In this document: positions 1 through 44,029 of the stretch, piece by piece | Layout: each line of letters begins with the position of its first letter | Position numbering within the stretch: position 1 is the stretch's first letter | Origin: Marinilabilia sp. | GTDB lineage: Bacteria > Bacteroidota > Bacteroidia > Bacteroidales > Marinilabiliaceae | Assembly: GCF_016278715.1 (NCBI RefSeq) | Contig: NZ_JADQBH010000139.1 | Location: forward strand, 1-44,029 | Reading direction: 5' to 3' | Length of the DNA: 44,029 bases | Made by a program: the position numbers and the translations under genes | The notes under the pieces: model-generated | Database searches by the model: none | What the model saw: only the letters and a program-made list of their open reading frames with translations | What the model was told of the DNA's origin: nothing

Positions 1-139
1 AGCCCCCTATCTGAGGTTCAATTGGTCGCTTATGCAACAGAGGCTTCAATTCGTAATTCTCATAACCGAAAATAACACAATCCACAGCCAGATAATGCTT
101 GGGTGTATTTTTATAGTGTCCCTGATATGGCATTTGCAT
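1..139 (-). CDS. Nudix hydrolase-domain protein, N-terminal part (truncated by window edge)
   Basis: The minus strand from the ATG at 139 reads 46 codons to the window edge without a stop. Residues 15-46 contain HYLAVDCVIFGYE, then LLHKRPIEPQIGG. This is the typical start of Bacteroidetes Nudix proteins, where an AVDCVIFG strand is followed by L(L)xKRxxEPxxGxWSLxGGF; the Nudix box itself would lie outside the window. An in-frame TAA lies just upstream at 164-166. Proteins of this type are either Nudix hydrolases or Nudix-winged-helix regulators of the NrtR/AraR kind; in Bacteroides one such regulator controls arabinose genes next to an aldose epimerase. The divergent galM-like gene fits the regulator reading, but the DNA-binding part cannot be seen. 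A second in-frame ATG lies at 133. Confidence 0.75.
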   Translation of the reverse strand, partial: MQMPYQGHYKNTPKHYLAVDCVIFGYENYELKPLLHKRPIEPQIGG

Positions 140-854
140 AATTGTTTTTATCTGGAAAAAGTTTTAATACCCGCCTCTTCTACTCGTGAATTAGCAATTC
201 ATGAATCAATTATTGAAATTTACGGAAAATCGGTTTTAAAAAAAATTTCAATTTTATGCTTCAAAATTAAAAAGTAATTTCTACTTTTAAAATGTTTTTA
301 GAGATTTTTTTTAATAAATTTCGAAAACAGACCATTTAAAGGTGTTTCCTTTGACAACCGACTGTCATTGCGGTTCAGGAGGAATCAAAGAATCCGGCAG
401 TTTTGAACATTCAAACAAAAAAAGCTCTAAATAGTTAATAATATTGAACTTAACCACTTTAGCAATTTACAAAAAAAAGCATTACAAATGTTTAATGTAC
501 TCTTAAACAAAACATTTTCAATATAGAATGCAAGCACAGACTTTGAATTGTACAAACCGGTAACAGATATTAAGGTAATAGAAATTAGAAAATCCAATAA
601 AAAAACACAGACTTAATTTATACTTTTCAAGTGTTCAACCGTTCTCACATAAAGTATGGAGATAAATGGAATATTCAGTTTTGAACGAGCTCTGTAATCA
701 TTTTCCTCATTTGAGGCTCAGGATTCATTGCAACTGCTGACCGGAGACTGAAGAGCTCCTATATTTATACAAGTTTATAATAAGAAAACACCAGCACTGT
801 AGGTATCGTACATTTATTAATATTATTTTTAACGATTAAAAAATAAGTCATATT
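140..854. other. Divergent intergenic region between Nudix gene and galM-like gene
   Basis: This is an AT-rich, 715-base region with no convincing gene. A short plus-strand reading frame at 32-277 overlaps the Nudix gene in antisense and has no recognisable content. The region should hold both divergent promoters. The best operator-like site is the near-palindrome at 184-204 (TCGTGAATT-AGC-AATTCATGA, one mismatch between arms), about 45 bases upstream of the Nudix start. I see no clear TAnnTTTG element for galM; TATATTTA near 760 is the nearest match. Confidence 0.5.
184..204. promoter_or_regulatory. Near-palindromic operator candidate upstream of Nudix gene
   Basis: Two 9-base arms with one mismatch flank a 3-base centre (TCGTGAATT AGC AATTCATGA). 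It lies 45 bases upstream of the Nudix start codon in the divergent region, which is where an autoregulatory site would be expected. Function is inferred from position and symmetry only. Confidence 0.3.
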
Positions 855-1967
855 ATGAGAAAAAGTCCATTACATTTTATGGTTGCCATCATTTTAGGAT
901 TAGGCATCGTCAGTTGCAACACTCCCGTTGAGCAGTCCATCCAAAAAGAATCCTGGGGGCAGAGCTCAGATGGCACCGCAGTTGACCTTTACACACTGAC
1001 CAGTAGCACAGACCTGGAGGTAAAGATATCCACATTTGGCGGAGTTATTACCGCCATAAATACACCCGACAAAAACGGGAAAGTAGAAAATGTGGTTCTG
1101 GGATTCGATGATTTATCGCGCTATCTGGAGAAAAGGAGTTTTTTCGGAGCCATCATCGGACGGTATGGAAACCGAATCGACAAAGGCCAGTTTACGCTAA
1201 ACGACAGCACCTATCAGCTATCGCTAAACGATGGTCCCAACCATTTGCATGGCGGTACCAACGGTTTTGACCAGAAAGTTTGGGACGCTACACCCGTTGA
1301 CTCCCCCGAAGGCCCGGCCCTGCAGCTTGAGTATTTCAGTCAGGACGGGGAAGAAGGTTACCCCGGAAATTTAGACGTCACTGTTACTTATCAACTCAAG
1401 GGCGACAGTCTGGTGGTTAAGTATCTGGCCAATACCGACAAAGCAACCCCGATTAACCTGACCAACCACTCGTTTTTCAACCTGGCAGGAGAAGGAACCA
1501 TCCTGGATCACGAACTCACCATTAATGCAGATGCTTATACTCCGGTGGATTCCACACTTATTCCTACGGGAGAAATTAAACCCGTTGAAGGAACACCTTT
1601 CGATTTCACCGAAGTTCATCTTATTGGCGAGCGAATTGAGCAGGTTCCCGGAGGTTATGACCACAATTATGTGCTGAATCAGGACGCAGCAGGTGAAATG
1701 GCTTTCGCATCGAAATTAAAAGATCCCCAATCGGGAAGAACAATGGAAATCTATACCGAAGAACCGGGCTTGCAGTTTTATTCCGGAAATTTCCTGGACG
1801 GATCTCAAAAAACAGGGGATTGGGTATTCGAGCAATACAACGGTCTTTGCCTCGAAACACAACACTTTCCTGATTCGCCGAATCATGAAAACTTCCCGTC
1901 AACCATCTTAAACCCTGATGAAACCTATCAGACTACAACAATTATGGTATTTGGTGTGGAAGAATAA
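855..1967 (+). CDS. galM: Aldose 1-epimerase (mutarotase), lipoprotein
   Basis: A 370-residue aldose 1-epimerase, which interconverts alpha and beta anomers of aldoses such as galactose, glucose, xylose or arabinose. It has a lipoprotein signal peptide ending GIVSC (Cys21), so it should act outside the cytoplasm, anchored to a membrane. Family motifs are clear: GRYGNRI (102-108), NHLHGG (129-134), NLTNHSFFNL with the catalytic-type His205, GLQFYSGNFLDG (305-316) and LETQHFPDSPN with the likely catalytic base Glu334. Length is normal for the family once the signal peptide is removed. It diverges from the Nudix gene and converges on the beta-helix gene, with a strong terminator between. Periplasmic mutarotases often accompany PULs or arabinose/xylose genes in Bacteroidetes. 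The exact sugar is not readable from the sequence. Confidence 0.92.
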   Translation: MRKSPLHFMVAIILGLGIVSCNTPVEQSIQKESWGQSSDGTAVDLYTLTSSTDLEVKISTFGGVITAINTPDKNGKVENVVLGFDDLSRYLEKRSFFGAIIGRYGNRIDKGQFTLNDSTYQLSLNDGPNHLHGGTNGFDQKVWDATPVDSPEGPALQLEYFSQDGEEGYPGNLDVTVTYQLKGDSLVVKYLANTDKATPINLTNHSFFNLAGEGTILDHELTINADAYTPVDSTLIPTGEIKPVEGTPFDFTEVHLIGERIEQVPGGYDHNYVLNQDAAGEMAFASKLKDPQSGRTMEIYTEEPGLQFYSGNFLDGSQKTGDWVFEQYNGLCLETQHFPDSPNHENFPSTILNPDETYQTTTIMVFGVEE

Positions 1968-2275
1968 ATAATAGTTATTCCAATCTCAATAGTCCGTTAA
2001 GAAAGGCTTAAATGCAAAGGCGCAAAGTTTTCATTACCGGGCAGTGACATGCAGCTCCCCTTGAAATCACAAATGCCTTGCAGTCAGGTGATTGCCAAAG
2101 ACAGCCGGAGTGTTAAAAAACAGCTAAATAAAAAGGCCCGCTGAATTGTTTTCAGCGGGCCTTTTTTATCATTTTTCTGAGTCGGATAACTACCACTCCG
2201 TTTTTGCTATTTTCATAATTTATGAGATTAACAACTAAACTGCATCATTCATAAATTTTCTATTCCGATGCTCAA
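1968..2275. other. Convergent intergenic region with terminator
   Basis: The space between the convergent galM-like gene and the downstream beta-helix gene holds the strong hairpin at 2131-2167. It also holds a short segment near 2011-2028 (AAATGCAAAGGCGCAAAG), which looks like one copy of the degenerate GCAAAG-type heptad repeats scattered through many Bacteroidetes genomes. Nothing else is supported. Confidence 0.5.
2131..2167 (+). terminator. Intrinsic terminator after galM (probably bidirectional)
   Basis: A perfect 15-bp stem (AAAAGGCCCGCTGAA at 2131-2145 with TTCAGCGGGCCTTTT at 2151-2165) has a 5-base loop and is followed by T residues. On the opposite strand the stem is also followed by a T-rich run, so it can stop both convergent transcripts. 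Confidence 0.92.
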
Positions 2276-4132
2276 CTAACGGGCACCAATAAAGGAATCC
2301 TGAACATCGGTCCATCCTGCCGCTTCTTTCACCTTTTCCGGAATTTCAGCAGCAACTTTAGAATCCCCAAAAACGGAGACAATCGAAGAATTTCCGGCAG
2401 GCAAGTCTCCCTCATAACCATTATAAAATTTGCTGTTTGCTTCGAAAGTTTCATACAAAGCATTCAAATCAGCAGGATCGGCAATCCGGGCCTGGCATTC
2501 TTCATTATCGGCCGGACTCCACAAGGCCACCAGGGGTTGCTCTTCTTTTTTCACTTTAACATATACATTGTTGTCAATGGCTTTCAGCGTGGACTCACTG
2601 AGTCGCTCACACATTTCGGCGGGTTGCCACACATAAAGCAGGGGCGTTTCCATACCGACCGTATCTATCATCAGATTGTTTACAAATACATGCTCCTCCC
2701 GCTCATCAACGCCGGGGCCACTAGTAACATGCCAGCCAAAATGATCGGCGCCGTCACCACGAGCTGTACGCCCAAAGCTTGCACGGCTGTTAACGAATGT
2801 ATTGTTATAGATCTCGGCACCACGAGCGTTGAGAATCAAGATTCCCTGATTGTTGTTCACAAATTCGTTTCCGGCCACAATAACACCCTCAGAAATTTCA
2901 AAGAAGAAACCACTTCGTCCAACCCAAACTTTATCCCCCGAGGCTGCCTGGTCAACCTGACCAACATTCTCGATACGGTTATTTACAAACACACCATCCA
3001 CATTACCTACATCATACCATATACCATTGGAATTGGGTTGATTGGTCACCAAATTCTCGCGACAAACCACCCGGTGGCTTTGGTTAAATATCTTTACAGC
3101 AGCAGGAAAATACCCTCTCCAATTCTCAATATTGTTGTGTGCAAAAATGTTTCGCTCCAGCAACACATCATCCGACGCAACGATATAAAGCCCTTCGGTA
3201 TTGGTATCTTCAATTTTACAGTTGCGTATTACCATACTGTCGCCATGCGCAAATACACCAACACGCAGTGACTTCGTGAAAGAGCAGTTTTCCAGAACAG
3301 TTCCCACTGCATCGTTACCATGTGCTTCTTCGGGCGAGATTTCCTCAGGAAAAAGGCCATCGATGAGCACGCTGATATCTGCATACTGAGTTACCTCAAG
3401 CCCTTTTATCACCGGACCTCTTTTATCGGTTGTTTTGCCATGTACATCCTCAGGCGTTCTGATAATTGCATTATTGAAGGCAGTTATTTCAACCAACTGG
3501 TCGGTAGGATCGGCACCCAGATAAATTTTCTTTGCTTCGTAATCAACATAAAAAGTTCCTTCATCCAACTCATCTTTGCTACCTGCAGATTGAAGATACT
3601 CTCCATCCACAAACACACAGTCGTTGTTGAACCGATGCATGGGTGTTGATTCGATGTTCCGCTCTTTGTTCCACCATGATTGTGGGAAAGCCGGGAACAG
3701 GCGCTCCCACTCGGTGTACCAGACTCCATCTTCGTCCTTTTGCCAGTTTTCAGCAACCAATGTACCATTCAGTACCGGCTTTTCATCCTGATAGGGTTGA
3801 ATGGTAATTCCCTGATTAAAGGTAAGGTCGCCGGTACGGTAAATCCCACCCCGCATCACAATAGCATCATTGGTCACCACGCGGGCGATGGCAGTCTCAA
3901 TAGTGGTGGGATTCTCAAGAGAAGTTCCATCCGCCTGGTCATCTCCATCCGGAGCAACATAATAAATAGTTCCTGCCACTTCCGGAAGTTCGTAAGTGGT
4001 ATCATAAGGTCCGTAAACGACCTCTTCCTTTTGTTCAGTTTCATCTGCTGGAGGAGGTGTCTGACAGGAAAACAATCCTGCAACAGCCAACACGACAAAA
4101 GAAACCTTCAGTAAAACCTGACTTTTTTTCAT
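2276..4132 (-). CDS. Right-handed beta-helix lipoprotein, possible glycosidase (downstream paralog)
   Basis: A 618-residue protein with lipoprotein signal LAVAGLFSC (Cys23). It starts with GTIYYVAPDGDD (55-66) and IVMRGGIYR (91-99), the usual opening of a DUF1565/NosD-type right-handed beta-helix, followed by many N/G-rich rungs (VIRNCKIEDTNTEGLYI at 301; NNTFVNS at 443). Two acidic residues stand out: Asp374 in GIWYDVG and Glu412 in GFFFEISEG, 38 residues apart. From memory, GH120 beta-xylosidases (also beta-helical) carry their nucleophile Asp and acid/base Glu in similar contexts, about 23 apart. I infer a possible carbohydrate-active enzyme; a lyase or binding protein remains possible. 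It is the last gene of the GH30 / beta-helix / beta-helix unit and is a clear paralog of the gene at 4204-6069, 71 bases upstream. Confidence 0.8.
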   Translation of the reverse strand: MKKSQVLLKVSFVVLAVAGLFSCQTPPPADETEQKEEVVYGPYDTTYELPEVAGTIYYVAPDGDDQADGTSLENPTTIETAIARVVTNDAIVMRGGIYRTGDLTFNQGITIQPYQDEKPVLNGTLVAENWQKDEDGVWYTEWERLFPAFPQSWWNKERNIESTPMHRFNNDCVFVDGEYLQSAGSKDELDEGTFYVDYEAKKIYLGADPTDQLVEITAFNNAIIRTPEDVHGKTTDKRGPVIKGLEVTQYADISVLIDGLFPEEISPEEAHGNDAVGTVLENCSFTKSLRVGVFAHGDSMVIRNCKIEDTNTEGLYIVASDDVLLERNIFAHNNIENWRGYFPAAVKIFNQSHRVVCRENLVTNQPNSNGIWYDVGNVDGVFVNNRIENVGQVDQAASGDKVWVGRSGFFFEISEGVIVAGNEFVNNNQGILILNARGAEIYNNTFVNSRASFGRTARGDGADHFGWHVTSGPGVDEREEHVFVNNLMIDTVGMETPLLYVWQPAEMCERLSESTLKAIDNNVYVKVKKEEQPLVALWSPADNEECQARIADPADLNALYETFEANSKFYNGYEGDLPAGNSSIVSVFGDSKVAAEIPEKVKEAAGWTDVQDSFIGAR

Positions 4133-4151
4133 GAGGTTCTTTTTTATTTTT

Positions 4152-4187
4152 TAAAAGAAAAGGGGAAGCACCCTAAGCAGCTCCCCC
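4152..4187 (-). terminator. Terminator-like hairpin between the two beta-helix genes
   Basis: On the minus strand GGGGAGC (4186-4180) pairs with GCTTCCCC (4169-4162) with a one-base bulge, and is followed by TTTTCTTTTA. It lies in the 71-base gap between the paralogs and could reduce transcription of the second one. No separate promoter for the second gene is evident. Confidence 0.5.
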
Positions 4188-4203
4188 CATTTGTTAAATT
4201 TAA

Positions 4204-6069
4204 CTATTTTGCGCCAACAAAAGAGACATTCTCTTCTGTCCATCCGGCTAGGTGCTTAATGTTTTCGGGGATTGTGGTAGCAACAGAATGTCCTTCAAAA
4301 TCAGATACGGTCTCGATATTCATCGGGTCCTCATCTGTAAACAAAGCACCTTCAAAACCATTATAAAGCTTACTACTCACTTCGAATGACTCGTACAAAG
4401 CATTCAGCTCCTCCGGCGAGGTTATTTTTGCCTGACATTTGTCGTTATCGGCAGGACTCCAAAGCACAATGGTAGCATTCTCTTCCTTCTTGGTCTTTAG
4501 ATACACATTGTTATCAAAAGCTTCAAGTGTAGGTGTATTCAGTCGCTCACACATTTCGGAAGGCTGCCATACATAGAGAAGCGGAAATTCCAGTCCTATG
4601 GTATCCACCAGTAGGTTATTCACAAAAACGTGACCTTCGCGCTCATCAACGCCCGGTCCGGTATTGATGTGCCATCCAAAATGGTCGGCATCGTCACCCC
4701 GGGAATCGCGACCAAAGCTGGCACGACTATTCACAAAAGTATTGTTGTAAACTTTTGCACCACTACTGTTCAGAATCAGCATCCCCTGATTGTTATTCAC
4801 AAATTCATTACCTGCAACAGTCACCCCTTTGGATATCTCAAAGAAGAAACCATTGCTGCTGGGCCACACCTGGTCATTTCGGAATGGGCCTTTGGGACTG
4901 CCCACGTTCTCGACCCGATTGTTTACAAAAACCCCGTCTATATTGCCCACATCGTACCAAAGACCGTTGGAGTTGGGATGATTGGCAATAAGGTTTCCAC
5001 GGCAGACCACGCGGTGCGATTGATTAAAGATCTTCACAGCGGCAGGATAGAAACCGGTCCATTTTTCAATATTGTTGTTTTCAAAAACATTCTGCTCCAG
5101 CAATACGTCATCCGAAGCAACTACATACAAGCCTTCAGTATTTGTATCTGCTATCTTACAATTACGCATTACCATGCTGTCGCCAATGGCAAAAACACCG
5201 ACCCGCAGGCTTTTTGAGAAGGTACAGTTCTCGAAAACCGTTCCCACCACATCGTTACCATTAAGTTCCTCGTTGGAAGCCCCCTGAGGGTAAAAACCAT
5301 CAATATGCACCATTGTATCAGGATATTGGGTAACCGTCAGACCGCGAATCACCGGTCCTACCCCATCGTTTTCTTTGCCGTTGGCATATCCGCTGGTTCT
5401 GAAAATAGCTTTTCTGAAAGCGGTAATCTCAACCAATTTATCAGCAGGATCCTGACCAAGAAAAATCTCTTGGGCATCATAATCCACAAAGAAAGTTCCG
5501 TTGTCCAGTTCATCCTTGCTACCAACTGATTGCAAATATTCTCCATTCACAAATACCATATCATTATTGAATCGATGAAGCGGAGTAAACTCAAGGTTTC
5601 CTTCTGGGCGCCACCACGGTTCGGGTTCTCCGGGGAAAAGACGCTCCCATTTGGTAAACCAGATTCCATCCTCAGTTTGTTGCCATTCGGTTGCTTCAAG
5701 AGTTCCGTTCAAAACAGGTTTCTCATCCTTAAAAGGCTGAATGGTAACCCCCTGATTAAAGGTCAGATTTCCACAACGGTAAGTTCCCCCTCGCATCACC
5801 ACTGCATCTCCGGTAACCACACGTGCAAGAGCCGACTCTATGGAAGTGGGCGACTCAAGAGCCGTTCCTTCGGCTTCGGCATCTCCATCGGGAGCTACAT
5901 AATATATAGTTCCGGCAACTTCGGGTAACTCATAAATTTGTTCTACAGGTCCAAAAACCTTATCGTCGCCTTTAGTATTCTCTGCAGCTTGCGGGGCCTG
6001 ACAAGCTACCACTCCAAGAGCCAGAATAAAGGCAGGGATTAAGCGTAAAAATGGGTGATTCTTTTTCAT
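4204..6069 (-). CDS. Right-handed beta-helix lipoprotein, possible glycosidase (upstream paralog)
   Basis: A 621-residue paralog of the gene at 2276-4132, alike over the whole length. I start it at the ATG at 6069, because this gives a standard lipoprotein signal (FILALGVVAC, Cys23); a longer frame to 6168 adds 33 residues with no signal character. Order: GTIYYVAPDGDA opening (54-65), VVMRGGTYR (90-98), an N/G-rich beta-helix to about residue 490, and a C-terminal tail with WSPADN. The acidic pair seen in the paralog is kept with the same 38-residue spacing: Asp373 in GLWYDVG and Glu411 in GFFFEISKG. The segment between them is the least similar part. It follows the BACON-GH30 gene by 172 bases on the same strand. 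Extracellular carbohydrate processing is inferred; the reaction is unknown. Confidence 0.8.
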   Translation of the reverse strand: MKKNHPFLRLIPAFILALGVVACQAPQAAENTKGDDKVFGPVEQIYELPEVAGTIYYVAPDGDAEAEGTALESPTSIESALARVVTGDAVVMRGGTYRCGNLTFNQGVTIQPFKDEKPVLNGTLEATEWQQTEDGIWFTKWERLFPGEPEPWWRPEGNLEFTPLHRFNNDMVFVNGEYLQSVGSKDELDNGTFFVDYDAQEIFLGQDPADKLVEITAFRKAIFRTSGYANGKENDGVGPVIRGLTVTQYPDTMVHIDGFYPQGASNEELNGNDVVGTVFENCTFSKSLRVGVFAIGDSMVMRNCKIADTNTEGLYVVASDDVLLEQNVFENNNIEKWTGFYPAAVKIFNQSHRVVCRGNLIANHPNSNGLWYDVGNIDGVFVNNRVENVGSPKGPFRNDQVWPSSNGFFFEISKGVTVAGNEFVNNNQGMLILNSSGAKVYNNTFVNSRASFGRDSRGDDADHFGWHINTGPGVDEREGHVFVNNLLVDTIGLEFPLLYVWQPSEMCERLNTPTLEAFDNNVYLKTKKEENATIVLWSPADNDKCQAKITSPEELNALYESFEVSSKLYNGFEGALFTDEDPMNIETVSDFEGHSVATTIPENIKHLAGWTEENVSFVGAK

Positions 6070-6121
6070 GTTATTGTTTTTTGATAAAATCAGATAATTC
6101 AATTCTTTTATTTTTATAATT

Positions 6122-6147
6122 GTGGCCCTGCCCGTTGGCAGGTAAAA
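6122..6147 (-). other. Intercistronic hairpin between GH30 and beta-helix genes
   Basis: CCTGCC (6127-6132) and GGCAGG (6137-6142) form a short perfect stem with a 4-base loop in the 172-base gap between two same-strand genes. No immediate T-run follows on the minus strand, so it may be an RNA-processing or stabilising hairpin rather than a terminator. Confidence 0.35.
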
Positions 6148-6241
6148 TAGTAGTGGGAAAAGGTTCAATATTTAAACAATTTACTAATAAACAAACATCT
6201 GGTCAAAATAGAAATAATCCAAACCAGGAAAACCTATTAAA

Positions 6242-7870
6242 TTATTGTAACACAATGGTTGTTATGCTCTCTTTGGGTAATTCAACAATTACGTTATCCT
6301 CATTTAAAATATTATCATTGAGATTTCTGTTGAGCCCGGAGGAAGTCGTATAAGATACTGCCGACGTAGCAGAAGATGGTAATTCAACCTCAATCGTCCT
6401 GGCTGAATACTCAGACGGGTTGATAATCACAATCACGGTATTTCCCTCGCCCGAATAAGCAGTCATCTTGAGGGTGGAAACGCCCTCCGGACTGACATCA
6501 ATACGCTGATAACCTGGACGAATAAACTTTGAATATTGCGAAAATGCGTAACCACGCTTCAATATTTTGCCTCGTTGAGTTCCGTTATTGCCGTCACCCA
6601 GGAAACTGTAATATCTGCGGATATACCACCAGATGTAAGCATTCCAGTCAAAAGCCATGGACGAATGAATCCCTTCGAGCATTTCCATGGTTTCGTCCCA
6701 GATGGTTTCCTGGTCGGTGTACTCAGTCCAGTTGGAAGAAACATTACCGCTGTTCAGATTCAGCAGATATTCAGTCATCCAGATTTCTTTTTCCTTCTCA
6801 TGGGCAAGTGGATATGCTGCCAAACCGCCGCCATAGAGGTGTCCGCCAACAATATCAAGATTGTCCACTGCGGTTGCATCATTCAGAATATCACTGGTAT
6901 AGGCCTGGTTAGAATTCAATGATTCCGCAGCCACCACTTTAGCATTTTCAATCACTCCCGCATAGTTTCTTACAAAATCATACATTTCGGCCACACTATA
7001 TTCACATCCTTCATAATCCACTTTCCAATCAGGTTCGTTCTGAATGGAGACGGCATCAATCACAGCCCCTTTATCTGCCATGAACTGAATATACTCATTA
7101 ATATAGTTGGCAAAATCAGAATAATGCTCTTTCAACAAATAACCGCCACCGTTGGTGCTATTATTGCTTTTCCACTCTGAAGGGGGAGACCACGGGCTGG
7201 CCAGCACTTTTGCATTGCGGCTGTTGGCCATTTTCACGGAGTTGACCAATCCGGCCCAGTCATCCCGGTTAGAAGGTAATCTCACCCTGTAGATGGAGAG
7301 CCCCAATTGATCTTCACCGGTTCCAAACGCCATATCCATTTCGCTTTCGGTGAGGTAATCGGTTCCCCAAATCATATTAGCCCCCCCAAAACCTGCAATT
7401 GTTTGATGAACCACTGTAGGATCAAGAGTTAATTTGGTTGTAGTCGGTGCCACCCTCCCGGATTGCTTCAGAACAATCTCCTCCGAAACCTCATCTTTCA
7501 GTGACTTGAGAATAAGCTTCTGCCAGTTTTCAGTGGTCTTACCATTTGCAGCATAAGTTATTTCCACAAAAGAGGAAGTCTCCGCTTCCATTATACTCCC
7601 GCCCTCTGATGGGAGTATGGTCGAGATAAAGGCATCGCCCTTCACCACTTCGGTGGTGATGTCCCATTGAGTAAAAGCCCAGTCAATTTCCAGGGAAAAA
7701 CTTCCTCCTGCGGCATCCAGATTCTCCGGAAAGGAACTTTGTTCAAAAGATAATACAACAGTTTTATCCACCTCTTCCCCATTGTCATCTTCACTGCATG
7801 ATGCAAAAAAAAGGATGGTGGAAAAAAATACGATTAATGAAACAACACAGAGTTTTCTTATGACGAGCAT
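6242..7870 (-). CDS. GH30 family xylanase-like lipoprotein with N-terminal BACON domain
   Basis: A 542-residue protein starting at the ATG at 7870, which follows an AAAGAAGA purine run and gives a lipoprotein signal (ILFFASC, Cys25). Residues about 35-140 form a BACON-like domain ending EIVLKQSGR, a mucin- or glycan-associated spacer typical of Bacteroidetes. The rest is glycoside hydrolase family 30: TIAGFGGAN (substrate-site opening), ASPWSPPSEWK, SIQNEPDW with acid/base Glu279, and EIWMTEY with nucleophile Glu367. The segment WWYIRRYY (around 414-421) and KRGYAFSQYSKFIRPGYQRID closely resemble the GH30_8 glucuronoxylanases, where an Arg in this loop contacts the glucuronic acid side group. 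Endo-xylanase activity is therefore the best guess. It is first in the unit feeding the two beta-helix genes and diverges from the regulator. Confidence 0.88.
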   Translation of the reverse strand: MLVIRKLCVVSLIVFFSTILFFASCSEDDNGEEVDKTVVLSFEQSSFPENLDAAGGSFSLEIDWAFTQWDITTEVVKGDAFISTILPSEGGSIMEAETSSFVEITYAANGKTTENWQKLILKSLKDEVSEEIVLKQSGRVAPTTTKLTLDPTVVHQTIAGFGGANMIWGTDYLTESEMDMAFGTGEDQLGLSIYRVRLPSNRDDWAGLVNSVKMANSRNAKVLASPWSPPSEWKSNNSTNGGGYLLKEHYSDFANYINEYIQFMADKGAVIDAVSIQNEPDWKVDYEGCEYSVAEMYDFVRNYAGVIENAKVVAAESLNSNQAYTSDILNDATAVDNLDIVGGHLYGGGLAAYPLAHEKEKEIWMTEYLLNLNSGNVSSNWTEYTDQETIWDETMEMLEGIHSSMAFDWNAYIWWYIRRYYSFLGDGNNGTQRGKILKRGYAFSQYSKFIRPGYQRIDVSPEGVSTLKMTAYSGEGNTVIVIINPSEYSARTIEVELPSSATSAVSYTTSSGLNRNLNDNILNEDNVIVELPKESITTIVLQ

Positions 7871-8153
7871 ATTCTTCTTTAAATGTGAAAAGGTTGTTGG
7901 GAGGAAAGGATTTTCGACAAAATTTAACTTCTCAAAACTAATCAACTATCTCCTGTTTTATGTGGACTTTTTCGTGTATTAAGGGGATATTTTTCATTCC
8001 TGTCCATTTTTTGAAGCAGCCGCAACAGGTTGAAAACAACAAAAGGATAGCCTGCAAAGCCAGGAGATAAAAGGCTCTCCGTTGGAAATGCCTCAAATAA
8101 TTCTTAATTTTGTCTGTTTAAAGATCCTCTTTGATTGATTTCATAACTACCCC
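7871..8153. promoter_or_regulatory. Divergent promoter region of the GH30/beta-helix unit and the regulator
   Basis: 283 bases separate the divergent starts at 7870 and 8154, so both promoters and any operator for the central regulator should be here. I do not find a full TAnnTTTG element; CCTCTTTG near 8126-8133 is a partial match for the plus-strand gene. Confidence 0.45.
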
Positions 8154-11033
8154 ATGTTAAAGCAGACACGGATTTTTTCATATAATAACATAAAGCACAT
8201 TTTGGGCTTTTTGTTGCTTATTGCTTTTCCCAGCCCCACCATGGGACAAGTAATAGGAAACCCTCCGGTGACTCATTACTCTCATCAGGACTTTAACAGT
8301 GATGGCCAGTTTTGGGATGCCTGTCAGGATACCTCTGGAATTATGTACTTTGGCAACAATTATGGTGTCTTAAGATTCGACGGCGAAAGGTGGAACAAAA
8401 TTTCTCTTCCAAACAACAGTGCGGTTCGAAGTCTGCATTGCTCCGAAAACGGAATCGTTTATGCCGGAGGATACAATGAGTTTGGCATCATAGAGACCAA
8501 TACGAACGGGAGTTTTACATACCAATCCCTGCGCAATATTCTGCCTCCAAAATATTCAGAAATAGGAAATGTCTGGCAAATTTTAGAACTCAACAACACC
8601 ATTATTCTGCGGACCTTTGATTTCCTGATTCTGCTTAACCGAAACAACGTTGAAATTATTGAAGCCTCAGGGACATTCAATTTTGCAGGAATCTCAGGCA
8701 ATGACTTGCTCGTTCTGGACAAGAAAAATCTTTTTTTATTGAATGTCAACACCTCGCAATTCCAGCGTATCATCTCCACTGAAGATATTTTGAATGAAAG
8801 CATACTAAAAATACTTCCGGGGCATGAGAACGAATCATTGTATTTATTAACCAAAGAAGGTTCCCTATTTGAGATATCCCTGAAAAACAAAACCGCCCAT
8901 AGACAGCAGAAACTTATCTCCCTTTCATCAAAACAGGTATTCACCTCAGCCATCCAATCCCTGTCGGGGGAGGTGTATATAGGAACATTAAGCAATAAAC
9001 TCTCCTCCTGGAAATTTCAGGACAACAGACTCATAAAGGTACGATCTTTCGGGGATTTGCAGGATCAGACAGTCCTCAACATTTTTGAATCGCACGAAGG
9101 AATCATTTGGATTTTACTCAACAAAGGACTGGATTTTTTTGACCCTAACGCACATCTGACAAATATCTTTCAGGGCTCGTCCATCTATGACGCTATACTT
9201 TTTAACAACAGACTCTTCATCGCAACAAATCAGGGAGTATTTCATTCAGCAGATATTTATTCTAACAGCGTAATTTATCAAAATGAATTTCAAAAGATAC
9301 CAATGCTTGACGGCCAGACATGGTCGCTAAAGGTTATTGACAACCAACTTTTTTGTGCACACGACCAGGGACTTTTCATGATTAGCAATGGCCAGACAAC
9401 ACAAATTCCAGGTTTTCAGGGAGTCTGGAAGCTATTTCCCGTATCAGGGAAAAGTGATCAATTCTTCATTTGCCACTACAATGGTATTGGTTTGATACAA
9501 ATCAGAAATGGCAACTACTTGGTGTTGTCCAATTCGTTGCCCGGGTTCGATGACTCCACCCGTGATTTAATTGACATTCCGGGAGAAAGTGATTCCTATT
9601 GGGTTTGCCATGGTTACAAAGGCGTTTTTAAAATCAAAACCAACAAGGAAAATTCTCGTGTGGTATCCACTGAGCATTTTAATGAGCAAAACGGACTTCC
9701 TTCTCCATTCAATATTAATGTTCACAGGTGGAACGGACAAAATATTTTCACAACCAATGATGGTTTGTTTATTTTTGACAAGACAAGTGAAACCTTTGTT
9801 CCCCATGAGGCTCTGACTAAACTTCTTGGCTCTGAAAAAAACATTCGTCAGCTTGTTCAACAAGGTGATACGACCTGGTGTGTCATTGACGATCAACTGG
9901 CTTTTTTCGATAAAGCAATGAAGAACGTTATTACCAACCCGTTTCTCTCTCTAAAAGGAACGTTGAACCGTGGCATGGAATGCATTGTGCCATTGAAAAA
10001 CGCCAATGAAGTTTTACTGGGGACAACCAACGGATTGTATGCTTTTCATCCGGAAGCAAAATCTCAATTGCTTTCAGCAAAAGTAAAAACCAGGGTTTCC
10101 CGGATCTCCTATTCCATAAATGATTCCATCACCACATTTGCCATTACAGACACAATGGATTTAATGGAATTTCCCAATAATGTTCACAATATCAGCTTCT
10201 GGTTTTCGGCACCTTATGTCCGCGACAAAGCCAATATCAGATACAGTTATCTTCTGAAGGACCAAATGAAGGAATGGTCAGAATGGCAGGAAGAACCAAT
10301 GGTCAACTTCTCCTTTCTGAAAGGCGGTGATTACCTTTTAAAAGTGAAAGCTCAAAGTTTATCCGGTGAAGTCGCTCAAATTACTCAAATACCATTCACT
10401 ATTGCCCCTGCCTGGTTTGCTACCTGGCCCTGGCTCATATTTTGGGGATTGATAACCACAGGGATGGTTCTTGCCGGAATAAGACAGATTCAGGTAATTA
10501 TTGTAAAGGAGAAAGAAAAGACTCGTGTGGAAGAACAACAACTCCAGGAGGTACGTGACATGGAGCGGGAAAACCAACTGATAATTCAGGAAAAGAAACG
10601 CGTAGAAGCCGACATCATTAAAAAAAGCAAAGATTTAGCCAATAACGCCGTCCTAATTGCTAAAAAAAGGGAACTACTGATTGACATTCAGGAGAGACTC
10701 AACGAATTGAGAAAGAATGCAAAAAATGATTATACCCGAACCGGCATTCTAAACATTGTCCGTAGCATTGAGATCAACCTGAATGATGAACAACAGTATC
10801 TACTTTTTGACACCAATCTGGAACGGGTTCATCAGGAACTGTTTGACGAATTAAAATCAAGACATCCTAACATCACGACCAAAGACCTAAGGATGTGTGC
10901 TTTCATAAAAATGGAACTCACCAACAAAGAAATGGCGAGCATTTTTAATATTTCTGTGCGTGGAGTGGAAACAGCCCGGTACCGTCTGAGGAAAAAATTT
11001 CCTGATATCTATGAACTTATTGGTCAGGTCTGA
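8154..11033 (+). CDS. Membrane-tethered regulator: beta-propeller, Y_Y_Y domain, LuxR-type HTH
   Basis: A 959-residue protein with an N-terminal signal (GFLLLIAFPSPTMGQ). Next comes a long Reg_prop-type beta-propeller (roughly 40-650), with repeats such as IMYFGNNYGVLRFDG and EVLLGTTNGLYAF. A Y_Y_Y domain follows (about 675-748), then one membrane helix near 755-778 (WPWLIFWGLITTGMVLAGI), a Glu/Lys/Arg-rich coiled coil (about 782-850), and a C-terminal helix-turn-helix (about 915-950: LTNKEMASIFNISVRGVETARYRLRKKF). Unlike the hybrid two-component systems of Bacteroides PULs, there is no histidine kinase or receiver. The periplasmic propeller probably senses a glycan fragment and passes the signal through the helix and coiled coil to a DNA-binding domain held at the inner membrane. 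It sits between the two PUL units and is their likely regulator. Confidence 0.88.
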   Translation: MLKQTRIFSYNNIKHILGFLLLIAFPSPTMGQVIGNPPVTHYSHQDFNSDGQFWDACQDTSGIMYFGNNYGVLRFDGERWNKISLPNNSAVRSLHCSENGIVYAGGYNEFGIIETNTNGSFTYQSLRNILPPKYSEIGNVWQILELNNTIILRTFDFLILLNRNNVEIIEASGTFNFAGISGNDLLVLDKKNLFLLNVNTSQFQRIISTEDILNESILKILPGHENESLYLLTKEGSLFEISLKNKTAHRQQKLISLSSKQVFTSAIQSLSGEVYIGTLSNKLSSWKFQDNRLIKVRSFGDLQDQTVLNIFESHEGIIWILLNKGLDFFDPNAHLTNIFQGSSIYDAILFNNRLFIATNQGVFHSADIYSNSVIYQNEFQKIPMLDGQTWSLKVIDNQLFCAHDQGLFMISNGQTTQIPGFQGVWKLFPVSGKSDQFFICHYNGIGLIQIRNGNYLVLSNSLPGFDDSTRDLIDIPGESDSYWVCHGYKGVFKIKTNKENSRVVSTEHFNEQNGLPSPFNINVHRWNGQNIFTTNDGLFIFDKTSETFVPHEALTKLLGSEKNIRQLVQQGDTTWCVIDDQLAFFDKAMKNVITNPFLSLKGTLNRGMECIVPLKNANEVLLGTTNGLYAFHPEAKSQLLSAKVKTRVSRISYSINDSITTFAITDTMDLMEFPNNVHNISFWFSAPYVRDKANIRYSYLLKDQMKEWSEWQEEPMVNFSFLKGGDYLLKVKAQSLSGEVAQITQIPFTIAPAWFATWPWLIFWGLITTGMVLAGIRQIQVIIVKEKEKTRVEEQQLQEVRDMERENQLIIQEKKRVEADIIKKSKDLANNAVLIAKKRELLIDIQERLNELRKNAKNDYTRTGILNIVRSIEINLNDEQQYLLFDTNLERVHQELFDELKSRHPNITTKDLRMCAFIKMELTNKEMASIFNISVRGVETARYRLRKKFPDIYELIGQV

Positions 11034-11074
11034 CAAATCCGAAGCTACCCCGACGAAAAAATCTGGAGAAACTC

Positions 11075-11124
11075 AAAATAAAAAAAGGTTGGCTGAATTT
11101 CTAAACAACAATTCAGCCAACCTT
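11075..11124 (-). terminator. Intrinsic terminator of the SusC operon
   Basis: A perfect 15-bp stem (AAGGTTGGCTGAATT at 11085-11099 with AATTCAGCCAACCTT at 11110-11124) and a 10-base loop. On the minus strand it is followed by a run of T (11084 down to 11075), just beyond the stop of the SusE-like gene. The plus side lacks a T-run, so it is mainly a minus-strand terminator. Confidence 0.9.
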
Positions 11125-11142
11125 CGAGAAAATGTCGGTCAA

Positions 11143-12465
11143 TTACTCTTGAATTACTGACAATACAGCCGCATTTATGCCTCCTGTTATATCGACTCTA
11201 AAAGTATATTTATTTCCTTCAATCAAAGGTTCCTCATTTACAAGCCCAAGGTTTCCGGGGTCGCGGCCATTTTCACCGTTTCCTACAAAAACAATATTAC
11301 TGTCGGAACTAAGGGCTTCATTGGTATATTCTCCCCCCCAACCTTTTTGGTGGAAAAATTTGAAGTTGATGTAACCCGCATCTATTGACTCGCCGGCCAC
11401 AACAGTAACCTCATAAACCATAGGGGACACCTGGGCCATGCACAAAGCTTTATCGGTGTTCCAACCCACCTGATTGTCAAGAGAAGGTTTTCCGATACCA
11501 TCACCGATAATCCACAAAGCACCACTGCCATCCTGCTGAAGTGTTGCCAGATCATTTCCATTCATTGCTTCCACCACAAAATACTCATGAATAAAATTGG
11601 CGATCACTCTGTATTTCCCTCCGATAGCTTTAAACGTAAGGGTCCCATCTCCGTTATCCACAAAGTAGTTCTCATCAATCCACCACTCATCAAGGTTCGC
11701 AATGCCATCGATTTCAATTATCTGCTCCTGATCAAGATCGGCTTCCACTTTAAAATTGTCATCGTTAACCATCACCATTGATTCTCCTGCAAACTCAAGA
11801 GAAATAAAAGGACCCGCAGCATAGGTAAGCGTATTAAAGATAATCTCATACTCTCCTGCAACATAGCTGGAGAATGTGATCTCCGCATCAGTCCCTTCTT
11901 TTATTTCGCCGGAGGCCCAGCCAAAAGTCATTTCGTTTCCGGCATCGGTAATTGTTGGGGTTTGGATATAGCCTTTTACCTTTTGAGGGAAAGAAGCAGT
12001 AACAGCATACCTGTACTCATCCACTTTTTCCATTTTATAATCGCCATCAGCTGTCACCAGCGTTATCCATGGATAGTCAGGACGACTCAGGGCGATTTCA
12101 AAACTTTGTTCCTCGATGGCAAATTCGATATTTTGAAGAACAAATTTCAATCGTCCTGTCCCATTGGGAATGTCTTTATAAAAAGGCACGTATATCTTTC
12201 CGGAGTATTCACCATTGGTTTTTGTCCGAATAACGGTCTCCTCTACCATTTCATCACCAAAAAACAATTGTGCTTTAAGGGTTGACAAAGGCACTTCATC
12301 ATCAGCCACCATAGTGGTAAAAGAAATACTGTCACCAAAATGGGCGGCGGTGATGTTGTTTTCCACTATCAGTTGGGGATCGCCGACAACAGTCTCCTCA
12401 TCTTCGCAGGCAATAAAACCCACTAAAGCAAACAAAACACTGAAGAATAAAATATTTCGCTTCAT
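11143..12465 (-). CDS. SusE-like surface glycan-binding lipoprotein
   Basis: A 440-residue lipoprotein (FALVGFIACEDEE, Cys20; the acidic residues after Cys resemble the surface-export signal of Bacteroidetes lipoproteins). The N-terminal part looks like an Ig-like SusE domain. Later parts have SusE/SusF-like beta-sandwich character with aromatic segments such as DEWWIDENYF, ALWIIGDGIG and FKFFHQKGWGGEY that could line glycan sites. Similar proteins with DUF5125/DUF5121-type domains occupy this position in some Bacteroides PULs. It is the last gene of the SusC-SusD-GH30-SusE operon, 18 bases after the GH30 stop, and is followed by a strong terminator. It should bind the polysaccharide at the cell surface and help deliver oligosaccharides to the SusC/SusD pair. 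Ligand identity cannot be read from the sequence. Confidence 0.82.
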   Translation of the reverse strand: MKRNILFFSVLFALVGFIACEDEETVVGDPQLIVENNITAAHFGDSISFTTMVADDEVPLSTLKAQLFFGDEMVEETVIRTKTNGEYSGKIYVPFYKDIPNGTGRLKFVLQNIEFAIEEQSFEIALSRPDYPWITLVTADGDYKMEKVDEYRYAVTASFPQKVKGYIQTPTITDAGNEMTFGWASGEIKEGTDAEITFSSYVAGEYEIIFNTLTYAAGPFISLEFAGESMVMVNDDNFKVEADLDQEQIIEIDGIANLDEWWIDENYFVDNGDGTLTFKAIGGKYRVIANFIHEYFVVEAMNGNDLATLQQDGSGALWIIGDGIGKPSLDNQVGWNTDKALCMAQVSPMVYEVTVVAGESIDAGYINFKFFHQKGWGGEYTNEALSSDSNIVFVGNGENGRDPGNLGLVNEEPLIEGNKYTFRVDITGGINAAVLSVIQE

Positions 12466-12483
12466 AATAATTTAGATTTAGTT

Positions 12484-14139
12484 TTACTTATTCCAGCGGT
12501 AAGAAACCACTGCATTGGATGGAACCGGATAAGAAAAATGATTTGAGCCGTCACTAATGGTGATTGTTTTGGTATCATTAGTGTCATTCATCAAAACCAA
12601 GGCAAAAGAACCATCTGTATTTTCAAATGCACTGTAAATGATGCCATCGGTTGAATAACCGCTGGTTCCAATCCGCACCGCACCAGGTTTTACCACCGAT
12701 GACAGATGACCAATAATGTAATAATGTGAATTTCGAACAATTGTTTTATAATTATCATTGCTGATATCCACCGCTCCATAACAAGTTTCACACCCTCCGG
12801 AACGATTAGGTCCGCGATTTGAGTCAAGCATCAGGTTCCACACGATTACAGCTTTGCTCCAGTTATTCACTGTGCCAAAGGCCACTTGCTCCATATCGTC
12901 CATCAACCGTTTGGAAAGATTCTGACCATCGTTCCAGGTTCCGATGGAAGTCTCGGTAAAAATCAGTTCCTTTTCGGGAGCTTTCTGATGAATATCCTCC
13001 AGTTCGCTGAAATGACCGCCATAATTGTGATAGGCAGCCCCAGCAATATACCGGCTGGCTTCATCGTCCGCATAAATATTCACAGGATAATCCTCCTGCT
13101 CACTCATATTATCGTAATTGTAATTGTGGTCGAAAACATACAATTTGACCTCCAAACCAGCCTCTTCAAGTGCCGGCCCCAACTCTTTGACAAATTCCAA
13201 TTGCTCGTCCCAGCCCATAAACAAAGATGCAGAGTTACCGCGATTCAATGGCTCATTTTGAGGGGTTATCGCATCAATTGAAATCCCAAATCCGGCGAAT
13301 GCCTGAATCCATTTCACAAAATAAGTGGCATAATCTTCATAATATGCAGGATTAAGATGACCACTTGTCCAGGAATTGAATGGCTGAAGATCGGTAAGAT
13401 TATTAACTTTCATCCACCGCGGAGGCGTCCAGGGAGACCCCAGAATTTTAAGATCAGGATTGATTGCCAGAATCTCCTTCAGAATAGGAATCACGTAATC
13501 TAATTCCTCCGACTGAAGACTGAAATTCTCGATCCCGGGAGTGTCACAACAGGTGTACTCACTCAAAGAAAAGTCGGAACATCCAATAGCAATACGTACA
13601 TAACTGTATCCCATCCCCTCTTCATGCGAAAAGGTCTGCTTCAGGAATTCTTCTCTGTCAGCAGGTTCCATCTGCATCAGGTTAAAACACGAAGAACCGG
13701 TGATTGCCGCTCCAAAACCATTCATTTTCTGATATTTCACTGACGGAACGAGCGTTATGGTCGTTGGTGACATATTGGAGGTCTCACTAAAATCAACAGC
13801 GCCTCTCTGAAAATCATAAGCCCGGTTGCCGGTGGTGGTGAAAATTGTGACATCTCCACCCACTACTTCAGGCTTTTCCTGATCATCCGGCTTATTCACC
13901 TCATCATTTTCCTTGGAGCAGGAGCCGCACGACATAAACATGAGGCTAAAAAAAGTCACATAGAATATTTTATTTAGTCTTTGAAAGAAAACACCAACTA
14001 CTGCGTTGTTCTCGTTTTTAAAACAGTCATTTACAAAAGGTAAACTCCTTGGTTTCAAAAACTTCAAAAGCCTTGTATTTGGCGCTTTCTTATCAAAGAC
14101 TTTAAATTCCTTAGTTTTCTTACTGGCACTATTTATCAT
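12484..14139 (-). CDS. GH30 family glycoside hydrolase, lipoprotein (beta-glucanase type)
   Basis: A 551-residue reading with GH30 motifs: KMNGFGAAITGSS (139-150), SPWTPPRWMK (235-244), ITPQNEPLNRG with acid/base Glu296 and LIFTETSIGTW with nucleophile Glu396. The pattern is that of GBA/GH30_3-type enzymes, which include beta-1,6-glucanases; subfamily and substrate are uncertain. The lipobox LMFMSC puts the lipidated Cys at residue 71, which is far from the ATG used here: about 50 residues precede the signal helix. No in-frame ATG lies between, so translation may start at an internal non-ATG codon (TTG codons occur near residues 25-27), or the gene has a real N-terminal extension. It lies between SusD (77-base gap) and SusE in the operon, the order known from a Bacteroides beta-1,6-glucan PUL. 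Confidence 0.88.
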   Translation of the reverse strand: MINSASKKTKEFKVFDKKAPNTRLLKFLKPRSLPFVNDCFKNENNAVVGVFFQRLNKIFYVTFFSLMFMSCGSCSKENDEVNKPDDQEKPEVVGGDVTIFTTTGNRAYDFQRGAVDFSETSNMSPTTITLVPSVKYQKMNGFGAAITGSSCFNLMQMEPADREEFLKQTFSHEEGMGYSYVRIAIGCSDFSLSEYTCCDTPGIENFSLQSEELDYVIPILKEILAINPDLKILGSPWTPPRWMKVNNLTDLQPFNSWTSGHLNPAYYEDYATYFVKWIQAFAGFGISIDAITPQNEPLNRGNSASLFMGWDEQLEFVKELGPALEEAGLEVKLYVFDHNYNYDNMSEQEDYPVNIYADDEASRYIAGAAYHNYGGHFSELEDIHQKAPEKELIFTETSIGTWNDGQNLSKRLMDDMEQVAFGTVNNWSKAVIVWNLMLDSNRGPNRSGGCETCYGAVDISNDNYKTIVRNSHYYIIGHLSSVVKPGAVRIGTSGYSTDGIIYSAFENTDGSFALVLMNDTNDTKTITISDGSNHFSYPVPSNAVVSYRWNK

Positions 14140-14216
14140 CTCTCTTTGGTTTTGTTCAAAACTTAATCAAACACCCCCGAGTTAATGTGCAATCCGGGAC
14201 AGGTGTATAAGGATTT

Positions 14217-15740
14217 TTAATAGCCCGGATTCTGCTCAAGGTTAGTGTTGACATCCAACACTGTCTGTGGAATGGGTAACAGTTCAGAATCCTCAGTAAA
14301 AGGACGGGCCTGAGATAACCTTCCATTATCCCGGGTATTGATTCCATTCATAACAGACTGAAGTTTATCATTTCTGATTAAATCGAATAAACGATTTCCT
14401 TCAAATGCGAGTTCCAGACGGCGCTCTCTCAACACAGCCTCTTTCATTTGCTCTGCAGAGGATTTAACAGATTCAGACAATCCTGGCAAGTCAACCCTTG
14501 CTCTGATTTTGTCAACAATGGATGCAGCTTCTCCCAGCTGCCCTTGCGCTACGAGCGCCTCGGCTTTCAGTAATAGAATATCGGCCAAACGTAATTTGAT
14601 GATGCTATTGTTGCCAGACCGCATTTTATACATAAACGGATAATGGTCTGAAGGATAATAAAGGCTCCATCCGGGCTCATAATAAACAACAGATTGGTTA
14701 AATCTAATCTCGTCCCCCTCTGTTTCAAAGGCAGCAATCAGGTCGCGCGAAGGAGTTACCCACTTTGCCCAGGAGAAGTTCTCATCCCAATTGAGCAAGT
14801 TGCGACCAAACATCCAGTTAACCCAGTTTCCGCTTCCGGTAAAAAACTGAACTTCAAAAATCGACTCAGTGGTATTTCTTGCTGCAATATCAGTTCCGGC
14901 TTCATTCATTCTAAAAAGCAGGGAGTAATCGTCCACAAGAGAAAAATTATCATTGATAACATCATCACAATATTCAATAACCTTACCATAATCTCTAATT
15001 GGTTTCTCAGCATAAGCCTTTGCCAAAAGGGCCCTGGCCACTGCTTTCGACAAAACAGTTTTTTCATTGCCGGTCTCCGGAGCATCAGGAATAGCAGTGG
15101 TAAGATCCTCCACAATTTGCTGATAAGCTTCTTCGGGTGTATTCTGAGAAGGGAAGTAGGCAGGATAAACCTCTTCAATATTATCAGCAGTAATATCCTC
15201 CGCCTCTGTGGTGATCACAGGAATATTTCCCCAAAAACGAACCATATCAAGCATTACCATAGCCCTGAAAATTTTAGCTTCCGCTTTCCACTGAGCTCTT
15301 TCGCTATCTGAAAATGAAGCATCCGGAACCAGATCAATATTTTCAATAATAGAGTTTACATGAGCAATATCGTCAAGATAGCTGTTCCAGTCACGTGTAA
15401 TTACGCTGTTTCCGCCATCCAGTGAATTATCTTCCACAGGCATCACCTCTGCCCCTGTGGTTCCACCATAAGCATTATCGGCGCGGGCTTCGGTCAGCAA
15501 CAGATAATCCAGATACCAATGTTCCTGACGTCCGCGAAACAATTCATACATCGCATCGTACTGAGTCAACATTTCACTCCGGTTTTCAAACTTTATGCGA
15601 TCACCCGACTCATCCGAGGAACCCATTGTAATCTCTGAAAAATCAGAAATCGGGTCTTTATCCAGTGAACAGGAGGCTGCGATGAAAATCATCAGCAATC
15701 CAAACCCTTTTTTTACTATATCAAGTTTCATAATTGTCAT
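14217..15740 (-). CDS. SusD/RagB-like outer-membrane lipoprotein
   Basis: A 507-residue SusD-family protein that caps the SusC-like transporter and binds glycan at the surface. It has lipoprotein signal LMIFIAASC (Cys24) followed by SLDKDP. The helical TPR-like core is visible, and C-terminal family signatures are strong: LRLADILLLKAEAL, RARVDLPGL, LRERRLELAFEGNRLFDLIR, and the final segment LLPIPQTVLDVN. The ATG at 15740 is 3 bases after the SusC stop codon; a second ATG at 15731 would also give a good signal peptide. The two genes are thus translationally close, as is usual for SusCD pairs. The GH30 gene follows after 77 bases. Confidence 0.95.
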   Translation of the reverse strand: MTIMKLDIVKKGFGLLMIFIAASCSLDKDPISDFSEITMGSSDESGDRIKFENRSEMLTQYDAMYELFRGRQEHWYLDYLLLTEARADNAYGGTTGAEVMPVEDNSLDGGNSVITRDWNSYLDDIAHVNSIIENIDLVPDASFSDSERAQWKAEAKIFRAMVMLDMVRFWGNIPVITTEAEDITADNIEEVYPAYFPSQNTPEEAYQQIVEDLTTAIPDAPETGNEKTVLSKAVARALLAKAYAEKPIRDYGKVIEYCDDVINDNFSLVDDYSLLFRMNEAGTDIAARNTTESIFEVQFFTGSGNWVNWMFGRNLLNWDENFSWAKWVTPSRDLIAAFETEGDEIRFNQSVVYYEPGWSLYYPSDHYPFMYKMRSGNNSIIKLRLADILLLKAEALVAQGQLGEAASIVDKIRARVDLPGLSESVKSSAEQMKEAVLRERRLELAFEGNRLFDLIRNDKLQSVMNGINTRDNGRLSQARPFTEDSELLPIPQTVLDVNTNLEQNPGY

Positions 15741-15743
15741 TAA

Positions 15744-18728
15744 TTAAAATTCAACATTTACCCCAAAAACAAAAGATCTGGTTTGTGGATAAGTACCCCA
15801 GTCAATACCCTGTACAGCACCATTATTTCCCCATTGATTTACTTCAGGATCCATGCCGGAATAACCGGTAAGGGTCAAGAGATTGGTTGCAGTGAAATAA
15901 GGCTGAATACGTGAGATTCCCCAACGCTCTATCAGGCCACGGTTGAATTCGTAAGAAAGTGTAATGTCTTTCACTCTCAGGTAACTTCCATCCTCCACAA
16001 AATAAGACGAGGTCTTGATTTTGTAACCAGCTTTGGGCATATCGGTAATCTGACCCGGAATTCTCCAACGATCAAGTACAGCTGTTGATTGATTTTTAGC
16101 ATCATACATCCCCTCAGTCTCTATTCTTGATGCATTATAGATGTCGTTTCCATAACTTCCCTGAAGCAGAATATTCAAGGACAAGCCTTTGTACGACAGA
16201 GTATTTGTCATGCCATAAGTAAAATCAGGATTGGGATCTCCAATATAGGTACGATCGGTAGTTGAGAGAATGCCGTCTCCATTAACATCCCGGTACATTA
16301 ATTCCCCGGTTTCGGGGTCCACACCATCGCTGATATAACCATAGAACCCACCCAGTGAGCGTCCGGGTTCATTACGAACCGCATTTTCATTAACAAAATC
16401 ACTGGTAACGGCATAACTGTAAACCTTGGTTAATTGAAGGTTGGTCAGTTCATTTCGGTTAAATGAGATATTGAAATTAGTATCCCAGGAAAAATTGTTT
16501 CTATTCATATTACGGGAGTTAACCATAAATTCAAATCCTTTATTGGTCATTTCCCCTTCATTGCGGGTTATGGTACTGGCAGCAGCAGAACCTGAAGGCA
16601 AACCAGTCACCATCAACATATCAGTAGTTTTTTTATAATACCAGTCCATATTAAATGTGAGTCGGCTTCTCAACACCGTCAAATCCAGCCCCACATTGGT
16701 CTGTGTTGTGGTTTCCCAGGTAAGATCTGTATTTCTAAGGTTGGCCTGACTCAGGTTAACAGTGGCATTACTTTTTCCTTCTTCCCACCAGTTTTGACGT
16801 TGAATATTGTAACGTTCCAGGTAAGCATAATCACCTAGTCCAGACTGGTTACCGGTTTGGCCATAACCACCACGAAGTTTCAAGTCATCCAGCCAGGACA
16901 GACTCTCCATAAACGGTTCCGACGAAAGACGCCAGGCACCTGAGACCGAAGGGAAATATCCCCACCTGTGGTCAGGATGTAATTTAGACGATCCGTCGGC
17001 ACGCATATTCATGGTTATCAGGTATTTATCATCAAAATTATATCCCAAACGACCAAAATAAGACATTATAGTCCAGTCGGCCGAAAAAGTTCCATTTCCT
17101 TGAGATATTTTATTGGCAGCGTTGAGCGTTTTGATAGTTCCATCACGGAAGTGAGAAGCACTCTGATAACTCTGCGACCAGCGCGAAGTAGTCGCCGAAC
17201 TACCCATCATCAGGTCAAAATCATGACGTTCTAAGGACTTTTTATAACTAAAAATATTATCATAAATCATAACCGTTCCCAAACTACGATTATCATTTGC
17301 CTGTCCAAAATTGGATCTTCCCCATGCTGTTTTTATGGGATCAAGAAACGACACCTCATGTGTATAAGTACGATCGAGTGTAACGGTTGATTTAAAATTT
17401 AAGTCAGGTGTAAATGTAATTTCTGCTTTTCCGGTCGCCAGCAAACGCTGATTATTGGTCTGATTGTCTTCACTACGTGACATATTCTCCACCGGATGTG
17501 TAATATTCACCCCATAGAAATTATTATAGTACTGTTCAGGGTTTTCCTCACTCCAAACGGGTGCATAAGTCGGAGTATTTATCACGGATAAAACCACCCC
17601 GGCTCTGTTAGCCCCGGTTCCGGAAATAATTCCGTTTCCGGTATAGTCCGAGTAAGAGACATTGGCTCCCACTTTCAGCCAGGAGCGAATCTCATTTTCT
17701 ATGTTGGCTTTAAAATTGTATCGCTCAAAGAATGAAACTTTTACAACACCATCTTCCTTGCTGTAACCTCCTGAAATGTAATAATTGGTTTTATCATCTC
17801 CATTGGTGACAGACATCTGGTAATTGTGAGTCAGGGCCGTTTGATAAGTCTCATCATACCAATCAGTCCTGTCCGTAAGACTTTCCGGGAGATTCATATT
17901 CAGGCCCAAATCATCAATAAGGTCTCTATATTGAGAAACATTAAGGGGCTCAATGGTATTAGTAAGATCAGTCACGCCTACATGGCCATTGAAAGTGATT
18001 TTTGCAACTCCTGCCTGCCCGGATTTTGTGGTAATCATCACCACACCATTAGCAGCTCTGGATCCATAAATGGCAGCCGAAGAAGCATCCTTCAATATTT
18101 GCATACTCTCTATATCATTAGGTGTCAGATACGAGATATCGGTCATAGGAACCCCATCCACAACGTAAAGTGGATCATTGTTTCCATTCAGCGAGGTTGT
18201 CCCACGAACCCGGACAACCATCCCTGCACCAGGTGAACCGTTAGGCTTCATCACTGACACTCCTGCTGCACGTCCCTGAATAGCCTGGGCCACATTTGTT
18301 ATGGGCTTTTTATCCAATTCCTTTGTTGAAACACTGGATATAGAAGTTGTTACATCTTTCTTTTTAACAGATCCGTAGCCGATTACGACCAATTCATCCA
18401 GTGTAGCTATTTCTTCCTTCATCCGGATGTCAATCACAGAGCGACCATCAACATTTTCTTCCGTAGATTTCATGCCGATGAAAGAAAAAACCAAAACGGC
18501 ATCGGATGGCACTTCCAATGAGTATTGCCCATCCACATCAGTAATAGTACCCTTGGCAGTCCCCTTAATCACCACCGATGCTCCGGGGAGAGGCTCATCC
18601 ATTCCGTCAGTGATTGTTCCCCGGACGGTTAACTCCTGAGCAGAAAGTTGATGTAAGGGAAAAAAAAGACAACCTAACAGGAGAAAACTCCAGAATAAAT
18701 TACCTTTGAATAACTTCGCTTTTTTCAT
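15744..18728 (-). CDS. SusC/RagA-like TonB-dependent oligosaccharide transporter
   Basis: A 994-residue outer-membrane transporter of the SusC type, importing oligosaccharides with energy from TonB/ExbBD. A signal peptide (residues 1-31, ending QLSAQ) is followed by a carboxypeptidase-D-like regulatory domain (about 34-110: VRGTITDGMDEPLPGASV, ITDVDGQYSLEV). The TonB-box-like region and plug come next (DELVVIGYGSVKKKDVTTS, then VVRVRGTTSLNGNNDPLYVVDG and YGSRAANGVVMITTK), and then a 22-strand barrel ending in FVFGVNVEF with a terminal Phe. Length is normal. It is the first gene of the leftward PUL operon and is preceded by a long structured upstream region (18729-19505). The lack of FoxE/STN-type N-terminal extension means no anti-sigma signalling is evident. 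Confidence 0.96.
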   Translation of the reverse strand: MKKAKLFKGNLFWSFLLLGCLFFPLHQLSAQELTVRGTITDGMDEPLPGASVVIKGTAKGTITDVDGQYSLEVPSDAVLVFSFIGMKSTEENVDGRSVIDIRMKEEIATLDELVVIGYGSVKKKDVTTSISSVSTKELDKKPITNVAQAIQGRAAGVSVMKPNGSPGAGMVVRVRGTTSLNGNNDPLYVVDGVPMTDISYLTPNDIESMQILKDASSAAIYGSRAANGVVMITTKSGQAGVAKITFNGHVGVTDLTNTIEPLNVSQYRDLIDDLGLNMNLPESLTDRTDWYDETYQTALTHNYQMSVTNGDDKTNYYISGGYSKEDGVVKVSFFERYNFKANIENEIRSWLKVGANVSYSDYTGNGIISGTGANRAGVVLSVINTPTYAPVWSEENPEQYYNNFYGVNITHPVENMSRSEDNQTNNQRLLATGKAEITFTPDLNFKSTVTLDRTYTHEVSFLDPIKTAWGRSNFGQANDNRSLGTVMIYDNIFSYKKSLERHDFDLMMGSSATTSRWSQSYQSASHFRDGTIKTLNAANKISQGNGTFSADWTIMSYFGRLGYNFDDKYLITMNMRADGSSKLHPDHRWGYFPSVSGAWRLSSEPFMESLSWLDDLKLRGGYGQTGNQSGLGDYAYLERYNIQRQNWWEEGKSNATVNLSQANLRNTDLTWETTTQTNVGLDLTVLRSRLTFNMDWYYKKTTDMLMVTGLPSGSAAASTITRNEGEMTNKGFEFMVNSRNMNRNNFSWDTNFNISFNRNELTNLQLTKVYSYAVTSDFVNENAVRNEPGRSLGGFYGYISDGVDPETGELMYRDVNGDGILSTTDRTYIGDPNPDFTYGMTNTLSYKGLSLNILLQGSYGNDIYNASRIETEGMYDAKNQSTAVLDRWRIPGQITDMPKAGYKIKTSSYFVEDGSYLRVKDITLSYEFNRGLIERWGISRIQPYFTATNLLTLTGYSGMDPEVNQWGNNGAVQGIDWGTYPQTRSFVFGVNVEF

Positions 18729-19018
18729 GGTTTAATAATTAGTTTAACACAAACCTTTTTTACAATTTCTAATTTGTTGTTCGAGTCAAGTGTAAACAAC
18801 TCTTAAAATTGTAAAAGCGAAGTAAAATTTTCTCTGCCCCTTTTTAAAGAAAAGCGTTACATCATAGATACTCCACCCTGCCACCACAGGACTTCTTTTA
18901 TACGTCATTGAAACACAATCAACTCACGCAATGAATCTTACATCTATTTATGCTATAAGAAAGATAAATCAGATTAGAGAAGTTTGTATGGTACTTCCCG
19001 AAGGAGAAAAGAAATTTT

Positions 19019-19053
19019 TGAACAATAAATATCACTATTGTTCAGGAAACCTG
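19019..19053. repeat. Inverted repeats upstream of SusC operon
   Basis: TGAACAATA (19019-19027) and TATTGTTCA (19036-19044) are perfect 9-base arms around AATATCAC. The overlapping palindrome CAGG-AAA-CCTG lies at 19043-19053. They are candidates for a regulator operator or an RNA hairpin. Confidence 0.5.
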
Positions 19054-19099
19054 GAAAACAAAAATTAAAATTGCATCATCAAGCTTTCTTTAACCGGAG

Positions 19100-19169
19100 A
19101 CCAGGAATTAATTATTTCACATAAAACCGTGAATTAAATTATTCAGAATTGAGAAACTGAATTCCTGGT
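19100..19169. repeat. Nested inverted repeat upstream of SusC operon
   Basis: Outer arms ACCAGGAATT (19100-19109) and AATTCCTGGT (19160-19169) are perfect. An inner pair, TTATTTCAC (19112-19120) with GTGAATTAA (19129-19137), matches at 8 of 9 positions around ATAAAACC. The arrangement could form a cruciform or a structured leader. A weak T-rich stretch follows on the plus side. Confidence 0.5.
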
Positions 19170-19505
19170 TTTTCAAAAGAAATGTTCAGAGAAATAAAAA
19201 AGAAAAAAATCAGGAAGAAAAAAAGAAAACTACTCCTCATTTAAAGTCCTGTTGTATATGCAAAAAGAAAAACACACAATTACAACTGCCAATACCTTGC
19301 CAACTTCAAACTAACCCATCATAATGAGTTGCCTACGAAGAACCTTCAGAAATCAAAAGAAACAAGCGGATAACAGGTTTTTCGCAGATTAGAAAGAGTT
19401 GGATGCAACTCAGTGATAAAAAAATTGCGCCTTTGAGTCTCTGTGTTTAAGCTTTTATTACCGGCCTATTGTGGACTACAATACAAAAGAAAAAAAGACT
19501 AAGGC

Positions 19506-19892
19506 TTACAGAAACCTATTCACAACAGCGATAAGATCTTCTTTGCTCACTGGTTTTGTAATATAATCATTAAACCCGGACTCCATGATAGCCTCTCTGT
19601 CACCGGCCAGAGCAAAGGCAGTCTGTGCAATCAGCGGAATTGATTCATTGAAGGAACGAATTTCCCGTGCAGCTTCAATGCCGCTTTTTTCAGGCATTTT
19701 AATATCCATCAGCACCAGCATCACTTCGGGATGTTCACGTACAACGCTGACGGCTTCAACTCCGTTTTCGGCAATAATAACATTAAAGCCCTGACTGGAA
19801 AGAACCGCTTTAAAATAGGATGAACTTAATTTATCATCCTCTGCCAACAGAATGGTCGGTTTCACATCATTTTCTTTTGATGAATTCATCAT
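19506..19892 (-). CDS. Single-domain response regulator (CheY-like receiver)
   Basis: A 128-residue receiver domain from the ATG at 19892; the longer frame to 19949 adds 19 residues without family similarity. Acidic pocket residues are Asp19/Asp20 (LLAEDD), the phosphorylation site is Asp63 (LVLMDIKMPEKSG), the switch residue is Thr91 (IAQTAFA) and the conserved Lys is Lys113 (ITKPV). There is no output domain, so it should relay phosphate or act through protein contacts, as in multistep relays with hybrid kinases. No kinase lies beside it. The sequence with IAQTAFALAGDREA and ITKPVSKEDL is typical of receivers split from hybrid sensor kinases in Bacteroidetes. It lies upstream of the SusC operon on the same strand, but 777 bases away, so common transcription is doubtful. 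Confidence 0.92.
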   Translation of the reverse strand: MMNSSKENDVKPTILLAEDDKLSSSYFKAVLSSQGFNVIIAENGVEAVSVVREHPEVMLVLMDIKMPEKSGIEAAREIRSFNESIPLIAQTAFALAGDREAIMESGFNDYITKPVSKEDLIAVVNRFL

Positions 19893-20015
19893 TTGATTGT
19901 TTTTTTTCGGTACTGCAAGGTATAAAAAATTTGCATTTAACAGTCTCATTTTTACCTTGAAAACGTATTCATTACTTTTGTGCTAGAATAAAAAAAATAA
20001 AAAATTTATGAAATA

Positions 20016-20049
20016 TTTTTGCCCCATTATAAAAATTACCTTATATTTG
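20016..20049 (+). promoter_or_regulatory. Consensus Bacteroidetes promoter for a short transcript
   Basis: TTTTTG at 20016-20021 and TATATTTG at 20042-20049 match the known Bacteroidetes elements (TTTG and TAnnTTTG) with a 20-base spacer. Transcription should start about 5-8 bases later. No coding gene follows for more than 1 kb on this strand; instead a terminator begins at 20071. Confidence 0.75.
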
Positions 20050-20054
20050 TATCG

Positions 20055-20105
20055 GGTTAGGGTTAAGGTTAAAGGGTTGTCGGTTCTACCGGCAGCCCTT
20101 TTTTA
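20055..20105 (+). ncRNA. Candidate small RNA of about 50 nt
   Basis: From the predicted start near 20055, the transcript reads a G/T-rich telomere-like stretch (GGGTTAGGGTTAAGGTTAAA). It then folds into a 14-bp stem (20071-20084 with 20088-20101, two G-U pairs, 3-base loop) and ends in TTTTTTATTTT. There is no open reading frame. It lies between two minus-strand genes, the response regulator and the M48 protease, so it is not a leader of a plus-strand gene. It could pair with their mRNAs only if it overlaps long untranslated ends. Existence rests on the promoter and terminator alone; it has not been matched to a known RNA family. Confidence 0.55.
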
Positions 20106-20106
20106 T
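20071..20106 (+). terminator. Intrinsic terminator of the candidate small RNA
   Basis: AAAGGGTTGTCGGT (20071-20084) pairs with ACCGGCAGCCCTTT (20088-20101) including two G-U pairs and a TCT loop, followed by T residues. The minus strand has no T-run after the stem, so it acts in the plus direction. Confidence 0.85.
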
Positions 20107-20239
20107 TTTCTTATTTTTCTATCCAACCCGCCTCGTAAACACCTGACCTCTAACCAAAAACCACCAATGTAATAAAATACACCAGTGGTTCTTTTATTTC
20201 CTGCAACCGGTTTCAAAAAGATTCATGCAACGATTTGCC

Positions 20240-21046
20240 CTATGGTAAACTGTTTTTTAGTTCCTGATACCTTTCGGCAAAAACATCCCCCACGTTTCCT
20301 CCCAGATTTTGATGATGCTCATAAATTTTTTCAATACGATCCGATGGATTGGGGTGGGTCTGAAAATAGACCATCCAGTCGGGATTATCGGCTTCAGTTC
20401 CCATCTTTTCGAAGAAATAAGCCACACCTCTGGCATCCCAGTCCGTTTTGTAGAGATACCTGACAGCAGACTCATCTGCCTCATATTCGTCATCACGGCT
20501 AAAAGCCAGTGCGGTAGCCTGCCCCCCAAGTTGCAAAAGAAGATCTTCTACCACGGTAGTCTCCTCTCCTGCAATCACCGACAGTAAGGTTTGTACCCCA
20601 TACATTTTGGTCATTCGGTTGGTTGAATGCCTTTTGTCAGCATGAGCAAACTCATGAGCCATCACACCGGCGAGAGAAGCCTCATTGTCTAAAAACTTTA
20701 TCAATCCCGTATAATAAAAAGTAGTTCCACCCGGAACGGCAAATGCATTCAGGATATCTTGGTCGATAATGTAAACATCCCAATCAAATTCATCCGCATA
20801 TTTTATTTCACCCGTTGCCAAAAGCTTATCACGCATTTCTTCAATGTAGGCATAGGCTTCCGGATAGTCTCTCCTGCTGAGAATCGGATATTCCGATGGA
20901 TTGGCAAGAATCTCCTGGGTCATCTGTTCGCCAAATTCAACATCCTGATTCACGGTAAAAAGATTTATTTTTCCTTCCTCACAGGAAAGAGTCAATACTG
21001 AAAAAAACAGCATTACAGCAAACAGTTTAAAACTTCTATTTTTCAT
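20240..21046 (-). CDS. M48 family zinc metalloprotease, lipoprotein
   Basis: A 268-residue peptidase starting at the ATG at 21046, which gives a lipoprotein signal (FFSVLTLSC, Cys22); the longer frame to 21097 adds 17 residues ahead of it. The zinc site is complete: HEFAH (His131, Glu132, His135) and the downstream EYEADESAVRYL with Glu189 as third ligand. FAVPGGTTFYYTGLI (102-116) is the conserved M48 segment before the helix, and HPNPSDRIEKI (231-241) is the typical M48 C-terminal motif. Proteins of this type are BepA/LoiP-like periplasmic proteases that degrade misfolded outer-membrane proteins. No TPR domain is present. The gene stands alone and diverges from larE. Confidence 0.92.
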   Translation of the reverse strand: MKNRSFKLFAVMLFFSVLTLSCEEGKINLFTVNQDVEFGEQMTQEILANPSEYPILSRRDYPEAYAYIEEMRDKLLATGEIKYADEFDWDVYIIDQDILNAFAVPGGTTFYYTGLIKFLDNEASLAGVMAHEFAHADKRHSTNRMTKMYGVQTLLSVIAGEETTVVEDLLLQLGGQATALAFSRDDEYEADESAVRYLYKTDWDARGVAYFFEKMGTEADNPDWMVYFQTHPNPSDRIEKIYEHHQNLGGNVGDVFAERYQELKNSLP

Positions 21047-21186
21047 ATCAAAAAATTTGATTAACCCATCACACACAATTTCGCCAAAACAAAACAATTA
21101 TTAAACCAAAACCATGGAATTTTAAGAATTTTCCTTTATTTTTCCTACCTGTTTAGTAGTATAACTTAAGTTTAAAACACACCACA

Positions 21187-22035
21187 ATGATAAAGCATTT
21201 AAACAACACTAAATACGAAGAAGCAAAAAAATGGTTTAGAAATCACCCCAAGATTCTGGTTGCGCTTTCGGGAGGTGTCGATTCCTGTCTCGCAGCGTTT
21301 ATGGGCCGGCATTTCCTGGGCAAACCCAATCTTATTGCTGTGATCGGAGATTCTCCTGCGCTGAAACGCCGGGATTTACATCAGGCCAAGGATTTTTGTA
21401 TAACGCATGATATAAATTACCAGGTAATAGTGCCCGGAGAAATAGACGACCCCCGTTACAATTCCAATCCTGAAGACCGGTGTTTTTGGTGCAAAAATTC
21501 ACTCTACACAGGAATGAAAAAACTAAAGGAAGAGCAATTCCCTGACCATACCATTATCAACGGCAGCAACAAGAGTGATTTAGGCGATTACAGACCAGGG
21601 TTAAAAGCTGCTGACCAATACCAGGTATTAAGTCCGCTCGCGGATTGTGGTTTTGAAAAAGAAGATATCCGGGAAATTGCCAGTTATTTTAATCTGAAGG
21701 AGTGGAACAAACCGGCAAGTCCATGCCTGAGCAGCCGTTTTCCTTATGGTGAAAGTATTTCCATAGAAAAACTCAAAATGGTTGAAAGGGCTGAGGCATT
21801 AATAAACAGTCATGGTTTTGTCGACGTAAGGGCGCGATACCGTGGTGGACAAGTCAGCATTGAAGTTCCCAGTGAAGAGGTTGGCCGGTTGAGTGAAATT
21901 TTGCCCAACCTCAAACCCTCCTTGCAGGAAATAGGATTTTCGGATGCCTTTGCGGATAAAGAAGGCCTGGTATCAGGGAAACTTAACCGGGTACTCTTAA
22001 AAAGAGGAAGCAATTCTGAGGATTCGGCACAATAA
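21187..22035 (+). CDS. larE: ATP-dependent sacrificial sulfur transferase LarE
   Basis: A 282-residue PP-loop protein. The ATP pyrophosphatase motif SGGVDS is at 28-33, followed by CLAAFMGRHFLG. The sequence NKPASPCLSSRFPYG (174-188) carries Cys180, equivalent to the cysteine of LarE that gives up its sulfur when building the nickel-pincer nucleotide of lactate racemase-type enzymes. RCFWCK (98-103) supplies two more cysteines, as in many LarE proteins, some of which bind an iron-sulfur cluster instead of sacrificing the cysteine. The enzyme adenylates the pyridinium carboxylate and transfers sulfur in the cytoplasm. LarB, LarC and a LarA-type enzyme are not in the window, so partners must be elsewhere. 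The gene diverges from the M48 protease. Confidence 0.92.
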   Translation: MIKHLNNTKYEEAKKWFRNHPKILVALSGGVDSCLAAFMGRHFLGKPNLIAVIGDSPALKRRDLHQAKDFCITHDINYQVIVPGEIDDPRYNSNPEDRCFWCKNSLYTGMKKLKEEQFPDHTIINGSNKSDLGDYRPGLKAADQYQVLSPLADCGFEKEDIREIASYFNLKEWNKPASPCLSSRFPYGESISIEKLKMVERAEALINSHGFVDVRARYRGGQVSIEVPSEEVGRLSEILPNLKPSLQEIGFSDAFADKEGLVSGKLNRVLLKRGSNSEDSAQ

Positions 22036-22037
22036 CA

Positions 22038-22075
22038 ACCTGCCCCGGCAAAAAAGACCATTTGCCGGGGCAGGT
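22038..22075. terminator. Strong hairpin between larE and the T9SS protein gene
   Basis: A perfect 15-bp GC-rich stem (ACCTGCCCCGGCAAA at 22038-22052, TTTGCCGGGGCAGGT at 22061-22075) lies exactly in the 53-base gap between convergent genes. T-runs on either side are weak (CAATTCTTT on plus, TGTTATTG on minus), but position argues for a shared bidirectional terminator. Confidence 0.8.
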
Positions 22076-22088
22076 CAATTCTTTACCA

Positions 22089-22934
22089 TTACTTATGAAC
22101 AACCACAATACGTGTACAAGATTCCCGGCCCGAAACCGTCATCATCCGAACAAAATAAATCCCGTCTTTCAGATCATCTACAGAAACAGAGAACTCTTTT
22201 CCACCCGATAATTTTTTCTCTTTGACTTTAGTGCCAGCCATATTTATCAGTTCCACAGAATTCAGGGCATGCTCACCCCTGCCATAAATGAAATCTGAGG
22301 TGGGATTTGGCCAAAGTTCCACCTGGCTTTCTTCGGGTGCTTTGCTACTGTTGGCAACAAAGGAAGTCCATTCAAAATCATCTACCATGATTCTTTCCGT
22401 GCCCCGGGTAGGAGTCAGTCTGATAAGTATGTTATCGTTGCTGCTGTTGATGGTTCCTCCAAATGATTTCCATTCACTCAGGTCGTCCAGTGTTTCATTG
22501 GTTATCTGTGCCACCTCCACCCAGGTAACTCCTTCGTTAGTCGAGTATTCCAACTGGTAATATGGTCCGGGGTCATTATCCCAACGCCGGGTTTTCATGC
22601 TAAAAGTCCCCACACCTCCCGAAGCAATAGTAATGCGCCAGTCAACAGCGGTCACATCTTTGAGTTTCCATGCATAATTTCCCAGGGCTCCGGGCACACC
22701 ATCCTGGTTGCTACCTGTAATGCGGCAGGCTTCTCCGCCGGTGGCACGAAAAGTTCCGTCTTCGTAGGCATGATCAGTGGCATAACCGGAAATGTAAGTG
22801 CCACTTTCACTACGCACCCATTTATCATCATCATCAAAATCAATAGACGTCTGGGATTTGACAGTTAAAGAAAGGAAGAACAAAAGGAGGGAAATAGAAA
22901 TTACTTGTCGGAAAAGAGTAGAGTTTCTCATCAT
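22089..22934 (-). CDS. Secreted protein with type IX secretion C-terminal sorting domain
   Basis: A 281-residue secreted protein with signal peptide ending LSLTVKSQ (residue 28). The body (about 30-195) looks like a beta-sandwich, with SWEY-like aromatic pairs such as YYQLEYSTNEGVTWVEVAQI and DNILIRLTPTRG. The last 80 residues are a type A sorting domain: LWPNPTSDFIYG, VELINMAGTKVKEKKL, DLKDGIYFVRMMT and a basic end (RIVVVHK). This sends the protein through the Por/T9SS system for release or surface attachment, and shows that the organism has T9SS. No catalytic motif is recognised; it may be a binding or adhesion protein. A second ATG directly follows the first. Confidence 0.85.
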   Translation of the reverse strand: MMRNSTLFRQVISISLLLFFLSLTVKSQTSIDFDDDDKWVRSESGTYISGYATDHAYEDGTFRATGGEACRITGSNQDGVPGALGNYAWKLKDVTAVDWRITIASGGVGTFSMKTRRWDNDPGPYYQLEYSTNEGVTWVEVAQITNETLDDLSEWKSFGGTINSSNDNILIRLTPTRGTERIMVDDFEWTSFVANSSKAPEESQVELWPNPTSDFIYGRGEHALNSVELINMAGTKVKEKKLSGGKEFSVSVDDLKDGIYFVRMMTVSGRESCTRIVVVHK

Positions 22935-22968
22935 TTTTGGGTTTTAAGGGTTAAAAACTTATTTCATT

Positions 22969-22990
22969 AATGCTTAAGCATTTACGTAAA
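22969..22990. promoter_or_regulatory. Overlapping palindromes upstream of the T9SS protein gene
   Basis: AATGCTTAAGCATT (22969-22982) is a perfect 14-base palindrome, overlapped by the perfect TTTACGTAAA (22981-22990). They lie 35-56 bases upstream of the start codon, next to a TAAGTTTT near-match to the -7 element. This fits an operator, but no regulator is assigned. Confidence 0.35.
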
Positions 22991-23104
22991 AATAAGAAAA
23001 ACCATTAAAACTGTCAACAAAGACCTTAAAATCAAACGATTCCAAAATTTATTGAACCCAAAGCCACGCGACAGTCCAGCCCATTTACAGGCAATCAAAA
23101 AAAA

Positions 23105-25456
23105 TTAAAATTCAATTTTATAACTAATGAAAGGAATTGCACTGGTAAAAAACTCATCCTCGATGGACTGGCTCTTAAGGTTATAGGTTTTGCCCTGATA
23201 CTGTTTTCCTATTAAATTCTTCACTTGCAGGGCAAGTATGGAAGAGGAGCTCTTTCCGTTTATCCGGTATGTGATTGTTAAATCTGTATAGATCTCCAAA
23301 TCGGAATACCTGTCTGAAAAACCTGCAGTTTCGTCGTACACAATATCTCCTGAAACATGAGAGGCCGCCTCGTCAACCGGATGATACCAGTGAGGTCCCA
23401 TAGCAGTCATTCTCAGATTCAAGCCAAACAGATTCTTTTGCCTGATAGTCCACTCTTTTCCACCCAGCACATTAACCACATACCCGCCGTCGTAACGGCT
23501 ACGCCGTTCGACCCCGTCGCCCCCTACATATTTGGAATCATACAAAGAACTACTCACCATGTAATATAATCCCTCATGCAGAAATCGCTCAATAGTAAGA
23601 TCAAGCCCCAGATTGGTTCCCGTACCCCGGTTAACCAGCTCCTTATCAAACGACCAGTCATTCTTGAAATTGATCATAGAATAAGCACTTCCTGCCACCA
23701 CCGGCACATCATACAACCTTTGATAGTAAGGTTCTACCTTCAGCCTGAAATTTCCGGAAGGAGACCAGTCGTAACCCAACACAAAATGATGTGCTTTGGA
23801 GCGTTCCAGTCTCTCATTTGGCAAAACAACACCTTGGGAGTCCTCACGTTCCACGAAATAGACAAACAATGGTTCGGTCTGACTGTGTTTTCCGTAGCCC
23901 AAAGAGAACCGATGCTCCGGATGCGCTTTCCAGGCGAAAGAAAATCTGGGAGTCAACAAAGTTTCATCATTTATCCGCAGCCAGGAAACATTAACCCCTC
24001 CGGTAAAAGTAAGTTTATCAGAAAGCTGATACTTTCCTTGTCCATGGGCCTGGAGTAACATAGTATTTCCCTCTCCGTTTAGAAACTCTTCATAGTTCCC
24101 GGAGCCCATATCTCTGACCTCCCCTTTAAGATTATAAAAAAGACTATTGGCATCAATGCCCGCCTTCCACGAAAGTTGTGTATTTACTTTATGGTTAAAA
24201 ACGGAGGCAATAGTTACCTTTCCTTCCAAATTTTTCCCCTTATTCTTTGGAGTTAGAAAGTCCGGATTGTTTTCATCAAGTCTGATTTTCTCCTTGTTTA
24301 ACTGCAGACTTATTCCAGATGCCAGGGTTGTTCGAATAAATGATTTATCAGAAATGGTTTTCTGATGAGTAATACCACCTGCCCCCATATTGTATTGAAA
24401 ACTCATTCGTTCGCGGTTTTCAGGCGATTCCCATTTTTCCGGGTCATCATATCCTTTGGATGTAGTCTCACTTAGTCCGCCAACGCCCCACAACGAAAGA
24501 GTTCCCAAATTACCCGAAGGCATATTCAGATTAAAGGACAAATCCTGATAAACCGGAATCTCATTGCCATCACTGGTTTCAGGCAAAAATTGAAACACCA
24601 GAGCCATGGTTGAATATCGGTAATTAAACAAAAATGAACCCTGCCCTCCTATACTAAAAGGCCCCTCAGAAGCTATCTCCACACCTTGAACCCCAACCTG
24701 AAAACTGTGTTCATATTTTCGATTATTTCCTTTCCGCAATTTCATATCAAAAACTCCCGCGGTAGCATTTCCATACTCGGCAGGAAATGCCCCAGTGTAG
24801 AAATCGGAATTAGCCAAAACCTGACTGCTAAATATGGATAATGCACCTCCCCCGGCAACATTTCCTCCGGCAAAATGACTTGGAACCGGAATATCGATCC
24901 CCTCAAGTCGCCACAACAACCCTTTAGGCGCATTACCCCGCACTACAATAGCATTAACATTAAGCCCGGCAGTGGTAACTCCTGCAAAATTTCCTGCCAT
25001 GCGAGCAGGATCGTCCAGCGTTCCTGCATATCTCCGGGCTTCCTCCACCGAGAAAGTACGTGCACTAATCATTGCCATACTATTTTGAGGTTGATCCTTA
25101 CGTAAAGAAGATCTGATAACCACCTCATCCAGCTCAGCAATTCGCTCCTCCATCTTTATTTCCAATACAATCTCCTTGGCCGAGCCCACAACAATTTCAG
25201 GAATAACAACGGGCTCATATCCCACAAAACGAGCCTCTAAAGTATATCGGCCAACAGCAACTTCTGAAAATAAAAACCTCCCATCCATATCCGTAATAGT
25301 CCCTTGCTCAGATTCTCTGATAACAATATTGGCTCCCGGCAGAGTTTCCCGGGTTGAAGCATCCTGAACTACCCCCCTCAGGGTTTGGGTAGGTTTTTGA
25401 GAAAGGACAATAATATTTATACAAAAGAGAAAAAAGAATACAACTCTGATTTTCAT
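23105..25456 (-). CDS. TonB-dependent receptor with carboxypeptidase-regulatory-like domain (no SusD partner)
   Basis: A 783-residue outer-membrane receptor. Signal peptide (1-19, ending IIVLSQ), then a carboxypeptidase-D-like domain (about 23-105: LRGVVQDASTRETLPGANIV, GTITDMDGRFLF), then a plug (LDEVVIRSS; VVRGNAPKGLLWRLEGIDIP; ANSDFYTGAFPAEYGNATAGVFDMKLRKGN) and a barrel with a C-terminal IPFISYKIEF. It is about 200 residues shorter than SusC proteins and has no SusD gene beside it. The FPAEYGN and GIDIP patterns are those of the Bacteroidetes receptors related to CirA/FecA or peptide/protein importers rather than SusC. The substrate is unknown. It is transcribed alone, with 500 bases of upstream intergenic sequence. 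Confidence 0.9.
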   Translation of the reverse strand: MKIRVVFFFLFCINIIVLSQKPTQTLRGVVQDASTRETLPGANIVIRESEQGTITDMDGRFLFSEVAVGRYTLEARFVGYEPVVIPEIVVGSAKEIVLEIKMEERIAELDEVVIRSSLRKDQPQNSMAMISARTFSVEEARRYAGTLDDPARMAGNFAGVTTAGLNVNAIVVRGNAPKGLLWRLEGIDIPVPSHFAGGNVAGGGALSIFSSQVLANSDFYTGAFPAEYGNATAGVFDMKLRKGNNRKYEHSFQVGVQGVEIASEGPFSIGGQGSFLFNYRYSTMALVFQFLPETSDGNEIPVYQDLSFNLNMPSGNLGTLSLWGVGGLSETTSKGYDDPEKWESPENRERMSFQYNMGAGGITHQKTISDKSFIRTTLASGISLQLNKEKIRLDENNPDFLTPKNKGKNLEGKVTIASVFNHKVNTQLSWKAGIDANSLFYNLKGEVRDMGSGNYEEFLNGEGNTMLLQAHGQGKYQLSDKLTFTGGVNVSWLRINDETLLTPRFSFAWKAHPEHRFSLGYGKHSQTEPLFVYFVEREDSQGVVLPNERLERSKAHHFVLGYDWSPSGNFRLKVEPYYQRLYDVPVVAGSAYSMINFKNDWSFDKELVNRGTGTNLGLDLTIERFLHEGLYYMVSSSLYDSKYVGGDGVERRSRYDGGYVVNVLGGKEWTIRQKNLFGLNLRMTAMGPHWYHPVDEAASHVSGDIVYDETAGFSDRYSDLEIYTDLTITYRINGKSSSSILALQVKNLIGKQYQGKTYNLKSQSIEDEFFTSAIPFISYKIEF

Positions 25457-25956
25457 AAAAAACTTCCTTAGGTTATTAGTTTTTTTTAGAAGTCAAAAAT
25501 AAAAAGATTGCCCATTGAAGCCAACAGAAACTTCCATAAGCCAACGAAAAAACCTGATAAAACAAGAATGGAGCTTTTATTTATCCTTCGGCTCCGCCGT
25601 TCTGTTTACAAAAAAAGTTGTCACAAATTTGGAGGCAAGCAAAATTCCTTCAATCAAGTGTTCGCCTGGCTCTTACGCTTTGCTTGTCAATGAGAGCCAA
25701 TCGGAGGAATTCCGCTCAACTTAGGTGTAAAAAAGAATCGCAAGTTCCATCCTGCTTAAAAAAATTTTTTTATACGGTTGTAGAATCCGTAAAAAAAAAC
25801 CTTGTTGCAAGATAACACTTTGGTATAGCTACGGATTCGATGGGGGGCTCAAAAACCTCATTATCTGGGAGTTACAAGCACCGTGCAATCATGAATAAAT
25901 AGGCCTTTTTCAGGAATTCGCAAAGGTTTACCGATGTGTTGACGCATGAACAATCC
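25457..25956. other. Intergenic region upstream of the TonB receptor
   Basis: 500 bases lie between the TonB receptor start and the methyltransferase stop (both minus strand). Short plus-strand frames at 25508-25815 overlap each other in three frames and show no family features. The region is interrupted by A/T homopolymers (25761-25773 and 25790-25800) and a small hairpin at about 25775-25791 (ACGG...CCGT). It must hold the receptor promoter; I find no clear -7 element. Confidence 0.4.
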
Positions 25957-26760
25957 TCATTTTTTCCGAACAATCCAGACATCCTGTGGCAACCATCTTC
26001 CTTTTTCAGGAACAGGTACCTCATGCTCCAGAACATCCACCTTTGCGAATAGTTTTTCCATAAATGCAGAAGGCTGAAAAGCAGAATAAGTCCGGTGACC
26101 TTCTTTCACTTTGCCACGGACAATTAACTCTCCTGCCTCGAATTGCTGGCATTCCCGTGAAGTAAGTTTCTCTTTAAAATTGGCCCCATGTGTAGTAACC
26201 AACATTACACCTCCGGGCTTCAGAACACGGTGGAGTTCTTCAAACCATTCCTGATGCATCCGGGAAGATAGATGTGTGAAAATAGAAAGTCCGTAAATGG
26301 CATCAAAGAAATCGTTGGGATAGGGCAACTGTGCCTCCAGAGCATTGTTATTAAATTCAATTCCCTGCAGGTTTTTGCTGCACCAAGATATGCTTTTTGA
26401 GTTGTAGTCGGTTCCATAACAATACCAGTTATCACCCAACAAACCAGGAAGATGACGAATAATGCGTCCCGGGCCACACCCCCAATCTAAAATATTCCCC
26501 GATTCAAGAGTCTTATGTTTACGGATTTTATCCACAACCCAACGGGCAGATTCAATGCTTTCGGTAAAGTACTTGTGATAATTAATCTGGAATGATTCGT
26601 ATATCAAATAATCGGGCGGAAGTTTAACCCCTGGATTTTCCAACCTGAATAACCGATTAATTTTCCGGTTTTTGAATCTCTGATAAAAATAGCGCATCCA
26701 GTCTGCAAAATATATCAACCTTAACTGTCTTAAAAAATTGGAAATCGACCCTTTTCTCAT
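25957..26760 (-). CDS. Class I SAM-dependent methyltransferase
   Basis: A 267-residue Rossmann-fold methyltransferase from the ATG at 26760; an upstream ATG at 26784 would add 8 residues. Motif I is NILDWGCGPGRIIRHLP, which binds the methionine part of SAM; the acidic strand-2 end is CYGTDYNSKSI; motif post-I/IV is LPYPNDFFDAIYGLSIFTHL; and ELHRVLKPGGVMLVTTHG is the Methyltransf_11 signature. The basic N-terminal stretch (FYQRFKNRKINRLFR) could contact lipid or nucleic acid. Similar proteins act on glycans, lipids or small molecules, often in cell-surface clusters. It diverges from an ATP-grasp gene; their predicted -7 elements are about 25 bases apart, so they may be co-regulated. The target molecule is unknown. 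Confidence 0.88.
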   Translation of the reverse strand: MRKGSISNFLRQLRLIYFADWMRYFYQRFKNRKINRLFRLENPGVKLPPDYLIYESFQINYHKYFTESIESARWVVDKIRKHKTLESGNILDWGCGPGRIIRHLPGLLGDNWYCYGTDYNSKSISWCSKNLQGIEFNNNALEAQLPYPNDFFDAIYGLSIFTHLSSRMHQEWFEELHRVLKPGGVMLVTTHGANFKEKLTSRECQQFEAGELIVRGKVKEGHRTYSAFQPSAFMEKLFAKVDVLEHEVPVPEKGRWLPQDVWIVRKK

Positions 26761-26803
26761 AGAAAAAACATTTTTTGAGAGCACTCCTGACTTTCAACAT
26801 CTC

Positions 26804-26811
26804 CAAAAATA
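26804..26811 (-). promoter_or_regulatory. -7 element of the methyltransferase promoter
   Basis: The minus strand reads TATTTTTG, matching TAnnTTTG, 44 bases upstream of the ATG at 26760. No clear TTTG lies 20 bases farther up. Confidence 0.45.
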
Positions 26812-26833
26812 CATTTTTTTAAGGAATAGCAGT

Positions 26834-26841
26834 TATCTTTG
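26834..26841 (+). promoter_or_regulatory. -7 element of the ATP-grasp gene promoter
   Basis: TATCTTTG matches TAnnTTTG and lies 23 bases before the ATG at 26865, so transcription would begin around 26847. This favours the ATG over the TTG at 26856 as start codon. Confidence 0.5.
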
Positions 26842-26864
26842 CCCTTCTTCTAAAATTGCAAACA

Positions 26865-28040
26865 ATGATAATACTCGATCATCCATACGTCTCCCAAATT
26901 CTGGAAGACACTATCTTAAAAAATAACTATCCGGTTCTTAAAAACAAGGCATCTGAAGAATTAAACCTCAGAGAAGATCTCCCGTTCCTGGATGACCATG
27001 CTTTTGCTGAGGCCATAAAAGGGAAAGATTTCCCATTGGTTTACACCAACTCCGAAAATTCCATTGAATGGATCAGCCGAAACCTGGATTTCACCCCACT
27101 GCCAGAACTGATATCGAATTTTAAGGACAAAGTAAAATTCAGAAGACTGATAAAGGCCATGTATCCGAACTTCTTCTTCAGAGAGGTAAGTTTTGATGAT
27201 TTGGAAAAGATATTCCACGGAGAACTGCCCTACCCCTTCATCATCAAGCCTTCAGTAGGTTTTTTCAGCATTGGAGTGCATGTAGTAAACGATGCTGCAG
27301 AATGGGTAAAAGTGGTGGCTAAGCTAAAATCTGAAATCGATTCTCTGGGCCGCAACTTCCCGGGCGAAGTAATTAACGTCTCCACTTTTATTCTTGAAGA
27401 AATTATTCCGGGCGATGAATTTGCGGTAGATGTCTATTACGACCGGGCCGGAAAACCTGTGGTCCTGAACATCCTGAAACATTTATTTTCTTCGGCCGAA
27501 GACGTAAGCGACAGGGTTTACATCACCTCAAAACAAATCATCGAAGACCACCTTGAATCATTCACACGGTTCCTGAGCAAGATGGGCGACCTTATTGAGT
27601 TACGTGGTTTCCCCATGCACATTGAGTTCAGAGTAGATTCTAAAAACAACATAGTTCCCATAGAAGTAAACCCCATGCGATTTGCCGGATGGTGTGTGAC
27701 CGATATTGCCTGGTATGCATTTGGCATTAATGTTTATGAATATTTCTTTGAGCAAAAACAGCCCGACTGGAAAAACATTCTGAAAGATAAAAACGATGAC
27801 ATCTTCAGCATGGTAGTTGCTGATTTGCCCGGTGACATTCCGGCAGAAAAAATCAGGAAAATCGATTACCTGAAGTTCCAAAACTATTTTGAGGAGCCAT
27901 TGGAATTAAGGAAAATCGATTACAAAAAGCATGGTGTTTTTGCGTTTCAGTTTGCTCGAACCAGCTATAAAAACAGAAAAATGCTGGAGGATATTCTCAA
28001 ATCCGATCTTAAGGAGTTTCTTATAATGAAAACTCGCTAG
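26865..28040 (+). CDS. ATP-grasp family ligase of unknown substrate
   Basis: A 391-residue protein from the ATG at 26865; the frame is also open from a TTG at 26856, which I reject because of the promoter position. ATP-grasp features: YPFIIKPSVGFFSIGVHVV (nucleotide-binding lysine and glycine loop, about residues 124-143), the EFAVDVYYD strand, the Arg-rich IELRGFPMHIEFRVDSKN region, and IVPIEVNPMRFAGW, with Glu and Asn of the usual metal site ExN. Such enzymes join a carboxylate to an amine or thiol through an acyl phosphate. The N-terminal LVYTNSENSIEWISRNL and C-terminal DUF-like part are not typical of known carboxylases or peptide-ligases. It diverges from the methyltransferase and precedes the GH10 gene by 203 bases. 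Confidence 0.85.
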   Translation: MIILDHPYVSQILEDTILKNNYPVLKNKASEELNLREDLPFLDDHAFAEAIKGKDFPLVYTNSENSIEWISRNLDFTPLPELISNFKDKVKFRRLIKAMYPNFFFREVSFDDLEKIFHGELPYPFIIKPSVGFFSIGVHVVNDAAEWVKVVAKLKSEIDSLGRNFPGEVINVSTFILEEIIPGDEFAVDVYYDRAGKPVVLNILKHLFSSAEDVSDRVYITSKQIIEDHLESFTRFLSKMGDLIELRGFPMHIEFRVDSKNNIVPIEVNPMRFAGWCVTDIAWYAFGINVYEYFFEQKQPDWKNILKDKNDDIFSMVVADLPGDIPAEKIRKIDYLKFQNYFEEPLELRKIDYKKHGVFAFQFARTSYKNRKMLEDILKSDLKEFLIMKTR

Positions 28041-28243
28041 AGACAATTTTTAATACTTGAACCATATAAGAAAACCTGTCCAAAATAAATATCTTCAAGC
28101 TGCTGCAGACCGACCTTTGCAGGTGAGCCTAAAAACAAAGTTGTTTTGTATTAATTCGGAACCCATTCAATTTTTTCCCGTACAAACTTAACATACTTCC
28201 CTCCCCGCCATTATTTTATCCGTGAAACACAAACTACTTTGTT

Positions 28244-29305
28244 ATGAAAAAACTTTTTCTATTCCTGCCTTCCCTTATTCTGCTTGCTTGTCAGCCGACA
28301 CAAACCCCCTCCGGACTCAAAGAGAATGCCTCATTCCCTGTGGGAACAGCCATCCGGGCTCATCAAATAATCAACGACAGCGCAATGCAAGCCATTGTAG
28401 CAAAAGATTTTAACAGCATCACCCTGGAAAACAGCATGAAAATGTATGCTGTTCATCAGTCAGAAAGTGATTACACCTGGGACCACGTGGATGATGTGGT
28501 AGATTATGCACAACAAAATCAACTCCGCCTGCATGGCCACGCCTTCATCTGGCACTCGGGGACGCCCCGCTGGATAAACGAAATGGCTCCTGACAGTGCT
28601 AAGCTTGATCAAATCATGGAAGAGTACATCCTTACTTACGGCAGTCGTTACAAAGGAAAAGTTGCCGGATGGGATGTGGTTAATGAGGCACTTTTGGACA
28701 GCACCGGAACATACAGAGAATCTATCTGGTACGAAACCATGGGCGAAGGCTATATTGCCCGTGCATTTGAACTGGCTCATCAGGCCGATCCAGAAGCAGT
28801 CCTGTTTTACAATGATTTCAATATTGAGCGGGACACCGTAAAACTGCATGCTATGCTGCGAATGGTGGATAAACTCAAAGCTCAGGATGTACCCATCTCA
28901 GGAATTGGTTTCCAAATGCACATCAGGATGGATACCGACGAAGAAACCGTGGAATATGCACTAAAAAAAGCTGCTGAAACCGGTTTGCAAATCCATCTTT
29001 CGGAAATTGACATCATCTTTAACAAACATGACGATACCCCCGGTGGCGGAATACAGATTTACGACGAACTAACCGAAGAAATGCTCCAGGCCCAGGCCGA
29101 AAAATACCAATGGCTTGCTGAAGCATACATTCGAAATGTACCGGCAGAGCAGCGTTATGGAATGACTGTATGGGGTTTCAGCGACAAACATTCCTGGATT
29201 CCTTCGTTCTTTAATCTGAATGACTGGCCATGCCTCTTCGACGAAAACATGGACCCCAAACCGGCTTATCACGGTTATATGAAGGGATTGGGTAATTCCA
29301 AATAA
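28244..29305 (+). CDS. GH10 endo-1,4-beta-xylanase, lipoprotein
   Basis: A 353-residue glycoside hydrolase family 10 enzyme, cutting beta-1,4-xylan with retention. Lipoprotein signal SLILLACQ (Cys16). GH10 landmarks in order: FNSITLENSMKMY (56-68), LRLHGHAFIWHSGTPRWI (95-111), AGWDVVNEALLD with acid/base Glu148, VLFYNDFNIE (186-195), ISGIGFQMHI (218-227), and IHLSEIDI with nucleophile Glu254, then MTVWGFSDKHSWIP. Length is that of a single catalytic domain without a binding module. It should act at the cell surface or in the periplasm. It lies about 9 kb from the PUL in its own transcription unit, ending in a terminator at 29324. It supports a xylan-related diet for the organism. Confidence 0.95.
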   Translation: MKKLFLFLPSLILLACQPTQTPSGLKENASFPVGTAIRAHQIINDSAMQAIVAKDFNSITLENSMKMYAVHQSESDYTWDHVDDVVDYAQQNQLRLHGHAFIWHSGTPRWINEMAPDSAKLDQIMEEYILTYGSRYKGKVAGWDVVNEALLDSTGTYRESIWYETMGEGYIARAFELAHQADPEAVLFYNDFNIERDTVKLHAMLRMVDKLKAQDVPISGIGFQMHIRMDTDEETVEYALKKAAETGLQIHLSEIDIIFNKHDDTPGGGIQIYDELTEEMLQAQAEKYQWLAEAYIRNVPAEQRYGMTVWGFSDKHSWIPSFFNLNDWPCLFDENMDPKPAYHGYMKGLGNSK

Positions 29306-29323
29306 AATACAGCAATAATATTC

Positions 29324-29356
29324 AAAAAGGCTTCACGGTTAGTGGGGCCTTTTTTG
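29324..29356 (+). terminator. Intrinsic terminator after GH10 gene
   Basis: AAAAAGGCTTCAC (29324-29336) pairs with GTGGGGCCTTTTT (29342-29354) with two G-U pairs and a 5-base loop, followed by T. It starts 19 bases after the GH10 stop codon. Confidence 0.88.
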
Positions 29357-29603
29357 ATTTAGAAAGAACTGTAAGGAAATGCCGATTTTTGTGCGAACAA
29401 ATAAGTAATCCCGTACACCCTCCAATAAGTAAAAGGTTGTTGTCAAAAAGGGGATTTGCAAAAGTCTGACAGCACACTAATGAGAATAGCGGAATAATCA
29501 GGTGTTTCTTAATTCTGTCGTTACAAAATCTGATACGAAGCAGAAAACTTCAGTCAACCACAAAAAATCCAAATCTTTTTGACCATTATGGTGGAAATGC
29601 TCC

Positions 29604-30083
29604 TTATTTCATTTTCATCAATTCATGTATTTCATTCAAATGTAATTTAAGATGTTCAGGAAACCCGATGATAATATCTTCTAATGAAACAGGTTTTATG
29701 AAACCATCCGTCCAAAGATTGTTCAAATCCTTTTCATTCACCTGACTCATTATGTACGAAAGATGAAAACCGTAAAGTTTCCAGAACTGAACTAAATTAA
29801 CCCAATCGGCATTTTCATAATTCTGAATATGAATCCATGTGTCGTTGTCCGGTTGATAATCCGGAAAATATAGTCGCTTTAAATATTGTAACCGAACAAT
29901 GCGATGATGGTTATTAACAGAAGAATCAACCAAGTGTCCCAAAATTTGCTTTATATTCCTGTTTTGGCTGTTTCTATTAACGGTGATTTGCTCCTCTGTC
30001 AAATTCATTAAAATATTTTCCCAATTCGAAATCAATTCTTCAGTTTGTTGGGATGCTCGTTTGATTCGTTGAATTTTCTCCAT
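29604..30083 (-). CDS. DinB-like putative metal-dependent hydrolase
   Basis: A 159-residue four-helix-bundle protein of the DinB/YfiT superfamily. Histidines typical of the family metal site can be seen in KQILGHLVDSSVNNHH (45-60) and GFPEHLKLHLNEIHEL (139-154). Members include bacillithiol- and mycothiol-dependent transferases and DNA-damage-induced proteins, but most are of unknown role. The gene diverges from a LysR regulator, with a TAGTTTTG -7 element upstream (30106-30113, minus strand). The LysR protein may control it. Base composition is AT-richer than in the PUL. Confidence 0.8.
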   Translation of the reverse strand: MEKIQRIKRASQQTEELISNWENILMNLTEEQITVNRNSQNRNIKQILGHLVDSSVNNHHRIVRLQYLKRLYFPDYQPDNDTWIHIQNYENADWVNLVQFWKLYGFHLSYIMSQVNEKDLNNLWTDGFIKPVSLEDIIIGFPEHLKLHLNEIHELMKMK

Positions 30084-30105
30084 GCTTCTTGTTTTTTAAT
30101 TCATT

Positions 30106-30113
30106 CAAAACTA
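30106..30113 (-). promoter_or_regulatory. -7 element of the DinB-like gene promoter
   Basis: The minus strand reads TAGTTTTG, a match to TAnnTTTG, 23 bases upstream of the ATG at 30083. A clear -33 element is not visible. Confidence 0.4.
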
Positions 30114-30196
30114 TGGATTTGACAAATAGTAAAAAAGCGAAATGTTCTCATCAAAAACATGAGAAATATTCATGGATTTAAACAAATTAGATTAAT

Positions 30197-30204
30197 TATA
30201 TTTG
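30197..30204 (+). promoter_or_regulatory. -7 element directly before the LysR start codon
   Basis: TATATTTG matches TAnnTTTG and ends only 4 bases before the ATG at 30209, which predicts a leaderless or nearly leaderless mRNA. Confidence 0.4.
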
Positions 30205-30208
30205 TTTT

Positions 30209-31090
30209 ATGGATTTCAAATATGTCAAACTTATTTCGACAATTGTTGATTGTGGAAGTATCACAAGAGCTGCTCAGGTATTAAATCTGACACAATCCGC
30301 TCTTAGTCACCAGTTAAAAGTAATTGAAGACCAAAAGGGCATCCGGTTTTTCACTCGCTCAAACCGCAAACTAAATCTAACTCCTGCAGGTAGGATGGTT
30401 TATGAGGCCTCCGGCAAAATCCTGTCAGAGATTAACAGACTAGAATCAAATCTAAAAGATATAAACAAACTAAACAATGGCTCTTTAAGGTTGAGTGCGG
30501 CCTGTACAACAAGCTATCATTGGCTCCCCAAACTTTTGCAATCCTTTAAAACGCATTATCCCAATATTCACATTGATATCGTTTTGGAAAATTCTTCAAA
30601 TCCCATTAACGAGATAATCAAAGGAAAGATTGATGTTTCCATCGTCGTATCCCCAATTGAGAATAAGAATATCGAGTATAAATTTCTCTTTGATGATGAA
30701 TTAGTGGCAGTTTTCTCAAAACAACATAAATTCAACAAGAAACAGTTTTTAATTGCCAAAGATTTTAGAGATGAACATTTAATAATTCACTCAAAGCCCC
30801 TCAATTCAGTTGTTTTCTATGAGCAGATTTTAAAGCCAAAAGGTATTGAACCAATCAAAATTTCGGAACTCCCACTCACCGAAGCGACCATTGAATTAAT
30901 CAAAATAAATTATGGTGTAGCAGTTATGTCAAAATGGTCAATTCAACCTTATTTAGACTCTGATGCTGTTTCATTCAAGAGGATTAATCGGAATGGGTTT
31001 TACAGACCTCACTATGCAGCAATTCTAAAATCTTCAAAACATCCGGAATACATCAACCATTTTATTTCATATTTATCGAAAGGTCTCTGA
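30209..31090 (+). CDS. LysR family transcriptional regulator
   Basis: A 293-residue LysR protein. The N-terminal winged helix-turn-helix is clear: GSITRAAQVLNLTQSALSHQLKVIED (17-42), then GIRFFTRSNRKLNLTPAGRMVYE. A linker helix follows, then a periplasmic-binding-like effector domain from about residue 90 (GSLRLSAACTTSYHWLPKLLQSF; IDVSIVVSPI). The overall look (ACTTSYHWLP, VVSPIENKNIEYKFLFDDELVAVF) is that of MetR-type LysR proteins, but the effector is not readable. It diverges from the DinB-like gene; LysR proteins usually act on the divergent neighbour. Downstream, 376 bases hold an insertion-sequence end remnant. Confidence 0.93.
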   Translation: MDFKYVKLISTIVDCGSITRAAQVLNLTQSALSHQLKVIEDQKGIRFFTRSNRKLNLTPAGRMVYEASGKILSEINRLESNLKDINKLNNGSLRLSAACTTSYHWLPKLLQSFKTHYPNIHIDIVLENSSNPINEIIKGKIDVSIVVSPIENKNIEYKFLFDDELVAVFSKQHKFNKKQFLIAKDFRDEHLIIHSKPLNSVVFYEQILKPKGIEPIKISELPLTEATIELIKINYGVAVMSKWSIQPYLDSDAVSFKRINRNGFYRPHYAAILKSSKHPEYINHFISYLSKGL

Positions 31091-31275
31091 TGGGATAGAG
31101 CATATTGGGTGTGGGAATGCACCTGGGCTAATACGTAAGATACGCTCGAGCTTTTTATTTATCTCACCTTAATACTGTAACTCCATAGTATTCAATGGCT
31201 TTAAGCTTCCGGCCATCATCTATTCTTTTTGTGTTCATATTTTTGACCGCTAAAGATCGGAAATCCAATGTATCG
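31091..31275. other. Intergenic stretch after the LysR gene
   Basis: Between the LysR stop and the IS21-type end remnant I see no gene. A 24-codon minus-strand frame beginning MNTKRIDDGRKLK (stop near 31166) is too short to support. It may belong to the decayed element. Confidence 0.35.
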
Positions 31276-31425
31276 ATAACTTTAGGGGGTCAACATGCTG
31301 CGGAATAATCAACGAAAATCTATCTCAAAAGGGGGTCAACATCCGCCGGAATGACAGTTTTTTTTTCATCTTAATTTGAAGTGAAATCTCTCCGATTTTA
31401 GGAGGTCAGCTTGGTCCCCACCATT
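31276..31425. mobile_element. IS21-type insertion sequence end remnant
   Basis: Three imperfect direct copies of a terminal-repeat-like motif lie in the same orientation: TTTAGGGGGTCAACATGCTG (31281-31300, continuing CGGAATAATC), AAAAGGGGGTCAACATCCGC (31327-31346, continuing CGGAATGAC), and TTTTAGGAGGTCAGCTTGGT (31397-31416). Multiple internal copies of such GGGGGTCAACAT...CCGGAAT sites are characteristic of IS21-family ends in Bacteroidetes as I know them. No istA or istB is present, so it is a solo end or decayed copy. Confidence 0.6.
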
Positions 31426-31466
31426 GACATATTAAAGTTTTGTTATGGCCCTTTTGGCTCTTTTAT

Positions 31467-32408
31467 TCACCTAGTCGTGTTGATAATTTTTAATCCTTTT
31501 TTCTCAAGAACACTTTCAAGTTTTCTCCAATCTTTCTGGAGGAAATTATCAACCGGAAAAGATTTGCTATTATCATCTATTAAAATTATTCTAATATTTA
31601 TAGGTGATTTGGTTCTGGGTCTTTCAATAATGATTTCTTTAATCTCATTTAATCTAAAGGTTTTTCCCCAGGGGAAGTAATAATTCTCAACTCTCAGATA
31701 ATTTTCAGATACGCCAACTTTCGCCATGGCTATAAAGGCAAGTGATGTAATTAAAAGTCCAAGAAGTACGATTACAGACACTCCTCTTGCTTGGTCGTTT
31801 GTTGCTAAAAGAAAGATATAAATAAGAGCGAATCCTATTATTGGGAAATAAGTGCGAAGTGAAAATATTGGCATTCTTGAAATAAAACTGAATTCTTCAA
31901 ATCTTGTTTCATTTCTTTGAATTCGCTCCAAAGAAAGTGGAGTAAAAGAATTTAGGTCAAAATCTTCTTGCCGGTTAAATGAATCCAATCCTTTTTTTAT
32001 TACTTGAGAAATCCGGATAGAGTTTTTATACAAAGGATAGTGAATTAGAATAGCTTTGGTTCCTGAGTTTCTAATAATTTGGATAGCCCTTAATCTCATG
32101 ACACCATCCCGACTTTGGAAATTTATTTCCTTTATATCGCTCCATTTAATCACTATCCGTTCTTTCTTATTTGTTAATTGAATCCCACTTTTCAGAACCT
32201 CAATATCTTGTTTTAACGGATGAGTTCTAAAATAAAAAAACAAAAAACCTCCATAAAACAACATTAGCATTGACATTGCAAATGTTGATTCCGGAATAAA
32301 CAAAATGGTCAACACAAGCATACCAAATAAGATTAGTAAACTTAATCCAATTTGAAAACAATATATTATCCAATATGTCTTATTATTAATGCTTTTCATT
32401 GTTTTCAT
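31467..32408 (-). CDS. Membrane protein with two PH-like domains, function unknown
   Basis: A 314-residue protein from the ATG at 32408; another ATG follows at 32399, and the frame upstream to 32480 has no protein-like start. Two copies of one arrangement are visible: a pair of hydrophobic helices (about 13-60: YWIIYCFQIGLSLLILFG and FAMSMLMLFYGGFLFFYF) followed by a PH-like beta domain (VLKSGIQL..KERIVIKWSDIKEINFQ), then helices again (about 190-235: YFPIIGFALIYIFLLA, VIVLLGLLITSLAFIA) and a second PH-like part (VSENYLRVENYYFPWGKTFRLNEIKEI). The W(S/G)xIKEI motif in each half supports internal duplication. I do not recognise a function. It follows the toxin-antitoxin unit on the same strand after 111 bases. 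Confidence 0.65.
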   Translation of the reverse strand: MKTMKSINNKTYWIIYCFQIGLSLLILFGMLVLTILFIPESTFAMSMLMLFYGGFLFFYFRTHPLKQDIEVLKSGIQLTNKKERIVIKWSDIKEINFQSRDGVMRLRAIQIIRNSGTKAILIHYPLYKNSIRISQVIKKGLDSFNRQEDFDLNSFTPLSLERIQRNETRFEEFSFISRMPIFSLRTYFPIIGFALIYIFLLATNDQARGVSVIVLLGLLITSLAFIAMAKVGVSENYLRVENYYFPWGKTFRLNEIKEIIIERPRTKSPINIRIILIDDNSKSFPVDNFLQKDWRKLESVLEKKGLKIINTTR

Positions 32409-32519
32409 AAGTTTGGACACCACAAGCATTCGTATAAAATGTAGCGGATAACTTCCGTTATCACTGACTGCCGACGCCAAATTTGAGGCAATTGCCTGTG
32501 AACGAAAGAACGGTGTGCG

Positions 32520-33527
32520 TCAGAAGTCTGAGTTTAATTCGAAACTATAATTATAATCAATTAGCTTTCTTTCTGTATGATTATCAATCCAGGCTTTTTC
32601 TTTATGACTGATTTCAATTATCTCGTTGGTCGATGTTTTTTTAAATCTTTCTGCAACCGACTCTAATATTTTTAATTCATTTTCAGTAAACAATTCCTCT
32701 TCAAAAGTCTTGTTTGGATTCGGCTTAAATTGCTCTCCCGTGCCACCATCGGCAAAACTGGCATAATAGATGTCTATTTCGCCTTTATTGGCTATATATT
32801 CAAAAATACTGTTGAAATTATTGGGTACAGGCCCCATTGGAATCGCCCTATACAGAACACCACTCATCGAAAAACCTGATTGTTTGTGCATGATAAAGTC
32901 AGCATAAAATAACAGTTTGTTCAACTTAGTTTTCCAAGGTTCAAGCTTTTGGGTGAAAAACACAACCATTTCAGAAAATTTCCTAAAATCAGGTGTTTTA
33001 TATCCTGTTAAACTATTGGGAAGGCAAGTGCCAAAGAAGTAATATTCCAATTGTTTTTCAAATTGGTTCTTCTTTTCTTCTTCCAATAAGATATCAATTG
33101 TTTTATGTGTCTTTTCAATAAATTTCTGGTCAAGTGTTGTGCAGTAATTAACCAATTTTTTAAACTCATGCGGGTCGTCAGCTAACTGGATTAATTTGGC
33201 GTTTGATTGGTTTGGAACCTCACCACCTTCATAGTGCCGATATCCATTAGTGCCAAAACCTAATATCTCGGACATTTTTGCTGCCGAAAGATTGTATTTT
33301 TCCCGAATTGAAATAATTTGTTCAGGAAATGGGATGTTGTATTTTACCCTGTATTGATTTACTAATTGATTGTAATTCAATTGGGCAAATGCATCATCCT
33401 CAAATTGTTCGCCTGTATCTTCGCATTTGTACGAATGAAATAACACCTTGAATTCGTCTTTGCGAAAACTCATGGTTCTCCACTCATTTACAATGCTCAT
33501 TTCTTTACCTGTAAATGGACTTTTCAT
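32520..33527 (-). CDS. MqsA-like antitoxin fused to SocA/Panacea (DUF4065) domain
   Basis: A 335-residue protein from the ATG at 33527, 5 bases after the toxin stop. Residues 1-60 align by eye with the N-terminal zinc domain of MqsA (SPFTGKEM where MqsA has CPxC.GEM; LFHSYKCEDTGEQF where MqsA has LYCxxCxE), but only Cys35 remains of four zinc cysteines. Residues about 66-120 form a MqsA/HigA-type helix-turn-helix: PEQIISIREKYNLSAAKMSE, then GTNGYRHYEGGEVPNQSNAKL. Residues about 180-320 carry the DUF4065 (SocA-like, Panacea) domain: KLNKLLFYADF, GVLYRAIPMGPVPNNF. Panacea domains neutralise very different toxins, so this domain may supply inhibition while the N-terminal part binds operator DNA. 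It should repress its own promoter. Confidence 0.82.
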   Translation of the reverse strand: MKSPFTGKEMSIVNEWRTMSFRKDEFKVLFHSYKCEDTGEQFEDDAFAQLNYNQLVNQYRVKYNIPFPEQIISIREKYNLSAAKMSEILGFGTNGYRHYEGGEVPNQSNAKLIQLADDPHEFKKLVNYCTTLDQKFIEKTHKTIDILLEEEKKNQFEKQLEYYFFGTCLPNSLTGYKTPDFRKFSEMVVFFTQKLEPWKTKLNKLLFYADFIMHKQSGFSMSGVLYRAIPMGPVPNNFNSIFEYIANKGEIDIYYASFADGGTGEQFKPNPNKTFEEELFTENELKILESVAERFKKTSTNEIIEISHKEKAWIDNHTERKLIDYNYSFELNSDF

Positions 33528-33532
33528 GATGT

Positions 33533-33883
33533 TTATTTTAAAAATGGATAATTCATAGAGTATTCGGCAATATGAAATGAAATACAAACCACTCTGTTGT
33601 TTTCATTTCCCATACTTACTTTGATATACACTTCTTTCTTTTTTACTTGCTTACCAAAAACCCACATAGGCAATATGCCATGCATTTTTTCGTCTAAAGG
33701 GCCTTGCGAATAATCTTCTGCTTTTAACGAACTTATAATTTCTTTACGTTTGGCAGGTGAAATTTCTAAATCGTGAAGCGTTTGTTGATTCTTGCCACGA
33801 TCATCAAAAAACAGTATTCCGAAAATATCCATTTTCACCTTTAGTTCCTTTAAGTATGTTTCAACTTCTTGTTTTGATGCCAT
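33533..33883 (-). CDS. MqsR-like toxin (RelE-fold putative mRNA endonuclease)
   Basis: A 116-residue protein, first gene of a two-gene unit with the antitoxin. The centre and C-terminus align by eye with MqsR: ISSLKAEDYSQGPL resembles the GLSESDFYKSM segment, LPMWVFGKQVKKKEVYIKVSM resembles the WQDVYRPRLVTGQVYLKITV segment, and CISFHIAE the C-terminal VSFKEK strand. Tyr86 corresponds to the MqsR active-site Tyr; the final catalytic Lys is replaced by His104. MqsR cuts mRNA, mainly at GCU, but the specificity here is unknown. The toxin-first order matches mqsRA. A promoter with TATCTTTA and TTG spaced by 21 lies just upstream (33903-33935). The family assignment is moderate; other RelE-fold groups are possible. 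Confidence 0.7.
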   Translation of the reverse strand: MASKQEVETYLKELKVKMDIFGILFFDDRGKNQQTLHDLEISPAKRKEIISSLKAEDYSQGPLDEKMHGILPMWVFGKQVKKKEVYIKVSMGNENNRVVCISFHIAEYSMNYPFLK

Positions 33884-33902
33884 GTATAAATTGAATTCGG
33901 TG

Positions 33903-33935
33903 TAAAGATACGTTTAGTTTTCTACATTATTCAAC
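33903..33935 (-). promoter_or_regulatory. Promoter of the toxin-antitoxin unit
   Basis: On the minus strand GTTG (33935-33932) and TATCTTTA (33910-33903) resemble the Bacteroidetes -33 and -7 elements with 21 bases between, ending 20 bases before the toxin ATG at 33883. Confidence 0.5.
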
Positions 33936-34271
33936 TTTAAGATTTGTTTTTTAATGATATCAACCAATAAATCAAACTTTATAATTGTTTCTCCATGAAT
34001 TAAACCTCCTGTCAATTTACTGAAATCATTGCATACAAGTTGGCAAAAAAAGTATATGCCTGGGTGCAAGGGAAGGTTGCAAGGTAGGACAGCCACACTG
34101 TTGCTCTTGTACGCTGGTACGTTCCTGTCAAGAAGCTAAATTCTTTCTCATTTTAGTTTTAAAAACACTGTATTTATCTGCTAATCTTTTTTTTAACTTA
34201 ACCAAAACAAGCACCTAAATAAAATATTGGGGGATTGATGGGATCGTCACTGACGGCCTTTACCAAAATAG

Positions 34272-34370
34272 GTCAGGAACAATAAAAACCTCAATCACTT
34301 AACTATCCCGGTCTTTCACACGCCATTGCAGCCAGTCATTTGTTTCTTAACTCATTTTTATTGTTCTGAC
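34272..34370. repeat. Inverted repeat with 66-base spacer
   Basis: GTCAGGAACAATAAAAA (34272-34288) and TTTTTATTGTTCTGAC (34355-34370) are complementary except for one extra base. The 99-base unit has no gene and could be a small non-autonomous element or a structured RNA. Confidence 0.4.
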
Positions 34371-34410
34371 ATTTCAAAAATACATAGTCAATAAAATTGC
34401 AACACTTAAC

Positions 34411-34466
34411 CTCCAATTAAGCGTAGCTAACATACGCTTAAAATTGGAGCCTACGTTAATTGTAGG
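34411..34466 (-). terminator. Two adjacent hairpins after the SPFH gene
   Basis: CTCCAATTAAGCGTA (34411-34425) pairs with TACGCTTAAAATTGGAG (34433-34449) with a 2-base bulge. Next to it, CCTAC (34450-34454) pairs with GTAGG (34462-34466). They lie 7 to 60 bases past the SPFH stop on the minus strand. The T-run is poor, so this may be a processing or weak termination site. Confidence 0.45.
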
Positions 34467-34472
34467 ATTTCC

Positions 34473-35312
34473 TTACTTGTTGTTCGTTGAAATCTCAAAC
34501 ATTCCTTGAAAACTATTTGGCAAGAAAACCTTATCTCCTGCATTATTTGATATTATTTTCATCCCGTCAATATATTTTTGAGATAAAATTATTTGACCGG
34601 CAATTTCCGAACTTGTGTTCTCTTTCAACCTGGAAATATAAGTACTCTCTGCATCAGCAATTATTTTCATTGCTTCGGCTTGTGCTTGTGCTCTAATCAG
34701 CGTTGCATTGGCCTCAGCGTTCGCTCTCGTAACTTTTGCAGATGCTTCGCCATCTGCTTCTGCAATTAATGCCCGTTTTCTTCTTTCAGCAGTCATCTCC
34801 TGCATCATTGCTTCAGCAGTTTCACTCGAATAGTTTATTTCCTGAATTTCTACTCTTGTGAATGTAACTCCCCATTTTGATGCAGTCTCAACTAACTGAG
34901 CGGCAATTCTCTGATTCAAATTTTGACGTTCAGACAGTACTTGATCCAATTTTATTTTACCAATATTTGACCTTAACGCATTCAATGCAATATCTGCAAT
35001 CGATTTTGGTAAAATATCAATATCATACAATGCCTTTACGGGGTCAGTTATTCGCCAATATATTGAAGCATTCGCATCAATGGTCACATTGTCCTGAGTT
35101 TGACATTGTCTTGGTGGTGTATCAGTTTGTTGTTCTGACAATTCAATAAAATATCCATTCTTATTAGCAACTCCTTCCCATTCATAAACTTTCTTAATAC
35201 TTTCAATAAATGGTAATTTAAATCTTAGTCCATCTCTCTGTACTCTTGAATGTTTACCAAATCTTTTAATTAAAACAACATGGTTCTGTGGAATCGTGTA
35301 AATTAAAGCCAT
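34473..35312 (-). CDS. SPFH/Band 7 domain protein (slipin/prohibitin type)
   Basis: A 279-residue SPFH protein. The SPFH domain begins at once (IPQNHVVLIKRFGKHSRVQRDGLRFKLPFIE, residues 7-37) and runs to about residue 190, with DNVTIDANASIYWRITDP and WGVTFTRVEIQEINYS. An Ala/Glu-rich coiled coil follows (AEADGEASAKVTRANAEANATLIRAQAQAEAMKIIADAE), which drives oligomer rings. It lacks the N-terminal membrane hairpin of typical slipins, so membrane contact may depend on the adjacent NfeD protein or a peripheral mode. It follows the NfeD gene by 13 bases, the classic NfeD-SPFH pair linked to membrane microdomains and stress tolerance. A bilayer-scaffold role is inferred from the family. Confidence 0.9.
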   Translation of the reverse strand: MALIYTIPQNHVVLIKRFGKHSRVQRDGLRFKLPFIESIKKVYEWEGVANKNGYFIELSEQQTDTPPRQCQTQDNVTIDANASIYWRITDPVKALYDIDILPKSIADIALNALRSNIGKIKLDQVLSERQNLNQRIAAQLVETASKWGVTFTRVEIQEINYSSETAEAMMQEMTAERRKRALIAEADGEASAKVTRANAEANATLIRAQAQAEAMKIIADAESTYISRLKENTSSEIAGQIILSQKYIDGMKIISNNAGDKVFLPNSFQGMFEISTNNK

Positions 35313-35325
35313 AATTTTTATTCTT

Positions 35326-35766
35326 TTAAATAATTAATTTATTTGATTTAACATTTAAAACTATATACTTATTTCCAATTGCAATTTCTTTTTCGGTTTC
35401 AAACTGATAAATTTCATCATTTATGAAAATATACTTATCACCTTCAACTTCCTTTATGATACCTTCCTTGCCGATAAATCCCTCAAGCCCCCCTATGTGT
35501 TTACTTGGTGCAACTAATTTATCATTGATTTTTTCTATAATTTTTCGCCAAATTGTATAATGAAAAACAACAAGAACCATCCATATTAATACTCCAAAAA
35601 GAATTTGATATAGAATTGGCATATCAATTTCTTTAGCAATGGCAAAAGTCCCTATTATATACGCTAAATGAGTAGGAAAGTCCGAAGCGAAGAAAATATC
35701 TACAAGTATCAAAATTATTGCTGATACTATTAAAATCTCATTAATTGTCATTCCCAATATTTCCAT
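35326..35766 (-). CDS. NfeD-like membrane protein
   Basis: A 146-residue short NfeD protein. Three hydrophobic segments occupy about residues 8-27, 29-46 and 51-74 (ILIVSAIILILVDIFF; HLAYIIGTFAIAKEI; ILYQILFGVLIWMVLVVFHYTIW). The C-terminal part (about 88-146: GLEGFIGKEGIIKEVEGDKYIFINDEIYQFE, AIGNKYIVLNVKSNKLII) is the OB-fold NfeD domain, which usually contacts a partner SPFH protein. It has no protease domain. The SPFH gene follows 13 bases after its stop, so the two are almost certainly co-transcribed. The composition is AT-rich, like the surrounding accessory genes. Confidence 0.85.
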   Translation of the reverse strand: MEILGMTINEILIVSAIILILVDIFFASDFPTHLAYIIGTFAIAKEIDMPILYQILFGVLIWMVLVVFHYTIWRKIIEKINDKLVAPSKHIGGLEGFIGKEGIIKEVEGDKYIFINDEIYQFETEKEIAIGNKYIVLNVKSNKLII

Positions 35767-36153
35767 ATTTTTTTTTATTTAGTGGCGAAATTCTCTGTTG
35801 ATAATTGTGACATTACATAATATAAATACATCAGGGGAAATTGCGAATGCATTTTACTATGAACCACTCCGTTGTGAAAACATTTAAGGCGGGACACCTT
35901 CGGGTGCTCTCGTCTTCTGTTTTTATATGAACACCTCCCAGGATGCAGTCTCAGAAATACATCTTCCGAATTTACTAAAAGGATTGAACAAAATACATTA
36001 ACTGGTCGAAAAACCAAACTTTGAACAACTATCGCTTAACTATTTAAGGCTTCACTCCGGGTGAAACCCTTAATCGCCCAAACGGAACAAAAAAAGCCTG
36101 AAAACCCGCTTTCGCAGATTTTCAGGCTCTCTATATCAGAAAATCAGATTCTC
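35767..36153. other. Intergenic region upstream of nfeD with two related hairpins
   Basis: 387 bases without a supported gene. Two places share ATTTAAGGC followed by a tight hairpin: 35882-35907 (CACC-TTCG-GGTG) and 36042-36065 (TTCAC-TCCG-GGTGAA). The peptide transporter terminator lies at 36088-36128. The NfeD promoter should lie near 35767-35830; I find no clear -7 element. Confidence 0.45.
36088..36128 (-). terminator. Intrinsic terminator after the POT transporter
   Basis: On the minus strand AGCCTGAAAA (36128-36119) pairs with TTTTCAGGCT (36104-36095), followed by a run of T. It begins about 25 bases after the transporter stop codon. Confidence 0.88.
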
Positions 36154-37710
36154 TTAATCAAGTCCTCTCATCAGCTTTTTCAGCCATGGTGAGATAGCAA
36201 ACATCAGCAATGCAGCCGATCCTGAAGTCATTACCAGGAAGAGGAACAGATTCATATCGGGCAAATATGTTTCCAGAATACTCCTGAGGGCTCCGGCCAG
36301 ATAATTGGCAAGAGCAATAGATGCAAACCAAAGTCCCATCATCAACGAAGTAATTTTGGGAGGCGACAGTTTACTAATCATACTCAACCCAATAGGACTG
36401 AGACAAAGCTCACCCATTGTATGCAACAGATAAACACCCACCAGCCATAAGGGGCTAACCAGGTTGGTAGCCGTTGCTTTGGTATCGGCAGCAAACATAA
36501 TTACAAAACCGAGAGACAGCAAAAGCAAACCGAGACCAAACTTCACGGGAGTGTTGGGATTGCGTCGTCCAAGCCACACCCACAAGATTGAAAATACCGG
36601 AGCCAGACCAACAATCATAATTGCGTTTACAGACTGGAACCAGGAGGCTTTAATCTCAAAACTTCCCAACATACGGTCGGTCATATCACGCGCAAAAAGA
36701 TTAAAAGTTCCACCTGCCTGCTCAAACCCTGACCAGAAGAAAACATTAAAGAAGCAGAATACCAAAATAGCCGCCATTCTACTCCACTGGTCTTTTCCGG
36801 TTGTGTTTTTAATAATCAGATACGCGATGGCGGATATGGCAATAATGGCAGTTCCGCGAATGATCCAATCCATTGTTGAATCCGGCAGTGTCCACCAGAC
36901 CTTAACAAAAAGGTAGATAAAAGCAATAATACCCAATATCCAGACCCCTATGTCGAGCCAGTCACGACCATTCATTCTGACATTATCGTCTTTAAAGGTC
37001 CGGCTGGGGCCAAAACCAATAGTCCCCAGTTTCTTTTCCTGTGCCCAAAACCATCCTGTTCCTAAAAACATACCAACGGCCACGGAGCCAAACCCCCAGG
37101 ACCAGCCAATAGACTCACCCAGATATCCGGCTACCAGAGGTGCCAAAAAGGCTCCCAGGTTAATACCCATATAGAAAATGGTAAACGCTGAATCCTTACG
37201 TGGGTCTCCATCAGCATAGAGACGCCCCACCATGGTAGAGATATTAGGTTTAAAGAAACCATTACCAACAATAATAAGGCCCAGACCGATAAAAAGCCAG
37301 TACTCACGCAATTCCTGAAGCGCTTCGGGGGATGAAATGCCCCCCATACTAACAACTGCTTCGGAATAAGCCAGAGCGGCCTGTCCCAAAGCCATTATCA
37401 CTCCACCAATTATGATGGCTTTTCTTTGCCCGATTAACCGATCGGCCAGTATTCCTCCAATAATGGGGGTGAGATAAACCAATCCTGTAAAAATTCCGTA
37501 AATTTCAAGAGCATGGTTTTCTGCATACGCAAATCCACCATTTACAATTAATGATGTGAGGTACAAAACCAGAAGCGCACGCATACCATAATAACTAAAT
37601 CGTTCCCACATTTCCGTGAAGAACAAAACCCATAATCCCTGAGGATGCTTTTGAGGAGGAGTCTCCATATCCAAAGGGCCTTGAGGAACTTTTTTTGATG
37701 GTGTGTCCAT
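36154..37710 (-). CDS. POT/PTR family proton-coupled peptide transporter
   Basis: A 518-residue multi-span transporter of the proton-dependent oligopeptide family, importing di- and tripeptides across the inner membrane. The first helix carries the proton-coupling motif ExxER as FFTEMWERFSYYGMRALLVLY (Glu33, Glu36, Arg37). The second signature, GLIIVGNGFFKPNISTMVGRLY with FTIFYMGINLGAFLAPLVAGYLGE, is also complete. About 14 hydrophobic segments are visible. The N-terminal 24 residues contain a short repeat (KKVPQGPLDMETPP and KHPQG). It is monocistronic, ends in a strong terminator, and diverges from the NAD(P)H-hydrate gene across a region with palindromes. Confidence 0.95.
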   Translation of the reverse strand: MDTPSKKVPQGPLDMETPPQKHPQGLWVLFFTEMWERFSYYGMRALLVLYLTSLIVNGGFAYAENHALEIYGIFTGLVYLTPIIGGILADRLIGQRKAIIIGGVIMALGQAALAYSEAVVSMGGISSPEALQELREYWLFIGLGLIIVGNGFFKPNISTMVGRLYADGDPRKDSAFTIFYMGINLGAFLAPLVAGYLGESIGWSWGFGSVAVGMFLGTGWFWAQEKKLGTIGFGPSRTFKDDNVRMNGRDWLDIGVWILGIIAFIYLFVKVWWTLPDSTMDWIIRGTAIIAISAIAYLIIKNTTGKDQWSRMAAILVFCFFNVFFWSGFEQAGGTFNLFARDMTDRMLGSFEIKASWFQSVNAIMIVGLAPVFSILWVWLGRRNPNTPVKFGLGLLLLSLGFVIMFAADTKATATNLVSPLWLVGVYLLHTMGELCLSPIGLSMISKLSPPKITSLMMGLWFASIALANYLAGALRSILETYLPDMNLFLFLVMTSGSAALLMFAISPWLKKLMRGLD

Positions 37711-38051
37711 TCTTTTGCTTTTTAAATTTTAGGTTTATTTGTTTTTGCGTTCAAATTTTTGTTACATTTTGGAAACATCCCTGAACCGAAAGAACGGGCA
37801 GGCAAAAATCCCGGATAGATTTTCGATATTTCTAATTGTGAAAATTATCAAAATTTACCGAAACAAAATGGTATTTTGGTTTGTCTTTTTTCAAAAAACA
37901 TCAATGATGTTTTTTGAAAAATCGCAACAAAACCTTACAAACAACTAAAAATAAGACATTTCAGGAAGCAAATAAGCTTCTCCATTTTTTCAAATTATTA
38001 CAAAAATACATTTTGTAAGCTAAGTTAAACGTGTTATTTCTCATATAGTAC
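37711..38051. promoter_or_regulatory. Divergent region between POT transporter and nnrD with palindromes
   Basis: 341 bases separate divergent genes. Besides the 35-base perfect palindrome at 37887-37921, an imperfect one lies at 37855-37883 (ACAAAAT-GGT-ATTTTGGT core). A short plus frame at 37739-37948 is low-complexity and not convincing. The promoters are not clear by motif. Confidence 0.5.
37887..37921. repeat. Perfect 35-base palindrome
   Basis: TTTTTCAAAAAACATCA (37887-37903) is the exact reverse complement of TGATGTTTTTTGAAAAA (37905-37921) around a single A. It is about 180 bases upstream of the peptide transporter and 130 upstream of nnrD. Confidence 0.9.
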
Positions 38052-39557
38052 ATGAAAATTCTCACCTCAAAACAAACCGGCGAGACCGACAACTACACCA
38101 TCGCTCATGAACCCATTGCTTCCATCGACCTGATGGAACGGGCAGCTTTCCAGGCTTTCCGCTGGATAACACACCATTTTCCGGCCTCAGGGTTTAGCGT
38201 ATTTGCAGGTCCGGGGAATAATGGAGGAGACGCCCTTGCCATTGCCAGAATGCTAATAAAAAAAGGTCAATTCGTAAAAACCTATCTTTACCGAAGTGAA
38301 AAATTGTCGCCCGACGCAACCATTAATCTTGAAAGACTGAAAAAAATCCCCGGGGCAATCATCACAGACCTTTCGAAAGAAGAATTACCGGCGCCCTCTC
38401 TCTACCCACCCATTGCAATCGACGGACTATTTGGGTCCGGTCTCAACCGACCGCTTAACCAGAAAGCATCGAATATTGTCCATTACATCAACAATTACTT
38501 TTCACGCACCATTTCCATCGATATCCCCTCCGGTCTGTTCTGCGAAGACAACAGCCATAACGCCCGGGAAAATATTATCAAAGCCTCGCACACCCTGACG
38601 TTTCAAATGCCAAAACTGGCCTTTCTTTTTCCTGAGAACAGGGAGCAAACAGGCCATTGGGAAGTATTGCCCATCGGACTCAGCCACAAAAAAATTGCGG
38701 AGACACCCACTCCATGGCAAATCACCCGACAAAAGGAAGTCAGGAGGATGATACCCGCTCCCCACCAATTTGCTCATAAAGGGACCATGGGGCACGCATT
38801 GCTTATTGCCGGCAGTTATGGAAAGACCGGTGCGGCACTACTGGCTTCAAAAGCTTGTCTCAAATCGGGTGTGGGCTTACTTACCACGCATGTTCCACTC
38901 AGCGCAGTATCAGTTCTGCAAACAGCCATTCCTGAGGCAATGATAAGTGTGGACCGCTCCGACCTGATGTTTACTGAACATCCCGACCTCTCACAGTTCT
39001 CCGCAATTGGCGTGGGCCCCGGATTGGGCACTCGCGTCAACACGCAAAGAGCGTTAAGAGAACTTCTGCAAAATGCCAATATTAAGAATATGGTCATCGA
39101 TGCAGATGGATTAAATATTCTGAGTGCAAATCAGGATATAATGGAATTGCTGCCTCAAAATACAATTCTTACTCCTCATCCCAGGGAGTTTGAACGACTG
39201 GCAGGGTCATCAGAAAACGATTTTCAACGATTGCAACTGGCGATAGACTTTGCCAAAAAACATCGCATCATCCTGATTCTGAAAGGTGCCTTTACGGCAG
39301 TAATCTCCCCCAAAGGGAAAGTTTGTTTCAACCCAACTGGCAATCCCGGAATGGCCACAGCCGGAAGCGGTGATACGCTGACAGGGATTATCCTGGGCCT
39401 GCTGGCATCAGGAATTGCTCCTTTTGATGCAGCGCGGGCGGCCGTTTACATTCACGGACTTGCAGGAGATATGGCAGCCAGAAAGGGAATACACGGACTC
39501 ATTGCCTCAGATATCATTGACTACCTTCAGGCTGCTTTTAAAGAGGCAACTGAATAA
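38052..39557 (+). CDS. nnrD: Bifunctional NAD(P)H-hydrate epimerase / ADP-dependent NAD(P)H-hydrate dehydratase
   Basis: A 501-residue fusion repairing hydrated NAD(P)H in the cytoplasm. Residues 1-215 form the YjeF_N epimerase: FAGPGNNGGDALAIARML (about 49-66), the IDGLFGSGLNRPL segment and SIDIPSGLF. Residues about 235-495 form the YjeF_C/NnrD dehydratase: GTMGHALLIAGSYGKTGAALL, VIDADGLNIL, LTPHPREFERL, and ATAGSGDTLTGIILGLLASG (about 435-454), the ADP-binding glycine-rich loop with catalytic Asp. Length and order match the usual bacterial fusion (nnrE-nnrD). It heads a rightward set of genes; the next starts 141 bases after its end. Confidence 0.96.
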   Translation: MKILTSKQTGETDNYTIAHEPIASIDLMERAAFQAFRWITHHFPASGFSVFAGPGNNGGDALAIARMLIKKGQFVKTYLYRSEKLSPDATINLERLKKIPGAIITDLSKEELPAPSLYPPIAIDGLFGSGLNRPLNQKASNIVHYINNYFSRTISIDIPSGLFCEDNSHNARENIIKASHTLTFQMPKLAFLFPENREQTGHWEVLPIGLSHKKIAETPTPWQITRQKEVRRMIPAPHQFAHKGTMGHALLIAGSYGKTGAALLASKACLKSGVGLLTTHVPLSAVSVLQTAIPEAMISVDRSDLMFTEHPDLSQFSAIGVGPGLGTRVNTQRALRELLQNANIKNMVIDADGLNILSANQDIMELLPQNTILTPHPREFERLAGSSENDFQRLQLAIDFAKKHRIILILKGAFTAVISPKGKVCFNPTGNPGMATAGSGDTLTGIILGLLASGIAPFDAARAAVYIHGLAGDMAARKGIHGLIASDIIDYLQAAFKEATE

Positions 39558-39577
39558 TTTTTATCAGTTCTGAACGT

Positions 39578-39600
39578 CTATATCCAAACCATGGATATCT
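39578..39600. promoter_or_regulatory. Small palindrome between nnrD and the DUF4831 gene
   Basis: ATATCCA and TGGATAT are perfect 7-base arms around AACCA (about 39580-39598), between the nnrD stop and the promoter at 39644. It may be a short RNA hairpin or operator. Confidence 0.3.
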
Positions 39601-39643
39601 AAATCCTGAACTATTTCATTACCATCAGCCTGTTTTTATTTAG

Positions 39644-39651
39644 TAACTTTG
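39644..39651 (+). promoter_or_regulatory. -7 element of the DUF4831 gene promoter
   Basis: TAACTTTG matches TAnnTTTG, 48 bases upstream of the ATG at 39699. The -33 position shows only a weak TTTC/CATT. Confidence 0.5.
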
Positions 39652-39698
39652 AATTTGAGAACCCGAATCAGTATTTAATTAAGCAGAAAAACAATATC

Positions 39699-40784
39699 AT
39701 GGGAAAAATAAAAAATCTATCCATCCTTGTCATCCTGGCTCTATTGGGGGCTTGCACTGCCCCAAGAACCATTTCCAAAGCCGATTTCAACACCGCAGAT
39801 TCAACGGCAGCCCCCGGAAAATTGTATTATCATCTGCCAACTACGGTAATAAATATTGAAGTAACAGCCCGGAAAGTCATTGAAAAACGAGGCCCATACT
39901 ATCGTTATTCAGAGCGTTATCTGAATCTTTCCGATATCATTGCCGAAGACAAGGAATACTGGGAAATTACAGGGGCAACCATTTACACCACCGGGATTCC
40001 GGACAGCAACCGTTTCTTTAGCATTTCTGCAGAAGGTACCCCGGCAGGAGCAGCTGTGAGTCTGACCCCTGATGGGACACTTTTGGGCTTCAACGTACCA
40101 GCGGCCGGTTCATTACACAACACTTTGTCGACCGATGCCGACAACATACAGGTTTCGACTGAAGAATTTAGTTTCGATGACATCCCTTATACCGAAGAAC
40201 AACTCATTAAAACCTCCAGCGCTGCCACTGCAGAAGAGGTAGCCGCTGAAATCTACAACATCCGGGATTCACGCAGACGCCTGCTCGAGGGAGACATTAA
40301 AAATCTGCCCCCCGATGAAGGCTCCTACCAAAGAATCCTTGAAGGTTTGGACCGAATGGAAAAACAATACCTTTCACTTTTCAAAGGAAAAAAACAAATA
40401 GACACCCAAAAACGCACATTCCGTTTTGTGCCGGATGCCAGCGCATCTGCCAATCAGGTTCTGTTCCGGTTTTCCACTCAAAAAGGGTTTACCTCTATTG
40501 ATGATATGGCAGGCACACCGGTTTACATTGAAGTACTTAGCGAAAAAGTTACTGAAAACAATCAGGTACATATAAATTCAAAAGAGCGAACCGGGATGAT
40601 TTACTGCAAGCCCCAAAAAGCTACGGTAAAAGTCATTGACCGAACAATGCTGCTGACTCAGGAAGAGATGCTCATTGGCCAATATGGAACCCTGCACACC
40701 TTGCCCGTCTCCCTGCTGGATAATCCCGGCACCATTGTGGAACTGGATCCCGCAACGGGAGCTATTGTTAATATCAGGTACTAG
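39699..40784 (+). CDS. DUF4831 family lipoprotein
   Basis: A 361-residue lipoprotein (ILALLGACTAP, Cys19), probably periplasmic. The sequence is that of the DUF4831 family of Bacteroidetes: YYHLPTTVINIEV (39-51), KRGPYYRYSERYL (64-76), PDGTLLGFN, and a C-terminal beta-rich half. A Lys/Glu-rich central helix (about 180-230, including RRRLLEGDIKNLPP) separates two beta-rich parts. No catalytic motif is recognisable and no function is known. The stop codon is the first part of a degenerate heptad repeat. It is followed by pepD. Confidence 0.85.
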   Translation: MGKIKNLSILVILALLGACTAPRTISKADFNTADSTAAPGKLYYHLPTTVINIEVTARKVIEKRGPYYRYSERYLNLSDIIAEDKEYWEITGATIYTTGIPDSNRFFSISAEGTPAGAAVSLTPDGTLLGFNVPAAGSLHNTLSTDADNIQVSTEEFSFDDIPYTEEQLIKTSSAATAEEVAAEIYNIRDSRRRLLEGDIKNLPPDEGSYQRILEGLDRMEKQYLSLFKGKKQIDTQKRTFRFVPDASASANQVLFRFSTQKGFTSIDDMAGTPVYIEVLSEKVTENNQVHINSKERTGMIYCKPQKATVKVIDRTMLLTQEEMLIGQYGTLHTLPVSLLDNPGTIVELDPATGAIVNIRY

Positions 40785-40832
40785 CTGTTAGCTCGTGGCT
40801 GTTAGCTGTTGGCTGTTGGCTCTTAGCTATTG
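40783..40832 (+). repeat. Degenerate heptad tandem repeat (GCTGTTA/GCTGTTG)
   Basis: About seven copies of a 7-base unit of the form (A/G)GCTGTT(A/G), with variants CTCGTGG and CTCTTAG, begin at the DUF4831 stop codon. Such GCTGTTAG-type heptads are scattered in many Bacteroidetes genomes. Confidence 0.75.
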
Positions 40833-40845
40833 AGTGTCAGGGAGT

Positions 40846-40894
40846 GAAAACACGAAACACAGAACTAGAAACACGGAACACAGAACACGGAACT
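40846..40894 (+). repeat. Degenerate tandem repeat (ACACGGAAC/ACACAGAAC)
   Basis: Five or six units related to ACACGGAAC, ACACAGAAC and GAAACACGG follow the heptad repeat after 14 bases. The upstream open frame at 40834-40941 is built from these repeats and is not considered coding. Confidence 0.7.
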
Positions 40895-40941
40895 CTATGT
40901 CCCCAGATGGGATTCGGAGAGCCTCTAAAACAAATAAAAAA

Positions 40942-42402
40942 ATGAACACAAACATTTCAAAACTAGAACCTCAGCTTTTATGGTCTTATTTTCATGAGCT
41001 GACAAAAATACCGCGGCCTTCCAAAAATGAAAGCAAAGTTATCGACTTTGTTGAGCAGGAAGGCAAACGTCTGGGACTGGAAACCATTAAGGATGGAGTC
41101 GGAAATGTCATCATAAAAAAACCGGCTACCTCAGGCATGGAAAGTGCTAAAGGGGTTGTTTTACAGGGCCATTTGGACATGGTGCCTCAGAAAAATAGTG
41201 ACAAACAGCACAATTTCGATAAAGACCCCATTGAAGCATTTGAGGAAGATGGCTGGGTAAAAGCCAACGGAACTACTCTTGGAGCCGACAATGGCATTGG
41301 GGTGGCTGCTGCGCTGGCAATACTCAAAAGCAACAACCTAAAACACGGGCCCATTGAGGCACTGTTTACAATCGACGAAGAAACGGGCATGACCGGTGCC
41401 AATGCATTAAAGCCCGGAGTTCTGAAAGGTGATATTCTAATAAATATGGACTCTGAAGACGAAGGAGAACTTTATGTTGGATGTGCCGGAGGTACTGATG
41501 CCAATGCAGTTTTCACCTATATGGAAGAGGAGTTTCCTGAAAATCATGTTGCCCGTAAAATCAATCTTACCGGATTGAAAGGCGGACACTCGGGAATGGA
41601 CATCGTATTGGAACGAGGCAACGCCAACAAATTGCTTTTCAGACTACTGAAGTATTTAGTGGCTCACGAACAGGTAAGACTCTCTACTATTGAAGGGGGG
41701 AGTCTGCGCAACGCCATTCCGCGCGAAGCATTTGCAATAATTGCCATACCGGAAAACAAACTGAAGGAGGTGGAGCAGGCGGTGGATGGCTATAAAAATA
41801 TCTTCACCAATGAACTTAAAAATGTGGAGCCCGATCTTTCACTCAAACTTGAATCGACCGAAACACCTCATTTTGTGATGGATGAAATGACGCAGGACGA
41901 TCTAATCAATGCCATCCAGGGATGCCCCAATGGTGTAATTCGGATGAGTACAGAAATGCCCGGACTGGTAGAGACATCACTCAATCTGGCAATCGTAAAA
42001 TCACACAACAAGGAGGTGGAAGTAAAAGCCCTCATTCGTTCCAGCGTGGATACAGCTAAAGAAGAGGTGGAATCCACTCTTGAAAGCATTTTTCTACTGG
42101 CAGGAGCCCATGTGTGGTTCGATGGTCAATATCCCGGCTGGAAACCCAATATGGACTCACAAATTCTGAAAACCATGCAAAGTGTTTATCAGAAAAAATG
42201 GGGCAAAACACCGGAAATAAAAGCCATTCATGCAGGTCTGGAATGCGGTATTTTGGGAAATGCCTACCCCAACTGGGATATGATATCTTTCGGCCCAACC
42301 ATTAACTTTCCGCACTCACCCGATGAAAAAGTAAATGTGGAAACCGTTCAAAAATTCTGGGATTTTCTGGTGAGTACGCTGGAGAACATCCCCGCCAAAT
42401 AA
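40942..42402 (+). CDS. pepD: Aminoacyl-histidine dipeptidase (peptidase M20, PepD)
   Basis: A 486-residue cytoplasmic metal dipeptidase that hydrolyses Xaa-His and other dipeptides. I start it at the ATG at 40942 (MNTNISKLEPQLLW), the family-typical start; the frame upstream to 40834 runs through tandem repeats. Metal-site motifs: GHLDMVPQ (with His and Asp), GADNGIGVA (Asp), IDEETGMTGA (catalytic Glu pair), NMDSEDEGEL (Asp) and, near the end, HAGLECG (His). The lid-domain segment LTGLKGGHSGMDI is conserved. It lies after the repeat block and ends in a terminator at 42425. The peptide transporter nearby offers a related peptide-use context, but the two are not in one operon. Confidence 0.95.
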   Translation: MNTNISKLEPQLLWSYFHELTKIPRPSKNESKVIDFVEQEGKRLGLETIKDGVGNVIIKKPATSGMESAKGVVLQGHLDMVPQKNSDKQHNFDKDPIEAFEEDGWVKANGTTLGADNGIGVAAALAILKSNNLKHGPIEALFTIDEETGMTGANALKPGVLKGDILINMDSEDEGELYVGCAGGTDANAVFTYMEEEFPENHVARKINLTGLKGGHSGMDIVLERGNANKLLFRLLKYLVAHEQVRLSTIEGGSLRNAIPREAFAIIAIPENKLKEVEQAVDGYKNIFTNELKNVEPDLSLKLESTETPHFVMDEMTQDDLINAIQGCPNGVIRMSTEMPGLVETSLNLAIVKSHNKEVEVKALIRSSVDTAKEEVESTLESIFLLAGAHVWFDGQYPGWKPNMDSQILKTMQSVYQKKWGKTPEIKAIHAGLECGILGNAYPNWDMISFGPTINFPHSPDEKVNVETVQKFWDFLVSTLENIPAK

Positions 42403-42424
42403 ACATCCTACAACATTCTCAAAC

Positions 42425-42468
42425 AAGCCTTCTTTGCCTGCCATTACAAAAGCAAAGAGGGCTTTTTT
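42425..42468 (+). terminator. Intrinsic terminator after pepD
   Basis: GCCTTCTTTGC (42427-42437) pairs with GCAAAGAGGGC (42452-42462), one G-U pair, loop of 14 bases, followed by TTTTTTAT. It begins 25 bases after the stop codon. Confidence 0.85.
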
Positions 42469-42475
42469 ATTGGAA

Positions 42476-42676
42476 CCCCCTGCCTCAAGCTCCCTGCCGG
42501 GGCTTGTCCACCATGAAAAGGAAAAACCGAACAATAATTCCTTCCAGATATAAATTGAAAAAGACATGGTCATGCCAACAATCCAGCTTCAGCGTAAAAG
42601 GAACCCTCAACTATCCACCATCAAAGCTCTCTGTCCCAAGCTCCCTGCCCCATGCTCTCTGCTCCATGCCCCATTA
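42476..42676. repeat. Degenerate CCCTGCC/GCTCC-type repeat cluster
   Basis: Related units occur at 42476-42507 (CCCCTGCCTCAAGCTCCCTG and neighbours) and 42625-42672 (AGCTCTCTGTCCCAAGCTCC, CTGCCCCATGCTCTCTGCTC). They look like decayed copies of one short repeat. No gene is seen in 42403-42857 other than these and the terminator and promoter. Confidence 0.55.
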
Positions 42677-42722
42677 CTAAAAAATCCCATCCCGTATCCC
42701 CAACACTATTTAACATCCCTTT

Positions 42723-42754
42723 TTTGAAATTCATCACTTAAACCCATACATTTG
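42723..42754 (+). promoter_or_regulatory. Consensus promoter of the ClC-type channel gene
   Basis: TTTG (42723-42726) and TACATTTG (42747-42754) match the Bacteroidetes -33 and -7 elements with a 20-base spacer. The start of transcription should be near 42760, giving a leader of about 100 bases before the ATG at 42858. Confidence 0.75.
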
Positions 42755-42857
42755 CAGCGCTATTAAATGAAAATCAGGCAAAAAAGTCTGAAGCATTCAA
42801 TTTCTGACAACCACAGATCCTTTTTTTACACACAAATAATTTTTCGGGGAAGTCCTC

Positions 42858-44029
42858 ATGGAAACAGCTTCAAAACTATTAGGACGCTTTCTAATATGGC
42901 GGGTCAAAAATGTATCTCAAAAACACTTCACCCTGTTTTTGTCGTTCATCATCGGACTGGCAAGCGGTCTGGCTGCCGTTATATTAAAAAACACCATCCA
43001 CTTCACCCACCAGCTTCTGACTGAGGGCTTTACCCTGGAACACCAAAACTGGCTCTACCTTGCTTATCCGTTGGCAGGTATTTTTCTAACGGTTTTGTTT
43101 ACCCGCTATGTGGTAAAAGATAGTATCAGTCACGGAATAACCAAGATATTGTATGCTTTTTCCCGCAAGGGCGGGTATTTGAAACCCCACAACTCTTTTA
43201 CCTCAGTAATAGGAAGTACTTTCACCATTGGATTTGGAGGTTCGGTAGGAGCCGAGGCCCCCATTGTGCTCACCGGTGCATCCATCGGATCCTCGCTGGG
43301 GCGGATGTTTCATCTGAATCAAAAAACCATTACACTTTTGGTTGGCGCAGGAGCTGCGGGTGCCATTGCGGGAATTTTTAAAGCCCCCATTGCCGGTCTG
43401 GTATTCACCCTTGAGGTTCTGATGCTCGATTTGACCATGGCTTCCATCATACCACTACTGATTTCAGCCGTTACAGCCACCACACTGGCATACTTTTTCC
43501 TGGGAAAAGCTGCTGAATTTGCCTTTCATCTCGACAATGCCTTTTTATTGAACAACCTGCCCTGGTATTTGATACTGGGAGTTCTGGGAGGCCTCATTTC
43601 CCTTTACATGACCTGGGGGAGTATGTACACCGAAGAGAAAATCGCCAAAATCAAAAATCCATTTTACCGATTACTGACGGGCGGACTTATTCTCAGCTTA
43701 CTGATTTTCCTGTTCCCTCCGCTATACGGTGAAGGTTACACCACTATCTCAGCACTTCTTAGCGGCAATACAGATGTCATTGTGGAAAACACCTTTTTCT
43801 ACGCACTAAAAGACAACAACCTCATCATTCTCAGCTTCCTGTTGCTTCTGATTGTCTTTAAAGTACTCGCCACAGCAGCCACCAACGGAAGCGGTGGTGT
43901 AGGTGGTATTTTTGCACCTACGCTTTTCACCGGGGGAGTGGCCGGCTTCTTCATGGCACGTTTGGTAAACAATATGGGATGGGTAAAGCTGCCCGAGTCT
44001 AATTTCACCCTTGCAGGAGATCGGAAGAG
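42858..44029 (+). CDS. ClC family chloride channel/transporter (cut by window end)
   Basis: An open frame from the ATG at 42858 runs to the window edge (390 complete codons, no stop). It starts METASKLLGRFLIWR, preceded by GGGGAAG as a ribosome-binding site, and has many membrane segments. ClC selectivity motifs are visible: GFGGSVGAEAPIVLTGASIGS (the GxxGPxxx region, with a Glu where the gating Glu of ClC is expected), then GAGAAGAIAGIFKAPIAGLVFTLE, and farther on NGSGGVGGIFAPTLFTGG. Bacterial ClC proteins exchange chloride for protons or pass chloride or fluoride. The C-terminal part, which may hold CBS domains, is outside the window. It has its own promoter. Confidence 0.92.
   Translation, partial: METASKLLGRFLIWRVKNVSQKHFTLFLSFIIGLASGLAAVILKNTIHFTHQLLTEGFTLEHQNWLYLAYPLAGIFLTVLFTRYVVKDSISHGITKILYAFSRKGGYLKPHNSFTSVIGSTFTIGFGGSVGAEAPIVLTGASIGSSLGRMFHLNQKTITLLVGAGAAGAIAGIFKAPIAGLVFTLEVLMLDLTMASIIPLLISAVTATTLAYFFLGKAAEFAFHLDNAFLLNNLPWYLILGVLGGLISLYMTWGSMYTEEKIAKIKNPFYRLLTGGLILSLLIFLFPPLYGEGYTTISALLSGNTDVIVENTFFYALKDNNLIILSFLLLLIVFKVLATAATNGSGGVGGIFAPTLFTGGVAGFFMARLVNNMGWVKLPESNFTLAGDRK

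Follow-up and report, generated by a model that had tools for sequence, protein, structure and literature searches.

Described members of glycoside hydrolase family GH120 are beta-xylosidases that act in exo mode where tested (PMC8954004 among the sources), and according to PMC8954004 the Asp and Glu mutants of three such enzymes are inactive, with the two acids lying 23, 33 and 37 residues apart. In TsXylC the two acids are Asp382 (nucleophile) and Glu405 (acid/base), and the GH120 spacing of about 23 residues that the original prediction had given is correct for this enzyme. Here, a tandem pair of genes encoding the beta-helix proteins P0001 and P0002 is compared with these enzymes. The pair lies in a stretch of 44,029 nucleotides from Marinilabilia sp. 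(contig NZ_JADQBH010000139.1), which as a whole is referred to as the window.

Tandem beta-helix genes and their acid pair

The two genes and the codons of their predicted catalytic residues are given below; L141 belongs to the GH120 set used here and matches TsXylC at an E-value of 8.5e-160.

2276..4132, minus strand: P0001, beta-helix lipoprotein of 618 amino acids, GH120-like (ORF call)
3011..3013, minus strand: codon of Asp374 of P0001, predicted nucleophile, matched to TsXylC Asp382 via L141
2897..2899, minus strand: codon of Glu412 of P0001, predicted acid/base, matched to TsXylC Glu405 via L141
4204..6069, minus strand: P0002, beta-helix lipoprotein of 621 amino acids from the ATG at 6069, GH120-like paralogue
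4951..4953, minus strand: codon of Asp373 of P0002, predicted nucleophile, in the same alignment column as Asp374
4837..4839, minus strand: codon of Glu411 of P0002, predicted acid/base, in the same alignment column as Glu412

The two products are 66% identical, and both genes open with a lipoprotein-type signal (the P0002 lipobox was found by pattern, the LFSCQ of P0001 by eye); the proteins are probably exported, a cellular location predicted from sequence. Pfam and NCBIfam give both just beta-helix or NosD matches, the generic annotation that had been expected of such proteins. The proposed acid pair was likewise found as described, with Asp374 and Asp373 in GIWYDVG and GLWYDVG, Glu412 and Glu411 in GFFFEIS, and 38 residues between the acids in both P0001 and P0002. 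The further claim that the paralogs differ most between these motifs holds within the mature core, where identity is 35% (20-column windows) at 387-411 versus 69% over residues 45-600, but it does not hold for the whole proteins, of which the signal peptide and C-terminal residues 576-593 diverge more.

In one scan, 258 stretches encoding relatives of P0001 and P0002 were found. These relatives, retrieved with two peptide patterns, occur in records labelled Bacteroidota, Ignavibacteriota, Balneolota, Calditrichota, KSB1, Fidelibacterota, and Planctomycetota. Because the Asp motif lies inside one of the patterns and the Glu motif inside neither, the count for Glu412 is less biased than that for Asp374. 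None of the 95 family rows (93 distinct) lacks either acid, and the pair therefore exceeds chance. The family alignment varies in the loop that connects the catalytic rungs, and the spacing from Asp to Glu ranges from 23 to 39 residues. A search of open-licence PMC articles found no paper on this family, for which a formal CAZy family number may already exist.

Structural match to GH120

The comparison of predicted structures with a GH120 crystal structure, which the original prediction had proposed, came out in its favor. The models (pLDDT 79 for P0001 and 91.7 for P0002) have TsXylC (3VST) as their top Foldseek match, with E-values of 6e-14 for P0001 and 5e-18 for P0002, and 5MQP ranks second with either model at about 2e-10; together with the Pfam Beta_helix match, this places the right-handed beta-helix core of GH120 in both proteins. 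VIA-align superposed 465 residues of P0001 and 475 residues of P0002 on 3VST at 3.2 A, versus at most 366 and 361, respectively, on the other listed entries. The VIA Z score shows no preference for 3VST, with AlgE epimerases at 28.7 versus 24.4 for P0001 and at 25.9 versus 25.6, a tie, for P0002. In the P0002 model, strands 368-373 and 406-411 each end in one of the two acids and are read, on this model, as the same strand on successive rungs. A putative insert with predicted borders, the candidate counterpart of the beta-sandwich domain that interrupts the helix in GH120, includes Trp130, Trp138, Trp153, Pro209, Glu215, and Arg225, which pair with GH120 in hhalign.

Profile comparison with GH120

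Alignment of 13 family members with five GH120-type proteins in hhalign gave a probability of 98 over 407-409 columns at default settings. In four of four settings, Asp374 fell on TsXylC Asp382 and Glu412 on Glu405, with Lys347, Trp372, and His468 matched too, and columns conserved on both sides held the same residue in 35 of 51 cases. The likeness to GH120 active sites first noticed in the motifs is thus carried to the level of residue equivalence, Asp374 corresponding to the nucleophile of GH120 and Glu412 to its acid/base, at 15-22% identity in the alignments. It should be noted that hhalign E-values alone were rejected as proof of kinship with GH120: PL9-like controls reached 2e-13 (over the N-terminus only) and a set made up of L151, L153, and L014 reached 4e-10. 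Because controls also attain such values, the argument for kinship is built on how far the alignment extends and on the catalytic residues that it matches.

Full-length similarity to GH120 was not found in pairwise comparison: the phmmer match of P0001 with 3VST spans residues 57-142 alone (E 1e-4), and the match with two GH120 proteins of the same phylum is confined to residues 33-220. The match of P0001 to the TsXylC N-terminus was dropped as GH120 evidence; the beta-helix proteins L014 and L017 match likewise. When a 95-row profile was compared with four GH120 sequences, the local alignment ended short of the catalytic rungs, an E-value of 0.11 was obtained for the catalytic half alone, and a loosened alignment matched the Asp and left the Glu unmatched. 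Compared with the GH120-type protein L145 alone, the same profile matched both acids (E 2.5e-4), the Glu in three of three settings. A counterpart of TsXylC Glu353, which is invariant in the GH120 set used (five of five plus TsXylC), was not found in the 95 rows, of which 74 have Tyr and 21 have Phe at the equivalent position 342. Because of this replacement, and because full-length similarity was not found, P0001 and P0002 are called GH120-like rather than members of GH120, and their sequences point to a putative new family or deep subfamily. The spacing of 38 versus 23 residues is read as a variable loop, seen also among characterised GH120 enzymes, and is no objection to this kinship.

Proposed function

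P0001 and P0002 probably represent an overlooked branch of glycosidases. We estimate a probability of roughly 0.6 that they are retaining exo-glycosidases, most likely beta-xylosidases, distantly related to GH120; catalysis, retention, exo action, and xylose specificity are predictions, whereas computation shows the family and its fold match, the conservation and equivalence of the residues, and the xylan context. A point against the xylosidase reading is that the genome already has 23 GH43 matches and could do without a further xylosidase. As exported, membrane-anchored glycoside hydrolases, the two proteins would use the right-handed beta-helix and its inserted domain to set two acids on successive rungs. 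Asp374/373 would carry out nucleophilic attack on the anomeric carbon, while Glu412/411 would first protonate the leaving oxygen and next activate water, and the sugar would therefore be released with retained configuration. The loop joining the two rungs changes fast; it probably sets substrate choice and would distinguish the paralogs.

The same GH120-like retaining design could instead serve another xylan-related task, such as that of an endo-xylanase or xylobiohydrolase or the removal of side-chain sugars, which we consider possible but a good deal less probable. The catalytic pair is the same, yet Tyr or Phe stands in all 95 rows for the Glu353 that TsXylC has on the rung before the nucleophile; the inter-rung loop is variable, GH141 includes a beta-helix endo-xylanase according to PMC5593877, and GH43 genes also occur near 7 of 79 loci. 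Exo action on xylosides is favored, on the other hand, by the activities of the described GH120 enzymes noted at the outset and by Trp153, the match of TsXylC Trp113, which all 95 rows keep.

Genes around the pair and the xylan context

The genes of the window that bear on the substrate of these predicted beta-xylosidases are as follows.

855..1967, plus strand: aldose 1-epimerase (PF01263, E 4e-93), convergent neighbor
6242..7945, minus strand: GH30_8-like glucuronoxylanase that has an additional N-terminal part and leads the presumed operon
8154..11033, plus strand: regulator-like protein (Reg_prop above cut-off, Y_Y_Y just below, weak C-terminal response-regulator match)
28244..29305, plus strand: GH10 xylanase (PF00331, E 2.3e-98), elsewhere in the window

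In phmmer, the product of 6242..7945 matches 1nof at 1e-74 and XynC 3gtn at 6e-64; it keeps the IRR-x-Y segment and scores 271 bits against the NCBIfam XynC model, under the cut-off of 650. Homology and neighbor counts thus confirm the gene type and the xylan setting behind the earlier remark that the pair follows a GH30_8-like xylanase. Genes for GH10, GH30_8-like, or GH115 enzymes were found near 25 of 79 relatives versus none of 20 control stretches. References for GH43 and acetylesterase-like genes, each of which matched one of 20 controls, were left out of this count, and the L038 GH30 reference was used without its T9SS-type N-terminal part, which picks up unrelated genes. At the sensitivity used, 54 of the 79 loci have none of the three gene types. 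When the 25 shorter contigs are set aside, one of these types is present in 18 of the 54 loci that span 12 kb or more. Reference-free clustering of neighbors in 85 loci gave CBM6/T9SS-tailed proteins (20), GH30 (16), and GH10 (10) as its top groups. In two of four Marinilabilia-type loci, the GH30_8 partner is either missing or reduced to a remnant. The protein encoded at 8154..11033 is a candidate regulator of the GH30 and beta-helix genes, and its homologue lies near the pair in loci L043, L044, and L046, in which an aldose 1-epimerase homologue is also present.

It is unlikely that P0001 and P0002 are beta-glucosidases acting on beta-1,6-glucan or its branch as part of the adjacent SusC/SusD and GH30_3 locus. 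An endo-1,6-beta-glucanase (851.9 bits versus a curated cut-off of 700) and SusC/SusD do adjoin, and GH30_3 stays near in L043, L044, and L046. However, the two gene sets are kept apart by the regulator-like gene at 8154-11033, which is transcribed divergently from the beta-helix genes; the partner is a glucuronoxylanase-type GH30; and GH30_3 occurs near 4 of 79 family loci, far fewer than the 25 with a xylan-related neighbor.

Other beta-helix families

A GH141-type enzyme (alpha-L-fucosidase, xylanase, or fucanase) is a very improbable identity for the pair. The second-best Foldseek entry, 5MQP, is the GH141 enzyme BT1002, and in two of three alignment settings Asp374 pairs with Asp518 of L148, the presumed site of BT1002 Asp564; the third (global) setting shows a register slip, with Asp374 on a Thr and Glu412 on a Glu beside the Asp564 site. 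Against this, the GH141 Asp523 site (Asp482 of L148) pairs with position 342, where an Asp523-type acid was not found in any of the 95 rows, Glu412 pairs with a His of GH141, and Foldseek prefers 3VST over the GH141 entry by about four and about eight orders of magnitude. A direct alignment of GH120 with GH141 extended over 109 columns and left the catalytic Asp outside, and a GH141 motif search among the sampled loci found none. Just as improbable are a lyase, a C5-epimerase, or a non-catalytic binding protein with the common fold and structural acids, since AlgE, PL6, and PL9 structures, although superposing at comparable or higher Z, cover 323-359 residues of P0002 versus 475 for 3VST (fold compared only), and the acids plus Lys347, Trp372, and His468 fit the GH120 pattern; the lyase, epimerase, and NosD-type matches were set aside as generic fold matches.

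Evolutionary reading and comparison with known systems

We give about even odds to a joint reading in which the predicted glycosidases form a family sister to GH120 that acts on glucuronoxylan fragments with a preference of its own, within a GH120/GH141 clan whose acid has moved. GH120, GH141, and the present family would make up a single clan with three acid sites, in which the nucleophile rung is shared and bears Asp in all three. The rung before the nucleophile would carry Asp523 in GH141, Glu353 in TsXylC, and Tyr or Phe in the present family, and the rung after it Glu405 in TsXylC, Glu412 in P0001, and His in GH141; during evolution, the second catalytic acid would thus have switched sides of the nucleophile. 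If P0001 and P0002 are retaining glycosidases, they would add a family for xylan breakdown in Bacteroidota and neighboring phyla, name two residues for mutation, and join GH120 and GH141 as one beta-helix lineage with a relocated second catalytic acid. The tandem paralogs, with identical catalytic residues and a diverged intervening loop, are a natural pair for the study of specificity.

Among beta-helix glycosidases, the GH136 lacto-N-biosidases and GH110 alpha-galactosidases are later Foldseek matches (E 1e-7 or worse). GH141, with the alpha-L-fucosidase BT1002 (5MQP) and the xylanase Xyn141E, has the beta-helix in common with P0001 and P0002 and an Asp564 site that resembles Asp374, but it lacks an acidic counterpart to Glu412, and its Asp523 corresponds to Tyr/Phe342 in their family. 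The GH120 enzymes TsXylC (3VST, 3VSU, 3VSV), Bp-XylX-1, Bp-XylX-2, and Lr-XylC combine a beta-helix with an inserted domain, the latter predicted here, and P0001 and P0002 resemble them in the nucleophile Asp, the acid/base Glu, the surrounding Lys, Trp, and His, the variable Asp-Glu loop, and the xylan or xylose gene setting. They differ from GH120 in their low identity to it, in lacking a full-length pairwise match, and in the Tyr or Phe that replaces Glu353. Moreover, whereas PMC8954004 models its GH120 enzymes as cytoplasmic, P0001 and P0002 are probably exported and are encoded beside xylanases.

Gene pair and predicted fold

The tandem beta-helix lipoproteins P0002 and P0001 are encoded behind a GH30 gene:

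7945..6242, minus strand: GH30 gene, preceding the beta-helix pair
6069..4204, minus strand: P0002, 621 aa, 3' of the GH30 gene
4132..2276, minus strand: P0001, 618 aa, 3' of P0002

The GH30 stop codon lies 172 bases from the P0002 ATG and 71 bases separate P0002 from P0001; because these gaps are short, the three genes likely form one operon. The paralogs are 69% identical over residues 45-600, and identity drops to 35% between the two motifs (387-411), the minimum within residues 45-570. The original prediction had placed a conserved pair at Asp374/Glu412 of P0001 and Asp373/Glu411 of P0002, and these positions are correct.

Structure models were obtained for P0001 (13 sequences; pLDDT 79) and P0002 (63 sequences; pLDDT 91.7, pTM 0.89). 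Among 350,542 PDB chains, the top Foldseek match of both was the GH120 beta-xylosidase TsXylC (PDB 3VST; 6e-14 for P0001, 5e-18 for P0002), followed by the GH141 alpha-L-fucosidase BT1002 (PDB 5MQP; about 2e-10). VIA-align superposed 465 (P0001) and 475 (P0002) residues on TsXylC at 3.2 A, with no other listed entry exceeding 366 and 361, respectively; by Z-score, the shorter AlgE structures ranked above TsXylC for P0001 and tied with it for P0002. In the P0002 model, strand 368-373 ends at Asp373 and strand 406-411 at Glu411, and we interpret these modeled segments as equivalent strands in consecutive rungs.

Conservation of the family

Across 395 genomes searched within the phylum, long, strong matches occurred in 12, counting the genome that encodes P0001 and P0002. 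A scan of GTDB genomes found relatives encoded in 258 stretches, and the best 80 of these, representing 79 loci, were retrieved. Together with the 13 members of an initial alignment, 82 of the 83 frames in these loci (one shorter than 500 aa was left out) gave 95 rows, 93 of them distinct. Asp374 and Glu412 are each kept in all 95; the Glu count is the stronger, because neither scan pattern includes the Glu motif while one includes the Asp motif. The acids are 38 residues apart in 86 rows and otherwise 23 (2 rows), 24 (3), 36 (2), 37 (1), or 39 (1) apart. The members with a spacing of 23, as in TsXylC, lack the inter-motif loop (L040:2881-4764 and L041:15176-17026). In a quick tree of the 93 rows, the tandem duplication falls within Marinilabiliaceae. 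A QPSGG-type signal starts 60 of the 95 rows and a lipobox pattern matched 14; the 21 rows matching neither include P0001, whose signal, like that of several close relatives, reads LFSCQ by eye.

Genomic context

The window GH30 is closest to 1nof, which we take to be the Erwinia GH30_8, and to glucuronoxylanase XynC, and it retains the WWYIRR-x-Y segment, a motif involved in glucuronic acid recognition. Among Marinilabilia-type loci, a GH30_8-like gene ahead of the pair is intact in L043 (strain MSL42; a long copy, 81% identical) and L045 and was not found in L046; in L044 (M. salmonicolor JCM 21150), a 31-residue match to the GH30_8-like C-terminus just before the pair (7554-7646) is probably a remnant. 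A divergent regulator-like gene stands between the window GH30 and the following locus:

11143-18728, minus strand: SusC, SusD, GH30_3 endo-1,6-beta-glucanase, DUF5016/DUF5125/DUF5121 protein

This is probably a beta-1,6-glucan utilization locus, presumably resembling BT3310-3313 of B. thetaiotaomicron. Elsewhere in the window, a protein at 32520-33587 has MqsA-like and SocA/Panacea antitoxin domain matches.

With trimmed reference proteins, a GH10, GH30_8-like, or GH115 gene was matched in 25 of the 79 loci; when only the 54 loci spanning 12 kb or more are counted, the number is 18. The first set, of 11 loci, gave 6, but at least three of these 11 duplicate loci of the 79 (identical rows), and L035/L081, whose contigs are equally long, is perhaps a fourth. 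None of the three was matched in 20 control stretches (345 kb in total) from genomes carrying the family, where GH43 and the acetylesterase-like reference were each matched once. Reference-free clustering of all neighbors within 8 kb at 85 loci gave, as largest groups, CBM6/T9SS-tailed proteins (20 loci), GH30 (16), and GH10 (10), mostly on the same strand; at least one protein of the GH30 group (in L083) matched a GH30_3 reference. One locus (L032) combines GH115, an FGGY sugar kinase, and an acetylesterase-like protein, and another (L038) GH43 and two GH10. The genome carrying L038 (G259) encodes that family member in a GH43/GH10/GH30/GH10 cluster and, elsewhere, a canonical GH120 (L144).

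The genome of P0001 and P0002 very probably supports xylan use, because it encodes GH10 in six frames, 23 GH43 matches, one GH67, and one xylose isomerase; given this complement, it has candidate xylosidases besides the pair. Two GH120 queries found no match in this genome.

Relation to GH120 and GH141

GH120 proteins of the phylum were located with a piece of TsXylC as query; L141 matched TsXylC at E 8.5e-160, with nucleophile Asp382 within GLWLDW and acid/base Glu405 within DVFVEV. When the 13-row alignment was compared with five GH120-type proteins, Asp374 matched Asp382 and Glu412 matched Glu405 in all four hhalign settings, as did Lys347, Trp372, and His468; 35 of the 51 columns conserved in both sets carry the identical residue, and Trp153 pairs with TsXylC Trp113. 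Evidence against this equivalence is that the 95-row profile, compared with four GH120 sequences, aligned in the N-terminal part only; its catalytic half alone gave E 0.11, and a loosened alignment of that half matched Asp and left Glu unmatched, global mode failing. Against GH120-type L145 alone, the profile matched both acids in all three settings (local E 2.5e-4). The 38-residue spacing does not set the family apart, because passages of PMC8954004 describe inactive Ala mutants at 371/408 of Bp-XylX-1, 386/409 of Bp-XylX-2, and 382/415 of Lr-XylC, spacings of 37, 23, and 33. A long beta-helix protein (L017:1339-3945; GLWFD...NLFIEW, acids 24 apart) aligned with both catalytic acids over 402 columns in one comparison and in one of three settings in another; it may be another GH120-like branch.

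For GH141, passages of PMC12786026 and PMC5593877 state that BT1002 requires Asp523 and Asp564. When L148 is aligned with 5MQP, we assign these residues to chain positions offset by plus five, which fits both. Of three hhalign settings, two pair Asp374 with the Asp564 site, Glu412 with a His, and the Asp523 site (Asp482 of L148) with P0001 position 342, whereas the third, run globally, lost the register. TsXylC Glu353 also falls on position 342, which is Tyr in 74 of the 95 rows and Phe in 21.

P0001 and P0002 are very probably glycoside hydrolases working like GH120, and beta-xylosidase is the most likely activity given kinship and context. Assigning them to GH120 itself would overreach, because full-length pairwise similarity falls short and Glu353 is replaced. 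From the alignments and the residues at site 342, the family shares the Asp/Glu pair of GH120 but differs at the site of Glu353, and it differs from GH141 in lacking, at that same site, the partner acid Asp523.
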